A DNA stretch of 64,000 nt from Chloroflexota bacterium (GTDB taxonomy: Bacteria > Chloroflexota > Dehalococcoidia > Bin125), in assembly GCA_026707145.1 (NCBI GenBank), contig JAPOXK010000021.1, forward strand, positions 62,001-126,000. Reading direction: 5' to 3'. The notes beneath the pieces were generated by a model. That model was not told where the DNA came from, did no database searches, and was given only the letters and a program-made list of their open reading frames with translations. Both the position numbers and the translations under genes were made by a program. Of the stretch, positions 1 through 64,000 are shown in pieces; the stretch's first letter is position 1; each line of letters begins with the position of its first letter.

Positions 1-1
1 T

Positions 2-772
2 GGTGGTCGCGACCACTGCCGCAGTTGGGATTGGACGGCCCAAGAGCTGCGCGATGACTACCACGTGATCGCGCCCGATCTGCGTGGGCACGGCGACTCG
101 CAGTGGGTGTTGGGCGCCGGCTACACGCTCGAGGACTATGTCTACGATCTTGCCCAGTTGATCCACCAGAAGCAGCTGGCGCCGGTTCGGATCATCGCGC
201 ACTCTCTCGGCGGCGTGGTCGCCCTCCAATATGCGGGGATCTATCCGGAGACCGTGCAGAAGCTCGTCGCCGTTGAGGGCTTGATGCTCCCGATGGAGTG
301 GCGTGGGAAACACTCCACTCAGCCCGTCGCCGCTCGCATGCATGAGTGGATCGAGATGCTGCGCGGCATGGCGGGCCGGATCCCCCGCCGCTACCCGACT
401 ATTGAGGCGGCCGTACAGCGAATGCAGGAAGCCAACAAACGTCTCACGCCAGCGCAGGCACGCCACCTCACCATCCACGGCGTCAATCAGAACGAAGACG
501 GCACCTACACCTGGAAATTCGATAATTACGAGCACGCCTTCTCTCCACGACTCTTCAGGGAACCGGAAGCGCGCGAGCTGTGGCGCCGCATCACCTGCCC
601 CACTCTCTTGATTGAGGGGCGCGAAAGCCGCAGCGATGGCGGCAAGGTCGTCGAACGCGCCCGCGTCTTCCAGGACGTACAGGTGCTTTACGTTGATGAC
701 GCCGGGCACTGGGTCCATCACGATCAGCTGGATCTATTCGTTCGCGAGGTGCGCGCCTTCCTCGCAGGCTGA
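2..772 (+). CDS. Alpha/beta hydrolase (5' end outside window)
   Basis: The frame is open from the first bases of the window, so the start lies upstream; about 256 codons are visible. It reads through GGRDHCRSWD, the usual oxyanion-side segment after the HG motif, then APDLRGHGDS. The nucleophile elbow is AHSLGG (Ala-x-Ser-x-Gly rather than Gly-x-Ser-x-Gly). A C-terminal DAGHWVHHD supplies the likely catalytic His, and an acidic residue follows strand 7 (LLIEGRES). This is the family of C-C hydrolases, esterases and epoxide hydrolases; the substrate cannot be told. It is followed in the same direction by a VOC protein and a GNAT, beside a transporter, which suggests small-molecule catabolism. 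Confidence 0.85.
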   Translation, partial: GGRDHCRSWDWTAQELRDDYHVIAPDLRGHGDSQWVLGAGYTLEDYVYDLAQLIHQKQLAPVRIIAHSLGGVVALQYAGIYPETVQKLVAVEGLMLPMEWRGKHSTQPVAARMHEWIEMLRGMAGRIPRRYPTIEAAVQRMQEANKRLTPAQARHLTIHGVNQNEDGTYTWKFDNYEHAFSPRLFREPEARELWRRITCPTLLIEGRESRSDGGKVVERARVFQDVQVLYVDDAGHWVHHDQLDLFVREVRAFLAG

Positions 773-823
773 GCGCGACCGGGCGATTAGACTGCGGACT
801 GCGGCTTGGGATGGAGGGACGCG

Positions 824-1231
824 ATGTCTGGAATCGTCGGGTTGGCGGAAGTGGTGCTCTTCGTCGGCGATATGAGCAAATCGCTGGCCTTCTATCGTGG
901 CGTGCTCGGGCTACAGGTCTTCTCGCCTCCTGAGCTGCCCGGCAAGTTCCTGCGGATCGGCAGTCATGGGACGGGTGTTCCCCACCAGATCGTCCTTGTC
1001 CCGCGGCCCGAAGGCGTTACTGCCGCCGAGGGCACGAAGCAGCAGCGCGACCTGCACCACATTGGTCTCGAAGTCGCGCCGGAGGATTTCGCGGCCGAGA
1101 GGGAGCGCATCCGTGGCCTTGGCTTGGAGGTGCGGGAGGGAGAGCATCCCTTCCTGCCCGTACAGGCTTTCTACATCGACGATCCCGACGGCAACGAGGT
1201 CGAGATCGTCACTCGCTACGACCTGCGCTGA
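824..1231 (+). CDS. VOC-family (glyoxalase/bleomycin-resistance/dioxygenase) protein
   Basis: 135 residues forming one vicinal-oxygen-chelate unit of two paired beta-alpha-beta-beta-beta modules: VGLAEVVLFVGDMSKSLAFYRGVLGL at the start, DLHHIGLEV in the middle and FYIDDPDGNEVEIV at the end. The His of LHHIGLEV and the Glu of GNEVEI are at usual metal-ligand places. The ATG at 824 is preferred over one 18 bases upstream because GGAGGGA lies just before it. The family includes glyoxalases, ring-cleavage dioxygenases and resistance proteins; the substrate cannot be assigned. It lies 51 bases after the hydrolase on the same strand and probably belongs to the same operon. Confidence 0.85.
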   Translation: MSGIVGLAEVVLFVGDMSKSLAFYRGVLGLQVFSPPELPGKFLRIGSHGTGVPHQIVLVPRPEGVTAAEGTKQQRDLHHIGLEVAPEDFAAERERIRGLGLEVREGEHPFLPVQAFYIDDPDGNEVEIVTRYDLR

Positions 1232-1237
1232 TCGCCG

Positions 1238-1888
1238 ATGGCCGGCACGGATCCTGGCCGTGAACCTTCCAGCGTGCCGCAGGTGCGTGTCGCGACCACG
1301 AGCGAGATTCCGACACTCGCCACGATTCTGGCCCGGGCCTTTGACCGCGATCCGCTGGTCGACTGGTGGGCGAGGAAGGACGGCCGGCGCGGCGCCGTTA
1401 TCGAAGAGATGTTCGCGCACGCACTTAAGCGGAACGTACCGCTGGGCTCCGTGTACGTGACGGAGGACGGGACGGGCGTCGCGCTCTGGGAGGCGCCGAA
1501 CGTGCCCGCGCCCGGCCTGCGCGGGATGCTGGATGCGTGGCGGCTGTTCGCGCGCGTGGCTGGCTGGCGCCACTTTCCCGCTGTTTGGCGGAGCCTCCGC
1601 ATGCTTGATGCCCATCACCCGCATACCCCCCATTACTACTTGCTCGCAATCGGCGTCCTACCCGGTCAGCAGGGCCGCGGCATCGGCACGGCGCTCATGC
1701 GGCCGGTCTTGGAGCGCTGCAACCGGGAGGGTGTCCCGGGCTATCTGGTTTGCACGACCAGCCGCAACATTCCCCTCTACGAACGCAACGGCTTTCACGT
1801 CACCGAGACGTTGCAGATGCCGAAGGACGGTCCGCTGCAGTGGCTCATGTGGCGCGACCCGTCGGCGCTGGACGGCGTGGGCTGCTGA
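1238..1888 (+). CDS. GNAT-family N-acetyltransferase
   Basis: 216 residues. The acetyl-CoA pyrophosphate loop is visible as GQQGRGIGTAL (around residue 145), preceded by the beta-4 strand YYLLAIGVLP and followed by the C-terminal wedge TSRNIPLYERNGFHV. The N-terminal half (VATTSEIPTLATILARAF) is the substrate-recognition lobe. The length suits single-domain GNATs that acetylate amines of small molecules or protein N-termini; the substrate is unknown. It begins 6 bases after the VOC stop, so the hydrolase, VOC and GNAT genes look like one operon, which converges on the minus-strand livM. Confidence 0.88.
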   Translation: MAGTDPGREPSSVPQVRVATTSEIPTLATILARAFDRDPLVDWWARKDGRRGAVIEEMFAHALKRNVPLGSVYVTEDGTGVALWEAPNVPAPGLRGMLDAWRLFARVAGWRHFPAVWRSLRMLDAHHPHTPHYYLLAIGVLPGQQGRGIGTALMRPVLERCNREGVPGYLVCTTSRNIPLYERNGFHVTETLQMPKDGPLQWLMWRDPSALDGVGC

Positions 1889-1929
1889 TCCGCTACTCCG
1901 GCCGCATCGAAGCGACGGCGACATCCTCG

Positions 1930-3066
1930 CTAACGATGGATGGCGAGATGGCCCGCACGGCTGAGCGTGACGCGTTTGAGGCGCGTGTAGGCGAGAGCGA
2001 CTCCCGGCACCAGGCCACCTGGGAGAAAGAGGATTACCACGATGAGGAGTGCCCCGAACACCTCTTGAAGCTGGAGAGGGTTGATCCCAAGGCCGATTCC
2101 CTCCGTGATTTCGGGAAGGAATCGGATCAACACTGCTCCTACGAGGGGGCCCAGCAGCCACCGCGGTCCGCCCAAGAGCAGCATCAACGCGAAGAAGACG
2201 CCCTCAATACCGCCGAACTGCGGCGGGTTCACCGATTTGAAGTGGTGGATGAAGAGCACTCCCGCTACGCCGGCGAACGCACCACTGATCGCGAAAATGG
2301 CGATCTTGTACGAAGCCGTATTGATTCCGACCGCCCCTGCTAGAGTTTCGTTCTCACGGATGCCGCGTAGCGTTCGCCCAAAGGACGATCGGACGATGAG
2401 GTAGTAGACGATCATGGCCAGGAACACGAAGGCGAGGACCAAGAAGTAAAAGCTCCGTGGCTCGTCGAAGCTCAGTGATCCCAGGGGCGCGGGTGGATCG
2501 CGGAGCAAGATGCCTTCGTTACGGCCGCTGATCCACCAATTCTTGAGGACGATGGGCAGTAGCGCCCCGAATGCGAACGTCAAGATCACGAAGTGATAGC
2601 CGCTCACACGCCGGGCGGTGAATCCGAGCAGGCCCGCGGCGATCGCGGCCGTGATCGCGGCTAGCGGGATCACGGCCCAGGTGGCCCAGTCGGTGTTCGG
2701 GAAGGGCTCGGGGACGGGCGCTCCCCCCTCGAAGATGATGTGGTCCATGAGGATGCCGCCGGTATAGGCACCCACCCCCAGCAGTGCCGCGTGTGCCAGT
2801 GAGAGGTATCCCAGCTGGCCGTAGAGAAGCGCCAAGCCATAGAGGGCGATCGCGTTGATCCCCGCGGTGTTGGCGACCGTGATCAGGCGGTTGGAGCCGA
2901 GGATCCAGGGCGCCAGGATCAGAAGCGTGGGAACAGCGACGAGGAGGATGCGCTGCTCCCACGAGGTCGTGGCGAGGTCTTTTTGCAGAGCGCCCTGCCA
3001 GTCCTGAGCTTTCCGGGTGAGGCGCTTTCCGAGGTCTGTAAGCTGCAACGCTCGCTGACCCTGCAC
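1930..3066 (-). CDS. livM: LIV-type ABC transporter permease LivM (system 1)
   Basis: 378 residues, an inner-membrane permease of the branched-chain amino acid/amide (HAAT) importer family. Typical LivM features are the hydrophobic segments from about residue 42, GINAIALYGLALLYGQLGYLSLAHAAL, and the cytoplasmic ATPase-contact loop FGRTLRGIRENETLAGAVGIN. An amphipathic 40-residue N-terminal extension precedes the first membrane segment. The start is a GTG at 3066 with purine-rich GAGAGA immediately upstream. It follows livK on the same strand after a 108-base gap holding a strong stem-loop. Its partners livH, livG and livF lie on the plus strand 4-8 kb away. Confidence 0.92.
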   Translation of the reverse strand: MQGQRALQLTDLGKRLTRKAQDWQGALQKDLATTSWEQRILLVAVPTLLILAPWILGSNRLITVANTAGINAIALYGLALLYGQLGYLSLAHAALLGVGAYTGGILMDHIIFEGGAPVPEPFPNTDWATWAVIPLAAITAAIAAGLLGFTARRVSGYHFVILTFAFGALLPIVLKNWWISGRNEGILLRDPPAPLGSLSFDEPRSFYFLVLAFVFLAMIVYYLIVRSSFGRTLRGIRENETLAGAVGINTASYKIAIFAISGAFAGVAGVLFIHHFKSVNPPQFGGIEGVFFALMLLLGGPRWLLGPLVGAVLIRFLPEITEGIGLGINPLQLQEVFGALLIVVILFLPGGLVPGVALAYTRLKRVTLSRAGHLAIHR

Positions 3067-3090
3067 TCTCTCGCAGCGGGATGCGCGGGC

Positions 3091-3131
3091 CGCCCGGCGT
3101 ACCCGCGGATGCTCCGCAGGCGCGCCGGGCG
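3091..3131 (-). promoter_or_regulatory. Intergenic stem-loop between livK and livM
   Basis: A 41-base imperfect inverted repeat with outer arms CGCCCGGCG (3091-3099) and CGCCGGGCG (3123-3131), an inner stem and a three-base loop. There are 16 Watson-Crick pairs. In the minus-strand transcript two more positions pair as G-U and only one mismatch remains, so the fold is better in the livK-livM RNA than in its complement. No U-run follows. Its place between a binding-protein gene and its permease gene resembles stem-loops that stabilise the upstream message or attenuate transcription; the function is inferred. Confidence 0.6.
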
Positions 3132-3174
3132 CCCCTTCCGGCCGTTGCCGTGGGTTTAGCTCGTTACGGTTTCT

Positions 3175-4530
3175 TTAGCGCTCCAATCCGGGCCGCTCCG
3201 TGATCAGGGTGCATTCGAACTCTCCCCCGCTGACTAGGCAGGAGTCGAGCCCGGCATCGACGATATGGCGATCGTCGAAGCTGAGCAGACCGATCGTCGA
3301 CTCGTATTCGATCGTCTCCAGCGCTGCGACCACGGCGTCCGCGTCGTCGACGGTCCCGGCGTGCTTCCAGGCTGCCGCCAACATCGGGAGGAAGTCGTAG
3401 ATCATCAGGCTGAACGAGGCCGTCGGGCCGAGTTCACCGGCCTGCTGCCGGTAGCGCTCGAAGTAGTCCTTGATCTTCGGGCTGGTCAAGCCGGCCACGC
3501 AGACGGGTACGCACACCAGCAGCACGTCCTGCTCGAGCGTCCCGAAGAACTCTTGGAAGTCAAGCGGATCGATGTTCACGGCGGAGTAGGCCGGGGCGAC
3601 ATCCAGTTCCAGTGCCTGCTCCAAGGCAGCCTGCTCTTCCGGAGGGTTGTAGTAGAAGTGCACGACATCGGGCTCGAACGCCTTGATGCGCGTCAAGAAG
3701 GGCGAGTAGTCCGTGGTTTCGCCGGGGGGATAGAAGACTACTTCTACCTCTTGGCCGAGGAGTTCAAAAGCATCCTGCAGGCCCCGCGCGATCGATTCGC
3801 CGTTGGCGTCGTCGCCGATCAGGATCGCCTGCCGCGTTGCATCCGGGAAGGTGTCGGTCGTCGCCTTGGCGACGATCGCTTGCCAGACTGCATCCTCAAC
3901 GAGCGTCTTGAAGAGGTAGTGTTTTTCGCCCCCTGGTGCCACGGATTCCTCAGTGAGGACGGTGGCGAAAATGCTGGGCGAACCGAAGTGGATGATCCCT
4001 TCCGGCTGCGTGAGTTCCTGCACGAGGATTGCGAACGGGTCCAGCACCGGGCCGAACATGTACCGCACGCCGACATCGCTGATCAGTTCCTCGGCTGCCG
4101 CGAGCGCGGCTTCGTTCTCGGAGCGGATATCGCGAGCGTGGATGTTGATGGTGTAGAGCGTGTCTCCCACGAGCACGCCGCCGCCAGGCTCACAAGCCCC
4201 GCTTTCGACACAAGTGGGGTGGCCGGAATTAATCTCGGCTGCCGCCATTTGCAGTGCATAATGCAGGGTCTCACCCAGAACTACCCACGGGCCGCTTTGC
4301 GACCCCAGGATGCCGACATCGACCTCGGCTCGCATTATCTCGGGTTCCGGTGCCGGGGCGGGCTCGGGCTCTGCCGCCGCCGCTGCGGGCTCGGGCTCGG
4401 CCGGCGCCGCTACGGGCTCGGCGTCATCGTCGCCCCCGCATGCGGCCGCCAGCGCGAGCGCCAGGGCCGCTAAGACAAGGAGGATGGTGACCGGAAGCAC
4501 CCTCCTTCGTCCGAATCGACGTTCGTCCAT
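3175..4530 (-). CDS. livK: LIV-type solute-binding lipoprotein (system 1)
   Basis: 451 residues. A basic N-terminus, a hydrophobic run and the lipobox LAAAC mark a lipoprotein, followed by an acidic Ala/Glu/Pro linker and then a type I periplasmic-binding fold beginning VDVGILGSQSGPWVVLGE. The ligand is unknown; the family binds amino acids, amides, urea or aromatic acids. The ATG at 4530 is chosen over an upstream ATG because AAAGGAG sits 9 bases before it and the signal peptide starts there. It lies downstream of the lactonase and hydratase genes and upstream of livM on one strand, so a catabolic-transport operon is likely. Confidence 0.92.
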   Translation of the reverse strand: MDERRFGRRRVLPVTILLVLAALALALAAACGGDDDAEPVAAPAEPEPAAAAAEPEPAPAPEPEIMRAEVDVGILGSQSGPWVVLGETLHYALQMAAAEINSGHPTCVESGACEPGGGVLVGDTLYTINIHARDIRSENEAALAAAEELISDVGVRYMFGPVLDPFAILVQELTQPEGIIHFGSPSIFATVLTEESVAPGGEKHYLFKTLVEDAVWQAIVAKATTDTFPDATRQAILIGDDANGESIARGLQDAFELLGQEVEVVFYPPGETTDYSPFLTRIKAFEPDVVHFYYNPPEEQAALEQALELDVAPAYSAVNIDPLDFQEFFGTLEQDVLLVCVPVCVAGLTSPKIKDYFERYRQQAGELGPTASFSLMIYDFLPMLAAAWKHAGTVDDADAVVAALETIEYESTIGLLSFDDRHIVDAGLDSCLVSGGEFECTLITERPGLER

Positions 4531-4655
4531 CGTGTCTCGCTCCTTTCGCAAGCCGCCCCATCGGGTACGAGTCTTGTTGTGAGCAGCGCTAACAGAAGGA
4601 CGGAAATTGCGCAAGGGTTGCGGGAGAGACACCGATTTCGCTCCCTGTGTCCTTG

Positions 4656-5480
4656 CTACGAGGCAGAAGGAGAGGTGAGAGGACGTGTTTCGAGGCCGAG
4701 CGCTTCGTAGGAGTCTGCCCCGGCGTCGTACTTTGCCTGCACGCTGCGGAGGATCTCCAGGGACTCAGGCCGGGCGACGATCGGGACCAGGATTTTCCCT
4801 TCGTTGCGCACTGCCTGCTCCATCGGCAGGTCGAGTCCCTCAAGGACGCTGCGCTTGCATCCTGCGAGCGCGTGGGCGGGCCGGCTCGCCAGGCGCGCAC
4901 CCCAGGCGATCGCGGCCTCGCGGAGTTGCACGTCTGGCACTACCTTGTTCACGGCGCCGATCCGCTGCGCCTCCTGTGCCGTAATCGGCTGGCCGTCCAA
5001 GACGATCTCCAGGCAGTGCGCTTCGCCAACGATCCGGGCCAGCCGTGTGGTACCGCCGGCGCCCGGGATCATCCCTGCCAGTACCTCCGGCTGTGCGTAA
5101 GTCGACGACTCACCGGCGATGCGCAGATTGCAGGCCCAGGAGATCTCGGCGCCGCCGCCCCAGGCTTGTCCGTTGTTGGCAGCGATGGAAACTAGCGGTC
5201 CGCTGCGCAGCTCTTGGAGCACGCGGAACCAGTTGCGCGGGTCGCCCGACGGTTCGCCGCCCTCGAACACGTCGATGATGTCCGGAATCCAGGCGTGCGC
5301 CATGAAGTAGCCCGGCACGTCCGAAGCGATCACCACCACCCGCGCGCCCGCCTCTTCAATCTCTTCGAGCGCCTCGCCCATCTCCGCCAGCAGTGCATAG
5401 GTGATGAAGTTCATCGGCGGATTGTCGACCGCGATCAGGCCGACGCCGTCTGCGGGGTAGGTGACGTTGACGTTTGGCAA
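4656..5480 (-). CDS. Enoyl-CoA hydratase/isomerase family protein
   Basis: 274 residues of crotonase fold. Both catalytic-type glutamates of enoyl-CoA hydratase are present: one in WGGGAEIS and one in YAQPEVLAG, followed by IPGAGGTTRLARIVG. The first oxyanion segment is FMAHAWIPD instead of the common FSAGADI, so the acyl pocket may be unusual. The start is a TTG at 5480 with GGAAGGAG 7 bases upstream; a longer in-frame ATG would run into the preceding gene. It sits between the SMP-30 gene and livK, so it may act on a CoA thioester derived from the imported compound. Dehydratase, isomerase or hydrolase activity are all possible. Confidence 0.88.
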   Translation of the reverse strand: MPNVNVTYPADGVGLIAVDNPPMNFITYALLAEMGEALEEIEEAGARVVVIASDVPGYFMAHAWIPDIIDVFEGGEPSGDPRNWFRVLQELRSGPLVSIAANNGQAWGGGAEISWACNLRIAGESSTYAQPEVLAGMIPGAGGTTRLARIVGEAHCLEIVLDGQPITAQEAQRIGAVNKVVPDVQLREAAIAWGARLASRPAHALAGCKRSVLEGLDLPMEQAVRNEGKILVPIVARPESLEILRSVQAKYDAGADSYEALGLETRPLTSPSAS

Positions 5481-5545
5481 AAGCCTGCTCCTTCCGGCGG
5501 CGCTGGCCGGAAGCCGCCGCGCCCCGATGGCCACTTCCGTGGACG

Positions 5546-6430
5546 CTAGCGATCTGGGAAGAGGCGCATCCCCGGTACTTTCCATTCGTGCGTCACGACC
5601 CGTCCTTTGCCGGACTGGGTGATGTACAGAGTTGAGAAGTTCGGTCCGCCGAAGCAGATATTCGAGACCTCCGCGTCCTCGAACACCAGCTGCTCTTCTT
5701 TCTCCCCGCCGCCGGGAGGGAAGACGTGAAAGCGCGAGGTTCCATGCCCGGCGCAGAGCAGGCGCCCCTCGCTATCGAAGGCCATGCCGTCTGGAATCGA
5801 CCCCTCGCCCAGGAATCCGTACTCGCGCGGCTCGCCAAGCTCACCGGGAGCCAGGATCGGGAACGCTTGCAGCTTCCCGGTGAGCGACTCCGCCACGATC
5901 AAGGTGCCGCCATCGTCGCTGACGGCCAAGCCGTTGGGATACAGCAGCCCGGTATGGGCCCGTTTCGCTTGGCCGTCGGTCGTGCTGTAGCAGATCGTGC
6001 CGGGGTACACGTTCCCTTCCGCGTCCGGCCAGACGGGGTCGGTGAAGTAGAAGTTGCCATGGTTGTCGAAGCAGATATCGTTGGGTGAATTGATCGGCGT
6101 CCCATCGATCTCCGCGATGAGCGTGGAGAAGGAACCGTCTACTGCGATCCGCTGAATGAGGCTTGCGGAGTCCACGGGCCCCGGCTGATTGTCGGTCGAT
6201 TCGTTCGGCGGCCAGCGGCCGCCGCCGTTGCAGACGTAGAGTGCCCCGTCCGGGCCGAATGCGCTTCCCGTCGGGGAGCCGCCCAGCGTCGCGAAAACGG
6301 TGGAAGTGCCGTCGGGTGCGATCTTGGTGACGCAGAGGCGCGCCAACTCCACGATGAAGAGGTTGCCCTCTTTGTCGAACGATGGACCTTCGGGGAATCG
6401 AAAGCCGCTGCTGAAAACGGTATCCGCCAT
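5546..6430 (-). CDS. SMP-30/gluconolactonase-type beta-propeller
   Basis: 294 residues of the regucalcin/lactonase family. Expected metal-ligand segments are visible: FPEGPSF (Glu near the N-terminus), SPNDICFDNHGNFYFTDP (Asn and Asp), YPNGLAVSDDG (Asn) and IPDGMAFDSEG (Asp). There is no signal peptide, so it is probably cytoplasmic. The ATG at 6430 has GGAGGG 6 bases upstream. Family members hydrolyse sugar lactones and other lactones. Being first in the minus-strand run lactonase, hydratase, livK, livM suggests a role in degrading the transported substrate. The exact lactone cannot be named. Confidence 0.88.
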   Translation of the reverse strand: MADTVFSSGFRFPEGPSFDKEGNLFIVELARLCVTKIAPDGTSTVFATLGGSPTGSAFGPDGALYVCNGGGRWPPNESTDNQPGPVDSASLIQRIAVDGSFSTLIAEIDGTPINSPNDICFDNHGNFYFTDPVWPDAEGNVYPGTICYSTTDGQAKRAHTGLLYPNGLAVSDDGGTLIVAESLTGKLQAFPILAPGELGEPREYGFLGEGSIPDGMAFDSEGRLLCAGHGTSRFHVFPPGGGEKEEQLVFEDAEVSNICFGGPNFSTLYITQSGKGRVVTHEWKVPGMRLFPDR

Positions 6431-6582
6431 AAATTTCCCTCCGATCGACGCCGCCCTTCGCGCCCGGGGGACGCGCGGCGAAGTATCGCGATGCCGCCCG
6501 CGCCTGACAACCGCAGCGGCTTGTATCGGCGCTGCTAGCATGGCGGCGTCCGCAGCGCGTTGCTGCAGCGAAGGGGGTGCGC

Positions 6583-6984
6583 GTGAGGATTACTCGGATC
6601 TATGACACGGGCGTTGGCGGAGAATCGTCCTTTGACGAACTCGAGATCCCCCGTGACAACGCGGCCGAAAACGCGAACGGCGTGCGATATCTTGCCTCAG
6701 ACGCGATTCCCACTGCGGACGATGGCGTGCTCTTCCTCGATTTGCCTCAGGGATACGAGTCCGGCTGGCACAACGGCGCCAAGCAGCTAATCGGCGTGGT
6801 TCTGTCGGGGCGCCTCGAAGCGGAAACCAGCACGAGGGAGAAGCGGCAATGGGGGCCGCTGGAGGCGTTCATGGTCGACGACCGCACCGGCAAGGGCCAC
6901 AACGGCCGGGTGCTGGAAGGGCCTGCCCGTTTGCTCTACGTGTTCCTTCCGGAAGATTTCGACGCGGAGCGCTGGAAGGTCTAG
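6583..6984 (+). CDS. Cupin-like small protein
   Basis: 133 residues. The middle reads as a single-domain cupin: GYESGWHNGAKQLIGVVLSGRLEAET, then GPLEAFMVDDRTGKGHNGRV. The His of GWHN and the later His of KGHN are at likely metal-binding positions, though the first cupin motif is imperfect. Two in-frame GTG codons compete (6577 and 6583); the second is chosen because AAGGGGG ends about 5 bases before it. It is divergent from the SMP-30 gene and 6 bases upstream of livH, so it is probably co-transcribed with the permease. Isomerase, dioxygenase or ligand-sensing roles are possible. Confidence 0.72.
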   Translation: MRITRIYDTGVGGESSFDELEIPRDNAAENANGVRYLASDAIPTADDGVLFLDLPQGYESGWHNGAKQLIGVVLSGRLEAETSTREKRQWGPLEAFMVDDRTGKGHNGRVLEGPARLLYVFLPEDFDAERWKV

Positions 6985-6990
6985 CCGTCC

Positions 6991-7881
6991 GTGGAGATCT
7001 TTCTCCAACAGGTACTAAACGGACTCTCGATCGCGAGTGTCATCGCGCTCGTCGCGGTTGGGATCACGATGATCTTCGGCCTGACGCGGATCGTGAACTT
7101 TGCGCACGGCGAGATGCTGATGATCGGGGGCTACGCGGTTTGGTGGATCGTGGCCGTGGCTGGGATCGGTGGCCAGAGCTTTGAGCTGTACATCTTGGGC
7201 CTTGTAACGGCGGTGCTACTCGTGGGCGCGTTCGGATTCACTTTGGAGCGGGTCTTGTTCCGAGCGACGCTGGACTCGCCGATCAACGGGTTTATTGTAT
7301 CGATCGGCTTGATCATTATTCTGCAGCACTTTGTCGCTGACATCTTCACAAGCGAACAGCAGGCGATCCAGAAACCCATCGAGACGATCTGGAGTGTCGG
7401 CGACGTGCGCGTACCGGCGATGCGAGTCTTTGTCATCGGCGCGACGGCCGCTTTGATTCTTGGTCTGTACCTGGGGATCAACAAGAGCCGCTGGGGGCGG
7501 GCACTCCGCGCCAGCGCGGCGGATCGCGAGACGGCCGCACTGATGGGTATCCCTGTGCGGCGCTACATCATGTTGGTGTTCTTCGCAGGCAGCGCGATCG
7601 CTGGCTTGGGCGGGGCGCTCCTTATCTCTTTGTTTCCCGTAACGCCGTTCGTGGGATCCAGCTTTGTGATCAAGGGGTTCGCCGTCGCGATCATCGGTGG
7701 CCTTGGCAACGTCACGGGCGCGGTGATCGCTGCGTTGCTGTTGGGGCTGCTCGAAGCGATGAGCGCCGGCTACTTCGCACCGGAGTGGGTGAACGCCTAT
7801 GCGTTCGGGCTCATGATCGTGATCCTCTTGGTCCGCCCGCGCGGGTTGCTGCGGGGCTCCGCGGACGCGCAGGTTTCCTAA
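6991..7881 (+). CDS. livH: LIV-type ABC transporter permease LivH (system 1)
   Basis: 296 residues, a hydrophobic permease with the classic LivH opening: EIFLQQVLNGLSIASVIALVAVG followed by ITMIFGLTRIVNFAHGEMLMIGG. The ATPase-contact loop is RWGRALRASAADRETAALMGIP, and AIIGGLGNVTGAVIAALLLG precedes the last membrane segment. The start is GTG at 6991. It pairs with LivM and LivK encoded on the opposite strand and with LivG-LivF 1.3 kb downstream. A minus-strand flavin oxidoreductase gene interrupts the plus-strand transporter genes. Confidence 0.93.
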   Translation: MEIFLQQVLNGLSIASVIALVAVGITMIFGLTRIVNFAHGEMLMIGGYAVWWIVAVAGIGGQSFELYILGLVTAVLLVGAFGFTLERVLFRATLDSPINGFIVSIGLIIILQHFVADIFTSEQQAIQKPIETIWSVGDVRVPAMRVFVIGATAALILGLYLGINKSRWGRALRASAADRETAALMGIPVRRYIMLVFFAGSAIAGLGGALLISLFPVTPFVGSSFVIKGFAVAIIGGLGNVTGAVIAALLLGLLEAMSAGYFAPEWVNAYAFGLMIVILLVRPRGLLRGSADAQVS

Positions 7882-7934
7882 GATCCGACTGCATGCAAGG
7901 GTGCGCGCTTCGTGGTCGCGCGCGGGAGCCACGG

Positions 7935-9008
7935 CTAGGCCGGCGCCGGCACCTCGATCTGCTTGATGACGGGCAGGACCTCTTGTGCGAAGAGCTGCAG
8001 GCTCTGCGCCGCCTCCGCGGGCGGCATGTCCGCGAAGCGGAAGCTGAAGTTGATGTGGTCCGTCCCGATCTTCCTTTGCATGTCGGTGATCTGCTCGATG
8101 CACTGGTCTGGCGTTCCCCAGGGCTGTAAGTCCAAGTAGGACTCGGCTGCTTCATCCTCACCGACGGCGCGGAGGTCCTTCGACATCTGCCCGTAGGATT
8201 CGTAGCCCTTGATCGATGCGAAGTGATCTCCCTCGAATTCGTAATGCTGAAGAATGTCGTGGTAGAAGCGCGGGAGGTAGGCTCGCATCAACTCCTCGGC
8301 CCGTTCCGGATTGGCGTGGCACAGGGTGAAAACTTCGACGGCCGGTGGAGGAGCGTCTCTGCCGTGCGTTTCACGGAAGATCTTACGGTACTCCGATAGC
8401 TCCGCATCGAGCACGTCCCAGGGCTTGTGCGGGTTGAGCAGCAGGCCGACGCCCAATCGGGCAACGATCCCCATGGACTCGGGAGAGATCGCCGCCGAGT
8501 AGCTCCGCCCCTTGAAGGACTTGAACGGCGTCGGCCGGATTGGGACGCGTGGCTGCTTGATGTACTCGCCGTCGTATTCGACGTAGCCGTCCTCGAGCCC
8601 TTGCAGGATCATGGCGGCGCTTTCGAGATAGCGGCCGCGGGACTCCTCCATGGGCGCGCGGAACCCGGCGAACTCGACCCGCGCGGCGCCGCGCCCGAAA
8701 CCGAAGATGTAGCGGCCGTTCGACATCGTGTCGAGCAGAGCGACCTGCTCGGCGACGCGCAGCGGGTCGTGCCAGGGCAAGACCACCACTTGCGAGCCGA
8801 GCTGGATCGCTTCCGTGCGCGCCGCGATCCAGGTGAGATATTGCAGGACGTCTGGGCAGATGATGTAGTCGGTGAAGTGATGCTCGGTACCCCAGACGGA
8901 GTCGAAGCCAAGCGGCTCAGCGAGGTCCCCTTGCGCGAGCTCTTCCCGCCACAGCTCCTGATCGTTCGTGTAGCCGCCGCCGAAAACGAGGTTGAGGCCG
9001 ACTTTCAC
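7935..9008 (-). CDS. LLM-class (luciferase-like) flavin-dependent oxidoreductase
   Basis: 357 residues of the bacterial luciferase/F420-or-FMN oxidoreductase fold: VGLNLVF at strand 1, GFDSVWGTEHHFTDY, QLGSQVVVLPWHDPLRVAEQVALLDTMS and GRYIFGFGRGAA are family hallmarks. FMN or F420 use cannot be told by eye. A GTG at 9008 is taken as the start because the fold begins there; an AGGAAA lies somewhat far upstream. These enzymes often oxygenate or reduce xenobiotics and natural products, which fits a gene embedded between LIV transporter genes. It is divergent from livG with a 214-base control region between them. Confidence 0.88.
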   Translation of the reverse strand: MKVGLNLVFGGGYTNDQELWREELAQGDLAEPLGFDSVWGTEHHFTDYIICPDVLQYLTWIAARTEAIQLGSQVVVLPWHDPLRVAEQVALLDTMSNGRYIFGFGRGAARVEFAGFRAPMEESRGRYLESAAMILQGLEDGYVEYDGEYIKQPRVPIRPTPFKSFKGRSYSAAISPESMGIVARLGVGLLLNPHKPWDVLDAELSEYRKIFRETHGRDAPPPAVEVFTLCHANPERAEELMRAYLPRFYHDILQHYEFEGDHFASIKGYESYGQMSKDLRAVGEDEAAESYLDLQPWGTPDQCIEQITDMQRKIGTDHINFSFRFADMPPAEAAQSLQLFAQEVLPVIKQIEVPAPA

Positions 9009-9222
9009 GGGTGTACTCGCTTTCCTAGTCCTAACGGCCGGATAGTAGCGTATCACTGCGCGATCCCGTGTCGGCGAGGCGTTGACGGATGCGTCGAGCA
9101 AGAGCGCCGCGATGCGCGCCGGACCGGGCGGATCCACAACTGCACGCTTGCGAGATCAGCCGGGCGGCGATCTAGACTTTCAGGCACGAGGCTTGGATGG
9201 GCCGGGCATACTGAGGATTCGC

Positions 9223-9957
9223 ATGTCGGTTCTGCTTGAGGTCGAACGGCTCGAGAAGCATTTCGGCGGCGTCGCGGCGCTGGCCGGCGTCGACCTACAC
9301 GTGGATGAGGGTGAGATCCTCGGGATCATTGGCCCGAACGGTTCGGGCAAGACGACGCTTTTCAACGTCATCACAGGTGTGCATTCCCCCAGCGCTGGGA
9401 CGGTTCGCTGGCTGGGAGAGGACATTACGGGCAGACCGGCGCATGCCGTTGCAAAGGCGGGCATCGGCCGTACTTTTCAGCAGGCGATGGCATTTTCGGC
9501 ATTCTCCGTCCGCGAGAACGTTCGGATCGCGTGTCAACATGGTCGTGATCGCCAGGGCGAATTCGGTGATCCCGATCGAGTCCTGGACTTCGTTGGCCTG
9601 CACGATCTCGCGGAGGAGAGTGCTTCCAACCTGGGCTTCGGCAACCTGCGCCGGCTGGGACTGGCGATTGCACTCGGAGGCCAGCCGCGGCTTCTCCTGG
9701 CTGACGAGCCTGCTGCCGGTCTCAACGACAACGAAACCGCCACCCTCGCCGCCCTGATTCGCGCCGTCTCGGCGAAGGGTGTCACAGTGGCCGTCATCGA
9801 CCATGACATGAAGATGATGATGGCCCTGTGCGAGCGCCTGATCGTCTTGGACTTCGGCTTCAAGATCGCTGACGGTCCGCCCGATGCGGTTCGGCAGGAT
9901 CCCAAGGTGCTGGAGGTTTACCTGGGAGAGAATTTTGAGCTTGCTGGAAGTTCGTGA
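9223..9957 (+). CDS. livG: LIV-type ABC transporter ATPase LivG (system 1)
   Basis: 244 residues. The Walker A GPNGSGKTT is at about residues 37-45 and Walker B with LLADEPAAGLN around 156-166. The signature region is degenerate (SNLGFGNLRRLGLA instead of LSGGQ), as is common in LivG. The C-terminal FGFKIADGPPDAVRQDPKVLEVYLGE is the typical LivG tail. The ATG at 9223 begins exactly at the conserved LLEVERLEKHFGG. It overlaps livF by 23 bases, so the two ATPases are translationally coupled. Confidence 0.93.
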   Translation: MSVLLEVERLEKHFGGVAALAGVDLHVDEGEILGIIGPNGSGKTTLFNVITGVHSPSAGTVRWLGEDITGRPAHAVAKAGIGRTFQQAMAFSAFSVRENVRIACQHGRDRQGEFGDPDRVLDFVGLHDLAEESASNLGFGNLRRLGLAIALGGQPRLLLADEPAAGLNDNETATLAALIRAVSAKGVTVAVIDHDMKMMMALCERLIVLDFGFKIADGPPDAVRQDPKVLEVYLGENFELAGSS

Positions 9958-10657
9958 CCTGCACACGGCCTACGGCCGAACTCGCGTGCACCGCGGGGTC
10001 TCGATAACGATCGAGAAAGGTGAAATCGTCGCCGTCCTTGGGCCGAATGGTTCCGGGAAGACGACGTTACTTGGCGCGATCGCCGGCCTCCTCGCGGTCT
10101 CGGACGGACGGATCATCTTCAGCGGTGACGATGTCACTGGCTGGACGGCGGATCGCGTGACAAAGGCCGGGGTGAGCCTGGTTCCCGAGGGGCGACGCAT
10201 CTTCCCCGGGATGACCGTCCGGGACAACCTCGCTCTCGGCGCTTACACGCGGTCGACTCAATCCGACGTGGACGAGGATTTAGAACGAATGCTCGACTAC
10301 TTCCCGATCTTGCGCGAGCGTCTGGGCGCTCAGGGAACAGATCTCAGTGGAGGACAGCAGCAGATGCTCGCCATCGCGCGCGGGCTGATGGCGCGGCCGA
10401 CGCTGATCCTCTTGGATGAGCCATCGCTCGGGCTTTCCCCGGTGCTCGTGCAGGAGATTGAAGGGATCATCCGGGGACTACGCGATGAGTTCGGCGCCTC
10501 GGTCCTGCTGGTGGAGCAGAACGCTGGGCTCGCGCTTGGTGTGGCCGAGCGGGGCTACCTCATGCAGACCGGCGCGATCGCGGCGGAGGGTTCGCTGGAG
10601 GAGATGCGAAACTCCGGCGTCATGCAGGAGCTCTATCTGCCCAAGACCGCGTCTTAG
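9935..10657 (+). CDS. livF: LIV-type ABC transporter ATPase LivF (system 1)
   Basis: 240 residues. Walker A GPNGSGKTT lies near residues 36-44, the signature LSGGQQQML near 136, Walker B LLDEPSLGL follows, and the LivF-type end reads GSLEEMRNSGVMQELYL. The TTG at 9935 is chosen as start because GGGAGAG precedes it by 4 bases and the protein then begins directly with LLEVRDLHTAYG. It lies inside the end of livG. The next genes are two minus-strand binding proteins that converge on it. Confidence 0.93.
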   Translation: MSLLEVRDLHTAYGRTRVHRGVSITIEKGEIVAVLGPNGSGKTTLLGAIAGLLAVSDGRIIFSGDDVTGWTADRVTKAGVSLVPEGRRIFPGMTVRDNLALGAYTRSTQSDVDEDLERMLDYFPILRERLGAQGTDLSGGQQQMLAIARGLMARPTLILLDEPSLGLSPVLVQEIEGIIRGLRDEFGASVLLVEQNAGLALGVAERGYLMQTGAIAAEGSLEEMRNSGVMQELYLPKTAS

Positions 10658-10766
10658 TGCACCTGAATGACGGTCAAGGCACAGGGCTCGCTTTGGTAGC
10701 GCTGATCGCAGTCACCGCGGACGGTGGCAGCAGCGGCGTCCTTCCCCGACCCGTCCAACGCTGGGG

Positions 10767-12143
10767 CTAATTGAGTTCCAGCTGGTTGAACTGGGTCAAG
10801 TCCACCTCGATCGATCGGGTGATCCCCAGGTTCCCGTTCTCGAAGCGGAAGACGCCGTAGGAGCCGACGGTGGGGTCGCCGGCGGCGTTGAAGTTCAGGG
10901 GCCCGCTCACGCCGACGTAGTCGATGTCCTGGCCGGCGGCGATGAGGGCGGCGCAGTCGGCGTAGGAATGGCACTCGCTGCCACCCTCGGTGATGCCGGG
11001 GAAGGCGGCGAGCATGGCGTCGCCGTCGGTGCTACCGGCGATCTGGGCGGCCAGGGCCAAGAGCACGATGCAGTCGTAGGCCTGGCCGGCGAAGTTCACG
11101 TTGCCGTCGGTGATGGCGGTCAGCCGTTGGTTGAACTCCTCACGACCGGCGACGCCGATGATCGTCATGCCGTCGAGCACCGATGGATCACTTGGGTCGA
11201 CGAATTGCCACAAGCTGGGATGGAAAAGGGCATCCGTTCCGTACAGCATCTCGGCGCTGAACCCGGCCTCAAGCAGGTCGCGAATGACGCTCGTGCCGTC
11301 CAGAAAGAATCCGGCGATCACGATCGCATCTGGTCTGTAAGCCGCTACGGCTGCGACTTCGGCATCGAAGGTGATGGCGGAGGGATCGTACGCGAACATC
11401 TCGGATTCAGCGCCGCTCTCTTCGAGCAATGCGGTAGCGAAACGACCGACCGTGATTCCGTCTTCGTCGCCGCGTCCGATGAGTGCCACGCGGGTCGCGC
11501 CCTCGCCGGCGACGACGTTGACGATGATGGGGGCGACCGTTTGGGAAGGTGGCACCGTGCGAAAGAAATAGGCGGCGTTCTCCTGCGTGCTAAACGCCGG
11601 AGATTGTGCCGAGGGCGAGCACTGTGGGATCCGTTGGTCGTAGAGCGTTTGGATGACGGCCTGCGTGACGCTTGAGGCGGCCGGCCCGAGGATCACGTCG
11701 GCGCCCTCCGCCAGCAGGCGATTGACCGCCTCGATCGCGATCTCTGGGTTCGTAGCCGAGTCGGCACCCGTGAGCGTGACATCGCCGCCGACGGCATTGA
11801 TGTCGGCCACGGCGAGAAAACCAGCTTCGCGGGCGGGGGCAGCGAGCGGCGCGATCGGTCCTGTTTCCGGATGCACGGCGCCGATCTGGAGCGACACGAC
11901 TGTGAGCGCGGACGTGGGCTCGGGTGCGGCCTCGGGTTCCACCGCCGGCTCGGGTTCAGCCTCTGGCGTGGGTACGGGCTCGGGTTCTTGCGCCGGCATG
12001 GATGCGGGCTCTGGCTCGGCTGCGGGGGTCGAATCGGCCGTTGCGGGAGTCGGTTCCGGCGTGCTGCCGTCCTCTTCATCGCCTCCGCAAGCCGCGATGA
12101 GGGGCAGTCCGAGGAGTCCGATCGCGATGAGAAGGCGCCTCAT
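10767..12143 (-). CDS. LIV-type solute-binding lipoprotein, paralog A
   Basis: 458 residues. The signal peptide ends in lipobox LIAAC, followed by a roughly 60-residue Pro/Glu/Ala linker and a type I periplasmic-binding domain from VVSLQIGAVHPETGPIAPL to the end. Cysteines in [22 protein letters not shown] and YADCAAL could form disulfides. The ATG at 12143 starts the signal peptide; the GGGGAT upstream is a weak binding site. It is a tandem paralog of the next gene, and the last 108 residues before a QLELN tail are identical in the two. It lies between two LIV permease/ATPase sets and could serve either, most likely the right-hand one. Confidence 0.9.
   Translation of the reverse strand: MRRLLIAIGLLGLPLIAACGGDEEDGSTPEPTPATADSTPAAEPEPASMPAQEPEPVPTPEAEPEPAVEPEAAPEPTSALTVVSLQIGAVHPETGPIAPLAAPAREAGFLAVADINAVGGDVTLTGADSATNPEIAIEAVNRLLAEGADVILGPAASSVTQAVIQTLYDQRIPQCSPSAQSPAFSTQENAAYFFRTVPPSQTVAPIIVNVVAGEGATRVALIGRGDEDGITVGRFATALLEESGAESEMFAYDPSAITFDAEVAAVAAYRPDAIVIAGFFLDGTSVIRDLLEAGFSAEMLYGTDALFHPSLWQFVDPSDPSVLDGMTIIGVAGREEFNQRLTAITDGNVNFAGQAYDCIVLLALAAQIAGSTDGDAMLAAFPGITEGGSECHSYADCAALIAAGQDIDYVGVSGPLNFNAAGDPTVGSYGVFRFENGNLGITRSIEVDLTQFNQLELN
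10785..11109. repeat. 325-bp identical block, copy 1
   Basis: By direct base-by-base reading this block is identical to 12277-12601 (offset 1492). It covers the 3' coding end of paralog A. Just outside, at 10784 and 11110, the copies differ, and beyond 11110 they fall to roughly 78-80% identity. Direct repeats in the same orientation, consistent with gene conversion or a very recent partial recombination. Confidence 0.95.
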
Positions 12144-12273
12144 TGAGATCCCCGAGAAGGCGTTGGCATTGCGAATCTCTTCAAGAACCCAGGGCTGCAC
12201 TCAATGAGTGAGGAGGTCTCTGACGCTTCGAGTATGTGCGGAGCGATCCCCTCTAGTCCGGCTCGCGCTCCGG

Positions 12274-13677
12274 CTAGTTGAACTGGGTCAAGTCCACCTC
12301 GATCGATCGGGTGATCCCCAGGTTCCCGTTCTCGAAGCGGAAGACGCCGTAGGAGCCGACGGTGGGGTCGCCGGCGGCGTTGAAGTTCAGGGGCCCGCTC
12401 ACGCCGACGTAGTCGATGTCCTGGCCGGCGGCGATGAGGGCGGCGCAGTCGGCGTAGGAATGGCACTCGCTGCCACCCTCGGTGATGCCGGGGAAGGCGG
12501 CGAGCATGGCGTCGCCGTCGGTGCTACCGGCGATCTGGGCGGCCAGGGCCAAGAGCACGATGCAGTCGTAGGCCTGGCCGGCGAAGTTCACGTTGCCGTC
12601 GCTGATGGCGGTGAGCCGCTCGTTGAACGCCTCGTTCCCGGCAACCCCGATGATCTGCATGCCGTCGAGCACCATCGGGTTGTTCGGGTCGATCAATTGC
12701 CACAGATAGGGATGGAAAAGGGCGTCCGAGCCGTACTGTATCTCGGGCCCGAGCCCGGCCTCGATCAGGTCGCGAATGATGCTTCCGCCGTCGATGAAGA
12801 AACCAACGTTCACGATCGCGTCTGGGCTATAGCCCACCACCGCCGCAACCTCGGCGTCGAAAGAGGCGGCGGCCGGATCGTAGAGGATGGTCTCGGACTC
12901 GGCGCCGATCTGGCCGAGCAGCGTGGCCACGAGGCCCGTGATCGCGATCCCATACTCATCGGCCCGGCCGACAAGCGCCACGCGGGTCGCGCCGTCTCCG
13001 GCAACGACGTTGGCGATGATCGGGGCGACCGCTTGCACGGGCGGCACCGTGCGGAAGAAGTAGGCGGCGTTCTCCTGTGTGCTGAAGGCCGGAGACTGCG
13101 CCGAGGGCGAGCACTGCGGGATTTTCGCGTCGTAGAGGGTTTGGATGACGGCTTGCGTGATGCCCGAGGAGGCCGGCCCGAGGATCACGTCGGCGCCCTC
13201 CGCCAGCAGGCGGTTGACCGCCTCGATGGCGACATCAGGGCTTGTCGCGGTGTCGGCACTCGTGACACTGACGTCGCCGCCGGCGGCGTTGATGTCCTCC
13301 ACGGCAAGGTGCATGGCTTCGACGGCGGGACCGGCGAGCGGGGCGAGCGGTCCCGTTTCCGGGATCAGCCTGCCGATCCTGAGCGATACGACTACAGGTT
13401 CGGGTTCAGGTTCGGGCGCCGGTTCGGGCGCAGGATCAGGTTCGGGTTCAGGCTCGGGCGCCGGTTCGGGTGCAGGATCAGGTTCGGGTTCAGGCGCGGG
13501 TGCCGGTTCGGGCGCAGGCGCGGGCTCGGGCGCGGGAGCCGGCTCGACCGCTGTGGTCGTTGGCTCTGCCTCGCCCTCCCCCTCTCCGCCGCCGCAGGCC
13601 GCGACGAGGAGCAGCCCGAGCATTCCGATCGAGACGAAGAGAGACCTGATCACGGTCCGGGCGCGAGATGTCGGCAT
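12274..13677 (-). CDS. LIV-type solute-binding lipoprotein, paralog B
   Basis: 467 residues. The signal peptide ends in lipobox LVAAC, and an unusually long low-complexity linker follows (about residues 35-92) built of [11 protein letters not shown] units. The type I binding domain begins [21 protein letters not shown]. The C-terminal half matches paralog A, with total identity over the last 108 residues. Its start region faces the divergent plus-strand livH-livM-livG-livF operon 258 bases away, so it is the most likely binding protein of that importer. The ligand is unknown. The tandem paralog may broaden ligand range. Confidence 0.92.
12277..12601. repeat. 325-bp identical block, copy 2
   Basis: This is the partner of 10785-11109 and forms the 3' coding end of paralog B. 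A single base next to the block (a at 12276 against g at 10784) turns a CAG codon of paralog A into the TAG stop of paralog B, explaining the five-residue difference at the C-terminus. Confidence 0.95.
13395..13520. repeat. Three 42-bp tandem units in the linker of paralog B
   Basis: Units at 13395-13436, 13437-13478 and 13479-13520, each starting CAGGTTCGGGTTCAGG on the plus strand; the third is more diverged. They encode 14-residue Pro/Glu/Ala/Asp repeats of the lipoprotein tether. The tether length could vary by slippage or recombination. Confidence 0.85.
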
Positions 13678-13935
13678 TGCAGCCCCCTGAACCTATAACT
13701 GCGCTTAACCAATGAGTGGGAGCGTAGATGACGCGGCTAGCATAGGAGTCTGGCGAACCGAAGTGCGCCTCGGAATCATAATCAGGAAGCATAGGTAGTA
13801 GTCATAAATCCGCCGGCTCGCCCAAGGCGGCGGTGGACCGCGCGCGAAGCGGTGACTTCGTGGAGGCTCTCGACCGGGGAGGACTCCAGCGCCTATAACT
13901 CCAGAAGCTTCGGGGCTCCGCGAAGGAGAGACGAC

Positions 13936-15228
13936 TTGACGTTCAGCCGCCCGAGCCGGGGGGTGCTCACGTTGGTCGCTGCGGCGCTCGCTTCCCTCCT
14001 TCTCATCGTCACGACCGCCGTCGCCTTCGCGCAGGAGGGCGACGAAGGTGAGGCCTTCTTCGGGACGTTGCGGTTCGAGGGCGACCCCGTTGCCGGCGCG
14101 CGCATCGCCGTGGTGGACGCCGCCGGGGATGCGATCGGTGAGGCGACGACGGACGATGACGGGAGGTGGCGGATCGTCCTTCCGGGGCCGGGAACCTACC
14201 GTGCCACGATCGACACGGATTCCCTGCCCCTAGGCGTCGGTCTCCGCGATCCGGAGCGCCGGTCGCTTGAAGCGACGGTCAGGGCCGGGCAGCCGCGGCC
14301 GCTGGTTTTCGCGCTCGGGGAGCCCGTCGCCGCCGGGCCGGGGCTGGGCGAGAAGCTCGCGCAGGCGGTGCTCAACGGCGTCAAGCTCGGTCTCATCATC
14401 GCCATGTGCGCGATCGGGCTATCGCTGATCTTCGGCACGACGCGGGTGATCAACTTCGCCCACAGCGAACTCGTGACGTTCGGCGCGATCGTGGCTTGGT
14501 ACCTCCATGCGGACACGATCGCGCTGCCGCTCATCGCCGCCGGCGTGCTTGCGATCGGGATCGCCGGCATCGCGGGCGGCGGTCTCGAGATCGGGGTCCT
14601 CCGCCCCCTCCGCCGCCGACGTCTCGGGCTGGTCCAGTTCATGGTCGTCACGATTGGGCTGTCGCTGCTCATCCGGCACATCCTGCTCATGTTCTTCGGG
14701 CCCGATCGCGATCGGTACACGGACTTCGCTCTCCAAGCCGAGTGGAGCTTCGGGCCCTTCGCGGTGACGCCGCGCGACTTCACGGTCATGGTGCTCTCCG
14801 CCGCCGTGCTGGTCGCGGTGGCGCTGTTCCTGCAGCGGGCGCGCATCGGGAAAGCGATGCGGGCGGTTTCCGATAATCCTTCGCTGGCCGAGTCCTGCGG
14901 CATCGACGTCGATCGTATCGTCCTCATCGTCTGGATTGCCGGCGCGGCCCTGGCAGCGGCGGGCGGGATCTTCTTCGGGACGGTGGAGTCCGTTGATTGG
15001 CTGATGGGCGCGCGCTTGCTGCTGCTCATGTTCGCCGCGGTCGTACTCGGCGGCTTGGGAACGGCCTATGGAGCGATGGCGGGCGGTCTCCTGATCGGCC
15101 TGGTCACGGAGGTGAGCACGATCTGGGTGGGCGCCGAGATCAAGACAGTCTTCGCCCTGGCGGTACTCGTCTTGGCGCTGCTCCTCCGGCCCCAGGGACT
15201 GCTGGGGCGGCGGGAGCGGGTGGGGTAG
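13936..15228 (+). CDS. livH: LivH-type permease fused to an N-terminal extracytoplasmic domain (system 2)
   Basis: 430 residues, far longer than the usual 290. A signal peptide (to about residue 33, ending AVAFAQ) is followed by a domain of about 80 residues with a carboxypeptidase-regulatory/CNA-B-like pattern: FFGTLRFEGDPVAGARIAVVDAAG, then DDDGRWRIVLPGPGTYRATID. The permease proper starts near residue 137 (LAQAVLNGVKLGLIIAMCAIGLSLIFG, RVINFAHSEL) and has the coupling loop RIGKAMRAVSDNPSLAESCGID. The TTG at 13936 is chosen because GAAGGAG lies 7 bases upstream and the signal peptide begins there. It is first of a tight four-gene operon. Urea permease UrtB also has an N-terminal extension, so a urea or amide importer cannot be excluded. 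Confidence 0.88.
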   Translation: MTFSRPSRGVLTLVAAALASLLLIVTTAVAFAQEGDEGEAFFGTLRFEGDPVAGARIAVVDAAGDAIGEATTDDDGRWRIVLPGPGTYRATIDTDSLPLGVGLRDPERRSLEATVRAGQPRPLVFALGEPVAAGPGLGEKLAQAVLNGVKLGLIIAMCAIGLSLIFGTTRVINFAHSELVTFGAIVAWYLHADTIALPLIAAGVLAIGIAGIAGGGLEIGVLRPLRRRRLGLVQFMVVTIGLSLLIRHILLMFFGPDRDRYTDFALQAEWSFGPFAVTPRDFTVMVLSAAVLVAVALFLQRARIGKAMRAVSDNPSLAESCGIDVDRIVLIVWIAGAALAAAGGIFFGTVESVDWLMGARLLLLMFAAVVLGGLGTAYGAMAGGLLIGLVTEVSTIWVGAEIKTVFALAVLVLALLLRPQGLLGRRERVG

Positions 15229-15230
15229 CG

Positions 15231-16226
15231 ATGGAGTTCGACGTCATCCTGGGGAATGCCGGCCGCGCCGGTCTCGGCCCGCAGGCCGCGATCTTCGCGC
15301 TGCTGGTGATCGGCCTCAACCTCCATTTCGGCTACACCGGCCTGCTCAACTTCGGGCAGGTCGCCTTCATGCTGGTGGCCGCCTACGGCACCGCCATCAC
15401 GGTCGCGACCTGGGGCGGCTCGCTCTGGCTCGGCATCCCCTTCGGGTTGGGGCTTTGCGTCGTTCTCGCCCTCGTGCTCGGCCTCCCCACCCTGCGCCTG
15501 CGCAAGGAGTACTTCGCTATCACCACGCTCGCCGCCGCCGAGATCCTGCGCCTGCTGGTCCGCTCTTCCCCCGCCACCGAGATCACGGGTGGGCCCTTCG
15601 GCCTGCAGGCGATCGCGGGCAGCTTCTACGCCCTCAACCCGATCGCGGAGGGCCGCTACGGGATCGGCACCTTCAGCTACACGGCGAATCAACTCTGGGT
15701 CATGATCGTCGCCTGGGTCCTGGTCGCGCTCGCCGCCGCGCTCGTATTCCTCCTGATACGCAGCCCCTGGGGCCGCGTCATCCGCGCCATTCGCGAGGAT
15801 GAGGACGCCGCCGCGAGCCTCGGCAAGAATGTCGTCGGCTACAAGCTGCAGGCGCTGGCGATCGGCGGCGTGATCGGTGGGCTCGCGGGCGTGGTCAACG
15901 CCTTGCAGCAGTCCGGGGTCGGCTCGGAGAGCTTCGGGTCGCAGGTCACCTTCATGGCCTACGTCGTGCTGATCATGGGCGGCGTCGCCACCACCGCCGG
16001 GCCCATCGTCGCGGCCGTGCTCTTCTGGTTCCTGCGGGAGGGCGTCGATTCGTTCCTCCGGCAGCTCTCGGAGGAGGCGTGGCTGCCGGACCTCCTCGCC
16101 GACTTCCTCTACGACGCGGGCGGCGCCGTCAGCATCGCGCTGGCGGGCATCGCCCTGATCCTGCTCTTGAAGTCCCGCCCCGAGGGGATCTTCGGAAAGC
16201 GCCGGGAGGGGGCCGCCGATGCCTGA
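15231..16226 (+). CDS. livM: LIV-type ABC transporter permease LivM (system 2)
   Basis: 331 residues. Hydrophobic segments include QAAIFALLVIGLNLHFGYTGLLNFGQVAFMLVAAYG, the standard LivM start. The ATPase-contact loop is WGRVIRAIREDEDAAASLGKN, and a late SFGSQVTFMAYVVLIMGGVATTAGPIV segment is typical. The ATG at 15231 lies 2 bases after the livH stop, and the end overlaps livG by 8 bases, so co-translation is expected. The C-terminal cytoplasmic tail ends in a basic RPEGIFGKRREG. Confidence 0.93.
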   Translation: MEFDVILGNAGRAGLGPQAAIFALLVIGLNLHFGYTGLLNFGQVAFMLVAAYGTAITVATWGGSLWLGIPFGLGLCVVLALVLGLPTLRLRKEYFAITTLAAAEILRLLVRSSPATEITGGPFGLQAIAGSFYALNPIAEGRYGIGTFSYTANQLWVMIVAWVLVALAAALVFLLIRSPWGRVIRAIREDEDAAASLGKNVVGYKLQALAIGGVIGGLAGVVNALQQSGVGSESFGSQVTFMAYVVLIMGGVATTAGPIVAAVLFWFLREGVDSFLRQLSEEAWLPDLLADFLYDAGGAVSIALAGIALILLLKSRPEGIFGKRREGAADA

Positions 16227-17088
16227 GCGGGCGCCGGAGAGAAGCGCGAGCGGCGGCGCGGCCCTGCCAGGGGGCGCCAAGCGCGATCCGATCCTGGTCG
16301 CCGACGGGCTGCGGCGCGCGTTCAGCGGCATTCGCGCCGTGGACGTCGATCACCTCGAGATCGCGCGCGGCGCCGTCACCGCCATCATCGGGCCCAACGG
16401 GGCGGGCAAGACCACGCTCTTCAACCTCCTCAGCGGCTTTGATCGCCCCGACGCCGGGACCTGGAGCCTCGACGGCAAGCGGCTGAACGGCTTGCCCGCG
16501 CACCGCATCAGCCGCCTGGGCATGGTGCGCACCTTCCAGCTCACCCGCGTGCTCGCCCGCCTGACCGTCCTTGAGAACGTGGCCGTCGCCGCGCCGGGGC
16601 AGTCCGGCGAGCGGCTCGATCGGGCGCTCCTGCGCCGGCGCTGGCGTGACCAGGAGCGGCAGGTCCGGGCGCGCGCGCGGACGCTGCTGCAGCGCTTCGG
16701 GATCGATCACATGGCGGACCAACCGGCGGACGCGCTCTCCGGCGGCCAGCGCAAGCTCCTGGAGATGGCCCGCGCGCTCATGACCCAGCCCCGGCTCATC
16801 ATGTTCGACGAGCCCACCGCCGGGGTGAATCCGGCGCTGACGCAGTCGCTGCTCGGCCACGTGCGCAAGCTCCAGGCGGAGGGGCTCACGATCGTCTTCA
16901 TCGAGCATGATATGGACGTGGTGATGGGGATCAGCGACTGGGTGGTGGTGATGGCGCAGGGCCGGATCCTGGCCGAGGGCCCGCCGGCGGATATCGTGGC
17001 CCACGCGGGCGTGATCGAAGCCTATCTCGGCCGCGCGCACGGCCTGGAGAAGGGCGGAGCGACGGAGAGCGAGGCGTCCCGTGACTGA
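16219..17088 (+). CDS. livG: LIV-type ABC transporter ATPase LivG (system 2)
   Basis: 289 residues with Walker A GPNGAGKTT at about residue 57, signature LSGGQRKLLE near 172 and Walker B MFDEPTAGVNP. An approximately 25-residue Ala/Gly/Arg-rich leader precedes the conserved domain, so a later start is possible. The segment between Walker A and signature is enlarged by an Arg-rich stretch (RALLRRRWRDQERQVRARAR). It overlaps livM upstream and livF downstream by 8 bases each. Confidence 0.92.
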   Translation: MPERAPERSASGGAALPGGAKRDPILVADGLRRAFSGIRAVDVDHLEIARGAVTAIIGPNGAGKTTLFNLLSGFDRPDAGTWSLDGKRLNGLPAHRISRLGMVRTFQLTRVLARLTVLENVAVAAPGQSGERLDRALLRRRWRDQERQVRARARTLLQRFGIDHMADQPADALSGGQRKLLEMARALMTQPRLIMFDEPTAGVNPALTQSLLGHVRKLQAEGLTIVFIEHDMDVVMGISDWVVVMAQGRILAEGPPADIVAHAGVIEAYLGRAHGLEKGGATESEASRD

Positions 17089-17827
17089 GCCGGCCGGGGG
17101 AACGCCGCTGCTGGAGGCGCGCGGGATCGTCGCCGGCTACGTGCGGGGGGTGATCATCCTCAACAACTGCTCGATCACCCTCAACGCGGGCGAGATCGTC
17201 GGCGTCGTGGGGCCCAACGGGGCCGGCAAGTCGACGCTCGTGAAGGCCGTCTTCGGCCTCGTCCCGGTCTGGTCGGGCGAAGTCCTCCTACGCGGCCGGC
17301 CGGTCACCAACACCCGCCCCCACCGCCTCGTCGAGGCGGGCATCGGCTACGTCCCCCAGACGGAGAACGTCTTCCCCCGCCTCAGCGTGCGCGAGAACCT
17401 GGAGATGGGCCTCTTCCTCGAACCCAAGGCCTGGCGCGAGCGCTTCGACTTCGTCGCCGGGCTCTTTCCCCTGCTGCGGGAGCGCGCGGGCCAGCGAGCC
17501 GGCTCCCTCTCCGGCGGCGAGCGCCAGATGGTGGCGATGGGCCGCGCCCTGATGATGCGGCCGGACGTCCTGCTGCTCGACGAGCCCTCCGCCGGCCTGG
17601 CGCCCGCCTACCAGGAGGAGGTCTTCGAGCAGGTGATCGCGGTCGGCCGCGCGGGGGTGGCCGTGCTCATGGTCGAGCAGAACGCCCGGCGCTGCCTCCA
17701 GATCGCGCACCGCGGCTACGTGCTCGATCAGGGCCGCAACGCCTACGAGGGCCGCGGCGAGGACCTACTCCACGACGAGAACGTGGTCGAGCTTTACCTG
17801 GGCACGCTCAGCGCCACCTCGCGCTGA
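17081..17827 (+). CDS. livF: LIV-type ABC transporter ATPase LivF (system 2)
   Basis: 248 residues with Walker A GPNGAGKST near residue 44, signature LSGGERQMV near 142, Walker B LLLDEPSAGLAP and the LivF-type C-terminus ending DENVVELYLGTL. The GTG at 17081 overlaps the end of livG by 8 bases. It is the last gene of the livHMGF operon. Directly after its stop the sequence changes to fragments of unrelated accessory genes. Confidence 0.93.
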   Translation: MTEPAGGTPLLEARGIVAGYVRGVIILNNCSITLNAGEIVGVVGPNGAGKSTLVKAVFGLVPVWSGEVLLRGRPVTNTRPHRLVEAGIGYVPQTENVFPRLSVRENLEMGLFLEPKAWRERFDFVAGLFPLLRERAGQRAGSLSGGERQMVAMGRALMMRPDVLLLDEPSAGLAPAYQEEVFEQVIAVGRAGVAVLMVEQNARRCLQIAHRGYVLDQGRNAYEGRGEDLLHDENVVELYLGTLSATSR

Positions 17828-17842
17828 GCGGGAGGCCACCGG

Positions 17843-18009
17843 ATCGCCGAGAAGTGGCTGGATGATCGCGAGGAGGCACGCTCTCGTTCGACGACATCAC
17901 CTGGTACCAGCGGGTCTGTGCTGCCCTCGCCGAGACGCCGCGGTTGATGCAACGCATCGACGGGGTGATCGCGAGGCACGGTGGCTGGCCTCTATCGTCC
18001 AGTTCCTAG
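17843..18009 (+). pseudogene. Remnant of a type ISP restriction-modification-like C-terminus
   Basis: Two abutting frames together read like the C-terminal end of large DNA methyltransferase/type ISP enzymes: IAEKWLDDREEAR in one frame, then, after a shift of one base near 17880, LSFDDITWYQRVCAALAETP and RLMQRIDGVI. The remembered family pattern is EKWLKDR, then LSYDD, then a YQRIVVALAETIRLM-like helix. Only about 55 codons remain, with no upstream catalytic motifs, so this is a dead fragment. Recognition is from memory of the family; a protein search would settle it. Confidence 0.5.
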
Positions 18010-18017
18010 GGCCGTCC

Positions 18018-18077
18018 CTAGCGCTTCCTGCTTGGAAAGGCGGCGACGAGCACGGAGGCGTCAACGACCGCCGTCAC
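18018..18077 (-). pseudogene. Truncated PIN-domain (VapC-like) toxin start
   Basis: A GTG at 18077 opens VTAVVDASVLVAAF, the typical first strand of PIN ribonuclease toxins with the first catalytic Asp, but a stop follows after 19 codons. The GTG overlaps a TGA of an upstream minus-strand frame ending RDADRK as GTGA, the junction normally seen between antitoxin and toxin genes. The remainder of the toxin is missing, its place being taken by the methyltransferase remnant. Non-functional as seen. Confidence 0.45.
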
Positions 18078-18176
18078 TTGCGGTCTGCGTCGCGGGTTTC
18101 CAGGATGCCGGCCGGCTGGACGCGCGTCCCCGCCGCCGCTGCGCCTGTGAGGCTTCGCCGGCGCCCGCCGGGCCGC

Positions 18177-18998
18177 CTACCGGCCCGGTGATGCTTGTGG
18201 AGCGGGTTCGTCCGCGATGGCGGGGCGGTTCCTCGCGGTGACCGTGAGGTCCCGCTCGTGATGCTCCAACAGCCGTCCATCCGCCATCTCGTCGACGCGA
18301 TCGGCGAATTCCAAGACGGTGCGATCGTGCGTCGCGGTCAGGATCGTCACCCCGCGCTGGTGCGCCAGCCGGCGCAGGAGGTCGAAGATGGCGCGGGCGT
18401 TGCCGGAGTCCAGCTCTCCAGTGGGTTCGTCTGCGACGATGAGCGACGGGTCGTTCGCTAAGGCGCGCGCGATCGCCACGCGCTGCTGCTCCCCGCCCGA
18501 CAGCTCGTAGGGACGGTGGTCGCTGCGAGCATGCAGATCCACGAGCTGGAGGAGCTCGGTCGTGCGGGCCCGGCGCTTCTGCAGGCCGGCGCCCGCGATG
18601 CGCAGCGCGACCTCGACGTTCTCGTAGGCCGAGAGGAGGGGCAGGAGGCCGAACGACTGGAAGACGAATCCGATCGCGTGGCGCCGCATCTGCAGCAGCT
18701 GGCGCTCCGGGGCGCGCGTGATCTCTGTGCCGGCCAGGTAGACACGGCCCGAGTCGGGGCGGTCGAGGCCGGCGATGCAATTCAGCAGCGTCGTCTTGCC
18801 GGATCCAGAGCGGCCCATCAGGGCGGCGAACACGCCCCGCTCGATGCGCAGCGAGAGATCCCGTACCGCCCAGATCTCCTCCCCGCCCACTTGGAAGCGG
18901 CGGCTCACCCGCTCCACCTGCACGATCGGCTCCGAGTGGCCCGCCGGCGCAGCCGGCGGAGCGGTGGGGCGCTCGCTGCCGGGCGGCCGGCCGGTCAT
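18177..18998 (-). CDS. ABC transporter ATPase, LolD/MacB type
   Basis: 273 residues. Walker A GRSGSGKTT is near residue 62, the Q-loop reads IGFVFQSFGLLPLLSAYENV, the signature LSGGEQQRVAIARAL is near 166 and Walker B LIVADEPTGELDS follows, the last being typical of ATPases paired with FtsX/MacB permeases. The N-terminal 25 residues are Pro/Ala-rich. It overlaps the upstream ATPase gene by 4 bases (ATGA) and is last of a three-gene operon, FtsX permease, ATPase, ATPase. The substrate is unknown; the family exports or extracts lipoproteins, peptides or drugs, or transduces signals to cell-wall enzymes. Confidence 0.92.
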   Translation of the reverse strand: MTGRPPGSERPTAPPAAPAGHSEPIVQVERVSRRFQVGGEEIWAVRDLSLRIERGVFAALMGRSGSGKTTLLNCIAGLDRPDSGRVYLAGTEITRAPERQLLQMRRHAIGFVFQSFGLLPLLSAYENVEVALRIAGAGLQKRRARTTELLQLVDLHARSDHRPYELSGGEQQRVAIARALANDPSLIVADEPTGELDSGNARAIFDLLRRLAHQRGVTILTATHDRTVLEFADRVDEMADGRLLEHHERDLTVTARNRPAIADEPAPQASPGR

Positions 18999-19975
18999 GG
19001 GTCGGCGTCGGGAGCGCGCGCGATGGTGACGCGACCGTCTTGAAGGTCCATCTGAACGTGGCTGCCCAGCCCCGCCGCGTCCCGCAGCTCCCTCGGGATC
19101 TGGACGCGGCCGCTGCGGTCGACCACTGTGTACTCGCGGCGGCCGACATCCGTGGCGCCGCCGGGCGGCGCTCCCGCGGCGTTGAAGATCTCCGTTGCGA
19201 TGCGGCCATCGCGGATCAGGGCCACGCGGGGCACGCGGTCCGTGATCCCTTCGTCGTGGGTCACGATCACGATCGTGACTCCGAAGCGACGGTTGAGGCC
19301 GGCGAAGAGGTCGAAGATCTGATCGGCGGTGCGGGTGTCGAGTTCCCCGGTGGGCTCATCGGCGAGAAGGAGGGGCGGCTCGTTGGCGAGCGCCACCCCG
19401 ATCGACACGCGTTGCTGCTCCCCGCCGGAGAGCTGCTCCAGGCGCGATCGTGCGCGCGCGCTGAGACCGATCGCCTCCAGCAAGGCCGTGGTGCGCGCAC
19501 GCACCTGCTGGCGCGGCCGGCCGGCGAGGACCATGGGCAGCTCGATGTTCTGGGCCGCGGAGAGGTAAGGGACCAGGTTGTGACCGGCCTGCTGCCAGAC
19601 GAAGCCGACCTGCCGGCGCCGGTACTCCACGCGCTCCGGTTCCTCCATCGTCAGCAGGTCCCGGCCGTCGACGAGGACGGAGCCGGCGCTTGGCAGGTCC
19701 AGGCCGGCCAGGATGTTGAGCAGCGTGGACTTGCCGGAGCCCGAGGCGCCGACGAGCGCAAGCATCTCGCCGCGCTTGATGCGCAGGTCCAGGCCCCGCA
19801 GCGCGACCACCTCCAGCTGCGCCACTTTGTAGATCTTGAAGAGGTCGGCGCAGACGATGTGCCAGTCGGGGTTCCCCGGCTCGGATCCGTCGCCGGCTAC
19901 GGAGGGCGGTTGCTGCGTCATCGGTCCCATCGTCGATCTCTCGGGCGCTTCCTCCGGAAGCCCGACCGGCATCAT
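18995..19975 (-). CDS. LolD/MacB-type ABC ATPase with C-terminal AbrB-like domain
   Basis: 326 residues. ATPase part: Walker A GASGSGKST (about residue 73), Q-loop VGFVWQQAGHNLVPYLSA, signature LSGGEQQRVSIGVAL (about 180), Walker B LLADEPTGELDT. After the ATPase comes a segment of about 45 residues (from about 281), REYTVVDRSGRVQIPRELRD followed by AAGLGSHVQMDLQDGRVTIA, which has the pattern of an AbrB/MazE/SpoVT swapped hairpin. The ATG at 19975 overlaps the stop of the FtsX gene (ATGA), indicating coupling; later ATGs at residues 16 and 19 are alternatives. The AbrB-like part could dimerise the ATPase or bind DNA; this is inference. Confidence 0.9.
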   Translation of the reverse strand: MMPVGLPEEAPERSTMGPMTQQPPSVAGDGSEPGNPDWHIVCADLFKIYKVAQLEVVALRGLDLRIKRGEMLALVGASGSGKSTLLNILAGLDLPSAGSVLVDGRDLLTMEEPERVEYRRRQVGFVWQQAGHNLVPYLSAAQNIELPMVLAGRPRQQVRARTTALLEAIGLSARARSRLEQLSGGEQQRVSIGVALANEPPLLLADEPTGELDTRTADQIFDLFAGLNRRFGVTIVIVTHDEGITDRVPRVALIRDGRIATEIFNAAGAPPGGATDVGRREYTVVDRSGRVQIPRELRDAAGLGSHVQMDLQDGRVTIARAPDADP

Positions 19976-22900
19976 TCGCCCAGCCGCAGGATGCGGTGGA
20001 GCGCGAGGCGCGCGTACAGTGCCACGACGACGCCGACCGTCAGCAAGAAGACGGCGCCGAGGATGGCGTAAACGATGCCGATCGTACCCCAGTCCGTGGC
20101 CAGTACGAAGGGCGGGACGACCTCCTCGCCGCGCTCGGTGATCCCGAGGAATTCGAGCATGAGGATGCCGAGGCGCGCACCGACTAGCGTGCCGACCGCC
20201 ATCGCCAGGACGACGATGAAGACCTTTTCGAAGGTGACGACGGCGAGCGTCTGTCGCAGGGAGAACCCCAAGGTGCGCAGGACGGCGAACTCCAACGCGC
20301 GCGCGCGCGCGGAGGCGAGCGAGGAGACGAGGAACCCGAGGATGCTCAGCAGGAGCACCGCGGAGAACGATAGGAAAAGCAAGCCGTCCCAGCCGGCGGC
20401 GGTGAGAGGGTCCTCGTTCTGGGCGTCGCGCAGCGCCTCGGCATCCCAGACCGTGGGATCGCCGAAGCCGCCGGCGGCGATCGTTGCGCGCAGGGAGGCG
20501 AGCCCGGCCGCATCCCGGGGATCGATCCACACCTCGTTCGGGGCGACGACGCCGGAGCGCGTGCCTTCCGCGTTGATGAGAAAGCTCAGCCGTTCCCCGT
20601 CGGCGAGAAGGAGGCCCCTCCCCTGCCGCGGGTCGAACGTGGGGAATAGATCGAACGCGCCCGCGATCCGAACTGGCATCGGTCCCTGGGATGCGAAGAC
20701 GAGAACGTCGTCGCCGGGGCGGAGGTCGGCCTCGTCGAGGAAGGCCTGATTGGCGATCACCGCCAGTGGGAGATCATCCCCGGCGATTCGGATCCCCCGC
20801 GTGGTTTGGAGGCTGCGCTCCCACGTGTAGCGGGCGGCGCTCTCACCGGAGACGACGAGATCACGTTCCGCGTTGAAACGGTCGGGACGGCCGGTGGCCG
20901 TGGCTTCGAAGACCGGCGTCCAGCGCTCGAGACTCTCGAAATCCTCGACTACGACGCCGTTGTCGAAGGGCGTATCCGGTGGCCCCGCTATGGGACTGTA
21001 TTGCAGGTCGTCGAACACGATCTGGTTGGCGAACGATCCGAAGCGCGGCGCCCGCCGCACGAAGATGCCCGTGACGGTGGCGGGGCCCGCAGCCAGGCCG
21101 TCCAGCGGCGCCGTGAGCAAGCGCCAACCGATCCCGCCGTCCAAGACGGGGCCCAGCCGCAGATCGATATAGCGTCCCTCGCTGTCCCGCATCCGCAGGG
21201 ACACGATCACGCTGCTGGTACGCATCAGATGGGCCCAGATCCCGATGCGCTCCGCGTCCGCGGGGATCGCCACGGCCGGAAGATCGAGCGGGTTCTCACC
21301 CAGCGGTGCCAGGAGCGTCGCCAGGGAATCAGCGGCCAGGTCGTCACGGAACCAGGCGACCTCCGGGAAGCGGACGGGGTCCACGCCGAGGAGATCGACC
21401 GCGATCGGACGGCCGTTCCTGAGCCGGTAGCGGATGTCGGTGCGGAGTGCTGCGCTCGCGGCGGCGACGTCGCTGCGGCGTTCGAACGCGGCCACCAGGC
21501 TGGCGGCGCCGCGCTCGTTCGTATCGAGCTCGGAGAGGCGGAGGGGTGCTCCGGCCAGGTAGGCCGCGCGATCGTCGAAGGATCGTTCGAGGGTCGCGCC
21601 GAACGTCGCGGAGAACATGCCGATCGCGGTCGCCAGGATGAGCAGGAGCACGAGGCGCGAATGCTCCAGCGGAGCACGCATCAGCTGCCATATCCCCAGT
21701 TGGAGCGGGGTGCGGCTGAAGCGCCGCGTGGCGCGGTCGACGGCTCGCACGAGCAGGGGGAAGAGGCGCAGGAAGACGACGGCCACCGTGACCAGGAAGA
21801 CCGTGGGCGCCAGCAGGAGGAGGGGATCGTAATTGAGGTCTCCGAACAGCTCCTCGGTCACGAGCGAATCCGATCTCTGGAGTTGGAAGAAGAGCAGCGC
21901 CGCCAGCACCACGACGACGAGATCCAGGTAGTAGCGATGGAAGGCGGATTGTCCCGCAGGCCGGGACAGAGCCTGCTTGTGTTGCACGACGCCGCGCCGT
22001 CCCATCGCGATCGCAGGGACGAGCAAGGCAAGGAAAGCCAACCCCGCCCCCAGCGCCGCCCAGGCGTAGGCGGTGGCAGTGAGCTGCGTGTCCAGCAGAG
22101 CGCCGCCGCTGAGTCCGTCGAAGGCGGGCGTCAGTCCGAGAAGCGATACGACGCCCAACGCGAGTGGCGGGCCGGCCGCTAGGCCGATCCCGGACAGGAT
22201 CGCGCCTTCGATCGCATAGATCCCAAGGATGTGACGAGTCCCCGCCCCCCGGCTCTTGAGCAGCGCGACCTCACCGGCCTGCCGCTCGACGAGCAGCGCC
22301 GCCACCATCATGAGGTAGTACAGCACGATCGCCACGATCTGGAGTGTCATCACCAAGAGCGGCACCTGCGCGAAGAAATCCCGCGTCGAGAAGGTATCCA
22401 GGAGGGCCGCCATCTCGCTCTGCACCCGCGCTCGGTCGGCACTGCCCAGGACGGTCCGCTCGAAGGTGTGCAGCCGTTGAGCCAAGGACTCGACATCGTC
22501 GGAGTCGATCGTCCTCAGGTCGAAGTAGGCGAGCGTCTCAAGGCGAGCGGTGATATCGGGAAGGTGCCCTGAGATCACGTCCAGGAGCGTGTCCTCCGTC
22601 GTGAAGAAGCGATAGGTGGGCGGGTCCTGCCGGTCCACGAAGAAGTAGTCGGTGCGGCGCCCCCAGTACTCCTCCTCCGCGTCCCTCTGGCCGATGAGCC
22701 CGACGACGGTCACCTCGATCGGCGCCACGTCTTCGCGCCAGAACGGGTGGAGGGCGAAGGTATCGCCGATCGCGACACCGAAGGCGGCCGCCGCCTCGGA
22801 GCCGAGCGCGACTTCGATTCTGGGCCCGCCCTGCGCCGTGGCACTGGATTCCGAAGTGGGCAAGCGTCCCCCGTCGATCGTGACGTGCGGGTCAAGCCCG

Positions 22901-23379
22901 GTCAGAAATTGCAGATTGGCGCGGGGGAGGTCGGGCGTTTGGCGGAAGCGGGTAGCGGGGTCGGTGAGGAAGAACGTCGCAGAGAGCGCGGTGCGGGTGC
23001 TGGCGCGGAGGTACGGATCGATCCAGCTCAGGGCCCGGTCGATGAGCAGCTGGGATTCCTCGTAGCCGGGCGACGCCAGCGCGTGCCCGCTCAGCGAGAC
23101 GGCCAGGTCAAGCTCCGTCTTGTCGGCGCGGCTCAACTCGACATCGATCCCGCGCTCCCGCAGTGCGTTGCGGTAGATCTCGGTGGCGGCCATCAAGCCC
23201 ACGGCCAGGATCACGCCTGCCAGCACAGCGGCCAGCAAGCGCCGGTGTCCGGCGGCCCGGCCCAGAGCGAGACGCAGCACGATGGGCAGCGTGATCAGCA
23301 TGACGAAGAGCGCTGCCCAAAGGTGCCCCGATCTGGCGGGGGTGCTTGGCGACGACGGCGCGCTAGGATCCGGCTGCAC
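19972..23379 (-). CDS. Giant FtsX/MacB-family permease 1 with internal beta-sandwich-like region
   Basis: 1135 residues. Layout: two hydrophobic segments (about 22-65), an extracytoplasmic domain, an FtsX block of three to four membrane helices (about 335-480), two further helices (about 495-560), another FtsX-type start (HSRLVLLLILATAIGMFSATFGATLERSF), a second large extracytoplasmic domain (about 620-985) and a final FtsX block (LLFLSFSAVLLLSILGFLVSS to the end). Inside the second extracytoplasmic domain (about 690-860) are segments reminiscent of carbohydrate-binding beta-sandwiches, for example VVVEDFESLERW and IVFDDLQYSP. The start is GTG at 23379. It heads the operon with both ATPases. 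Confidence 0.9.
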   Translation of the reverse strand: MQPDPSAPSSPSTPARSGHLWAALFVMLITLPIVLRLALGRAAGHRRLLAAVLAGVILAVGLMAATEIYRNALRERGIDVELSRADKTELDLAVSLSGHALASPGYEESQLLIDRALSWIDPYLRASTRTALSATFFLTDPATRFRQTPDLPRANLQFLTGLDPHVTIDGGRLPTSESSATAQGGPRIEVALGSEAAAAFGVAIGDTFALHPFWREDVAPIEVTVVGLIGQRDAEEEYWGRRTDYFFVDRQDPPTYRFFTTEDTLLDVISGHLPDITARLETLAYFDLRTIDSDDVESLAQRLHTFERTVLGSADRARVQSEMAALLDTFSTRDFFAQVPLLVMTLQIVAIVLYYLMMVAALLVERQAGEVALLKSRGAGTRHILGIYAIEGAILSGIGLAAGPPLALGVVSLLGLTPAFDGLSGGALLDTQLTATAYAWAALGAGLAFLALLVPAIAMGRRGVVQHKQALSRPAGQSAFHRYYLDLVVVVLAALLFFQLQRSDSLVTEELFGDLNYDPLLLLAPTVFLVTVAVVFLRLFPLLVRAVDRATRRFSRTPLQLGIWQLMRAPLEHSRLVLLLILATAIGMFSATFGATLERSFDDRAAYLAGAPLRLSELDTNERGAASLVAAFERRSDVAAASAALRTDIRYRLRNGRPIAVDLLGVDPVRFPEVAWFRDDLAADSLATLLAPLGENPLDLPAVAIPADAERIGIWAHLMRTSSVIVSLRMRDSEGRYIDLRLGPVLDGGIGWRLLTAPLDGLAAGPATVTGIFVRRAPRFGSFANQIVFDDLQYSPIAGPPDTPFDNGVVVEDFESLERWTPVFEATATGRPDRFNAERDLVVSGESAARYTWERSLQTTRGIRIAGDDLPLAVIANQAFLDEADLRPGDDVLVFASQGPMPVRIAGAFDLFPTFDPRQGRGLLLADGERLSFLINAEGTRSGVVAPNEVWIDPRDAAGLASLRATIAAGGFGDPTVWDAEALRDAQNEDPLTAAGWDGLLFLSFSAVLLLSILGFLVSSLASARARALEFAVLRTLGFSLRQTLAVVTFEKVFIVVLAMAVGTLVGARLGILMLEFLGITERGEEVVPPFVLATDWGTIGIVYAILGAVFLLTVGVVVALYARLALHRILRLGE

Positions 23380-23405
23380 CTGACGACGGTGGAGAGGGGC
23401 GGACG

Positions 23406-23810
23406 ATGCGCGCGTGCCTTACTGCGGCCCGGGCCGCTGGCCTTTCGCTGGCCCTGCTCGCCGCCCTGACCTTTGCGGCCACTGCGGTCTTGGGCTGGCG
23501 GATCACCGACGAATCCGATCCTGAGCCGCGCCGGATCTTCCAAGGCGAAGCCCTCATGGATAACGCTCCCCCTGCCGATCTGGCTGGCGTCGTGAGCGAT
23601 GTCGACGGGGAGTACGTCCAGGTGCGCGTCGATGAGACGCTGGTGTCTGTGCGTGTGGGGTCGGAGGCGCTGATTCAACGGCTCACTCCGATCACCCCGG
23701 CGGAGGTGCGGGCGGGGGAGTGGGTGATCGTCGGGGCGATCGATGACAACTCCCTTACGCTGGTCCTGCAGGCAGTGGTCGTCGCCGCACCGGACGAAGT
23801 CGCGCCGTGA
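23406..23810 (+). CDS. Small membrane-anchored protein, DUF5666-like
   Basis: 134 residues. One N-terminal hydrophobic segment (about 8-30, ending AVLGWRITDE) should anchor it with the rest outside the membrane. The remainder is beta-rich and has the DUF5666-like pattern LAGVVSDVDGEYVQVRVDE, then AEVRAGEWVIVGAIDDNSLTL. No function is known for this family. It is divergent from FtsX permease 1, 26 bases apart, and overlaps the next plus-strand gene by one base, so it is probably an accessory part of the exporter module. Confidence 0.7.
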   Translation: MRACLTAARAAGLSLALLAALTFAATAVLGWRITDESDPEPRRIFQGEALMDNAPPADLAGVVSDVDGEYVQVRVDETLVSVRVGSEALIQRLTPITPAEVRAGEWVIVGAIDDNSLTLVLQAVVVAAPDEVAP

Positions 23811-24322
23811 TGCCGCACACGTGGTGGGGCCTGGGCGCTTGGTTGGGGATCGTTGTGATCGCCGCTGTCGCGGGTTGGCTCGTCGGAGCGGAGTTGATCG
23901 CGCACAGCGCACGGCAATCCGAGCCTGTGCTGGTGCGTCCGGCGACCCCGAGCGCAAGTGGCGCGGCTGGGAGCGTGATCGTTCCCCGCAGTGGCTTGAG
24001 CCCCTTCGGTCACGCGGCGGGCTTGCCCGGGCGGCAGGTTCTGATTGGCCGTGTAACCGGCTCCGATCGCGAGACGCTGACACTGGCGTGGGCCGGTGGC
24101 AGGACTCGCTTCCGCTTCGCGGAAGGATCGAGCTTCCTGTTGCGGCTCGCACAGGAGCCCGAAGCGACGATCGAGCCGGGCGCCGCGATCGCATTGCTTG
24201 TGTCCGAGTCGGCTGGAGGTGCCCTGATCGCGCAGTCCGGCCTGTTGCTGCCGGAGGAGAGCCGGCCGCAGGTTCTGCCCGGGGAGATTATCGACGTGCT
24301 GGAGCTGGAATCGCTGCCCTGA
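23810..24322 (+). CDS. Membrane-anchored hypothetical protein, second DUF5666-like
   Basis: 170 residues from the ATG at 23810, which overlaps the previous stop (TGATG). A single N-terminal membrane segment (GAWLGIVVIAAVAGWLVGAEL) is followed by a flexible Pro/Ser region. A beta-rich domain follows, GRVTGSDRETLTLAWAGGRTRFRF and later IEPGAAIALLVSES, similar in pattern to the preceding gene product. It converges on FtsX permease 2, 19 bases apart. It was not recognised beyond this likeness. Confidence 0.68.
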   Translation: MPHTWWGLGAWLGIVVIAAVAGWLVGAELIAHSARQSEPVLVRPATPSASGAAGSVIVPRSGLSPFGHAAGLPGRQVLIGRVTGSDRETLTLAWAGGRTRFRFAEGSSFLLRLAQEPEATIEPGAAIALLVSESAGGALIAQSGLLLPEESRPQVLPGEIIDVLELESLP

Positions 24323-24341
24323 GACTTGCGTTGTGGCCATC

Positions 24342-27300
24342 TCACGCGGCCAATCGCAGCGCGTGCGTGATCGATCCGCGGGCGGAAAGGCGCCAGGCTA
24401 TTCCGACTCCCAAGGCGAGGGTCGCGACCAATCCGACGTAGGTGCCCAGGACGACCTCCCAGTCTGTCGTGAGCAGGAAGGGCGGCAGGACCCGATCGCC
24501 TGCCGCGTCGACTTCCAGGAAACGCAATGTGAGGCGGGCGATGCGATCGCCCAAGAAGGTACCGAGCCCCAGCCCGATGATCGCGACCACTGCGTACTCG
24601 GCCGTGAGTTGAGCGAGCAGCGCGCGCCGGCTGGTCCCGAGCGTGCGCAAGACGGCCATCTCCAGCGTGCGGTCACGCGCTGTGAGGACGACGCTCACTA
24701 GGAGTGCGACCAGCACGAGGATCGCGACGGCGACGAACGCAACCAGCAGGATGCCGCTGCCGCCGGCGGCAACCAGAGGGTCGGTCCCCACCGTGGCCAG
24801 CAGGGTCCGCTGATCGGTGACGGGCGCGCCCATCGCGGAGAGATCGCTCAGCGCCGCGACCGTGTGCGCCCGCCGTGCAGGATCGCTCGGCCCGCTGACC
24901 CACAGCTCGTTGATCGGAGTTGGGTTGCGGAAATCGAGGGTCGCGCCAAGGTGGTTGAGTTCGGCCACGTCGGTAATCAGGAACCCCCCGTTCTCTTGGG
25001 GATCCAGAGTCGGGAAGAACGCGACGGTCGCGATGATGCGCACGTCGATGCTGAATGGCCCCAAGTGCAAGGGTGCCGCGTCACCGACCCGGAGGCCGTG
25101 GTTGTGGAGGAACGTCTCGCTCGCGATCACATGGAGCGCACAACGTCCATCCACATCACACAGATTGGGACTGGGAAGGTAGAGGCCGCGACGGCCGGGT
25201 GAGACCCCCGCCGCCCAACGGTACTCCACGGCGCTGTTGCCGCTGTGGGCGACGATGTCCGTCCGGCGCTCGACCGCGTCTGTCGCGCCCGTCGCCGCGA
25301 GGGGTTGCAGCAGCCATTGACGAGCGTCCGATTCAAACCCCTCGATCAGGATGCGGTCACCACGCGCCGTGATCGCCACGAGATCGTCGAACAAGAGGCT
25401 GCCTGGTTCGCCGAGGCGCTGGGACTCGCCCTCCGTGTAGGTGATGGCGTGGAGGGTAAAGGGCGGGCGGGCGTCGCTGAACGCGGCGGGCCCGGTGGCG
25501 TCGCCGCGCAACTCTTGCCAGACACCGGCCAATCCAGGGCTGCCCAGCCCGACACGGAAGAACCGGCCGTCACGGTCGCGTAGCTGGAGCCACACCGAGA
25601 GGTCATCGCGCGGCACGCTCGGGTTCACCCACAGACTGAGTTCCATCAGGTCGTCGGGGAGTGGCAGGCCGCCGAGGCTGGCGGTGGGGCGGAGCTTGGG
25701 AAGCAGTGTCGCCAGGGGCTCGGAGCTGAAGTCGTCGCGGAACCACAGGATCGAAGCGGCTCGGGCGCTGTCCAGAGCAAGGATCTGTACCTCACGTCCC
25801 CGGACGCCGGTCGCGCCAACGCTACCGCGGCGCCGGATCGCGAGTGTGCTCGCGCTGGCGCCCGGCAGCGCTTCGATCTGCGCTTGGGCCAATCCGGGCG
25901 GGCGGGGGTCCGCTCCCACGCGGAGGTCGACGCCGGCCTCAAAGCGGGCGCGCTCGTCGAGCGAGCGATCAACCGTTGCGTCGTAGGATGCGGCAAACGT
26001 GCCGAGCGCCGCGGCGAGCATCGTCAGGACAGCGAGCCGAATGACCGGACTGGGATTGCGGGCTGCCTGGCGGAGCGCGGCGGCGATCGGCATAGAGATG
26101 CGGTGCCTTGCGATCCAGGCCAGAGCGGAGAGGGCAGGCGGAAGCAGACGCAGGACGAGGAGGATCGCGATCAGGCCAACGAGCGCCGGAGCGATCAGGA
26201 CGAGCGGCTCGGTGGAAAGGCCGCCAACCGTGTTGCGTGTGAACACCGCGTCGCGCGCGCCCACCGACCAAACGAGAAACCCCGCGACCGCTACGAAGAC
26301 AATGTCGAGGTAGTAGCGCTGAAAGACGTTGCGACCGGCTGGCCGCGCCGCTATGCGCCGGGCCGGGCCGGGTGGGACGCGCGCCGCCTCCGCGACTGGG
26401 ACAAGGACGACGCCCATTGCCAGCGCCGCTCCTGCCAGCGCCAGCGCCCAGGCTTGCGGCGTGAGAGAAATTGCGATCCAGTCATTGCTGGTGACGTCGC
26501 GGAAGCTGCCGATGAATCCGAGGGCGCTCACGGCAGCCGCGGCGATCAGCGGCGCCACTGCCGCCGCTAGGATCACGATCAGCAGGAGTTGCAGAGCGTA
26601 CAGCCCGAGCACCTGCAGCAACGAGGCGCCTCGACTGCGCAGCAAGGCGATCTCGTCGGTCTCTCTGCTTATCAGAAGACGGGCCATCACGAAGATGAAG
26701 AGGAAGACGACGCCGACGACCTGTACCACGATCAGCAAAATCGGCACGACGCTGAAGTCGCGTGCCTCTTGGAAGCTGCGTAGTGCTCCATCGAACGAAC
26801 TCGATACCGCTCCCCCGACCGAGGCAATGTCCGTCTGGAGGTTGGCGAAGCGATCGAGATCGGCGGGAACGTCGGCGCTGTCGAACGTGTTGAGCGGAAT
26901 CAGGTCCACGAAGCGGATGTCGGCGCGGTAGCCAGGGAGCAGCTGGCTTAGCGGACCGAAAAGCGCGTCAGAGTGAACGAAGAGCGCGAAGACCCGCGGT
27001 AGGGCCAGGCTCTTCCGCGGCTCCCGGGGGCGCGCAAGATTCGCAAGCGCCGCGTCCCAAAACGGATCGTGGGGGTTGTGCGCGTCGAAGATACCGACCA
27101 CTTTGGCCGGGAGTTGTAGGCCGATCAGCGCAGATGTGGCGCAAGGCTCGAGCGAGGGCGATGTCGCCGCGGTGGGACCGTCGAGTAGCGGCGGCTCGCG
27201 GTCACAATCGTCGTAAACGTCCGCGACCGCGAACGCATCCCCCACTCCGAGGCGAGCAAACTCGGCGTGGGCGCGCGGGAGCGCGACTTCGATGGGACCG

Positions 27301-27698
27301 TCGAGTTGGGAAAGGCCTAGCTCAGGGTCGAGAGTCATCGTCGGCGGGGCGGGCGGGCGCCCTTCAAACTCAACGTAGGACTCCCACCCCTCGATCGTGG
27401 TGAACTCCCCGCCGAGTGGGGCAGAACCCGGGATCTGAGTGCCAGCGAGCAGGCGGAGGTCACTGACAAGCCCCGACCGTATGCGCCGAGGCAGCGCGAT
27501 GTCGCCGAAGTGCGCATCAAGGCTGGCTTCGGCGAAGTCACGCACTGCCTGCGCGCGTTCCCCGCCCAGCAGTGTCTGGGAGATCGTGACCTGGACGGAG
27601 CCAATCTGGCCGGCCTCACGGTCGAGTTCGAAGTCGAGCCCCAAGTCCGTGAGCGCGCGCGTATACACGGTGGTGGAGGCCATGAGCCCAGACGTCAC
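24342..27698 (-). CDS. Giant FtsX/MacB-family permease 2 with internal beta-sandwich-like region
   Basis: 1118 residues from the GTG used here. It is collinear with permease 1: extracytoplasmic domain, FtsX block (VPILLIVVQVVGVVFLFIFVMARLLISRETDEIALLRSRGAS), middle helices, second extracytoplasmic domain with LLFDDLVAIT and ILIEGFESDARQW (about 660-840), and a C-terminal FtsX block. The true start is uncertain: the same frame stays open upstream and encodes the missing first helix (RANWRLLGIVGLGILV), but offers only CTG or ATT as start codons. No ATPase gene follows it, so it may share the two ATPases of permease 1. Confidence 0.88.
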   Translation of the reverse strand: MTSGLMASTTVYTRALTDLGLDFELDREAGQIGSVQVTISQTLLGGERAQAVRDFAEASLDAHFGDIALPRRIRSGLVSDLRLLAGTQIPGSAPLGGEFTTIEGWESYVEFEGRPPAPPTMTLDPELGLSQLDGPIEVALPRAHAEFARLGVGDAFAVADVYDDCDREPPLLDGPTAATSPSLEPCATSALIGLQLPAKVVGIFDAHNPHDPFWDAALANLARPREPRKSLALPRVFALFVHSDALFGPLSQLLPGYRADIRFVDLIPLNTFDSADVPADLDRFANLQTDIASVGGAVSSSFDGALRSFQEARDFSVVPILLIVVQVVGVVFLFIFVMARLLISRETDEIALLRSRGASLLQVLGLYALQLLLIVILAAAVAPLIAAAAVSALGFIGSFRDVTSNDWIAISLTPQAWALALAGAALAMGVVLVPVAEAARVPPGPARRIAARPAGRNVFQRYYLDIVFVAVAGFLVWSVGARDAVFTRNTVGGLSTEPLVLIAPALVGLIAILLVLRLLPPALSALAWIARHRISMPIAAALRQAARNPSPVIRLAVLTMLAAALGTFAASYDATVDRSLDERARFEAGVDLRVGADPRPPGLAQAQIEALPGASASTLAIRRRGSVGATGVRGREVQILALDSARAASILWFRDDFSSEPLATLLPKLRPTASLGGLPLPDDLMELSLWVNPSVPRDDLSVWLQLRDRDGRFFRVGLGSPGLAGVWQELRGDATGPAAFSDARPPFTLHAITYTEGESQRLGEPGSLLFDDLVAITARGDRILIEGFESDARQWLLQPLAATGATDAVERRTDIVAHSGNSAVEYRWAAGVSPGRRGLYLPSPNLCDVDGRCALHVIASETFLHNHGLRVGDAAPLHLGPFSIDVRIIATVAFFPTLDPQENGGFLITDVAELNHLGATLDFRNPTPINELWVSGPSDPARRAHTVAALSDLSAMGAPVTDQRTLLATVGTDPLVAAGGSGILLVAFVAVAILVLVALLVSVVLTARDRTLEMAVLRTLGTSRRALLAQLTAEYAVVAIIGLGLGTFLGDRIARLTLRFLEVDAAGDRVLPPFLLTTDWEVVLGTYVGLVATLALGVGIAWRLSARGSITHALRLAA

Positions 27699-28070
27699 GA
27701 GAATGCCGAGACCTACGATGCCGAGCAGTCGCCAGTTGGCGCGAGCGCGTAGGAAGAGGAGTCGCAGAGTGGTGTTCTCTCTCGCCCGGTGATCGAGGCG
27801 CCGAGTAGTGTAGCGAGCAATGGAGATCTCGCCGCAATCCGGCCCGGCGGTTCAGGCTGGATCCCCGTCAGGGTACTCTGCCCTTGCTAAAGGAGGAGTA
27901 TCTGTTTTGGCCGCCTGAAAAGAATTCTGCTAGCCGCGAATTCGCGGACTCTTCGGGAGGCCGAGTCCAGTTGTGGAGTTCAAGCGTCAGGACGGTGGCG
28001 CGGCTCTGGTCGTCCGTGATGACACGGAACCATTCGCCGAATGGCGCGGCGCTGCCCCGGCGAAGATGCG
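27699..28070. other. Gene-poor 372-base stretch upstream of FtsX permease 2
   Basis: The first about 70 bases probably encode the true N-terminus of permease 2 on the minus strand. The rest has no confident gene. It holds an isolated AAAGGAGGAG at 27889-27898 without a convincing reading frame behind it, and a 14-base perfect palindrome centred on GAATTC (27934-27947). A plus-strand frame from 27973 looks protein-like for about 35 codons but runs into the antisense of tRNA-Asn. Confidence 0.5.
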
Positions 28071-28146
28071 TGGCTCCCCGGGCAGGACTTGAACCTACAA
28101 CCTAGCGGTTAACAGCCGCCCGCTCTACCAATTGAGCTACCGGGGA
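28071..28146 (-). tRNA. tRNA-Asn (GTT)
   Basis: 76 bases including encoded CCA. The acceptor stem is TCCCCGG/CCGGGGA, the D-loop arm AGCTCAATTGGTAGAGC, the anticodon loop CTGTTAA giving GTT, and the T-arm GTAGGTTCAAGTCCTGC. It is last of a three-tRNA cluster transcribed Leu-Gln-Asn. Confidence 0.96.
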
Positions 28147-28155
28147 ACGCGAGGT

Positions 28156-28229
28156 TGGCTGCCGAGCCAGGATTCGAACCTGGACTAAGGGATCCAAAGT
28201 CCCGCGTGCTACCGTTACACTACTCGGCA
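28156..28229 (-). tRNA. tRNA-Gln (TTG)
   Basis: 74 bases including encoded CCA. The acceptor stem is TGCCGAG/CTCGGCA, the anticodon loop CTTTGGA giving TTG, and the T-loop GGTTCGAATCC. It lies 9 bases upstream of tRNA-Asn on the same strand. Confidence 0.96.
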
Positions 28230-28311
28230 CCGCGCCGTCGAGCTATTGACTTTTCTCAGGCACCTCCGTCCGCCGCTGGCCCGCGGCTCCCGAAGCCGCG
28301 GCGAAGGGTGC

Positions 28312-28400
28312 TGGTGCCGAAGGCCGGACTCGAACCGGCACGGGAGTCGCCTCCCAACAGTTTTTGAGACTGTCGCGTCTGCCAATTCCGCCACTTCGGC
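28312..28400 (-). tRNA. tRNA-Leu (CAA)
   Basis: 89 bases including encoded CCA, with the long variable arm of a class II tRNA. The acceptor stem is GCCGAAG/CTTCGGC, the anticodon stem ACAGT/ACTGT with loop CTCAAAA giving CAA, and the T-loop GGTTCGAGTCC. It is first of the cluster; an 82-base spacer separates it from tRNA-Gln. Confidence 0.96.
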
Positions 28401-28565
28401 ATGCGGGTGCGACGACCGCGCGCTCGGCCTCGCCCTCAAGATTCGCTCCCTCGCCGACTCCGGCAGCGCGCCGCCCGGCCGCACCTTTGGTGGCGCCGTC
28501 CGGGGATCGGCGTCCGCCGCCAGCATAGAGCCGCCGCGTCCTGCGGTCTTTCCCGGCTCCGCTCG

Positions 28566-28991
28566 CTACAGGGGCCAGTCGCGCAGGATTCGCTCGGTCT
28601 CCTCGGCGTGGGTGGATTCGTCGCGGACCATGTCCTCGAGCTGGACGGCCATGCCCTTGTCTCCGAAGGCCTCCGCCTGTTGGGCCCGCTCGGTGTAGTC
28701 CCGCGTCGCCAGCAGCTCGGCCGCCAGTACCTGCTCGACCATCTCCCGGTTGGTCGCTGCCGCGGGCACCGGCCGAGCCTCTGTCGTCGGCTCGCCGCCG
28801 AGGGCCACGATCTTGTTCGCTAGGTATTGGGCGTGCGCCTGCTCGTCGGCCACTTCGCTGAGGAAGAACTGCGCCAGCTGGGGACGGTAGGGGCCCGTCG
28901 CCTTGGCCGCGTAGGTCAGGTACTGGATGATCGCGCCGAACTCGCCGGCCAGGTCCCTGTTCAGGAGGGCGATCATCTCGTCTTTGGTCAT
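28566..28991 (-). CDS. Ferritin-like (bacterioferritin/Dps-type) four-helix protein
   Basis: 141 residues. Diiron-type ligands are arranged as expected: GEFGAIIQY in helix A, DEQAHAQY in helix B, AELLATRDY in helix C and DESTHAEE in helix D. This pattern marks ferritin-like superfamily proteins that store iron or detoxify peroxide; whether it forms 24-mers like bacterioferritin or dodecamers like Dps cannot be told. It is cytoplasmic, with no signal peptide. It lies alone between the tRNA cluster and the CorC-like gene. Confidence 0.88.
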   Translation of the reverse strand: MTKDEMIALLNRDLAGEFGAIIQYLTYAAKATGPYRPQLAQFFLSEVADEQAHAQYLANKIVALGGEPTTEARPVPAAATNREMVEQVLAAELLATRDYTERAQQAEAFGDKGMAVQLEDMVRDESTHAEETERILRDWPL

Positions 28992-29146
28992 GCCGTGCTC
29001 CTTTCCCGTCGCACCGGTAAACCCAATCCCCTCCTCACGGTATACCGGGCGGCCCGCGCAGGCGGCGGCCCGGCCGGGCGATCTCTGTCACGCGCGCGTC
29101 ATTCCGCCACCGCCGCGGCCGGGGGCGGCTCCAGCGCCTCGGCGGC

Positions 29147-30415
29147 TCACTCCGCCGGGGCATCCTCGGGTCGCTGCGGCAGCGCCTCCACGGCTACGAG
29201 TGTGACCTTGCGCTCGTCCGCGGCCATGACGGTGAAGCGGTGTCCGCCGTGCTCCACCTGTTCGCCGCGCAAGGGGAAGCGGCGCAGGTAGGCGAGGACC
29301 AGGCCGCCGACCGACTCGGCGTCGGGATGGGAGAGGTCGGCGGCCAACTCGTCACCGAGGTCGGCTAACGAACGGCGCCCCTCCACGTAGAGGCGCTCGC
29401 CCACGCGCACGTCGGTGCCGGAGCGCTCCGAGCCGCTCTCGCTGCCGATCTCGCCCACCACCTCCTCCAGGATGTCCTCCAGCGTGATCAGGCCCGAGGG
29501 GGAGCCCACCTCGTCGATCAGGATGGCGATGTGGTGCCCGCTCTCTTGCATTCGCTCCAGCAGGCGGGCGGTGGAGGCCCGCTCTGATTCGAAAATCATC
29601 TCGCGCATGACGCTGCGCGCCGTGTCGCCGGCGCGGCCGGCCGCGTAGGCGCTGTTGACGTCGCTCACGTGGACGTAGCCGACGATGTTGTCGATGCGGT
29701 CCGCGTAGACGGGCAGGCGCAGGACGCCGGCCGCGGTCAGCCGCTGGGAGACCTCCCGCAGCGGCTCGCCCACCTCGGCCACCTGCATCGCTACCCGCGG
29801 GGTCATGATGTGCCGTACCTGCCGCTGCTGCAGCGTCAGCGCCCCCAGCAGCATCTCCGATTCGTCTGCCTCCAACGCCCCCGACTCGCGCCCCAGCATG
29901 ATCGCCGTACGCAGCTCCCCCAAGGCCAGCGCCCCAGCGGCCTCGCCCCGGCCGCCGCCGAGGAGCAGCACTCCCCGGCTGAGGAGGTCCAGCGCCGCCA
30001 CGATCGGCTGCGTCGACCGCGTCCAATAGCGCAGCGGCAGCGCGTAGAGGCGGCTCAGCGCGAAGGAGTGATGGAGCGCGATCGTTTTTGGGCCAACCTC
30101 GCCGAAGATTAACAGCAGCACCGTCACGATAATCGTGGCGGCCAGCACGGCACGACCGCTGGAGACAAGCTCGGCGGCGATCGCAGTCCCTACCGCGGCC
30201 GCGCCCGTGTTGACGAGATTGCTTCCCAGCAGGATCGACGAGAGCAGCCGCCGCGGAGACTCCAACAGGCGAGAGACGCGGGCAGCGCCGCCGACGCCCT
30301 CGCGCACGTAATGCTCCAGCTGCACGCGTTGCAGCGAGAGGAAGGCCGTCTCCGCGCTTGAGAACAGGGCGGATAGCAGCAGCAGCACCACCAGCAGAGG
30401 GATGTAGATCTCCAC
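29147..30415 (-). CDS. HlyC/CorC-family transporter-like protein (CNNM-CBS)
   Basis: 422 residues. The N-terminal CNNM/DUF21 membrane domain (about 1-190) starts IPLLVVLLLLSALFSSAETAF. Two CBS domains follow (about 200-325; MTPRVAMQVAEVGEPL and AILIDEVGSPSGLITLEDILEEVVGEI), and a C-terminal CorC_HlyC domain (about 345-415; SLADLGDELAADL, ESVGGLVLAYLRRFPLRGE). The family is linked to magnesium or cobalt efflux and divalent-ion homeostasis. It is divergent from pabB with 187 bases between them. Confidence 0.93.
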   Translation of the reverse strand: MEIYIPLLVVLLLLSALFSSAETAFLSLQRVQLEHYVREGVGGAARVSRLLESPRRLLSSILLGSNLVNTGAAAVGTAIAAELVSSGRAVLAATIIVTVLLLIFGEVGPKTIALHHSFALSRLYALPLRYWTRSTQPIVAALDLLSRGVLLLGGGRGEAAGALALGELRTAIMLGRESGALEADESEMLLGALTLQQRQVRHIMTPRVAMQVAEVGEPLREVSQRLTAAGVLRLPVYADRIDNIVGYVHVSDVNSAYAAGRAGDTARSVMREMIFESERASTARLLERMQESGHHIAILIDEVGSPSGLITLEDILEEVVGEIGSESGSERSGTDVRVGERLYVEGRRSLADLGDELAADLSHPDAESVGGLVLAYLRRFPLRGEQVEHGGHRFTVMAADERKVTLVAVEALPQRPEDAPAE

Positions 30416-30602
30416 TTCGAACGCTTCCCTTCATCGGCCGAGCGGCGAGCCGGTCCGCCCCGGTCCACCGGAATCCTGGCACCGTATCACCGGCTGGGTC
30501 GGCGGATTGCCGCACACTGTTCGGGGCCTTGTATCCGGGCTTGCCCGAAGTGTCGTGGCGGCGCGCCCCGGCGGGCGCGCCGCCGCTTTACAATCGACGC
30601 AC

Positions 30603-32000
30603 GTGTTGCAGATTGCCGCCCCATCGCTCGCTTCCACGCAGCAGGAGCTGCCCTACCGCCCGTTGACCGACGTTGCCCTCGCGCTTGTCGAGCGGGGTGA
30701 GCGGGCGGTTGCGTTCCTCGATTCCAGCGCCCCAGCGGGCGCCGAGGCGCGCTGGTCGATCTTGGCTTGGCGGCCGCGCCGCGTCGTCGCCTGGCCCCAG
30801 GGGCGTCCGGGCGCCTTCGCCTCCCTCCACGGTATTTTGCGCCCGCGCGAGGTGGTCCCCGTGGACGCCGTCGCTGCGGGCGATGCGCTTCCCTTCCACG
30901 GCGGCTGGCTCGGCTGGTTCGCATACGATCTGGGACGGCACTTGGAGCGGCTGCCGGTTCGCGCCGCCGCCGACCCGGCGATTCCGGACTTCGTCTTGGG
31001 CGAGTTCGAGGCGGCGCTGATCGAGGATCGGGTGGAAGGGCGTCTCTTCGCGGTGGCCAGCGCCGCGACGGTCGCAGCAGCGGCCGCATCTTGCGAGCGC
31101 CTCGCCCTCGAAGCACGAGCCCTGCCGGCCATGCCCTCCTTGCCGTCCGCGGCGGCTGCATCCAAGGCGCACAGCCTCAGCGAACGGCTGCGCCGAGACG
31201 ACTACGCACGGCGCGTCTCGCGCATCCTGCGCTATATCGAGGCGGGCGATATCTATCAGGCGAACTTCGCCTACCGGGTCGATGCCGAGACCGAAGTGGA
31301 ATCGGCGCAACTCTACCGCCGGCTGCGCGCCGCGAGCCCGGCGCCGTACGGTTGCCTCTTGCGCCTGCCCGGCGCTCCCGAGCTGCTGTCGATCAGCCCC
31401 GAGCTGTTTCTTCGGCGCCTCGGATCTTGGGTCGAGACGCGCCCGATCAAGGGGACGCGTGCCCGCGGCGACACCCCGATCCGTGACGCCGAGCTCCGAG
31501 AGGAGCTCCGCGACGATCCCAAGGAGCGCGCCGAGCTTCTGATGATCGTCGACCTGGAGCGCAACGACTTGGGGCGCGTCGCTCGTGTCGGATCGGTGGC
31601 GGTTCCCCAGTTGCGAGGCCTGGTCACGCACCCGACCGTGCACCACGCCGCCGCTACCGTTACGGCGGAGCTGGAGCCGCGCGTGGATACGGCTGCACTG
31701 CTTGCCGCGACGCTTCCGGGCGGCAGCGTGACCGGCGCGCCGAAGGTCCGCGCTATGGAGATCCTCGATGAGACCGAGGGTATACGCCGAGGGCCATATA
31801 CCGGGTGCGCCGGCTACATCGGCTACGACGGGAATCTCGCTTTGAGTATCCTGATCCGCACGCTGGTGCGGCAAGGTGCGCACGTGCACTTCCACGTCGG
31901 CAGCGCCATCGTCGCGGATTCCGACCCCCTCGCCGAATACGCCGAGACGCGGGCAAAAGCGGCGGCGCTGCTGCGCGCGCTCACGGCGACCGATCGTTAG
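30603..32000 (+). CDS. pabB: Aminodeoxychorismate synthase component I
   Basis: 465 residues of the chorismate-binding family. The catalytic motif is PIKGTRARGDT; Lys in PIKGT is typical of PabB, whereas anthranilate synthase has Ala there. Other family motifs are LLSISPELFLR, MIVDLERNDLGRV and GGSVTGAPKVRAMEILDE. It makes 4-amino-4-deoxychorismate from chorismate for folate synthesis, using ammonia from a PabA glutaminase not encoded here. The start is GTG at 30603, with a TTG immediately after as alternative. pabC follows after 20 bases. Confidence 0.93.
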   Translation: MLQIAAPSLASTQQELPYRPLTDVALALVERGERAVAFLDSSAPAGAEARWSILAWRPRRVVAWPQGRPGAFASLHGILRPREVVPVDAVAAGDALPFHGGWLGWFAYDLGRHLERLPVRAAADPAIPDFVLGEFEAALIEDRVEGRLFAVASAATVAAAAASCERLALEARALPAMPSLPSAAAASKAHSLSERLRRDDYARRVSRILRYIEAGDIYQANFAYRVDAETEVESAQLYRRLRAASPAPYGCLLRLPGAPELLSISPELFLRRLGSWVETRPIKGTRARGDTPIRDAELREELRDDPKERAELLMIVDLERNDLGRVARVGSVAVPQLRGLVTHPTVHHAAATVTAELEPRVDTAALLAATLPGGSVTGAPKVRAMEILDETEGIRRGPYTGCAGYIGYDGNLALSILIRTLVRQGAHVHFHVGSAIVADSDPLAEYAETRAKAAALLRALTATDR

Positions 32001-32020
32001 CCTTCGCCGAGGGTATCCGC

Positions 32021-32866
32021 GTGACCGGCGGCGCCTTGTGGCTCAACGGCACTCTCTACGATGAGGCGCCGCCACTCTCCCGCGACCGGGGCCTGCTGCT
32101 GGGTGATGGCCTCTTCGAGACTGTTCTCGTGCGGCGCGGTTCCCCCATCCTCTTGTCGGAGCATCTCGATCGTATGCGACGTAGCGCGGCCGCGCTCTCT
32201 TTCCCGCCCCTTCCGGCCCTTGAGGAGCGTCTCGGGAGCGCTTTGGAGGACTTGTTCGCGTCGGCGGAGGAGTCCGGCTCTCCCCCGCTCATGGCCTTCC
32301 GCGTCACGCTCACGCGCGGTCCCGGTCCCCGCGGCCTTGCGCTTCCCGCGACGCAGGAGGCGTCGCTCTGCGCCCAGCTCGATCCCTACGACCCGGCGGC
32401 GGTGTCCACGGAGAGCGCAGCGGTCATCGAAGCGCCCCGTATCGACCCGCTCGACCCGCTCGCGTCGCACAAGACCACCTCCGCTCTGCGCTGGATCTTC
32501 GCTCGCCGGGCTGCGCGGGCGGCGGGAGCCGATGTCGCGATCCTCCGCACGATCGACGGCGATCTGGCCGAGGCGGACTTCGCCAATCTCTTCGCCGTGG
32601 TGGACGGCCGTGTCGTGACGCCGCCGCTGGATCGCGGCGTGCTGCCGGGCGTCACCCGCGCGTTCGTGCTCCACCGATTGAGCGAGGAAAGTCGGCCGGG
32701 CGACGAGCGCCCGCTTCATGCCGCCGATCTCTGTCGTGCGAGTGAGATATTCCTCACTTCAAGCCTAGTCGGCGTGCGCTCGCTGCGGCGCGTGGACGGG
32801 AAGCCGCTTTCCGAAAGCTCGCCCGTCGCGGATGTGCTGGCGGCCGCCTACGAGGCGCTCGTTTAG
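32021..32866 (+). CDS. pabC: Aminotransferase class IV, probable aminodeoxychorismate lyase
   Basis: 281 residues of the PLP fold type IV family. SRDRGLLLGDGLFETVLVRRGSPILLSEHLDRM is the usual N-terminal segment, SHKTTSALRW contains the PLP-binding Lys, and EADFANLFAVVDGRVVTPPLDRGVLPGVTR is the glutamate and phosphate-binding region. Being directly after pabB points to 4-amino-4-deoxychorismate lyase, which releases p-aminobenzoate. A branched-chain or D-amino-acid aminotransferase is the alternative. The start is GTG at 32021 with GAGGGT upstream. Confidence 0.9.
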   Translation: MTGGALWLNGTLYDEAPPLSRDRGLLLGDGLFETVLVRRGSPILLSEHLDRMRRSAAALSFPPLPALEERLGSALEDLFASAEESGSPPLMAFRVTLTRGPGPRGLALPATQEASLCAQLDPYDPAAVSTESAAVIEAPRIDPLDPLASHKTTSALRWIFARRAARAAGADVAILRTIDGDLAEADFANLFAVVDGRVVTPPLDRGVLPGVTRAFVLHRLSEESRPGDERPLHAADLCRASEIFLTSSLVGVRSLRRVDGKPLSESSPVADVLAAAYEALV

Positions 32867-32920
32867 ATCAACCGCCTCGTGTGCGGCAGGCTGTCTCCCC
32901 CTCGTTCTTGAGGAGGAGCG

Positions 32921-32996
32921 TGGTGCCGAGGGGCAGAATCGAACTGCCGACCCCACGGTTTTCAGCCGTGTGCTCTACCGACTGAGCTACCTCGGC
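32921..32996 (-). tRNA. tRNA-Phe (GAA)
   Basis: 76 bases including encoded CCA. The acceptor stem is GCCGAGG/CCTCGGC, the D-arm AGCTCAGTCGGTAGAGC, the anticodon loop CTGAAAA giving GAA, and the T-arm GGCAGTTCGATTCTGCC. It is a singleton on the minus strand between two plus-strand genes. Confidence 0.96.
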
Positions 32997-33080
32997 GTCG
33001 GCGGCTTGCGCAGCGTACTATAACGGCCGCCCCGCCCCGCAGCCCTGCTGTGAACGGCGCGAGGCGGGTAGTATGCGCTC

Positions 33081-33938
33081 GTGCTTACCCTGGTGGTTAC
33101 TTCGGCGCTGGCGGGCGATGGAAAGTCGACCGTTGCCGCGGGGCTCGCGGACGTCCTGGCCCCTCGCGGCTATCGCGTTCAACTCACATCCGGCGATGGT
33201 TCGCTCCCCGCAGCTGCTGATGTGGCGATCCGCGAGCACGGCGATCCCGCGACCGCCGCGTCTGGAGCTGATGTGGTGGTTCTGGTAGTCCGCCAGGGAC
33301 AGGCGGACGATGCCACCTTGGAGCGTGCTGCGGCCGAAAGCGGTGCGGCCGCGATCATCTTGACTTCCGTTCCGGAAGGAGCGGAGACGGCGGCGCGCGC
33401 GCGTCTGCAGGCGATCACCGCGCGCTTGGACCGACCCATCATGCTGGCGGGCATGCTCCCCCAAGATCGGTTGCTGGCCGCTCCTTCGCTGGAGCAGATG
33501 ACGGCGGCCCTAGAGGCTTCACTGGATGCACCCGAAGACGCCGGCAACGAGGCGGTCGAATGGATCGAGATCGGCCCCATCACCGCTCATCCCGGGTCGG
33601 TCCACTTCGCGACGGTGGGCTCGAAAGCGATCGTGACGCGCGGTGACCGGCCCGATGTCGCCCTCGCTGCGCTTGATGTCGATGCGGAGTGCTTGATCCT
33701 GAGTGGTGGGCGAGAGCCTCTGCGCTACGTGCTGGAGCGCACGAGGGAGGACGCAGTCCCTTTGATCGCCACTGCGCTGACCACGAGCGAGGCCGTGCAG
33801 CGTTTGGGTCCTCTCTACGGGCAAGGGACATTCCGTGGCACACGGAAGCGCGAGCGCGCTGCCCGGCTCGTTGCGCAGTATGTGGATCTCGACGCGTTGC
33901 GACGGCTTCTGGGTTTGGGCCGATCGGCCGGTGCCTGA
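33081..33938 (+). CDS. P-loop NTPase with DRTGG domain
   Basis: 285 residues. The N-terminus LTLVVTSALAGDGKSTVAAGLADVLA is a BioD/Pta-like P-loop with a relaxed Walker A. The middle is a short dethiobiotin-synthetase-like fold. The C-terminal half (about 150-250; IGPITAHPGSVHFATVGSKAIVTRGDRPDVALAAL, then ECLILSGGREP) matches the DRTGG domain found in the N-terminal part of phosphotransacetylases and next to CBS domains. The role is unknown; DRTGG is thought to sense a ligand. The GTG at 33081 is used as start. It lies between tRNA-Phe and a convergent zinc-ribbon gene. Confidence 0.75.
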   Translation: MLTLVVTSALAGDGKSTVAAGLADVLAPRGYRVQLTSGDGSLPAAADVAIREHGDPATAASGADVVVLVVRQGQADDATLERAAAESGAAAIILTSVPEGAETAARARLQAITARLDRPIMLAGMLPQDRLLAAPSLEQMTAALEASLDAPEDAGNEAVEWIEIGPITAHPGSVHFATVGSKAIVTRGDRPDVALAALDVDAECLILSGGREPLRYVLERTREDAVPLIATALTTSEAVQRLGPLYGQGTFRGTRKRERAARLVAQYVDLDALRRLLGLGRSAGA

Positions 33939-33946
33939 GCGAGCTT

Positions 33947-34753
33947 TTAGCGCGACCAGGGACTCGCGAGCGGTGGCTTTTGGGAAGACCCGTCCATAGC
34001 CGCCGGCTCGGCTTCCGGACGCTGCAGGATTCTGCGTCGGCGCGGCTGGCCGCCTGACAAGGCCGAATCCGCGGAGGAAGCCGGTTTTTTGCCGTCGTCC
34101 AATGGTGGGATGGGAGCCGTCGCGGGCTGCGTCGGCGATGAGCCGGGGCCGGTGACCGGCTTCGTGGGCTGCTCTGCAAGCGGCGCGGCGGATTCCGGTG
34201 CAGTCGCGGTCTGCGCGGGGATCGGCGCGGCGGATTCCGGTGCAGTCGCGGTCTGCGCGGGGATCGGCGCGGCGGGTTCCGGTGCAGTCAGGCTCGGCGC
34301 CGACTGCCGCGCCACCGAGCACCACGGGCAGATGCGCCAGGTGAACGGCAGCGGCCGCGAGCAACTATGACAAAGTGCCTTGAGGGCGGTCGCGCAGTGA
34401 GGACAGGCGACGAAATCCTCCTGCACGTCCACCCCGCATTGCGGGCAGGCGAGCTGGTGCTGGAGGTCTTGCAGGAGCGCTTCCTCTTCGAGTTGGCGGT
34501 CGTACACTTCGGCGATTGTGAGACCGGGCCGCAAGACGAGGTACAGAACCCAGCCTGCCAGGCTGAATAGGACGACGGTAGAGACGGCGATGAACTGGGT
34601 CACCGGGTCTTGCGACCGCTCGCGGATGTCCCGAATGGTCCAGAGGATGGCAGCCAGCCAGAGTGCGCTGAGATACGCGCCAACGATGACGCCGGCGATG
34701 ATGCCGGTGCTCTCAGGACTGCCTCCCGGCCAGCTGATGGCTGGGAGAAGCAT
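33947..34753 (-). CDS. Membrane protein with double zinc ribbon and Pro/Ala/Thr-rich tail
   Basis: 268 residues. Two membrane helices (about 14-38 and 52-75) are followed by a short coiled segment (EVYDRQLEEEALLQDLQHQ). A double zinc ribbon comes next, CPQCGVDVQEDFVACPHC and CHSCSRPLPFTWRICPWC. The tail of about 120 residues is disordered and contains two exact copies of AAPIPAQTATAPES plus a partial third. The ATG at 34753 has GAGGTG just upstream and is preferred to a longer frame. The function is unknown. It is divergent from the helicase gene and convergent with the DRTGG gene. Confidence 0.75.
   Translation of the reverse strand: MLLPAISWPGGSPESTGIIAGVIVGAYLSALWLAAILWTIRDIRERSQDPVTQFIAVSTVVLFSLAGWVLYLVLRPGLTIAEVYDRQLEEEALLQDLQHQLACPQCGVDVQEDFVACPHCATALKALCHSCSRPLPFTWRICPWCSVARQSAPSLTAPEPAAPIPAQTATAPESAAPIPAQTATAPESAAPLAEQPTKPVTGPGSSPTQPATAPIPPLDDGKKPASSADSALSGGQPRRRRILQRPEAEPAAMDGSSQKPPLASPWSR
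34182..34289. repeat. 42-bp tandem repeat in the zinc-ribbon protein tail
   Basis: Units 34182-34223 and 34224-34265 are identical, and 34266-34289 is a partial third with one change. Each starts GGCGCGGCGG on the plus strand and encodes 14 residues of the disordered tail, keeping the frame. Confidence 0.9.
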
Positions 34754-34918
34754 CGTCACCTCGTTCGAAACCGACCCCGCCGCCGCCGCGAAGAAAACGC
34801 GGCACCCAGGTTGCCCACGACCTACCTTAGCGTCTAACGGCACTAATGTCCTTGGCCGGAGCCGAGACGAACACGTGTGCTACTCTCGCCGCTATGCAAT
34901 GCCGAGACCGCGTCCGCG

Positions 34919-37156
34919 ATGACTGAGGCGTTTCCTGCCGCGCACGGCGCTACCGACGGCCAGCCAGGGCGATTCCTTCAAGGACTCAGTACCGCACAGG
35001 CCGAAGCGGTCGTGGTTCCGGGTGGTCCGCTGCTCGTTCTGGCCGGGCCAGGGAGCGGAAAGACGCGCGTGATCGCGCACCGCATCGCCTACCTGCTCCA
35101 GGGCGACGTTGCTCCTTGGGAGATGCTCGCCGTCACATTCACCAACAGGGCAGCACGGGAGATGCGGGAGCGCGTACAGACGCTGCTCGGCCACGAGGCG
35201 GACGGTCTCACGCTCGGTACGTTCCACGCGATCTGCGCTCGCATGCTTCGCCGCGACGGTCAGGCGCTTGGTATCGATCGCAACTTCAACATCTTCGATA
35301 CCGGCGACCAGTTGGAACTCGTCAGGCAAGCGCTCTCGGCGCTCGGCGTCGATCCGAAACGATACGCTCCGCGCGCTTTGCTCCATGGTGTTTCCAAGGC
35401 GAAAAGCGAAGGGCGCTCGGCCGCCGACCTACAGCAGCGCAGTGGTAGCTACTTTGAAGAGATCGTGGCTCGCGTCTTTGAACACTACCCGGCGCTGTTG
35501 GGGAGGAACGGTGGCCTCGACTTTGACGACCTTCTTCTCCGTGCTCTGGAGCTATTCGATACGGTTCCGGAGGTGCGTGCGCGCTACCAGAACCGCTACC
35601 GGCACGTGCTCGTCGACGAATTCCAGGACACCAACCTGGTGCAGTACCGGTTGGCGCGTGCATGGGCGGCGGGCACTGGGAACCTGACCGTTGTCGGCGA
35701 CCCGGATCAGTCGATCTATTCTTGGCGCGCGGCCGATATCCGCAACATCTTGCACTTCGAGCGTGACCATCCGCAGGCGAAGGTGGTTCGCTTGGAGCAG
35801 AATTACCGATCGACCAAGGCGATCTTGCATGTCGCCGACGCAGTGATCCAAAAGACGGCGCAGCGTTTGCACAAGTCGCTTTGGACTGAGAACGAGGCCG
35901 GCCATCTTCCCGTCGTGCGTGAGGCTTACAACGAGATCGAGGAAGCCCGGTTCGTTGTCGAAGAGTTGCAGCGCCACTGGGCGGCGGGTGAGTGGGAGCC
36001 GGGTGATGTCGCCGTCATGTACCGCACCAACGCCCAGTCGCGCGTGCTGGAGGAGGAATTCCTCCGGGCGGGACTGCCCCATCGCATCGTCGGCGCGACG
36101 CGCTTCTATGAGCGGAAGGAGATCAAAGACCTGCTCGCCTATCTGCGGCTGATCCACAATCCGAGCGACTCGGTCTCCTTCGCTCGCATCGTCAACGTGC
36201 CTGGCCGGGGAATCGGCAAGCGCACGCAGGAGGTGCTGGTTGCGTGGGGGAGCGATCGCAACCTCTCCGCCTTTCGAGCGGCCGTGGCCGTTGGCGAGAT
36301 CGACGGCCCCAAGGTCGCGTCGCGGGCTGTACCTCCGCTACAGGAGTTCGTCGAGATGATCGAAAAAGGGAGACGGCTGGCCAGCGAGGCTACTGTCGTG
36401 GAGCTCTTGGACTTCTTGCTGCGGAAGACCGGCTATCGTGAACACCTCTCCGACGAGTTCGACGACGCCGAAGAGCGCTGGGAGAATCTCCGGGAGTTGG
36501 GCACCGTCGCCAGCAAGTACGATGGGCTGCCGCCCGATCGCGCGCTGCCGGCGTTCCTGGAGAGTGTGGCGCTGGTCTCCGACCAAGATGATCTCGATAG
36601 TGGCCCGCCCAACGCGGTCTCCCTCCTTACGCTCCACACCGCGAAAGGGCTTGAGTTCCCCGTTGTCTTCCTCGTCGGCATGGAGGAAGGCGTGCTTCCA
36701 CATAGCCGCGCGTTCGATGATCCGGACTCTTTGGAGGAAGAACGGCGCCTCTGCTATGTGGGCATCACGCGCGCGCAACGGCGCCTGTACTTGCTCTATG
36801 CGTTTCGCCGCGCGCTCGCCGGCAACGTCGGCCGTAATTCGCGCTCACGCTACCTGGCCGACATCCCCGCAGACGCCGTCGACACGCGAGGCCAGACGAC
36901 ATCCACAACCGTTGCGCCTGCACCGACGACTCCCGGCCGCCGCACCCACACGTGGGACGACTACGACGGCGTCGATGTGGAGCCGATACCGCGCGTTCCG
37001 GTCGGGGCGCGCGTGCACCACGCGACTTTCGGCCCCGGCGTCGTGGTTGATCGCAAGGACGTCAAGGACGATCAGGAGGTGACTGTGGATTTCGAGGAAG
37101 CCGGCGTCAAGAAGCTGGTGCTCTCGCTGGCACCTATGGACGTGCTTTCTTCCTAG
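34919..37156 (+). CDS. pcrA: ATP-dependent DNA helicase, UvrD/PcrA family
   Basis: 745 residues, SF1A helicase. Motifs in order: LSTAQAEAV (Q motif region), Walker A GPGSGKTRV (about 43-51), TFTNRAAREMRER (Ia), DEFQDTN (II, about 233), GDPDQSIYSWRAA (III), LEQNYRST (IV), LTLHTAKGLEFPVVFLVGMEEG (V) and CYVGITRAQRRLYL (VI). The C-terminus VGARVHHATFGPGVVVDRKD onward is the Tudor-like PcrA tail. It acts in excision repair and in clearing RecA or stalled polymerase. The ATG at 34919 begins the domain; a GTG 42 bases upstream is less likely. Confidence 0.96.
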   Translation: MTEAFPAAHGATDGQPGRFLQGLSTAQAEAVVVPGGPLLVLAGPGSGKTRVIAHRIAYLLQGDVAPWEMLAVTFTNRAAREMRERVQTLLGHEADGLTLGTFHAICARMLRRDGQALGIDRNFNIFDTGDQLELVRQALSALGVDPKRYAPRALLHGVSKAKSEGRSAADLQQRSGSYFEEIVARVFEHYPALLGRNGGLDFDDLLLRALELFDTVPEVRARYQNRYRHVLVDEFQDTNLVQYRLARAWAAGTGNLTVVGDPDQSIYSWRAADIRNILHFERDHPQAKVVRLEQNYRSTKAILHVADAVIQKTAQRLHKSLWTENEAGHLPVVREAYNEIEEARFVVEELQRHWAAGEWEPGDVAVMYRTNAQSRVLEEEFLRAGLPHRIVGATRFYERKEIKDLLAYLRLIHNPSDSVSFARIVNVPGRGIGKRTQEVLVAWGSDRNLSAFRAAVAVGEIDGPKVASRAVPPLQEFVEMIEKGRRLASEATVVELLDFLLRKTGYREHLSDEFDDAEERWENLRELGTVASKYDGLPPDRALPAFLESVALVSDQDDLDSGPPNAVSLLTLHTAKGLEFPVVFLVGMEEGVLPHSRAFDDPDSLEEERRLCYVGITRAQRRLYLLYAFRRALAGNVGRNSRSRYLADIPADAVDTRGQTTSTTVAPAPTTPGRRTHTWDDYDGVDVEPIPRVPVGARVHHATFGPGVVVDRKDVKDDQEVTVDFEEAGVKKLVLSLAPMDVLSS

Positions 37157-37174
37157 GGATGCTTCCTAGGGATG
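37149..37174. repeat. 13-bp perfect tandem duplication at the pcrA/mazG stop junction
   Basis: CTTCCTAGGGATG occurs at 37149-37161 and again at 37162-37174. The palindromic CCTAGG in unit 1 supplies the TAG stop of pcrA (plus strand), and that in unit 2 supplies the TAG stop of mazG (minus strand). Confidence 0.95.
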
Positions 37175-38215
37175 CGCGCAGGCGGTACGGGTCCACCGCT
37201 CCGCGAGTTCGGCCGCGGTTAGTTCGGATGGGGCGACGCCTTCGGTACGGAGGGCCGCCTCGAGGGCGCGAAAGCGCGCCTCGAATCGATCGGCTGCCTC
37301 GCGCAGGGCGTCTTCGAGTTGAATCCCTTCCCGCTGCGCCAGTCGCGCGAGCAGGAAGAGCAGATCCCCCCAAGAGGCGGCGTCGTTGGGAGGCGTCGCC
37401 ATGACGCCGGACGGCGGGTCGTCACTCGGCGCAAAGCCTTGTCGTGCTGCGCGACCGACCAGGCTCTGCGCTCGCGCCAGGGCCGGCTGGGCCTGTGGCA
37501 CGCCGTCGAGCGCGGACGCCTCTGCGTTGCCGGCGGTGCGCTCCTCTGCCTTGAGCCGGTCCCAGTTTTCGACGACCGCGTTGGCGTCTGCTGCTTGTGC
37601 AGCACCGAACACGTGCGGATGGCGCCGGATCAGCTTGGCTCGGATGCCCTCCGCGACATCGTCGATATCGAACTGCCCGTCCCCCTCGGCGATCTGTGCA
37701 TGCAGGAACACCTGCATCATGAGGTCGCCGAGCTCTTCGCGGAGCGCGCGCGGGTCGTCGCGGTCCAGTGCTTGGAGCACCTCGTAGGTCTCCTCCAACA
37801 GGTGGGGACGCAAGCTGCGGTGATCTTGATCGAGGTCCCAAGGGCAGCCGCACTCCGGGTCGCGCAAGCGGGCGATTACGCCGCGTAGTCCCGCGAGGTC
37901 GTGCCGCACCGCTTCTGGGGCCACGCGGGGCAGGACAAGCGCACGGGCGTGCGGAGGAAGACTCGCTGCCGCGAGCAGCGCTTGGATATCGAGTGTCTCG
38001 GTGCGCAGACTCCCGTTCTTCTCCACGATCACCTGTACCTCGGTATCGAGTGGATATCGACGGAGACGCGATGGGGCGATCGGAGCGTCGATCAAGAGCA
38101 GCGCGGGATGGGCGGGATCCGGCGCTAGAACGGAGATCGCTCCCACTTGCAGCCCTTCCCGCAGCGCGATGCCCGCGGCTTCGGCGAGCGCCTCAACGGA
38201 GACGCCGATGCTCAC
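37166..38215 (-). CDS. mazG: Nucleoside triphosphate pyrophosphohydrolase, MazG family
   Basis: 349 residues. The MazG core starts near residue 112 with LRGVIARLRDPECGCPWDLDQDHRSLRPHLLEETYEVL and has the EELGDLMMQVFLHAQIAE metal-binding helix pair and IRAKLIRRHPHVFG. A second, degenerate MazG-like half lies near the end (WGDLLFLLARLAQREGI). The N-terminal about 100 residues look like the C-terminal part of a tetrapyrrole methylase, as in YabN-type fusions, but cut short. It is a house-cleaning hydrolase of non-canonical NTPs. The start is GTG at 38215, with GGAGG upstream. Confidence 0.9.
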   Translation of the reverse strand: MSIGVSVEALAEAAGIALREGLQVGAISVLAPDPAHPALLLIDAPIAPSRLRRYPLDTEVQVIVEKNGSLRTETLDIQALLAAASLPPHARALVLPRVAPEAVRHDLAGLRGVIARLRDPECGCPWDLDQDHRSLRPHLLEETYEVLQALDRDDPRALREELGDLMMQVFLHAQIAEGDGQFDIDDVAEGIRAKLIRRHPHVFGAAQAADANAVVENWDRLKAEERTAGNAEASALDGVPQAQPALARAQSLVGRAARQGFAPSDDPPSGVMATPPNDAASWGDLLFLLARLAQREGIQLEDALREAADRFEARFRALEAALRTEGVAPSELTAAELAERWTRTACAHP

Positions 38216-38292
38216 ACGAGCCTCCGTACAATGCAGTGGGCAGAGCGATCTGACATCGTGGCCAAGCCTAGCTGAGATGCGGGACTGGCACC

Positions 38293-39048
38293 GTGAGGAT
38301 GGCCATGGCATTCACGTCGCAGTGGGAGCGCTGGCTGTGGCGCGGGGCGGTCGTCCTGTTCGCGCTTTCCTTGCTGATCTTGCCGCTTTCGCTGGCTGTG
38401 CGGTTCACAGCCCAGTCTGGCTGGTGGTGGGAACGTGGCTTCGATCAGTACGACGCCGAAGCGCGTACGGGCCTGCCCCGCGCCGAGCTCGATCACGGCG
38501 CTGCTGAGCTCCGCGCTTACTTCCGCTCTGACGACGAGCTTGCCGATATCACGGTCACGAATACGGTTGGCGCGGCTGAGCCGCTCTTGAGCGAGCGGGA
38601 GGTTCTGCATTTGCGAGACGTCAAGCGGCTTTTCGATCGGACCTACGATGCCGGCTGGGGCAGCCTCGGTGCGATCGTTGCGATCGTGGCTGGGACGATC
38701 ATCTGGCGAGGCCGCGCGGCTGGACGGGCCCTTGCGTCCGCTGGCCGCCTGGCGGGAGCCACGGTGACGGGCGTGATCGTCGTGCTGGGCATCATCGCCG
38801 TTAGCGGCTTCGACGAGGCGTTCCGGCAGTTTCATCTGCTCTTCTTCACCAATGATCTCTGGCAGCTATCCAGCCGCGACCGGCTGATTCAGATGTTTCC
38901 ACAAGACTTTTTCTTTGAGTCCACGTTGCTGATCGGCGCTGCGATTATCGGAACGGCCGTCGCTGTCGGATTGATGGGTTGGGGTGTGTTGCGCTGGGGC
39001 GCCCGCGTGGATGGGGGATTGAGGGCGGACAGGCTGGACGCTGCTTAG
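38293..39048 (+). CDS. Integral membrane protein, TIGR01906/DUF1461-like
   Basis: 251 residues. There is an N-terminal membrane helix (LWRGAVVLFALSLLILPLSLAV), a short outside loop with LLSEREVLHLRDVKRLFD, then two or three further helices. The C-terminal FHLLFFTNDLWQLSSRDRLIQMFPQDFFFE pattern is the signature of the TIGR01906 family of Gram-positive and Chloroflexota membrane proteins. No function is known. The GTG at 38293 is followed by two in-frame ATGs that could also start. The stop overlaps the stop of the convergent FmdB-like gene by 4 bases. Confidence 0.8.
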   Translation: MRMAMAFTSQWERWLWRGAVVLFALSLLILPLSLAVRFTAQSGWWWERGFDQYDAEARTGLPRAELDHGAAELRAYFRSDDELADITVTNTVGAAEPLLSEREVLHLRDVKRLFDRTYDAGWGSLGAIVAIVAGTIIWRGRAAGRALASAGRLAGATVTGVIVVLGIIAVSGFDEAFRQFHLLFFTNDLWQLSSRDRLIQMFPQDFFFESTLLIGAAIIGTAVAVGLMGWGVLRWGARVDGGLRADRLDAA

Positions 39049-39284
39049 TTCAGTGCCCCGCAGCCGCAGCCGCCCCGTCCGCAAGCGCAGCCACCACTCA
39101 CTGAGGATTCGGGCGCGGTGGTGCCTTGCGCTTGAGCACTGCTTTGCACCTGGACGCCGACGGTTAGGACTGGCGCGGCGAGGTGTCCGTAATCGCACTC
39201 ACTGGGCTCGCCCGCGGCGCTGATTGGCCGGAGCTGTGTGAACTTGATGGCGCAGTTCCGGCAGTAATACTCGTACAGCGGCAT
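39045..39284 (-). CDS. FmdB-family small zinc-ribbon protein
   Basis: 79 residues. It starts with the typical MPLYEYYCRNCAIKFTQLRP of FmdB putative regulatory proteins, whose first CxxC is here CRNC. The expected second CxxC is altered (EPSECDYGH), so metal binding may differ. The C-terminus is Gly/Cys-rich (GGCACGRGGCGCGALN), a common FmdB ending. The role is unclear. It lies 167 bases downstream of rpoD on the same strand. Confidence 0.82.
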   Translation of the reverse strand: MPLYEYYCRNCAIKFTQLRPISAAGEPSECDYGHLAAPVLTVGVQVQSSAQAQGTTAPESSVSGGCACGRGGCGCGALN

Positions 39285-39451
39285 GCGCTCGCGTTCCGAT
39301 CGAATCCCTGGCAGCAGTGCGGATCCAAGCGTAGAGACCGTTTCGTGCGGTGGTCAAGGAATGATGCGGTTCGCTCCGCGCTCGTTCGTCCGCGCGAGCT
39401 GCGGGACTGCTCCCGTGCTTGCGCCCGCCGGTTGCGGCGGGCCCTCTGCGG

Positions 39452-41292
<1,841 letters not shown>

Positions 41293-41296
<4 letters not shown>

Positions 41297-43206
41297 TCGG
41301 TCTCCTTGAGATTCGCGCGGGCCGGTTTCTGCAGTTCGGCGTGGTTCTTGTGCGTGGCCCCTAGGTGCAGTTCCCGGCCCGTTTCCATATTTTCCAACAC
41401 TGCTTGCACGGCAGCGGCGACATCCGGGTCGGACGGCGACGCAGTGGTGCCGCGGGCGGCTAACTCCGCGAGATCCGCGGCAGCGTGCGTCCGTTCGTGG
41501 CTGGCGATCGCTTCAGTCTGGGGACGCATCTGCTCGCGCAGTCGGCGCGCGCGCAGCCGTTGCACGGTTTGATGCGCGGCTTGTTCGGCTTCCTCATCCG
41601 AGAAAGGCGGTAACGCGCGCGCGCGCGCGCGCAAGGCGGCGAGTTCATCCTGCAGCGGCGTGCTGGGATCGGCCTCCGGCCGCGCGAGCGTGTCGAGCAA
41701 CTCTTGCGCGAGGCCTCCGCCGATCCACCGGCGCGCTTCCGGTGCCACATCCGGCACAAGTTCAGGGCGAACCACGAGCAATTGGAGAAGGAATTCCGTC
41801 TGCCGATCGCGGGACGGCGCTGGTTCAGCGGCTGCGGGAGGGTGTACGTCCGTAGCATTCCTGGCGGCGCTCGTGCGGCGCTGTCGCAGCCGCTGCCGGA
41901 GAGCGTTCATTTCCAACCGCGCCAAGCGTGCGAGCCGTTGCAGGTACTCGTCCCGCACCACGGGCTCGGCGATCGCTGTCACCAGTGGCGCCAGCTCCTC
42001 AACGAGTGCCGCGCGCGCGCGCGCGTTCTCCAGGTCGCGCGCGCCAACGGCAGCGGTGAACCGGTAGTCCAGAAAAGTGGGCGCTTTCTCCAAGATATCC
42101 GTCCATAGGTCAGGATCGACTCGAATCAGTGCGTCGGGATCGCGCCCCTCGGGCAATGCCGCGATTCGAATGTCGGCGGCGAGGGTGTCTTGCAACCGGA
42201 CCAGCCCGCTGGGGTCTGGTACAGGCAGGGATTCATGGCCCATCACTTCCCGCCCCACTTCGATCCCGCGCAGTGTTGCGGCCGCACCGGCGGCGTCGGC
42301 GTCGAGCGCAAGCACGACGTTGCGTGTCAGCGGCTTGATCAACCTGACCTGCGCTTCGGTGAGGGAAGTGCCCATTGAGGCGACGGCGTTGAGCTGCCCG
42401 TGTTGGTGGGCGGCGATCACGTCCATGTATCCCTCGACGATGACGATGCGATCCTTCTCACGGATTGCATTGCGTGCCCGGTCTAGTCCGTAGAGCAGAC
42501 GACTCTTGTCGAAGATCTCCGTCTGCGGCGTGTTGAGGTATTTGGGGTTGTCGTTGCTGAGAGTGCGTCCGCCGAACCCCACGGCGCGGCCGCGTGCGTC
42601 ACGGATGGGGAAGAGCAACCGCGAGTGGAAACGGTCGATGGCGCCGTGCTCCGTCTCGACGGCCAGACCGGCTGCGACCAACTCATCCGGTGGATGGCCG
42701 CGGGCCGTGAGATAGGTGAGCAACGCATCCGGCTCGTCGCCGGCGTAGCCCAAGCTGAAGGCCTGTTGGATTTCCTCGTCAATCCCGCGCTCATCGACAT
42801 AATTACGTGCCACTGCGGCGTCCGGACTTTCGGCGAGCCTTCTTTGGTAGAAGATTGCGGCTGCATCGTTCAGGGAATTCAGGCGGCGCCGGCGCTCCTC
42901 GCGCTCGCTCTGGGCCCGTGTCGGGGCCTCTAGGGCGACGCCGGCCCGCTCCGCCAGTACCCGGAGTGCTTCCCGGAAATCGATCTGCTGCTGGCGCATA
43001 ACCCAGGAAAAGACATCGCCGCCCTCTGCGCACGCACCGAAACAACGCCAGCTCTGACGCTGGGGATCGACGACGAAGGAAGGGGTCCGTTCCGTATGAA
43101 ACGGGCAGAGCGCCGTGAACGTGCGCCCACGCTTGCGCAGCGCAACGCTCTCGCCGATCAGATCGACAATGTCAACCCGGGCTTTGATCTCGTCAACTTG
43201 GCTCAA
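41293..43206 (-). CDS. dnaG: DNA primase DnaG
   Basis: 637 residues. The CHC2 zinc finger spans about 33-60 ([12 protein letters not shown] and [14 protein letters not shown]; the spacing CFGAC differs slightly from the usual CFGC). The catalytic core has [16 protein letters not shown], and the Toprim motifs are [17 protein letters not shown] and [11 protein letters not shown]. It synthesises RNA primers at the replication fork. The start is a TTG at 43206 placed right after a run of T residues, with only a weak GGATG upstream. It heads the dnaG-rpoD operon, and a 9-bp-arm palindrome lies 47 bases upstream. Confidence 0.96.
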
Positions 43207-43252
43207 AAAAAGGCATCCAACAGCTACGGCAGCCGAATTTATCCTACCACGA

Positions 43253-43273
43253 TGTCAAATCGGCGATTTGACA
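43253..43273. promoter_or_regulatory. Perfect 9-bp inverted repeat upstream of dnaG-rpoD
   Basis: TGTCAAATC (43253-43261), GGC, then GATTTGACA (43265-43273). It lies between the CARDB stop and the dnaG start. On the minus strand it is not followed by a U-run, arguing against an intrinsic terminator. Its right arm contains TTGACA in the dnaG direction, although no good -10 hexamer is found at 16-18 bases. It is a candidate operator. Confidence 0.5.
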
Positions 43274-43297
43274 GGTAATCAACGCCAGGCAGGAAAG

Positions 43298-45022
43298 CTA
43301 GCTGCCCACCTGGATCGTTATGGCGTTATTGCCCTCGCTGGCCTCGGCGATGAGGTCCTCCGGGTCGATCACCGCCGAGAGTTGCCCCGTCCCGCTTACC
43401 ACGATGTTCCCCGTCAGCGTCAGCGAGCCCTGCGAGGCGAGGAGGCCGCTGAAACCGAGTTGCTCGATTGTCTCCCCGTTCAAAAGCAGGAGGACGGTGA
43501 TCGTTCCCACGTGGTCGGAGTCGCCGGCGTTCGCGATGCGGATAATTGCCTGCCCGCTCTCGCTGATCACCAAGTCTTGAGCTACCAGATCCGCCTGCAT
43601 CGCCGGTTGGAAAAGGGTCGTGATCGTGTTGTTCTGCTCGTTCGACTCCTCGACCGCGTTGAGCGTGTCGACCGTGAGCGTGATCTGCAGCGTCTCGGTG
43701 AGACGGATCGGCAAGATGAAGACTTGCGAGCCGCCGGCCGGGAGCGTGACATCCAAAGTGGTTTCGTCGATCAAGATGTTGTCCGAGCTGCGCTGTACGC
43801 TCACGACGACGGGCTGTGACTGTAGCGGCGTGTCGCCGGCGTTAGAGAGCGTGACCTCAATGGCGTTTCCCTCGCCGACGCTGATCTCTGTCGGCGTCAG
43901 GTCCGGCGGCTCTTCCTCGTCTGGCGGCGTCGTTTCTCCACCCATGGTAATCACGATCTGGTCCGAGAAGCGGCTACCGTCCTCGGCAAACGCGACGACT
44001 TCGAGCACGTAGAGACCGGGCTCCGGTGGCTCGAAGGAGATCTCGACCCGGTAAAGTCCCGCGGAGAGTGCCGCCGGTGTGAGCGAGGAGAGCGAAACGG
44101 TATTCACGAAGAGATCCAACGAGGTGAGCCGCCCCACGTCTTCTGCGAGCACACTGATGGGGATGCGGACGTTCTCCGTGAACTCGATATCGTCGTTGTT
44201 ATTCGGTGCCAGGATGGTCAGCCTGCCTGCTTCGCTGGAGGGTTCGTCCTCGGCACTTGTGACCGCTCCGCTCACGACCTGCACGATGACCTCCGCGGGC
44301 GTAACCGGCGCACTCTGCTCTGTGGTGCCTCTGACCCGGAGAGTCGTCGGCCCCTCTTGGCTCGGCTGCCAAGTCAGCGTGGCCTGGTAATCGCCGCTCT
44401 CCCTCGGGATCGCGGCTTCCTCGGCGACGATCGTCCCATTGACTTCAAGGATGAAACTGCGCAGCGCGACATCAGCTGGTCCGCGAACGAGCACTATCGG
44501 GCTGGTGTCCAGTGGTACCTGGTCGCCTGGCTGGGGGCTCAGGATCGTTACGGCCAGGCTGCTGGTGAATGGATCAACGGAGGTAACGGGCGCTCCCGCA
44601 GGATCGTCTGCTGGCAGTTCCGCCGGGTCAACAACCTCTACGGTGATCGCTTGCTCGATCAACTCGCCGGTACTCGTCAGCGCCCGAACGAGGATGGAAG
44701 CGTCTCCGATTCGCTCAGGCTCCCAGATCAACGCAGCTCGGTAGTCGCCGCTCTCCTCGTCTTGGACGGGGATGGCTTGGGTTATGAGCGCTCCTTCGAC
44801 AAGCAACGAGACTTGAGCCACCGCGTTCTCGTCTCGCGCGATCACACTGATTTCGGTGCTGAGGCCAAGTCCGACGAGATCGCCGTCTCGCAGCGAGATG
44901 GAGATCAAGGAGCTGCCGGCATTCCCCCCGTCGTTGATAAGCCGCCAGATAATGAGGCCGGCTACGACCACGATCGCTGCCAGCAGCACGGCGACGAGGA
45001 GAGAACCGCTCCGACTTGTCAT
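43298..45022 (-). CDS. Membrane-anchored CARDB/Ig-like surface protein
   Basis: 574 residues. One N-terminal membrane helix (SLLVAVLLAAIVVVAGLIIWRLI) anchors a long extracytoplasmic part made of repeated beta-sandwich domains. Two share a pattern (ESGDYRAALIWEPERIGDASILVRA and ESGDYQATLTWQPSQEGPTTLRVRG). A CARDB domain lies near 380-475 (ISVGEGNAIEVTLSNAGDTPL ... LTVDTLNAVEESNEQNNTITTLF), and a second CARDB-like end reads ISESGQAIIRIANAGDSDHVG. Adhesion or cell-surface structure is likely. It lies between glmS and dnaG on the same strand, with 231 empty bases upstream. Confidence 0.82.
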   Translation of the reverse strand: MTSRSGSLLVAVLLAAIVVVAGLIIWRLINDGGNAGSSLISISLRDGDLVGLGLSTEISVIARDENAVAQVSLLVEGALITQAIPVQDEESGDYRAALIWEPERIGDASILVRALTSTGELIEQAITVEVVDPAELPADDPAGAPVTSVDPFTSSLAVTILSPQPGDQVPLDTSPIVLVRGPADVALRSFILEVNGTIVAEEAAIPRESGDYQATLTWQPSQEGPTTLRVRGTTEQSAPVTPAEVIVQVVSGAVTSAEDEPSSEAGRLTILAPNNNDDIEFTENVRIPISVLAEDVGRLTSLDLFVNTVSLSSLTPAALSAGLYRVEISFEPPEPGLYVLEVVAFAEDGSRFSDQIVITMGGETTPPDEEEPPDLTPTEISVGEGNAIEVTLSNAGDTPLQSQPVVVSVQRSSDNILIDETTLDVTLPAGGSQVFILPIRLTETLQITLTVDTLNAVEESNEQNNTITTLFQPAMQADLVAQDLVISESGQAIIRIANAGDSDHVGTITVLLLLNGETIEQLGFSGLLASQGSLTLTGNIVVSGTGQLSAVIDPEDLIAEASEGNNAITIQVGS

Positions 45023-45253
45023 AATATATTACTCATGCTGCTGCGTTGGCCGGGCTGCTAGGGCTGGGTCGGCAGGTTCAGTTATCAAGCGTCGCTGCCG
45101 GTTCCGGAGTTCCCAAGGAGCAGGGCGCCACGTACAGGACGACGAATTCGGCTAAGCATATCTGGCGGCACGGTACTGCCCAAGGTTTGGCCGCCGAGGG
45201 ACGGGTAGGGAGGTTGTGGGCTCGATCGACCGCGACGGCGCATGTGGCGTTGC

Positions 45254-47101
45254 TCACTCGACGGTGACCGTCTTGGCCAGATGGCGCGGCTGGTCGATGT
45301 CTGCGCCTCGGGCGAGTGCGAGGTAGTAGGCGATGAGCTGTGCGGAGATCGCCGTGGCGAGGGGCGCCACGAGGGGATCGCTCTCGGGCACAGGAGCGAA
45401 AAACGCAGCGCCTGCGGCCAGTTGCTCGTCGCCCTCACTCCCGATGGCGAAAACGGTCCCGCCCCGCGCCTGCACCTGCTGGATATTGCTCACGAGCTTC
45501 TCGTAGAGGGCGTCTCGCAGCGCGATCGCCACGACCGGCACCCGTCGGTCGATCAGCGCGATCGGTCCGTGTTTGAGTTCCCCTGCCGGGTAGCCTTCAG
45601 CGTGGATGTAGGAGATTTCCTTGCACTTGAGCGCTCCCTCCATTGCGATGGGATACTGGATTCCCCGAGCGATGTAGAGCATGTGCTCCGCCTCCGCGAA
45701 GCGCGCGGCGAGCGCCTCGTACGCTTCGCGCTGCTCCAACATCCGGTCGACGATGCTGGGGGTGGCCAACAGGCACTCGATCGCGTGCTCGGCGGTTGGT
45801 CCGTCCAAGTGGCCGCGTGCGATGCCGATGCGGCAGGCCAGCAGATAGAGCGCCGCCAGTGAGGCGGTGAAGCACTTCGTGGACGCCACCCCGACCTCGG
45901 GCCCGCAACGCAGGTAGATCGCTGCCCCGTCAGTGATCCGGGTCGACTGGGCCCCTTCGACGTTACAGACCGTGACTTGTGGCGCCTTCCAGATCTCGGC
46001 GACATGCTGCATCGCGGCGAGGGTATCGACGGTCTCCCCCGACTGACTGATCGAGACGACTAACGTCTCCGGTCCCAGCAGCGGCTCCCGCGATCGGAAC
46101 TCGGAGGCGTTGTCGAAGTCGGCAGGAATGCCGGCTAGCCGCTCCATGTAGGTGCGGCCGATCATCGCGGCATGCAGCGAACTTCCCATCCCCACGATGA
46201 GCACCCGGCGCAGCGCTCGCAACGCTTCGTCGTCCATGGGGAGGTCGGCTAGCTCCACGGAGGGCGGGTCGATGCGCGCCCGGCCGCGGATCGTGTCGGA
46301 GAGGGTGCGCGGCTGCTCCATGATCTCTTTGAGCATGAAGTGCCGGTACTGTCCCTTCATCGCGGCCACGGGGTCGAGGTCGACCTGTAGCGGCTCAAGC
46401 GGCACGGTAGCGCCGGATCGGTCCCAGATCCGGGCTCCTTCTGCGGTAACGGCTGCGATCTCGCCGTCGGCGAGATGGCGAATCCGTGTCGTATGGGGGA
46501 GCAGAGCGGGCAGGTCGCTGGCCACGAACATCTCGCCCTCGCCGAAGCCGAGGACGACGCCCCCTGCATGGCCGTTGCGCGCTACATACAGATGGTCTGG
46601 TCGGGCTTGCGTAAGCGCCACGATGGCGTTGCCGCCGTGCAGGACGGCCATCGTGCGGCGCAGCGCGGTGAGAAAGTCTCCTCCCTCTTGTTGGTAGAGG
46701 CTGATGAGTTGCGGGATCACTTCCGTGTCGGTCTGCGTGACGGTCTCGATCCCGGATCTTTGCAGGCGCGACCGCAATTCCCGGAAGTTCTCCACGATCC
46801 CGTTGTGCACTACGACGACATCGCTGGCGCTCGATGTATGCGGATGTGCGTTGCGGTCGGTCACTGCTCCGTGGGTCGCCCAGCGAGTGTGGCCCAGTCC
46901 GATGCAGCCGTCCGGGGACTCCTCAATAGAGGCAGTGAGGTCGGCCAATTTACCGGCGCGCTTGTGTATGGCGAGTACGCCGGCGTGGTTGAGTACGGCG
47001 ATGCCGCTACTGTCGTAACCGCGGTACTCCAGGCGATGCAGACCCTCAAGAAGGATGGGACCCGCGGCTTGCGAGCCCACGTATCCGATGATTCCGCACA
47101 C
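45254..47101 (-). CDS. glmS: Glutamine--fructose-6-phosphate aminotransferase
   Basis: 615 residues. It begins MCGIIGYVG with the N-terminal nucleophile Cys. The glutaminase part includes GHTRWATHGAVTDRNAHPH and VVHNGIVENFRELR. The isomerase half has two SIS domains (SQSGETVDTLAAMQH, then RGIQYPIAMEGALKCKEISYIHAEGYPAGELKHGPIALID), and the end reads DQPRHLAKTVTVE as in GlmS. It makes glucosamine-6-phosphate for cell-wall precursors. The gene starts 15 bases after the DUF512 stop, so there is no room for a glmS ribozyme. Confidence 0.97.
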   Translation of the reverse strand: MCGIIGYVGSQAAGPILLEGLHRLEYRGYDSSGIAVLNHAGVLAIHKRAGKLADLTASIEESPDGCIGLGHTRWATHGAVTDRNAHPHTSSASDVVVVHNGIVENFRELRSRLQRSGIETVTQTDTEVIPQLISLYQQEGGDFLTALRRTMAVLHGGNAIVALTQARPDHLYVARNGHAGGVVLGFGEGEMFVASDLPALLPHTTRIRHLADGEIAAVTAEGARIWDRSGATVPLEPLQVDLDPVAAMKGQYRHFMLKEIMEQPRTLSDTIRGRARIDPPSVELADLPMDDEALRALRRVLIVGMGSSLHAAMIGRTYMERLAGIPADFDNASEFRSREPLLGPETLVVSISQSGETVDTLAAMQHVAEIWKAPQVTVCNVEGAQSTRITDGAAIYLRCGPEVGVASTKCFTASLAALYLLACRIGIARGHLDGPTAEHAIECLLATPSIVDRMLEQREAYEALAARFAEAEHMLYIARGIQYPIAMEGALKCKEISYIHAEGYPAGELKHGPIALIDRRVPVVAIALRDALYEKLVSNIQQVQARGGTVFAIGSEGDEQLAAGAAFFAPVPESDPLVAPLATAISAQLIAYYLALARGADIDQPRHLAKTVTVE

Positions 47102-47116
47102 GAAGGGTGCTGCTCT

Positions 47117-48517
47117 CTACCCCGCGATCGTCCAACCGCGCCCGTTCGACCGCACTGCCCGGGTTGCGGGCGGACGGTGATCGGCCGCAGCGGTAACCCA
47201 CTCTACGATCTCGCTTGCGGTATAGGCAAAGGCGATGGGTCGTTCCAGCTCTGCGCTGAGCTGGGCTGGCGTCTCATCATCCAAGAAGCGCTGGCCGAAA
47301 TAATCCAAGCTCGCCCTTGGCAGGAAAATGTGCTCGCCTAGCGTCTGAGCCCGCAGTTGCTCGATGATCGCGCCGCCGGGTAGCAGCCCCGAGACATTGA
47401 TACGCGGCCCGAACAGGGAGTTTCGGATCGGCACCACGTCGATTCGTGCGCCGATCAGCGGCCCTGCCTCCATCATTATCGTCCGCAGCGTCGGGGCGAT
47501 TAAGGTGCCGCACGCGACCGTCACATGCTTCAAGGTGGGCGGGTCGTTCTCTTTTCTCCGTTGCAAGCGCTTCCGGGTCGTGGCCCAGTCATCCAGGAGC
47601 GTGCGCACCATCCCGATTCCGTTCTCCCATTGGGGGAAATCTCCGTAAGTTGCCGCACCGGGAATCCGGGCGCGTCCCTGTAAGTAGAACTCGTCCGCGG
47701 GGAAGACCGTCACGGTGCCGCGCTGCGCCCGCGCTAGGCGCTGCCAGCGGCGCACCTGCTGTAAGAGGAGGCGCGTCTCTTTGGCGGTGTGCGCCCGCAT
47801 GCCGGGATGACGCAGGCGCGCGTCGGCCTCCAGACTAGAACCAACCGGGACGACCGCGATCGTCTGCACGTTCGGCAGGTCCAGGAGATCACCGATGGTG
47901 CGGTCGAGCGCCGCTCCGTCGTTCACGCCGGGGCAGAGCACGACTTGCGTATGCGCCTGGATCCCGAGTTGTTCCAGCCGCCACAGTTGCGCCACGATGT
48001 CTGGCGCCTGCGGGTTGCCCAGCAGTTCACGTCGTAGCGCTAACTCCGTTGCGTGGACCGAGACGTTGAGCGGACTCAGGCGCTGCTCGGCGATCCGCTC
48101 CCAGTCGTCGTCTGTCAGGTTGGTGAGAGTGACGAAGTTTCCGTGCAATAGCGAGAGCCGATAATCGTCATCCTTGATGTAGAGCGTCCGGCGCAATCCT
48201 TTGGGTAGGCCTTTGAGGAAGCAGAAGAAGCACTTGTTGTTGCAGATCCGGGTGGAGTCGAAGGCGTCGTCGGCGAATTCGATCCCCAGCGGTTCGTCGG
48301 GCGCTTTCGTGAACTCGACGTATCCCCGCCCGTGCTCTCCTTCCACCGTCAGCTCGACGACGGACTCGGCAGTCTCGAAGCGATAGTCGATCTGGTCCCG
48401 CAGCTTGGTCTGGTTCACCGCTACGACGCGGTCGCCGGGGCACAGGCCTGCTTCCTCGGCGAGGCTGCCCGGCGTGACTGCGGCGATGCGCCCGCGCTGT
48501 GGGGGGGAGTCGGCCAT
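47117..48517 (-). CDS. DUF512-family radical SAM-like protein with PDZ domain
   Basis: 466 residues. The N-terminal PDZ-like segment is GRIAAVTPGSLAEEAGLCPGDRVVAVN. A cysteine cluster of radical SAM type follows, STRICNNKCFFCFLKGLPKGLR (Cys at three close positions), and then the barrel (LYIKDDDYRLSLLHGNFVTLTNL). The C-terminal DUF512 contains VTVACGTLIAPTLR and INVSGLLPGGAIIEQL. The function of the family is unknown; it is widespread in Gram-positive and Chloroflexota lineages. The ATG at 48517 is preferred to longer frames. It lies between ispH and glmS with short gaps on both sides. Confidence 0.9.
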   Translation of the reverse strand: MADSPPQRGRIAAVTPGSLAEEAGLCPGDRVVAVNQTKLRDQIDYRFETAESVVELTVEGEHGRGYVEFTKAPDEPLGIEFADDAFDSTRICNNKCFFCFLKGLPKGLRRTLYIKDDDYRLSLLHGNFVTLTNLTDDDWERIAEQRLSPLNVSVHATELALRRELLGNPQAPDIVAQLWRLEQLGIQAHTQVVLCPGVNDGAALDRTIGDLLDLPNVQTIAVVPVGSSLEADARLRHPGMRAHTAKETRLLLQQVRRWQRLARAQRGTVTVFPADEFYLQGRARIPGAATYGDFPQWENGIGMVRTLLDDWATTRKRLQRRKENDPPTLKHVTVACGTLIAPTLRTIMMEAGPLIGARIDVVPIRNSLFGPRINVSGLLPGGAIIEQLRAQTLGEHIFLPRASLDYFGQRFLDDETPAQLSAELERPIAFAYTASEIVEWVTAAADHRPPATRAVRSNGRGWTIAG

Positions 48518-48534
48518 GGGTAGCCGATCGGACC

Positions 48535-49398
48535 TCAGTTGATGTGGCCGATCGCCTCGATCCGCCTGACTACTTCGTCGATCGAGAAGTCCGGCGTCGA
48601 CGCACCGGCCGTCACGCCGATGGTTTCGAAACCATCGAACCACGCGTCTTCCAGTTCCGCCGCGGTTTCCACGTGGTAGGTGGTCACGCCGTTCGCACGG
48701 CTCAGCTCGGCCAGGTGCCGCGTATTCGCGCTGTTGTGACCGCCGACTACGATCATCAGATCCACTTCGCTCGCGAGATCGCGTGTCGCCGCTTGCTGTG
48801 AGGTAGTCGCGTTGCACAGCACGTTGACTACGCGCAGGTCGGTGATCTGATCGATGCGTGCGGTCATGAGGTTGCCGACGAAGCGGGCAAAGCGCTCCGG
48901 TGTATGGGTTGTTTGGGAGATCACGCCGACCTTACTGGGCAGCACCGGAGGCAGGCCTTCCAAATCCTCCGAAGGAACGACGATCCCCCGCCCTTTGGTC
49001 CATCCCATGACGCCTTTGACCTCGGGGTGTTCGGGGTCGCCGAAAATGATGACTGTGAAGCCCGCTTCGGCGAGATGCTTGGCCGCGCGCTGTGACCGCA
49101 CGACGAATTGGCACGTCGTATCGATCACCTGATGCCCTTCGCGCTTGATCTCGTCGATCATATCTTCGCCTACACCGTGCGCGGTGATGGCGACCGTGTC
49201 GGTGGCCACGCCCTCTGTCGTTCGGTGCTCGTTGTTGTAGATCCCTACTTTCTCCAGTTGCTGAACCACTTGGGGGTTGTGGACCACCATCCCCAGCGTT
49301 GTCACCTCACGGCCTTCCGTCGCCGCTTCCTTCATCATGTCCACGGCGCGGCGCACGCCGAAACAGAACCCCATGTCGCGCGAGCGAACAATTCTCAT
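48535..49398 (-). CDS. ispH: 4-hydroxy-3-methylbut-2-enyl diphosphate reductase
   Basis: 287 residues. Three Fe-S cluster cysteines are in place: MGFCFGVRRA (Cys12), DTTCQFV (about Cys96) and VLCNATTSQQ (about Cys194). Substrate-binding GVISQTTHTPERF, VVGGHNSANTRHLAEL and TAGASTPDFSIDEVV are typical. It catalyses the last step of the non-mevalonate isoprenoid pathway, giving IPP and DMAPP. The ATG at 49398 overlaps the plsC stop by one base (TGATG), with a GTG one codon earlier as alternative. It belongs to the cmk-plsC-ispH run. Confidence 0.97.
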   Translation of the reverse strand: MRIVRSRDMGFCFGVRRAVDMMKEAATEGREVTTLGMVVHNPQVVQQLEKVGIYNNEHRTTEGVATDTVAITAHGVGEDMIDEIKREGHQVIDTTCQFVVRSQRAAKHLAEAGFTVIIFGDPEHPEVKGVMGWTKGRGIVVPSEDLEGLPPVLPSKVGVISQTTHTPERFARFVGNLMTARIDQITDLRVVNVLCNATTSQQAATRDLASEVDLMIVVGGHNSANTRHLAELSRANGVTTYHVETAAELEDAWFDGFETIGVTAGASTPDFSIDEVVRRIEAIGHIN

Positions 49399-50204
49399 CA
49401 CGCCCTCGATTCTGTGGCGACGGCCTCCGCCGGGCCATTGATGCTGGCCTTGCTCGGCAAGTCGCGGAAGCGCTCCAAGTAGACTCCACGATAGTGGGCT
49501 GGTAGGCGCGCGGCAATTTCTCGCATGATGCGCTCCGAAGCCGCTTCGACATCGGCGCGACGCGCTCTTCCCTTGTGATGGAATTGGAAGGGCTTGCCGA
49601 AAATCACCCGCACCTTCGGCTGGCGCAAGCCGCTAAACGGACCCTTGCGGAAGGCCTCGCTGCCTGTGATAGCGACCGGTACCACCGGCGCGTTCGATCG
49701 CAGCGCGATTAACGCTGTGCCCGGGTGCGCCTCGATTAACGCGCCCGTCTCGGAGCGATGCCCCTCCGGGAACATCCCCACGATCTCCCCCGCTGCGAGT
49801 AGCGTCTCCGCCTCCCGGAGCGCTCCGAGATCACGATCGAAGCGGCGGACGGGGAACGTTCCCGCGAGCGCGAAGAGAAAGCCCAGCACGGGCTTCCGAA
49901 ACAGTTCGATCTTGCCCATGTAGCGCACCCAGCGGGGGAGCAGGATGCTGGTGAGTAGCGACGGATCTGCCGACGAGAGGTGATTGGATGCGAACATCCA
50001 ACCCCCGCTTTTCGGCAGATGTTCCATCCCGATTACTTCGAGCCGCGCCCCGAGCCGGAAGTACCAGCGACAGGCCAGCACGCAACCGTAGTACCAGGGC
50101 CACCATGGATTCGGCATGGCGGGCATCTCGACTCGCAGCAACAACTTCGACTCGCCGATCGTCGCTCGTAAGAATACCCGGCGGAGTTTGAGCCAGGGAC
50201 TCAC
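49398..50204 (-). CDS. plsC: 1-acyl-sn-glycerol-3-phosphate acyltransferase
   Basis: 268 residues. The acyltransferase HX4D motif appears as NHLSSADP, the block II FPVRRFDRD region follows, block III is MFPEGHRSETG and block IV VVPVAITG. There is a hydrophobic N-terminal stretch suited to peripheral membrane attachment. It adds the second acyl chain in phosphatidic acid synthesis. The start is GTG at 50204, overlapping cmk by 4 bases. About 35 residues precede the usual domain start. Confidence 0.93.
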   Translation of the reverse strand: MSPWLKLRRVFLRATIGESKLLLRVEMPAMPNPWWPWYYGCVLACRWYFRLGARLEVIGMEHLPKSGGWMFASNHLSSADPSLLTSILLPRWVRYMGKIELFRKPVLGFLFALAGTFPVRRFDRDLGALREAETLLAAGEIVGMFPEGHRSETGALIEAHPGTALIALRSNAPVVPVAITGSEAFRKGPFSGLRQPKVRVIFGKPFQFHHKGRARRADVEAASERIMREIAARLPAHYRGVYLERFRDLPSKASINGPAEAVATESRA

Positions 50205-50911
50205 AGCAAGGCCTCCTTCGGCAACCTGCTTTCCGCAATGCGCAACGCTGCTTTAACAGTCTCTTCGATGCTCATGTCATCCGTGTTAAGGCGTTCGGCG
50301 CTTTTCGACGGACGCAGAGGCGAATCATCGCGTTTCTTATCTTGCCGATCGCGGTTTTCCAATTCCTCGAGCACGGAGGCCTCTTTGACCGTCGCGCCGG
50401 CGGCGCAACGCTCCGCTGCCCGTCGCTGCGCTCGCACCTCTGGCGACGCCTCCAGGTAGATCTTCACGGCGGCATCCTCGGCGACCACCGTCCCGATGTC
50501 TCGGCCCATCATCACGATCCGGCCCTGCCGGGCTTCTTCTCGCTGTAGCTGCACCATCCGCCGTCGCACGCCTGGCACGGCTGCGACTATCGACACGCTC
50601 GCCTCAACGTGGGAGGAGCGCAGGTGAGGAGTGGCATCCTGGTCATCGACGATGATCGTCGCGCTCTCGCTGCTTGCGGGCGGCGGCGGCCCCACCTTGA
50701 GTCTTGTCTCCTCTGCCAGGCGCGTCAGGGCCGTTTCATCTTGCAGGTTGACGCCGCGCTCGAGCGCCAGCCAGGTCAGAGCGCGGTACATTACTCCGGT
50801 GTCGAGGGCGCGCCAGCCCAGCCGTTCGGCCAGCCGTCGGCCAAGCACGGTTTTCCCCGACGCCACTGGCCCGTCAATCGCGATCACACTCAAGGGAGCC
50901 GCCTTCGACAT
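50201..50911 (-). CDS. cmk: Cytidylate kinase
   Basis: 236 residues. The P-loop is IDGPVASGKTVLGRRLAERLGW, followed by ALDTGVMYRALTWLAL. The CMP-binding insert and the RIVMMGRDIGTVVAEDAAVKIYLEAS segment are diagnostic, and the lid has ENRDRQDKKRDDSPL. It phosphorylates CMP and dCMP. The ATG at 50911 directly follows an in-frame GTG that could also start. It overlaps plsC, and rluB lies 40 bases upstream. Confidence 0.96.
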   Translation of the reverse strand: MSKAAPLSVIAIDGPVASGKTVLGRRLAERLGWRALDTGVMYRALTWLALERGVNLQDETALTRLAEETRLKVGPPPPASSESATIIVDDQDATPHLRSSHVEASVSIVAAVPGVRRRMVQLQREEARQGRIVMMGRDIGTVVAEDAAVKIYLEASPEVRAQRRAAERCAAGATVKEASVLEELENRDRQDKKRDDSPLRPSKSAERLNTDDMSIEETVKAALRIAESRLPKEALL

Positions 50912-50951
50912 CACAGTCGATTATACGGTTGGGGTCGCTACGAGCAGCCGG

Positions 50952-51746
50952 TTAGCCGGGGTGAGTACTTGGCGGGTTTGACTGGTTCGCCGCTTGCTTC
51001 TTGGCCCGCTGACGGATCAGGCGGACCTCCCGATCCGTCAGCGGCCGCACCGCGCCTGGCTCCAAGTCGCGCAGGCGGATCGGGCCGAACCGTACCCGGA
51101 TCAGGCGCCGTACGGGATGCCCCACCGCTGCGCAGATCTGGCGCACCTCATGCTTGCGCCCGCGCCGGATCGTCAGGACGAGCCAGGAAGCCCCTGGACT
51201 CGATCGGTGCGAGCGCTTCGGTTTCGCGGAAGCCGTGCTGCCGTCCGGCAAGGTGACTCCGGCGAAGATCGCGTCGAGCGTGGCATCGGCAACGTGTCCC
51301 TCGACCTCGACCAGGTATTCACGCGGCACTTTCCCGCTTGGGTGAAGCAGGCTTGTGACGAGTGGCCCGTCATTGGTGAGCAGTAGGAGCCCTTCACTGT
51401 CGTAGTCCAACCGTCCCACTGGCACGCAGCGACCCGAGTTCTCGGGTAATAGATCGATGACTGTGCGCCGTCCCCGCTTGTCCCCTGCACTCGACAGCAC
51501 CTCGCGAGGCTTGTGGAGCGCGTAGTAGCGCAGGGGTTCCGAAGTCCCTACGAGGTTTCCATCCAGGAGGATCGTGTCTCGGGAGGGATCGACTCGTCGG
51601 CTCGCATCGCGCACGACTTCGCCGTTGACGCGGACGCGTCCTGTCGCGACCAGCTTGGCGGCGGCGCGGCGAGATGCGATTCCCGCCCGCGCTAAGATGA
51701 CCTGGAGCCGTGCGCCCTCGGTGGTGACTCTGTGGGGTTCGCTCAT
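50952..51746 (-). CDS. rluB: Ribosomal pseudouridine synthase, RluB/RsuA family
   Basis: 264 residues. The N-terminal S4 RNA-binding domain is RLQVILARAGIASRRAAAKLVATGRVRVNGEVV. The catalytic domain has YALHKPREVLSSAGD and VGRLDYDSEGLLLLTNDG, with the catalytic Asp in GRLDYDSEG. The C-terminal motif is LTIRRGRKHEVRQICAAVGHPVRRLIRVRFGP. It probably modifies 23S rRNA. The ATG at 51746 is preferred over an upstream frame that would overlap the preceding gene. Confidence 0.94.
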   Translation of the reverse strand: MSEPHRVTTEGARLQVILARAGIASRRAAAKLVATGRVRVNGEVVRDASRRVDPSRDTILLDGNLVGTSEPLRYYALHKPREVLSSAGDKRGRRTVIDLLPENSGRCVPVGRLDYDSEGLLLLTNDGPLVTSLLHPSGKVPREYLVEVEGHVADATLDAIFAGVTLPDGSTASAKPKRSHRSSPGASWLVLTIRRGRKHEVRQICAAVGHPVRRLIRVRFGPIRLRDLEPGAVRPLTDREVRLIRQRAKKQAANQSNPPSTHPG

Positions 51747-51759
51747 TGCTGATGCGCGG

Positions 51760-53079
51760 TCAGCCACGCGTCCACGCCCCGTGCCGGCGCCAGGCCGCGT
51801 GTCCTGCGGCGGCGGCAAGTGGCACGCCCAGCGCGATCACTACCAAGACCCAAGCCGGCACGATCGAGCCCTCGTCTTCCGCGGAGATGTTCGGAATCGA
51901 ATTTCTGTCGGAATCCCGCTCGATCTCGGCGCTGGTCAACAGGGGCTTGACGGTGTCCCATCCAGGTGACGGTGCTGCATTGATCACCCAACCGCCGTCG
52001 GTTCGCGCGATCGATCGGCCCTCTTCCGGCGGTGGCAGTCGAGACGGCCCGTATTCGACACTGTCGACTGTCCGCCCTGCCGGGTCTTGGATCGTCACGG
52101 TATCGCCCCCGTTCGCGAGGCCGTTCCCGATGCGTCCGTCCTGGATCACGATCGGGATCGGCGCGTCGGCGAACTCATCGACGGCCTCCGCGCTCCCTGC
52201 GATGGCAATGTATCCGCCGGGGGAAAGGTGGCCCGAATCGAGGACGTCACTGGCGTTGTTGTCACTAATGCGCCAGCCGGTGAGTTCCACCGGGCGGTCG
52301 GTGGGATTAAAGATTTCGACCCACTCGTATGCGTTGTCGCGCTCGCCTTCAGGGTCGCTGAAGATCTCGGTCAGGCGTAGTGGCGGGGGCTCGTCGGGTG
52401 TGGTTGAAGGCGCTGCGGCCGCGTCAGGGCTGGGCGCGACGGTTGGTTCGGATCTGGGCACAGTGGCTGGGTCGGAGCTAGGCGTAACAACTGGCTCGGA
52501 ACTGGGTGTGACGGCTGGCTCGGGGCTCGACGCCGCGGCCGTACCTGGGCTCGGCACCGCTAGTTGAAAAGCGGCCTCTGGTGTCGTCCGTGCTAGCGTC
52601 TCGCCCGCGGCGGGAGCGGGCAGTGTCGTGATCGACTGGTCGTTCCCCCACGAGACTCCATCGATCGCGGTGCCGGACGGATTTCGCAGTACCAAGCGGT
52701 CACCCGAATTTGCGAGCCCGTTGCCGATGCGGCCGTCGCTGAGCGTGAGCAAGAGCGGTGGCTGTGAGCCTGTGGCGAACGCATCGGTGGTTGCCGCGAT
52801 CACTACGAAAGCGCCCGCTGGCACGATGAAGTCGGGGAGGAGGTCGGCTGCGTTGTTGTCTTCGAGCTGCCAGCCGCTCAGCGAAACTGCTTCATCGGAG
52901 CGGTTGACGATCTCTACCCACTCGTATGCTGCCTCTTCACCAGCTTGATGACTGTCGACCAGCACCTCCGAAATCATGAGCGGCGGCGTCTCCTGGCCGC
53001 TCAGCGGCATGATGCGACCGATGACCACCGTTCCGAGGACGATTGCGATTCCAATCCAGAGCGTCGAACGAGAGCGCAC
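51760..53079 (-). CDS. Surface protein with two lamin-tail (LTD) domains
   Basis: 439 residues. An N-terminal hydrophobic segment (LWIGIAIVLGTVVIGRI) acts as signal or anchor. Two lamin-tail-type beta-sandwiches lie at about 33-160 and 233-370, both with YEWVEI.N......LSGW/LTGW, DNNA and DGRIGNGLAN signatures. They are joined by a linker of about 50 residues rich in Ser/Pro/Glu/Thr. A C-terminal membrane helix follows (VPAWVLVVIALGVPLAAAAG) with a basic tail and no LPXTG motif. It is probably held at the cell surface. It lies 13 bases upstream of rluB, at the head of the rluB-cmk-plsC-ispH run. Confidence 0.88.
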   Translation of the reverse strand: MRSRSTLWIGIAIVLGTVVIGRIMPLSGQETPPLMISEVLVDSHQAGEEAAYEWVEIVNRSDEAVSLSGWQLEDNNAADLLPDFIVPAGAFVVIAATTDAFATGSQPPLLLTLSDGRIGNGLANSGDRLVLRNPSGTAIDGVSWGNDQSITTLPAPAAGETLARTTPEAAFQLAVPSPGTAAASSPEPAVTPSSEPVVTPSSDPATVPRSEPTVAPSPDAAAAPSTTPDEPPPLRLTEIFSDPEGERDNAYEWVEIFNPTDRPVELTGWRISDNNASDVLDSGHLSPGGYIAIAGSAEAVDEFADAPIPIVIQDGRIGNGLANGGDTVTIQDPAGRTVDSVEYGPSRLPPPEEGRSIARTDGGWVINAAPSPGWDTVKPLLTSAEIERDSDRNSIPNISAEDEGSIVPAWVLVVIALGVPLAAAAGHAAWRRHGAWTRG

Positions 53080-53137
53080 TACGATTCAGTCGATTCAGTA
53101 CGGAGGGTACTCGGCGGCCCGGATCGTCGGCGGGCTC

Positions 53138-53545
53138 CTACTGCTGCAGCGACACTCGCTGCTGAATCACGAGTGTTTCGACCTTTGCGGTGCCGTTGGA
53201 CCGCCGACTGAGCGCCTTGGGTTTGGCTGCCCGACGGCCCAGCAGGCCGAACCCATCCTCAATGATCTCACGGGTGCCCCGGCGTACCGCCCACTCCAAA
53301 AATCCCGCCGCAGCGAGTACGCCCATGGTTCGCACAACGGCTGGCTGCAGCGCTCGGAGATCGGCGCGTACAGCCGGCAGGATCTCCGCTTCGCGTACGG
53401 TCAGCACCTGTTCGCTGACGGCACCCCGATTCGCTTCGCTTCCCGTGGCCGCTCGATACGCCAAGAGGGTGACACCGCAGTGACGGCAGAAGCGGTCTTC
53501 TCGGTCAACCTTTTCGCTGCAGCTTGGACAGGAGGGCGCTTGCAT
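53138..53545 (-). CDS. Small zinc-ribbon protein
   Basis: 135 residues. The N-terminal zinc ribbon is CPSCSEKVDREDRFCRHCG. After it come a linker, a helical region and a hydrophobic stretch (VVRTMGVLAAAGFLEWAV) that may be membrane-associated, then a basic C-terminus. The function was not recognised. It lies 58 bases upstream of the LTD gene and 74 bases downstream of another membrane protein, all on the minus strand. Confidence 0.7.
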   Translation of the reverse strand: MQAPSCPSCSEKVDREDRFCRHCGVTLLAYRAATGSEANRGAVSEQVLTVREAEILPAVRADLRALQPAVVRTMGVLAAAGFLEWAVRRGTREIIEDGFGLLGRRAAKPKALSRRSNGTAKVETLVIQQRVSLQQ

Positions 53546-53619
53546 AGGATGCAGTATACGGGCGCGTTCCCACAGTTACGTCGGGAGCCTGCGGAACCTC
53601 CTCTGGTACTCGATCGGTC

Positions 53620-54375
53620 TTATTCCAATGCCTCCCGGGTTTCGTTGCGAGAGTGCTCCGCGTTCGGGGTTGGCGCGTCCTCGGCGATGCCCTGCGGCGT
53701 CACCGCCACGATCAGGCGGCCCTCTTCGATGCGCACCGCACTCAAGCGGGTAGGGAATTCCGCCTCTAGGTGCTCCTCCAGTCCCGAGCGTTCGATCAGG
53801 GCGTTGGCGATCGCGCTGCCGAGCGGGATCGGTGGGAGTTTCCCGGTTCGGACGCGCTTCACGTCGATATCGAGCTGCTTCTGTTCGTCGATGCCGAATT
53901 CGACTCCCACCTCGACTCCGGCATCGCGGCTGAGCAGGTCGCCGTTGACGAAGGCGGTCGCCTCGCCGGGATGCAGCACGATCAGTGCGCTCGTGATGTT
54001 GAGGTTTGGGTCTTCCCGGCGCCTCTCTTCCAACAGCTCCAGCAGCTTGGAGTTGATTTCGGCCTCGCTGAGAATGATGTCGATGCCAATGTTGCTTTGC
54101 AGCGGGATCGCTTCCGTATCGCGCACCTTCAGGTCGAAACGCCGCGCCGGTTGGGTGCCGATCTGCTCCGTACGGATCCTTCCGTCCGCCGTCCGCACGC
54201 TGTAGCGTCCCGCCTCCACGCTGGGGCCGACCGGCGTGAGGCCCCAGAAATATCCGACGGCCAGCAGCGCTATCACGATGATCAGCAGGCTCAGCAGGAT
54301 GAGGCAGCCGCAACTGCCGCAGCCGGGACCGCCGATCAGTCCTGGGCCCGCCAGCGGCGGCTGTAGTCGGATCAC
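53620..54375 (-). CDS. Single-pass membrane protein of unknown function
   Basis: 251 residues. The N-terminus GPGCGSCGCLILLSLLIIVIALLAVGYFWG holds a Cys-rich turn and a membrane helix. The rest should be extracytoplasmic and alternates strands and helices (IILSEAEINSKLLELLEE, LIVLHPGEATAFVNGDLL, LSAVRIEEGRLIVAVTPQG), resembling lipid-binding DUF2993-like folds in pattern only. The start is GTG at 54375, overlapping the upstream formyltransferase-like gene by 4 bases, so it is part of that operon. Confidence 0.72.
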   Translation of the reverse strand: MIRLQPPLAGPGLIGGPGCGSCGCLILLSLLIIVIALLAVGYFWGLTPVGPSVEAGRYSVRTADGRIRTEQIGTQPARRFDLKVRDTEAIPLQSNIGIDIILSEAEINSKLLELLEERRREDPNLNITSALIVLHPGEATAFVNGDLLSRDAGVEVGVEFGIDEQKQLDIDVKRVRTGKLPPIPLGSAIANALIERSGLEEHLEAEFPTRLSAVRIEEGRLIVAVTPQGIAEDAPTPNAEHSRNETREALE

Positions 54376-55157
54376 CGGCCTCTGTTCTTGAGGAGACGTT
54401 CCACATCTTCACTCAGGTCCAGTTCCGGGCCGCGGCCCGTGAGTGGTGGCAGTGGTGCGCGCCCGTCCGCCAGCGCTCGTAGCGATGCCACGAGGAAGTA
54501 CGGCTCCCGTTGCACGCTTAGCTCACGGAGGGCTGCGAAGAGCGGCTCTTCGTCCGAGGCTGGCCCGCTGCGTGCCGTCCAGAGCGCATCGAGCGAGCCG
54601 CCGCGCGTTGAGTAGCGGCACCACGTCGCGATCGGCCCCCGGTCGAGAGCGGTGGTCGCGCGCTGGATCATCATTCCGCTTCGTTCCGCTTTCCGCTCGA
54701 TAAGGACCCGGATCACCTCTTGCCATGTACCGATCGGTCCGCCGGGCTCGGCCGGATGCAGGTTGAGAAGAGGGAGACGCTCGCACAGCGCCGCCGTCGC
54801 GATCAGCATGTACCCGGCGAGAACGCCGATCGTCGGCCGGTACGGAGCAATCCGCTCGTATATGGCCGTGTCGAAGTCGTGGCGCCATTGAGGCAGGGGT
54901 GTGTCTGGCTTGGATGTCGCACCCCCCGATCGTTCGCGCCATGCTTTCGATGAAAGCATTTCGATGGGTACGCCCGCCGCGGCGACCGCGCTCAGATAAG
55001 CGTCGGTGTTCTCGGACTGGCCGCGCTCGCGGTTGCAGAACGCCACCACGATTTGCGCGTTCAGTACGCCTACCTCAATAGCCGTCTGTACCTTCTCAAA
55101 CAATAGGCGGGAGCTGGTGCCGCGCGCGGTTGCGAACCAGGCGATCCGTAGCGTCAT
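54372..55157 (-). CDS. Formyltransferase-family protein (PurN/Fmt-like)
   Basis: 261 residues. The fold resembles glycinamide ribonucleotide formyltransferase: LRIAWFATARGTSSRLLFEKV at the start, VVAFCNRERGQSENT, then GYMLI. LLNLHPAEPGGPIGTW follows, with Asn and His of the NxH motif, and TALDRGPIATW supplies the catalytic Asp, so all three catalytic residues seem present. The overall sequence is unlike true PurN or Fmt, so the acceptor is unknown. The ATG at 55157 overlaps the PHP gene by 4 bases. Confidence 0.78.
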   Translation of the reverse strand: MTLRIAWFATARGTSSRLLFEKVQTAIEVGVLNAQIVVAFCNRERGQSENTDAYLSAVAAAGVPIEMLSSKAWRERSGGATSKPDTPLPQWRHDFDTAIYERIAPYRPTIGVLAGYMLIATAALCERLPLLNLHPAEPGGPIGTWQEVIRVLIERKAERSGMMIQRATTALDRGPIATWCRYSTRGGSLDALWTARSGPASDEEPLFAALRELSVQREPYFLVASLRALADGRAPLPPLTGRGPELDLSEDVERLLKNRGR

Positions 55158-55846
55158 GGCTTCGCCTCCGTCCTCGGAAACGCGGATCGCGTTACACGGC
55201 CGCTCCAGTGGCGCGCGAGTGCAACGCCGCTCAGTGGTAACAGCCAAAAGGCTGGCGGAGCGAGGGAATAGCGGGCCTCGCGGAGCGCCCCAAGCAATTC
55301 ATCGGGACCGTCGAAGTCGGGCAGATCCATCATGGACCGGCCCAGCTCTGCCTCGAGATGCGCGTCCGATCCGAGCCCCACAGGTCGATTGTGCTCCTCC
55401 GCCCAGCGCCGCGCCGCGCGATCGAAGCGGCCGAGCAGCGCGCGGCCGTTGTAACCCTCAACGATGTCGACTACGTTGCCGATCGTTCGCAGGCCCGCCC
55501 GCCGGATTCCCGGGCGCAGCGGATCGAATGGATGCGGCGCCATCACGAGCCCGCCTTGGACATGGATGCGCTCCACCGTCTCGAACAGCGACAGGCCAGG
55601 GGGTACGCGCTGATCGAGGAACAGCCCGATGAGCTCTCCCGCCGCCGTGCTCACCTCCTCGCCGATGATCACCGTTATGCGCCCTGCTGCTTGGGCGGCG
55701 ATCTCTTGCGCGCCCGCGATCGTATTGTGGTCGGTGACCGCTACGTGCGTCAGGCCGCGCGCGAGGCAGCGCTGGACAAAGGCAACGGGAGAGGTCGATC
55801 CGTCGGGGGAACGCCGGGTATGGGTGTGCAGGTCCGCACGTGCCAT
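55154..55846 (-). CDS. PHP-domain metal-dependent phosphoesterase
   Basis: 230 residues. PHP motifs in order: DLHTHTRRSPDG, HVAVTDHNTIAGA, VIIGEEVSTAAGELIGLF, MAPHPFDPLR and GLGSDAHLEAELG. The His and Asp residues for a trinuclear metal site are all visible. Relatives include nucleotide 3',5'-bisphosphate phosphatases and TrpH-type RNase AM. It starts 2 bases after the xseB stop and overlaps the formyltransferase-like gene. Confidence 0.9.
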   Translation of the reverse strand: MARADLHTHTRRSPDGSTSPVAFVQRCLARGLTHVAVTDHNTIAGAQEIAAQAAGRITVIIGEEVSTAAGELIGLFLDQRVPPGLSLFETVERIHVQGGLVMAPHPFDPLRPGIRRAGLRTIGNVVDIVEGYNGRALLGRFDRAARRWAEEHNRPVGLGSDAHLEAELGRSMMDLPDFDGPDELLGALREARYSLAPPAFWLLPLSGVALARHWSGRVTRSAFPRTEAKP

Positions 55847-55848
55847 GG

Positions 55849-56064
55849 TTAGCTTTCGGGCTCCACCACTTGCCGTAGCTCACGGATCTTTTGTTCGGCT
55901 GTTTCCAACAACGCTTGGCACTGCGCTGCGATCGCGGTCCCTTCCTCGTAAGTCGCAAGTGCCTCGTCGAGCGTCAGTCCGCCGCTCTCCAACCGTGCGA
56001 CGCTCGCTGTGAGCTTCTCCAGCAACTCTTCATAGGCTGGGCTACTGCTGTCTTGCTTGGCCAT
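55849..56064 (-). CDS. xseB: Exodeoxyribonuclease VII small subunit
   Basis: 71 residues, the usual length for XseB. YEELLEKLTASVARLESGGLTLDEALATYEEG is the family signature, a pair of helices that bind XseA. The ATG overlaps the xseA stop by one base. The subunit is needed for the ssDNA exonuclease complex. Confidence 0.95.
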   Translation of the reverse strand: MAKQDSSSPAYEELLEKLTASVARLESGGLTLDEALATYEEGTAIAAQCQALLETAEQKIRELRQVVEPES

Positions 56065-57416
56065 CAGTATGCCTCCGTGGCGGGATCTTTCGGGAACGCT
56101 TCCGTGATCAGCGCGCCGACCTCGCCATCTTGGAATCGCAACCGCACTTGTTCGTTCTTCTGCAAAGACGCCGCCTGGAGCAGGGGGTGCCCTGATGTAT
56201 TCAGTACCAGCGCATAGCCGCGACTCAGCGTAGCGGCGGGATCCAATGCGGCCAGGCGCGCCCGCAGCGTCGTCAGAGTGGTGCTCAACGGTGCGAGGGT
56301 CCGGGCGGCGTACTCTCCAGCCTGAGATTGCAGTCTGCTCACCTCGCGCCGCAGAGGCTCGATATCCGGCGCCGCTTCTTGCAGTCGCACGCGGACCTCC
56401 CCGAAGTCTTCGTGCACCGTCTTCATCGCCTGATCGAGCTCTTGGGCCAAGCTCGATCGGGCCGCACGCAGCCGCTCCTCTTCTGCGGCGACCGTTGGGA
56501 CGACGATCTCCGCCGCTGCCGAGGGCGTGGGCGCCCGTGCATCCGCTACGTAGTCGGCGATAGTGAAGTCGGTCTCGTGTCCCACCGCGCTGACGACTGG
56601 CAGCCTGCTTGCGAAGATCGCCCGCGCGACGGCTTCGTCGTTGAAGGGCCAGAGATCCTCCATCGATCCGCCGCCGCGGGCGATGATAATTAGATCCAGA
56701 GGTGCCGTACCTTCTTCCGAGATCTGATTGAGATCGGCGATCGCTTGCGCGATCGTCGCGGCGGCATCCTCGCCTTGCACTTGACAGGGTGCCAGCAGCA
56801 GTTCCGTTATGGGCCAGCGTCGCCGCAGCACCGACTGGATGTCGTGCCAGACCGCCCCTACTGGCGACGTCGCGACACCGATCCTGCGCGGATAGCGCGG
56901 CAGCGGCCGTTTTCGCGCGGGATCGAACAGGCCTTCACTCTCCAGCTGCAGCAACAGACGCCGGAATTCCGCATCCAGAACTCCCACGCCTTCGGGCTGG
57001 AGGGCGTCAACGTAGAACTGCAGATCCCCTCGCTCCCGGTAGAGCGAGATGCGTCCGTGCGCCAGTACCTGCTCACCTTGGTTGAACTGCACCCCCAAGC
57101 CCTCTCGTCGAAAGAGAACGCAGCGGAGCGCGCCCTCCTCGTCGGCGAGCGTGAAATAGCGGTGCCCGGCTTGCGAGCGAGTGAGGCTGGTGACCTCTCC
57201 CGCGATCCAGATGTCCGCAACCAGCGGGTCTGTGTCCAGCAGCTCACGCAGGTAGCCTGCGACCCTGCCAACGCTGTAGCTTCGCACTGGCCCGATACCG
57301 GATGTTTGCTGGTAAAGCGGCAGTCCCTCCGTGGGGTCGGCCTGTGGGGTGCCCTCGTGGTGTTCGCTGCCGGGATCGTTCATGGCCGCCGCTCCGGGTG
57401 TGCGGCCCGTGCTCAC
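56064..57416 (-). CDS. xseA: Exodeoxyribonuclease VII large subunit
   Basis: 450 residues. The N-terminal OB domain reads YSVGRVAGYLRELLDTDPLVADIWIAGEVTSL. The catalytic domain has PRRIGVATSPVGAVWHDIQSVLRRRWP, DLIIIARGGGSMEDLWPFNDEAVARAI and VVSAVGHETDFTIADYVADARAPTPSAAAE. A coiled coil follows and the end is LSRGYALVLNTSGHPL. It degrades ssDNA in repair. The start is GTG at 57416 overlapping the efp stop; an ATG 11 codons later is an alternative. Confidence 0.96.
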   Translation of the reverse strand: MSTGRTPGAAAMNDPGSEHHEGTPQADPTEGLPLYQQTSGIGPVRSYSVGRVAGYLRELLDTDPLVADIWIAGEVTSLTRSQAGHRYFTLADEEGALRCVLFRREGLGVQFNQGEQVLAHGRISLYRERGDLQFYVDALQPEGVGVLDAEFRRLLLQLESEGLFDPARKRPLPRYPRRIGVATSPVGAVWHDIQSVLRRRWPITELLLAPCQVQGEDAAATIAQAIADLNQISEEGTAPLDLIIIARGGGSMEDLWPFNDEAVARAIFASRLPVVSAVGHETDFTIADYVADARAPTPSAAAEIVVPTVAAEEERLRAARSSLAQELDQAMKTVHEDFGEVRVRLQEAAPDIEPLRREVSRLQSQAGEYAARTLAPLSTTLTTLRARLAALDPAATLSRGYALVLNTSGHPLLQAASLQKNEQVRLRFQDGEVGALITEAFPKDPATEAY

Positions 57417-57979
57417 TCCGCCGTCGAAGCGCGCTCAAGGTACGCACCGGTGCGCGTGCTGACCTTAATCACGTCGCCCGGCTCGACAAAGAGCGGCACC
57501 TGGACGACGAGACCGCTTTCCAGCGTAGCGGGCTTGAGCACCGCCGAAGCCGTATCACCCTTCACACCCGGCTCGCTCTCGGTGATGCGCAGCTCCACCG
57601 AAGCCGGCAACTCGACCCCGATCGGCTCGTCGCCGTTGAACAGCACATCCACTTCGGCGCTCTCGGCCAGGAACTTCATCGCGTCGCCGATGAGCGCCCC
57701 GGAGATCGGCATTTGCTCGTAGGTTTCCGTGTTCATGAAGTGGTGCAGATCCCCCTCAGCGTAGAGATACTGCATCACTCTCCGGTCGATCCGTACTCGC
57801 TGAAACTTGCTGCCTGCCTGGAAGGTCTTCTCGATCGTGTGCCCCCCGCGCAAGTCGCGCAGCTTGAGTCGTACTTGCGCACTGCCGCGCCCCATCTTGA
57901 TGTGCTCCCAATCGACCACTTGCAGCAACGTATGGTCCATCTCGATTACGACGCCCTTTTTCAGGTCGCTGGTGGTCAT
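57413..57979 (-). CDS. efp: Elongation factor P
   Basis: 188 residues with three KOW/OB-type domains: SDLKKGVVIEMDHTLLQVVDWEHIKMGRGSAQV, then GGHTIEKTFQAGSKFQRVRIDRR, and the C-terminal VVQVPLFVEPGDVIKVSTRTGAYLERA. It relieves ribosome stalling at polyproline. The tip residue that is a modified Lys in many species (PGKG) is Arg31 here (MGRG). The ATG at 57979 gives the family's usual start; a GTG two codons upstream is possible. It overlaps xseA by 4 bases. Confidence 0.96.
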   Translation of the reverse strand: MTTSDLKKGVVIEMDHTLLQVVDWEHIKMGRGSAQVRLKLRDLRGGHTIEKTFQAGSKFQRVRIDRRVMQYLYAEGDLHHFMNTETYEQMPISGALIGDAMKFLAESAEVDVLFNGDEPIGVELPASVELRITESEPGVKGDTASAVLKPATLESGLVVQVPLFVEPGDVIKVSTRTGAYLERASTAE

Positions 57980-58000
57980 CGTCACGGGTTGCTCCTGCCC

Positions 58001-59101
58001 CTACACACCGACCATTCGTAGCTTTGGCGCCTGGGTAAACACGCGCAGTTTGCCATCCTCGATCACGCCTTGGTCCTCAATGCGTACGCCTCCCCAGCCT
58101 GGAATGTAGATCCCCGGCTCGACGGTGATCACCATGCCTTCCTCAATCACATCCTCCGAGGTGGCACTGACTCGCGGGCGCTCGTGAACTTCCAAGCCCA
58201 CGCCGTGCCCTAGCCCATGTCCAAAGCGCTCGCCATGTCCGGCCTCGGCGATGATCGCCTGCGCGATCATGTGCGCCGCTTCGCCTGTCATTCCCGCCTC
58301 GATCGTAGCTTCTGCCGTCTCTTGAGCCAGCAGGACGATCTCATAGACGGTACCGAACTGCGCATCCGGCCTTCCCAGAACGATCGTTCGCGTCATATCA
58401 GAGCAATATCCCGCAACGATCACGCCCATATCGATCACGATGGGTTCGCCCTCGCGCAGCGGCTCGTCGCGCGGGTAGGCGTGCGGCATCGCGCCCCACG
58501 CTCCGCCGCCCACGATCGTGGGGAACGACAATCCCTCCGCCCCGTGCTCACGGGCATAGCGTTCGATCTCCCAAGCCACGCGCTTCTCCGTCCAGCCGGG
58601 TTCGATTAGGGTGGATACGGCCGCAAACGCCTCGTCGCCTAGGCGCACCGCCTGCTCCAGCGCCTGCTTCTCCGCCTCGTCCTTTACCGCCCGTAAGCCT
58701 TCCACCAAGCCTTCGCTCTGCACCAATGAAGCGCGGTCTCCGGTCGGCATGCTCGCGATCGCTTCGCGGAGCTGTTTGTGCAGTGCGACGCTCACATGTC
58801 CCGCTTCGTATCCGATCTTCTTTCCGCCGAGCCCCGCCAACAGTTCGGGCAACCATGCCGAGAGCTTGCCCTCTTGTTCGAGGATCTCGATACCATGCGT
58901 CTGCGACGCGGCCTGCTGCCAGTAGCGGAAGTCCGTTGCGAGCGCTGCACGATCACCGGTTATGAGCAGCATGCCCGCAGACCCCGAGAAGCCTGAGAGG
59001 TAGCGACGGTTGTGCGGGTCGGTGATCAGCAACCCGTCGAGGTCCGCGGGCGTCAGTCGCTCGCGCAGAGACGCAATCCGGGCGGCGCTAGCGTCGCTCA
59101 T
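58001..59101 (-). CDS. pepP: M24-family aminopeptidase (Xaa-Pro type)
   Basis: 366 residues. The N-terminal creatinase-like domain (ADLDGLLITDPHNRRYLSGFSGSAG) is followed by the pita-bread domain with all metal ligands: VIDMGVIVAGYCSDMTRT (two Asp), GHGLGHGVGLEVHE (His), VEPGIYIPGWGGVRIED (two Glu). Whether it prefers Xaa-Pro peptides or dipeptides (PepQ) cannot be read directly. It sits 21 bases upstream of efp, a very common pairing. Confidence 0.93.
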   Translation of the reverse strand: MSDASAARIASLRERLTPADLDGLLITDPHNRRYLSGFSGSAGMLLITGDRAALATDFRYWQQAASQTHGIEILEQEGKLSAWLPELLAGLGGKKIGYEAGHVSVALHKQLREAIASMPTGDRASLVQSEGLVEGLRAVKDEAEKQALEQAVRLGDEAFAAVSTLIEPGWTEKRVAWEIERYAREHGAEGLSFPTIVGGGAWGAMPHAYPRDEPLREGEPIVIDMGVIVAGYCSDMTRTIVLGRPDAQFGTVYEIVLLAQETAEATIEAGMTGEAAHMIAQAIIAEAGHGERFGHGLGHGVGLEVHERPRVSATSEDVIEEGMVITVEPGIYIPGWGGVRIEDQGVIEDGKLRVFTQAPKLRMVGV

Positions 59102-59190
59102 GATCCATTCCTGCCGTCCGCTGTCCGATATGGGGGGCGGAGCCGGAACTTAGCCTAGCGTGCATCGCGCCGGTGCGATGGGCGCAGGCA

Positions 59191-59637
59191 TTACTTGGCG
59201 TCCTTTGCTTCGTGCAGCAGCCCCACCAGTGCGTCTAGTGCAGCGAGATATCCCCGCCAGCCCAACCCTGCCACGAAGCCGTCCGTGACCGGCGCTGTTA
59301 CCGAGGAGCGCCGGAACTCCTCTCGGGCGTGGACGTTGGAGATATGTACCTCCACGGCCTTGCCGGGGAATGCTTCGATTGCATCGCGGAGCGCGTATCC
59401 GTAGTGCGCCAAGGCGCCGGGATTGATGATCATCCCTTCGGCGCCGCGCTCTTCCTGGATGAAGTCGATCAGGGCGCCTTCGTGATTCGATTGATAGGGT
59501 CCGATCTCTACGTTCCACTCGTCGGCCCGCTTGCGCACCAGCCCCTCGATCTCTGTGAGGCTCTGGTGGCCGTAGAGGGCTGGGTCGCGCTTCCCTAGCT
59601 GGTTCAGGTTGGGACCAGAGATGAGTAAGATCTTCAA
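59191..59637 (-). CDS. aroQ: 3-dehydroquinate dehydratase, type II
   Basis: 148 residues. LLISGPNLNQLGKRDPALYGHQSLTEIE contains the catalytic Arg and Tyr loop. YQSNHEGALIDFIQE, INPGALAHYGYALRDAI and VEVHISNVHAREEFRRSSV complete the active site. It is the third enzyme of the shikimate pathway. It overlaps xerC by 4 bases; 89 bases separate it from the next gene. Confidence 0.97.
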   Translation of the reverse strand: MKILLISGPNLNQLGKRDPALYGHQSLTEIEGLVRKRADEWNVEIGPYQSNHEGALIDFIQEERGAEGMIINPGALAHYGYALRDAIEAFPGKAVEVHISNVHAREEFRRSSVTAPVTDGFVAGLGWRGYLAALDALVGLLHEAKDAK

Positions 59638-60626
59638 GAGGCCCGCGACTCCTCGTTGTGATGCGCTACGCCTAGGCGCTGGGACTCGCGCTGTGCCGTC
59701 AGCCGCGCCTGGAGCTGCTCGCTGATACCGTCCAAAGACGCTTCAATGGTGGCGCGTTTGGCTGTTTCTGTCACGTGCGTGTAAATCTGGGTCGTTCCCA
59801 CGCTCGCGTGGCCCAGCAACTCCTGCACGATGCGTACATCTGCACCGCGCTCGATCATGTGGGTGGCGAACGTGTGCCGCAGCAGATGCGGATGGACGCT
59901 CTTGGGCAGCGCTGCCTGGACGGCATAGCGGCGAACGGCCAGTTGCACCGCTCTCGCGGACAGTGGCCCGCCGAATCGGTTCAACCAGAGCCAGTCTTCG
60001 CTTTTGCCGCCGACCAAGGCCGGCCGACCTTCGCGGACGTAGTCCTGAATCGCCGCCAGCGCTCCCTGGCCGAGCAACGCGACGCGCTCGCGCCCGCCTT
60101 TCCCCTGAACTTGCAGGAGCTTGTTCTCCCAGTCGATTGCGGGCAGTCGGAGTTTCGCCAGCTCGCTCACCCGTAGCCCGGCACCGTAGAGCACTTCCAG
60201 GATGGCCCGGTCTCGCAGCCCGGCCGGCTTGTTGATCTCGGGCGCGGCTAGCAGTGCGTCGATCTCGTGCTCATTAAGGAAAGTCGGCAGGCGTGCCGGG
60301 GTTTTCGGGGCGCTCGCGAGTCGCAAGGGGTCGTTGGGCAACAGCTTGCAGGCGTATAAGTGCTTGAAGAATCCCTTAATCGTGCTGGCCCGGCGCCGCA
60401 GGCTCCCTACGGCGGTGCCCTCTTCCCGCAGCTTGGTGAGATAGGCACGATAGCTATGCCGCGTTACCTCTTCCAGCGGCGTCTCTTGCTCCGCCAAGTA
60501 GCCAAGGAACTGCTGGAGATCCGAGCGATAGTTCCGCAGCGTGTAGGGGGAGAGTTGGCGCTGCTCCGCGAGCTGGGAGAGATAGCGATCGAGGAGCGCG
60601 GCCGGATCGGAGATGGTTGCCGTCAC
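59634..60626 (-). CDS. xerC: Tyrosine recombinase XerC/XerD
   Basis: 330 residues. The N-terminal SAM-like core-binding domain is LDRYLSQLAEQRQLSPYTLRNYRSDLQQFLGYL. The catalytic residues are in LYGAGLRVSELAKL (Arg, about 151), VQGKGGRERV (Lys), HLLRHTFATHMIERGAD (His and Arg), LLGHASVGTTQIYTHV (His and Tyr nucleophile). It resolves chromosome dimers with a partner recombinase. The position after topA is typical for XerC/CodV. No phage or integron features surround it. Confidence 0.93.
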   Translation of the reverse strand: MTATISDPAALLDRYLSQLAEQRQLSPYTLRNYRSDLQQFLGYLAEQETPLEEVTRHSYRAYLTKLREEGTAVGSLRRRASTIKGFFKHLYACKLLPNDPLRLASAPKTPARLPTFLNEHEIDALLAAPEINKPAGLRDRAILEVLYGAGLRVSELAKLRLPAIDWENKLLQVQGKGGRERVALLGQGALAAIQDYVREGRPALVGGKSEDWLWLNRFGGPLSARAVQLAVRRYAVQAALPKSVHPHLLRHTFATHMIERGADVRIVQELLGHASVGTTQIYTHVTETAKRATIEASLDGISEQLQARLTAQRESQRLGVAHHNEESRAS

Positions 60627-60699
60627 GGGGCCCTTCTGGGCCCGCCACCCAAGAGCCCGGATACTCTAGTGCTCCTCAGGCTGCGTGCAAGCGCCGCGC

Positions 60700-63576
60700 T
60701 TAAAGATCTGAGTTCTTCCGCGCGGTTTTCACGTTCGCTTTTACTGCCCTCGCCGTGCGAGCCGTCTTGCGCGTGCCCTTCTTCGCGGCGCCTCGCCGGC
60801 CGCCTCGTTTGGGTTGCGACGCGCGCTCCGCGATCAGCGTGACCGCCCGCTCCAGGTCGAGTTCGGATGGGTCGAGGTCCGGCGGGATGCGCGCGTTGAT
60901 GGTGCCGTCGCTCACGTACGGTCCGTATCGTCCTTGTAGCGCTTGGATCGGTGCGCCGCTCTGCGGATGCTTGCCGATCTCCGCCAGCACCGTGGCCCGC
61001 TGTCGACGCCGAAAGCCGGTGCTGCGCGGTTCCGCTAAGAGCTCCAGTGCTCGCTCGAGGCCGATCGTGTAGATATCGTCCGTGTCCTGGAGCGATCGCG
61101 ATTCCTTACCGCTTCGGACGTAGGGACCGTAGCGTCCGCTCGCAGCGATCACATCCTCGCCCGTCTTGGGGTCGCTCCCGAGCTTGCGTGGCAATGAGAG
61201 CCAGGTGAGCGCGTCCTCGATCGTGACCTCTTGCAGCTCCACCCCCTTAGGTACCGAGGCGCGTCTAGGCTTAGGCGCGTTTTTCTTCGCTCGCTTCCCA
61301 TCGCTGGGAAGGTTGGGGCCGAGCTGTACGTAGGCACCGTAGCGCCCCATTTGCAAGAGTACTTCCAGGCCGCTCTCGGGGTCGCGACCAAGTTCCCGTG
61401 GGCCCTCTAGTAGCTCTACGGCCTTGTCAATCGACAGGTCCGCTGGCGGCAACTCCCGGGGGAGCGAAACTGTGCTGCCGTTCTCGCCCTGGCCTTTCTG
61501 CAAGTAGGGACCGAAGCGCCCAATGCGCACGGTCATGGACTCGCCGCTCTGCCGGCCGTTTCCCACGGGTACGGGTATCGCGGGAAAGGCGATGTTGGGG
61601 AGCTCGTTGTCTATCCGCGGCTCGAGACCAAGCTCCTCTTCACTGCCCCGATAGAAACGCTGCAAATGTGATACGGCATCGGTCTCGCCCCTGGCGATGT
61701 CGTCCAGCGTCTCTTCCATCTGTGCCGTGAACTGTGGCTCGACGAGGTCTCCGAAGTGGCGTTCGAGTAGCTCCGTGACTGCGAACGCAAGGAAGGTGGG
61801 CGCGAGCGCGTTTCCAACCTTCATTTTGAACGCGTAGTCACGTGCTTGGATCGTGTCGAGGATCGACGCGTAGGTGCTCGGCCGTCCTAATCCCTCTTCT
61901 TCAAGGCGCTTGATGAGGCTCGCTTCCGTGAAACGCGCCGGCGGGAGCGTCTCATGCTGCTTGGGCGTAATCGCTTTGGCCTTCACGCTCTCCCCGATCG
62001 TGAACGTGGGGAGTAGCCGCTCGTTTCCGGGACGCTCATCCTCGGGATCGTCGCTGCTCTCTTGGTAAACGCGCAGGTATCCCGGGAACAGTATTCGTTG
62101 CCCCCGCGCCTCGAAGATCGCTGGGTCGTCGACTGGTTTGCTGAGCGGCACGGTGAACTCGACCACCGTGCGTTCCAGCTTCGCGTCTGGCATCTGGCTC
62201 GCCAGGGTGCGCTGCCAGATCAGCTCGTAGAGCCGCAACTCATCATCGGAGAGCATGCCCTTGAGCTGCTGCGGGTCCCGGCGGATGTGCGTGGGCCGGA
62301 TCGCTTCGTGCGCCTCTTGCGCGTTGCGGGTTTTCGAGGTGTAAAAGCGCGGTCCCTTCGCAAAGTTTTCGCCGAAACGCGCGCGGATCACCTCCTGGGC
62401 TTCGTCGAGGGCGGAAGCCGCAAGCGTGACCGAGTCGGTTCGCATATAGGTGATCAGGCCCTCGCGCTCGGCTCCTAGGTTGATCCCCTCGTAGAGGCGC
62501 TGTGCGGCGCGCATCGTCCGCGCGGCACCGAAGCCCAGCTTGCGATTGGCTTCCTGCTGCAAGGTGGAGGTCGTGAAGGGAGCCGCCGGCTTGGACGTGA
62601 CGGGCGAGGCCTTGATTTGGCTGACCGACCAAGATCCCGCTTGTAGATCGGGGATCAGCGCCCGCGCTTCCTTTTCACTGAGCGCGCGTACGCCCTTGTT
62701 TTTGAGCTTGCCCGTGGCCGGGTCGAAGTCCTTACCCGTGGGCAGACGGGCGCGGCCGAGCCGGCGCAAGGTCGTCCGGCAGCTGCCCTCCGCCGCTGTG
62801 ACCGTCGCTTCAAGGTCCCAATACTCCGCCGGGTGGAAGCGCGCGCGCGCGCGCTCCCGCTGGACCAACAGCCGTACGGCGACGCTTTGTACGCGTCCTG
62901 CAGAGAGTCCGGCTTGCACCTTGCGCCACAGCAGTGGGGAAAGGCTATAGCCGAACAGGCGGTCCAAGATCCGCCGTGATTCCTGGGCCGCTACGAGGTT
63001 GCGGTCCAGCGCCCGCGGCGTTTCCAGCGCCGCCTCGATCGCTTCTGGCGTCACCTCGTGAAAAACGATGCGGTCCACGGGCACGGCGGGCTCGAGCAGC
63101 TCCAGCAGGTGCCAGCTGATACTTTCGCCCTCTCGATCCTCATCGGTCGCCAGGATCAACCTGTCTGCTTCCTTAAGTGCCTCGCGTAGGCGCTCCACAT
63201 GCGAGCGTTTCTCATCCGGCACGATGTAGACCGGCTCATAGTCCGCGTCCACGTTGACGCCGAGTTCGGCCCATTTCTCTTCGCGGATCGAAGCGGGCCG
63301 CTCATCCGCGCGGCGCGGCAGATCGCGCACATGCCCGTAGGAAGAGTCGACCAAGTACGTGTCGTCTAGGAAGCGCTCGATCGTCTCCGCCTTGGCCGGT
63401 GATTCGACGATGACCAGGTGGCGCTTACCCTTGCCTTGGCCGCTGCGACGCTTCGGGGTTCTGCGTTGGGCCGTGGTTGTGCGCGCACGCGGCTTGGCGG
63501 CCCTCTTGGCCGCCCGCTTCGTTGATTTCCTGCGCTTCGCAGCGGTGGCTGCGCTACCTGCTCTAGACCCGGGCAT
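60700..63576 (-). CDS. topA: DNA topoisomerase I
   Basis: 958 residues, type IA. A basic N-terminal tail of about 50 residues precedes the Toprim domain (LVIVESPAKAETIERFL ... LATDEDREGESISWHL). The catalytic Tyr is in GLITYMRTDS (about 376), and the VGNALAPTFLAFAVTELLERHF region is typical. No zinc fingers are present; instead four C-terminal repeats carry GRFGPYLQKG, GRYGAYVQLG, GRYGPYVRSG and GRYGPYVSDG, followed by a second Lys/Arg/Ala-rich tail. It relaxes negative supercoils. The start overlaps the end of dprA by 14 bases. Confidence 0.97.
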   Translation of the reverse strand: MPGSRAGSAATAAKRRKSTKRAAKRAAKPRARTTTAQRRTPKRRSGQGKGKRHLVIVESPAKAETIERFLDDTYLVDSSYGHVRDLPRRADERPASIREEKWAELGVNVDADYEPVYIVPDEKRSHVERLREALKEADRLILATDEDREGESISWHLLELLEPAVPVDRIVFHEVTPEAIEAALETPRALDRNLVAAQESRRILDRLFGYSLSPLLWRKVQAGLSAGRVQSVAVRLLVQRERARARFHPAEYWDLEATVTAAEGSCRTTLRRLGRARLPTGKDFDPATGKLKNKGVRALSEKEARALIPDLQAGSWSVSQIKASPVTSKPAAPFTTSTLQQEANRKLGFGAARTMRAAQRLYEGINLGAEREGLITYMRTDSVTLAASALDEAQEVIRARFGENFAKGPRFYTSKTRNAQEAHEAIRPTHIRRDPQQLKGMLSDDELRLYELIWQRTLASQMPDAKLERTVVEFTVPLSKPVDDPAIFEARGQRILFPGYLRVYQESSDDPEDERPGNERLLPTFTIGESVKAKAITPKQHETLPPARFTEASLIKRLEEEGLGRPSTYASILDTIQARDYAFKMKVGNALAPTFLAFAVTELLERHFGDLVEPQFTAQMEETLDDIARGETDAVSHLQRFYRGSEEELGLEPRIDNELPNIAFPAIPVPVGNGRQSGESMTVRIGRFGPYLQKGQGENGSTVSLPRELPPADLSIDKAVELLEGPRELGRDPESGLEVLLQMGRYGAYVQLGPNLPSDGKRAKKNAPKPRRASVPKGVELQEVTIEDALTWLSLPRKLGSDPKTGEDVIAASGRYGPYVRSGKESRSLQDTDDIYTIGLERALELLAEPRSTGFRRRQRATVLAEIGKHPQSGAPIQALQGRYGPYVSDGTINARIPPDLDPSELDLERAVTLIAERASQPKRGGRRGAAKKGTRKTARTARAVKANVKTARKNSDL

Positions 63577-64000
63577 ACGTCATGGGACCCACCTGGCGCA
63601 CCAAGCCTTTCAGTTCGAGCATGGCTAGGGTGCTGCTAACGGTCGAGACGGGCAAGTCCGCGGCTCGCACGGCTTCATCAATGTGCAATGGCTCATGGCT
63701 AAGCTGCTTTAAGATCAGCGACTCCGTGGGATCGTCTGGCAACACGCGAGCCAGTTCGATCTGGTGCTCGACCATCTGTAGGTTGAGCTCCTCCAAAACG
63801 TCACGGACGTTGGTCACGAGCTTCGCCATCCCTTGTTGGATCAGGGCGTTCGCCCCCTGACTGCTCGGAGATGTGATACGCCCCGGTACGGCGAAGACCT
63901 CGCGATTTTGCGAGTTGGCCCAATTCGCGGTGTGCAACGCTCCCGATTTTTCCCCCGCTTCGATCACCAGCGTGCCGAGCGTGAGTCCGCTCAAGATGCG
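63563..64000 (-). CDS. dprA: DNA processing protein DprA (N-terminal part outside window)
   Basis: The frame is open to the window edge, so the gene begins beyond it; about 145 codons are visible. RILSGLTLGTLVIEAGEKSGALHTANWAN and REVFAVPGRITSPSSQGANALIQQGMAKLV are the end of the DprA/Smf Rossmann fold. A C-terminal winged-helix (DLPVSTVSSTLAMLELKGLVRQVGPMTYARV) follows. DprA loads RecA on incoming ssDNA in transformation. It overlaps topA, the common dprA-topA order. Confidence 0.94.
   Translation of the reverse strand, partial: RILSGLTLGTLVIEAGEKSGALHTANWANSQNREVFAVPGRITSPSSQGANALIQQGMAKLVTNVRDVLEELNLQMVEHQIELARVLPDDPTESLILKQLSHEPLHIDEAVRAADLPVSTVSSTLAMLELKGLVRQVGPMTYARV

Follow-up and report, generated by a model that had tools for sequence, protein, structure and literature searches.

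The locus at positions 18177-27698 of the window, which is the whole 64,000-nucleotide stretch of Chloroflexota DNA that was analysed, belongs to the Type VII (MacB/LolCDE/YbbAP-superfamily) ABC systems, as judged from sequence and predicted structure by its FtsX fold, its outer domains and its ATPase group. We lean towards the reading that it encodes a machine which uses ATP to extract or present an envelope amphiphile in the manner of YbbAP or LolCDE, with a shared motor and small protein partners. Two permeases, two ATPases and two small proteins were confirmed there, as a first-pass annotation of the same DNA had described, although the opposite strand of the small genes and the tail of one ATPase had gone unnoticed in it. 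The features are as follows.

18177-18998, minus strand: ATPB, LolD/FtsE/MacB-group ABC ATPase without a tail, by profile matches; follows ATPA directly in nearly all related loci
18995-19975, minus strand: ATPA, ABC ATPase with a C-terminal AbrB/MazE/MraZ-like tail; its start overlaps the PERM1 stop
18998-19186, minus strand: ATPA tail, AbrB/MazE/MraZ-like, motif VVDxxGRLQIPRExLexLxI..R.RV..gD.V.I.P
19972-23379, minus strand: PERM1, 10-TM FtsX-type permease of 1135 aa
20389-21594, minus strand: PERM1 second extracytoplasmic domain (ECD2), residues 596-997, predicted MacB/LolE-like Porter and Sabre parts with an inserted jelly roll (AF2, Foldseek)
20770-21285, minus strand: PERM1 predicted jelly roll, an insertion within the Sabre part, residues 699-870 (AF2, Foldseek, FlaA match)
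22360-23181, minus strand: PERM1 first extracytoplasmic domain (ECD1) between TM1 and TM2, residues 67-340 (hydropathy; YbbP-like topology seen on PERM2)
23406-23810, plus strand: SP1, N-terminal membrane anchor and small beta domain (weakly DUF5666/OB-like)
23807-24322, plus strand: SP2, N-terminal membrane anchor and a beta domain homologous to the SP1 domain; reading frame overlaps that of SP1
24342-27767, minus strand: PERM2, 10-TM FtsX-type permease of ~1140 aa, PERM1 paralogue, with a non-ATG start (possibly CTG at 27767)
25140-25676, minus strand: PERM2 predicted jelly roll, residues 697-875 when numbered from base 27764 (from its alignment to the PERM1 jelly roll and from strands modelled by AF2)
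27141-27206, minus strand: cysteines C187 and C208 in the first outer domain of PERM2, conserved without exception in 23 PERM2 sequences

Gene layout and starts

SP1 and SP2 lie on the plus strand and the permeases and ATPases on the minus strand. Overlaps are found at PERM1/ATPA (19975/19972), ATPA/ATPB and SP1/SP2, PERM1-ATPA-ATPB being translationally overlapping, and both permease open frames exceed 1,140 codons. The GTG at 27698 that had been taken earlier as the start of PERM2 would remove TM1, and the real start is upstream; the frame is open to 27851 with no ATG, GTG or TTG there, and our candidate is the CTG at 27767, which follows a GA-rich stretch. The true start of PERM1 may be internal, since homologs align from about residue 22-34.

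Permease family and fold

Each permease gave two FtsX Pfam matches above the cut-off (whole-protein E=5e-12 and 3.6e-13), and the two proteins are paralogues of ~30% identity whose clades are split by an old duplication, the pair having persisted. Hydropathy and the PERM2 model give a topology of TM1-ECD1-TM2 to TM7-ECD2-TM8 to TM10 with long stalk helices, TM1 and TM2 being extended as stalks in the AF2 model of PERM2, and C187 and C208 in its first outer domain probably form a disulfide. On searching with full-length PERM2, YbbP of E. coli was the best match (Foldseek E=1.6e-16 over 1,164 alignment columns), followed by BceB, LolE and MacB, and this closest fold points to a mechanotransmission (Type VII) ABC system. 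Over the whole model the TM-scores to YbbP stay moderate (0.35-0.47), which is expected because of 330 extra residues and rigid-body differences. The first-pass annotation considered the permeases far above a usual length of 300-650 residues for FtsX-type proteins; this overlooks the 10-helix YbbP (804 aa) and does not hold within the phylum, where FtsX permeases of 930-1,300 aa are common (the family profile matched 142 of the 400 genomes sampled).

YbbAP(-TesA) of E. coli is a Type VII ABC system with 10 TM helices, outer domains at TM1-2 and TM7-8, an internal duplication and a separate LolD-like ATPase (PMC12646458), all of which are shared by the Chloroflexota system. The latter differs in that its permeases are 330 residues longer, carry a jelly roll in ECD2 and come as two paralogues, and in that it has two different ATPase genes, one encoding an AbrB-like tail; YbbAP has a homodimeric ATPase in a 2:1 ratio with the permease. 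In the cluster itself small anchored proteins are encoded instead, and a TesA-type hydrolase is neither encoded there nor conserved beside related loci. With LolCDE/LolDF the system shares MacB-like outer domains, an ECD2 frame nearest LolE and LolD-like ATPases, but the subunits there have 4 helices as opposed to the 10 of our permeases; also the scores against the NCBIfam equivalogs lie below their cut-offs (lolCE 21 and 19 bits against 362, lolD 206-212 against 308). The statement that no system of this composition has been described stands in part: it agrees with the literature searched, yet the overall architecture is that of the known Type VII ABC superfamily, with YbbAP nearest.

Jelly roll of the second outer domain

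A beta-sandwich had been proposed for the second outer domain, and in the region named it was predicted by AlphaFold2 with high confidence (PERM1 ECD2, pLDDT 91, pTM 0.89, the sandwich forming the insert). The ECD2 frame matches LolE/MacB periplasmic domains (Foldseek; 5udf, target TM-score 0.65), while the fold neighbours of the insert are CBM22, another CBM, the EclA sugar-binding domain and FlaA1, individually weak with E values of 0.02-0.07 (Foldseek). The C-terminal half of FlaA was also matched by a mixed profile (A1, E=9e-5) and by a PERM2 profile (A4, 0.009); the match rests on these profiles, as a PERM1-only ECD2 profile found no relative in the PDB. Against Pfam the jelly roll gave no match and no CBM family. 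Its motifs run in the order W..DDL then DFE..W, the reverse of that in FlaA and the CBMs, and this suggests a circular permutation relative to both. Unlike the jelly rolls of spirochete FlaA and the CBMs, that of the Chloroflexota proteins is inserted in a permease, and nothing relevant on FtsX permeases with jelly rolls was found in the literature searched. That the system senses or handles a glycan, as the first-pass annotation suggests, is possible.

ATPases and small proteins

ATPA and ATPB both fall in the LolD/FtsE/MacB group as full ABC_tran proteins, and in each the Walker A, signature, Walker B and H-loop motifs are complete. The AbrB/MazE/MraZ-like tail is conserved throughout the phylum in the tailed ATPAs examined, with profile matches to MraZ in 18 of 27 tails and to MazE in 12 of 27 (best 8.5e-6), mostly below Pfam cut-offs when taken singly; the tail of the window ATPA alone scored 18.2 bits against a cut-off of 24.7. 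Motif and profile matches are common to this tail and the AbrB/MazE/MraZ domains, except that here the domain is C-terminal to an ABC ATPase, a fusion that is undescribed in the literature searched. Matches of the tail to SRP54 are limited to ~28 residues surrounding a VVDTAGRL motif that both have, and were read as coincidental.

Both small proteins are N-terminally membrane-anchored and their beta domains are homologous to each other. Searches against Pfam and NCBIfam gave no family beyond one weak DUF5666 match, and the literature searched on DUF5666 held nothing relevant. On tblastn with the window SP1 and SP2 they seemed limited to close relatives, but profile searches overturned this, as diverged homologs, fused in some genomes, were found.

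Conservation across Chloroflexota

A systematic survey was made of 400 sampled genomes, all from Chloroflexota. The permease family and the tailed ATPA are both present in 137 of them and one alone in 7 (137 of the 144 with either), and therefore the permease-ATPase association is not due to chance. In class Dehalococcoidia there is one tailed ATPA per genome, and PERM1 is followed by ATPA and ATPB in nearly all loci outside one genus-level group, in which the ATPases and SP1 are present but unlinked from the permeases. Relatives of SP1/SP2 lie at the 3′ end of PERM2 in 22 of the 38 loci with room for them, and in 22 of 23 on leaving out that group. Yet profile searches could not detect them in several genomes where permeases and ATPases are retained, and we therefore regard SP1/SP2 as accessory. 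The co-occurrence of all six genes, proposed as a check for one system, is borne out for the most part. No hydrolase or chaperone was consistently adjacent among related loci. DNA polymerase I, MutM, IlvD, a CoA-transferase, an MFS protein and POR came up as partners on neighbour clustering and were rejected, as they look like lineage-dependent housekeeping neighbours.

Proposed mechanism and alternative explanations

From the computed parts, predicted folds, conservation and co-occurrence we infer a mechanism in which each giant permease would be a YbbP-like unit of 10 helices built by internal duplication, its two MacB-like outer domains standing on stalk helices, and thus one permease would make a whole transmembrane unit. 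ATPA and ATPB would most likely form a heterodimeric motor, one such pair serving both permeases by mechanotransmission. The jelly roll in the Sabre part may recognise the headgroup of the cargo, putatively an envelope amphiphile, or a partner; SP1/SP2 may act as an extracytoplasmic partner, in the place held by MacA-type adaptors in some relatives. The ATPA tail would be a dimerisation or regulatory module, and as it may tie two ATPA subunits, two permease complexes could be held together. A bolder version, which we hold to be doubtful, is a separate Type VII subclass across Chloroflexota in which an AbrB-type swapped ATPase dimer would join two different giant permease complexes, the paired jelly rolls and SP1/SP2 pulling a glycosylated lipid or lipoprotein from the membrane to build or maintain the envelope.

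Among the alternatives, a MacAB- or YknXYZ-like system that exports or detoxifies antimicrobial peptides or toxins, with SP1/SP2 as a reduced adaptor, appears unlikely. The system shares its superfamily with MacAB/YknXYZ/SpMacAB, adaptors of the MacA type accompany MacB homologs in Gram-positives (PMC5985334), and in three genomes (G021, G180, G219) HlyD/MacA-type adaptors lie directly upstream of related permeases. But no such adaptor gene is present beside the window permeases, nor in most Dehalococcoidia loci, and ATPA and ATPB are separate proteins as opposed to MacAB, where the ATPase is fused to the permease N-terminus. Also single-copy, phylum-wide conservation suits a housekeeping function better than drug defence.

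That only the permeases and ATPases work together, with SP1/SP2 as bystanders, is quite unlikely. In its favour, the SP genes run on the opposite strand, some genomes lack them or show no detectable copy, and in one group they are unlinked; against this, SP1-SP2 stay convergent to PERM2 even where it is not beside PERM1 (L100, L101, L104-L109), and they hold to PERM2 in nearly all loci outside the rearranged group, which itself still keeps SP1.

Another alternative is an FtsEX-like regulator, a type from the same superfamily, whose outer domains would be moved by ATP so as to activate a peptidoglycan hydrolase, with the jelly roll binding wall glycan. In its favour, the presence of the system goes with that of MurG within Dehalococcoidia (67 genomes have both; Fisher p=3.6e-13, uncorrected for descent), and SP1 is present in 27 of 30 MurG-positive as against 5 of 21 MurG-negative system-bearing genomes. 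But MurG is absent in 21 of the 88 system-bearing Dehalococcoidia genomes, 16 of these being at least 90% complete, which makes a purely peptidoglycan role unlikely. Besides, neither an amidase nor any other wall enzyme is conserved near related loci, and FtsX has only 4 helices and one small outer domain. We consider this explanation very improbable.

Hardly more can be said for a BceAB-like sensory complex without BceS, in which the permeases would bind an envelope glycan or antibiotic and signal to gene expression through a possibly DNA-binding ATPA tail: the tail is conserved and BceB, also a 10-helix FtsX permease, is the second-best solved relative of PERM2, but the single tail matches mostly fall below cut-offs and partly resemble the short SRP54 motif, the tail could equally be a dimeriser only, the cluster has no kinase gene, and BceB, whose partner is the membrane protein BceS, lacks the first outer domain (PMC12646458) and so has one (TM7-8) where our permeases have two.

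Significance

The core of this system occurs in about a third of the sampled Chloroflexota genomes, usually in single copy, and neither it nor its tailed ATPase was found in the literature searched. The ATPA tail poses a testable question, namely the role of an AbrB/MazE-like domain on an ABC motor. If the extractor mechanism is right, Type VII machines with 10 helices would have a second branch next to YbbAP. The system would then give a handle on the lifting of cargo out of the membrane in Chloroflexota, where the envelope is poorly understood and some lineages appear to be without peptidoglycan.

Organization of the cluster

The six genes occupy the following positions in the window, the SP1 and SP2 genes lying between those of the two permeases:

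24342 to about 27767, minus strand, PERM2, giant FtsX-type ABC permease
23807-24322, plus strand, SP2, small membrane-anchored beta-domain protein
23406-23810, plus strand, SP1, small membrane-anchored beta-domain protein
19972-23379, minus strand, PERM1, giant FtsX-type ABC permease, paralog of PERM2
18995-19975, minus strand, ATPA, ABC ATPase with a C-terminal tail
18177-18998, minus strand, ATPB, ABC ATPase

PERM1 and ATPA, ATPA and ATPB, and SP1 and SP2 overlap by a few bases, as in translationally coupled genes. No ATG, GTG or TTG start codon was found for PERM2 upstream of 27698, where its TM1 must fall by homology and hydropathy; judged from the sequence, the likeliest candidate is CTG at 27767. 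The host genome (2.4 Mb, 28 contigs) has as nearest relatives Chloroflexota metagenome-assembled genomes, many with the title Dehalococcoidia. Directly adjoining the cluster are genes of a branched-chain-type ABC importer, named by eye from the sequence: a complete operon of the amino-acid type (13852-17827; two permeases, two ATPases) and two probable solute-binding lipoproteins (10767-12200 and 12274-13677). Three clustered tRNA genes (Asn, Gln, Leu; 28071-28400) lie shortly upstream of PERM2.

Permease fold and jelly roll

By hydropathy, PERM1 and PERM2 each have ten helices, with outer domains of about 270 residues after TM1 and about 400 after TM7, and PERM1 carries an additional hydrophobic N-terminal stretch. 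The AF2 model of PERM2 (pLDDT 80.5, pTM 0.72) agrees with this topology and has long stalk helices; its top solved relative is YbbP over the whole chain (E=1.6e-16), followed by BceB, LolE and MacB. The second outer domain (ECD2) of PERM1, modelled alone (pLDDT 91, pTM 0.89), has a frame resembling the outer domains of LolE and MacB in the fold search. The beta-sandwich expected here by the first-pass annotation is borne out by a jelly roll predicted at residues 699-870, which the order of strands and helices places within the MacB-type Sabre subdomain, in the MacAB pump one of the adaptor-contacting surfaces (PMC5985334). Weaker fold-search matches of this insert were CBM22, a Ruminococcus CBM, the EclA sugar-binding domain and FlaA1. 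With a mixed permease profile (A1), positions 675-771 align to FlaA 130-228 (E=9e-5), and the next segment, DFE..W, resembles FlaA 39-63 (0.1 bits, insignificant alone), a piece that stands first in FlaA and second in the permease; a circular permutation relative to FlaA is suggested. The jelly-roll profile matched 172 of 182 long permease frames, the other 10 being mostly other-class permeases and remote homologs, with one diverged second-copy permease (L047). Since the jelly roll is common to PERM1 and PERM2, its insertion is older than their duplication; in the permease tree, built by a quick method and with long basal branches, the two form separate clades branching in parallel. The host's own genome (C13) also holds a second giant FtsX permease (L049:6810-11023, 1157 aa) with its own ATPase, which is remotely related, lacks the jelly roll and barely matches the PERM profile (23 bits).

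ATPases and conservation of the system

Catalytic motifs are intact in ATPA and ATPB. The ATPA tail (60 residues, consensus VVDxxGRLQIPRExLexLxI..RaRV..gD.V.I.P) matched MraZ in 18 and MazE_antitoxin in 12 of 27 cases against Pfam (best 8.5e-6), and its profile matched structures of MraZ, MazE, SpoVT and AbrB with weak scores. Among 400 Chloroflexota genomes, related and non-independent ones included, the permease family was found in 142, tailed ATPA in 139 (the full profile reaching the tail in nearly all) and both in 137, a nearly one-to-one match. Nearly every system-bearing genome of the window's class has a single tailed ATPA and two permeases, therefore one ATPA/ATPB motor pair probably serves both.

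Of the co-occurrence of all six genes, which the first-pass annotation named as a check, the part on permeases and tailed ATPA is borne out. Linkage is broken in one genus-level (rearranged) group, where the ATPA-ATPB pair is unlinked from the permeases and SP1 is kept elsewhere in the genome. Of 47 PERM1 loci in named genomes with room downstream, 30 had both ATPases and 2 had one scored, the remaining 15 being the rearranged group and L067. This group has a second, diverged PERM2-PERM1 pair with no ATPase nearby (L047:4528-11117 and L048:4737-11460), and four permeases may depend on one tailed ATPA per genome. In 13 of the group's loci, PERM2 has a VWA-domain protein of about 1,090 residues in its vicinity (as at L058:645-3926).

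Small proteins and adaptors

Simple searches with SP1 and SP2 gave close relatives only. Profiles made from small-gene pairs adjoining distant PERM2 genes, searched against all six-frame ORFs of the loci, recovered SP1 (33 bits, E=6e-8) and SP2 (21 bits, E=2e-4) of the window. The two are homologous (hhalign probability 96.5%, E=9e-10) and are fused into a single protein in L039, L066, L069, L074 and L076. They lie at the PERM2 3′ end in 22 of 38 PERM2 loci with room (22 of 23 outside the rearranged group), even where PERM2 does not adjoin PERM1.

Directly upstream of a related permease, by gene order, we found an HlyD/MacA-type adaptor in three genomes (by Pfam in G180 and G219, by phmmer in G021). 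PERM1 of G021 (L042:5363-9304), directly behind the adaptor gene, has a coiled-coil-like insertion of about 180 residues in its first outer domain. These adaptors support the view that the wider permease family works with a partner as MacAB does, and suggest that SP1/SP2 may occupy the adaptor's place in the window's lineage.

Probable role and mechanism

A role of the core in peptidoglycan alone is unlikely, since MurG is absent in 21 of 88 system-bearing genomes of the class, 16 of these being at least 90% complete. SP1 was found in 27 of 30 MurG-positive and 5 of 21 MurG-negative carriers, an association that is a lead, confounded by descent and profile bias. Many genomes of the class, near-complete ones included, were without a MurG match; loss of peptidoglycan may thus be common in the class. 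Among neighbouring genes of the related loci, no conserved enzyme was found beside the cluster.

In YbbAP, LolCDE and MacB, cargo is not passed through a pore; ATP binding shifts the stalks and outer domains so that, on the outer side, a molecule is lifted or pushed (PMC12646458; PMC5985334). From the common fold we infer a similarly poreless mechanism, in which ATP-driven movement of stalks and outer domains would lift or push the cargo, presumably an amphiphilic envelope molecule. By position and homology, the jelly roll would recognise cargo or partner and SP1/SP2 would act as partner on the outer side; the tail of ATPA may be a dimeriser or regulator. Handling of a glycan, one option raised in the first-pass annotation, is possible too. 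The six-gene system is real and conserved, apparently undescribed, and belongs to the known Type VII ABC kind as a variant of it.
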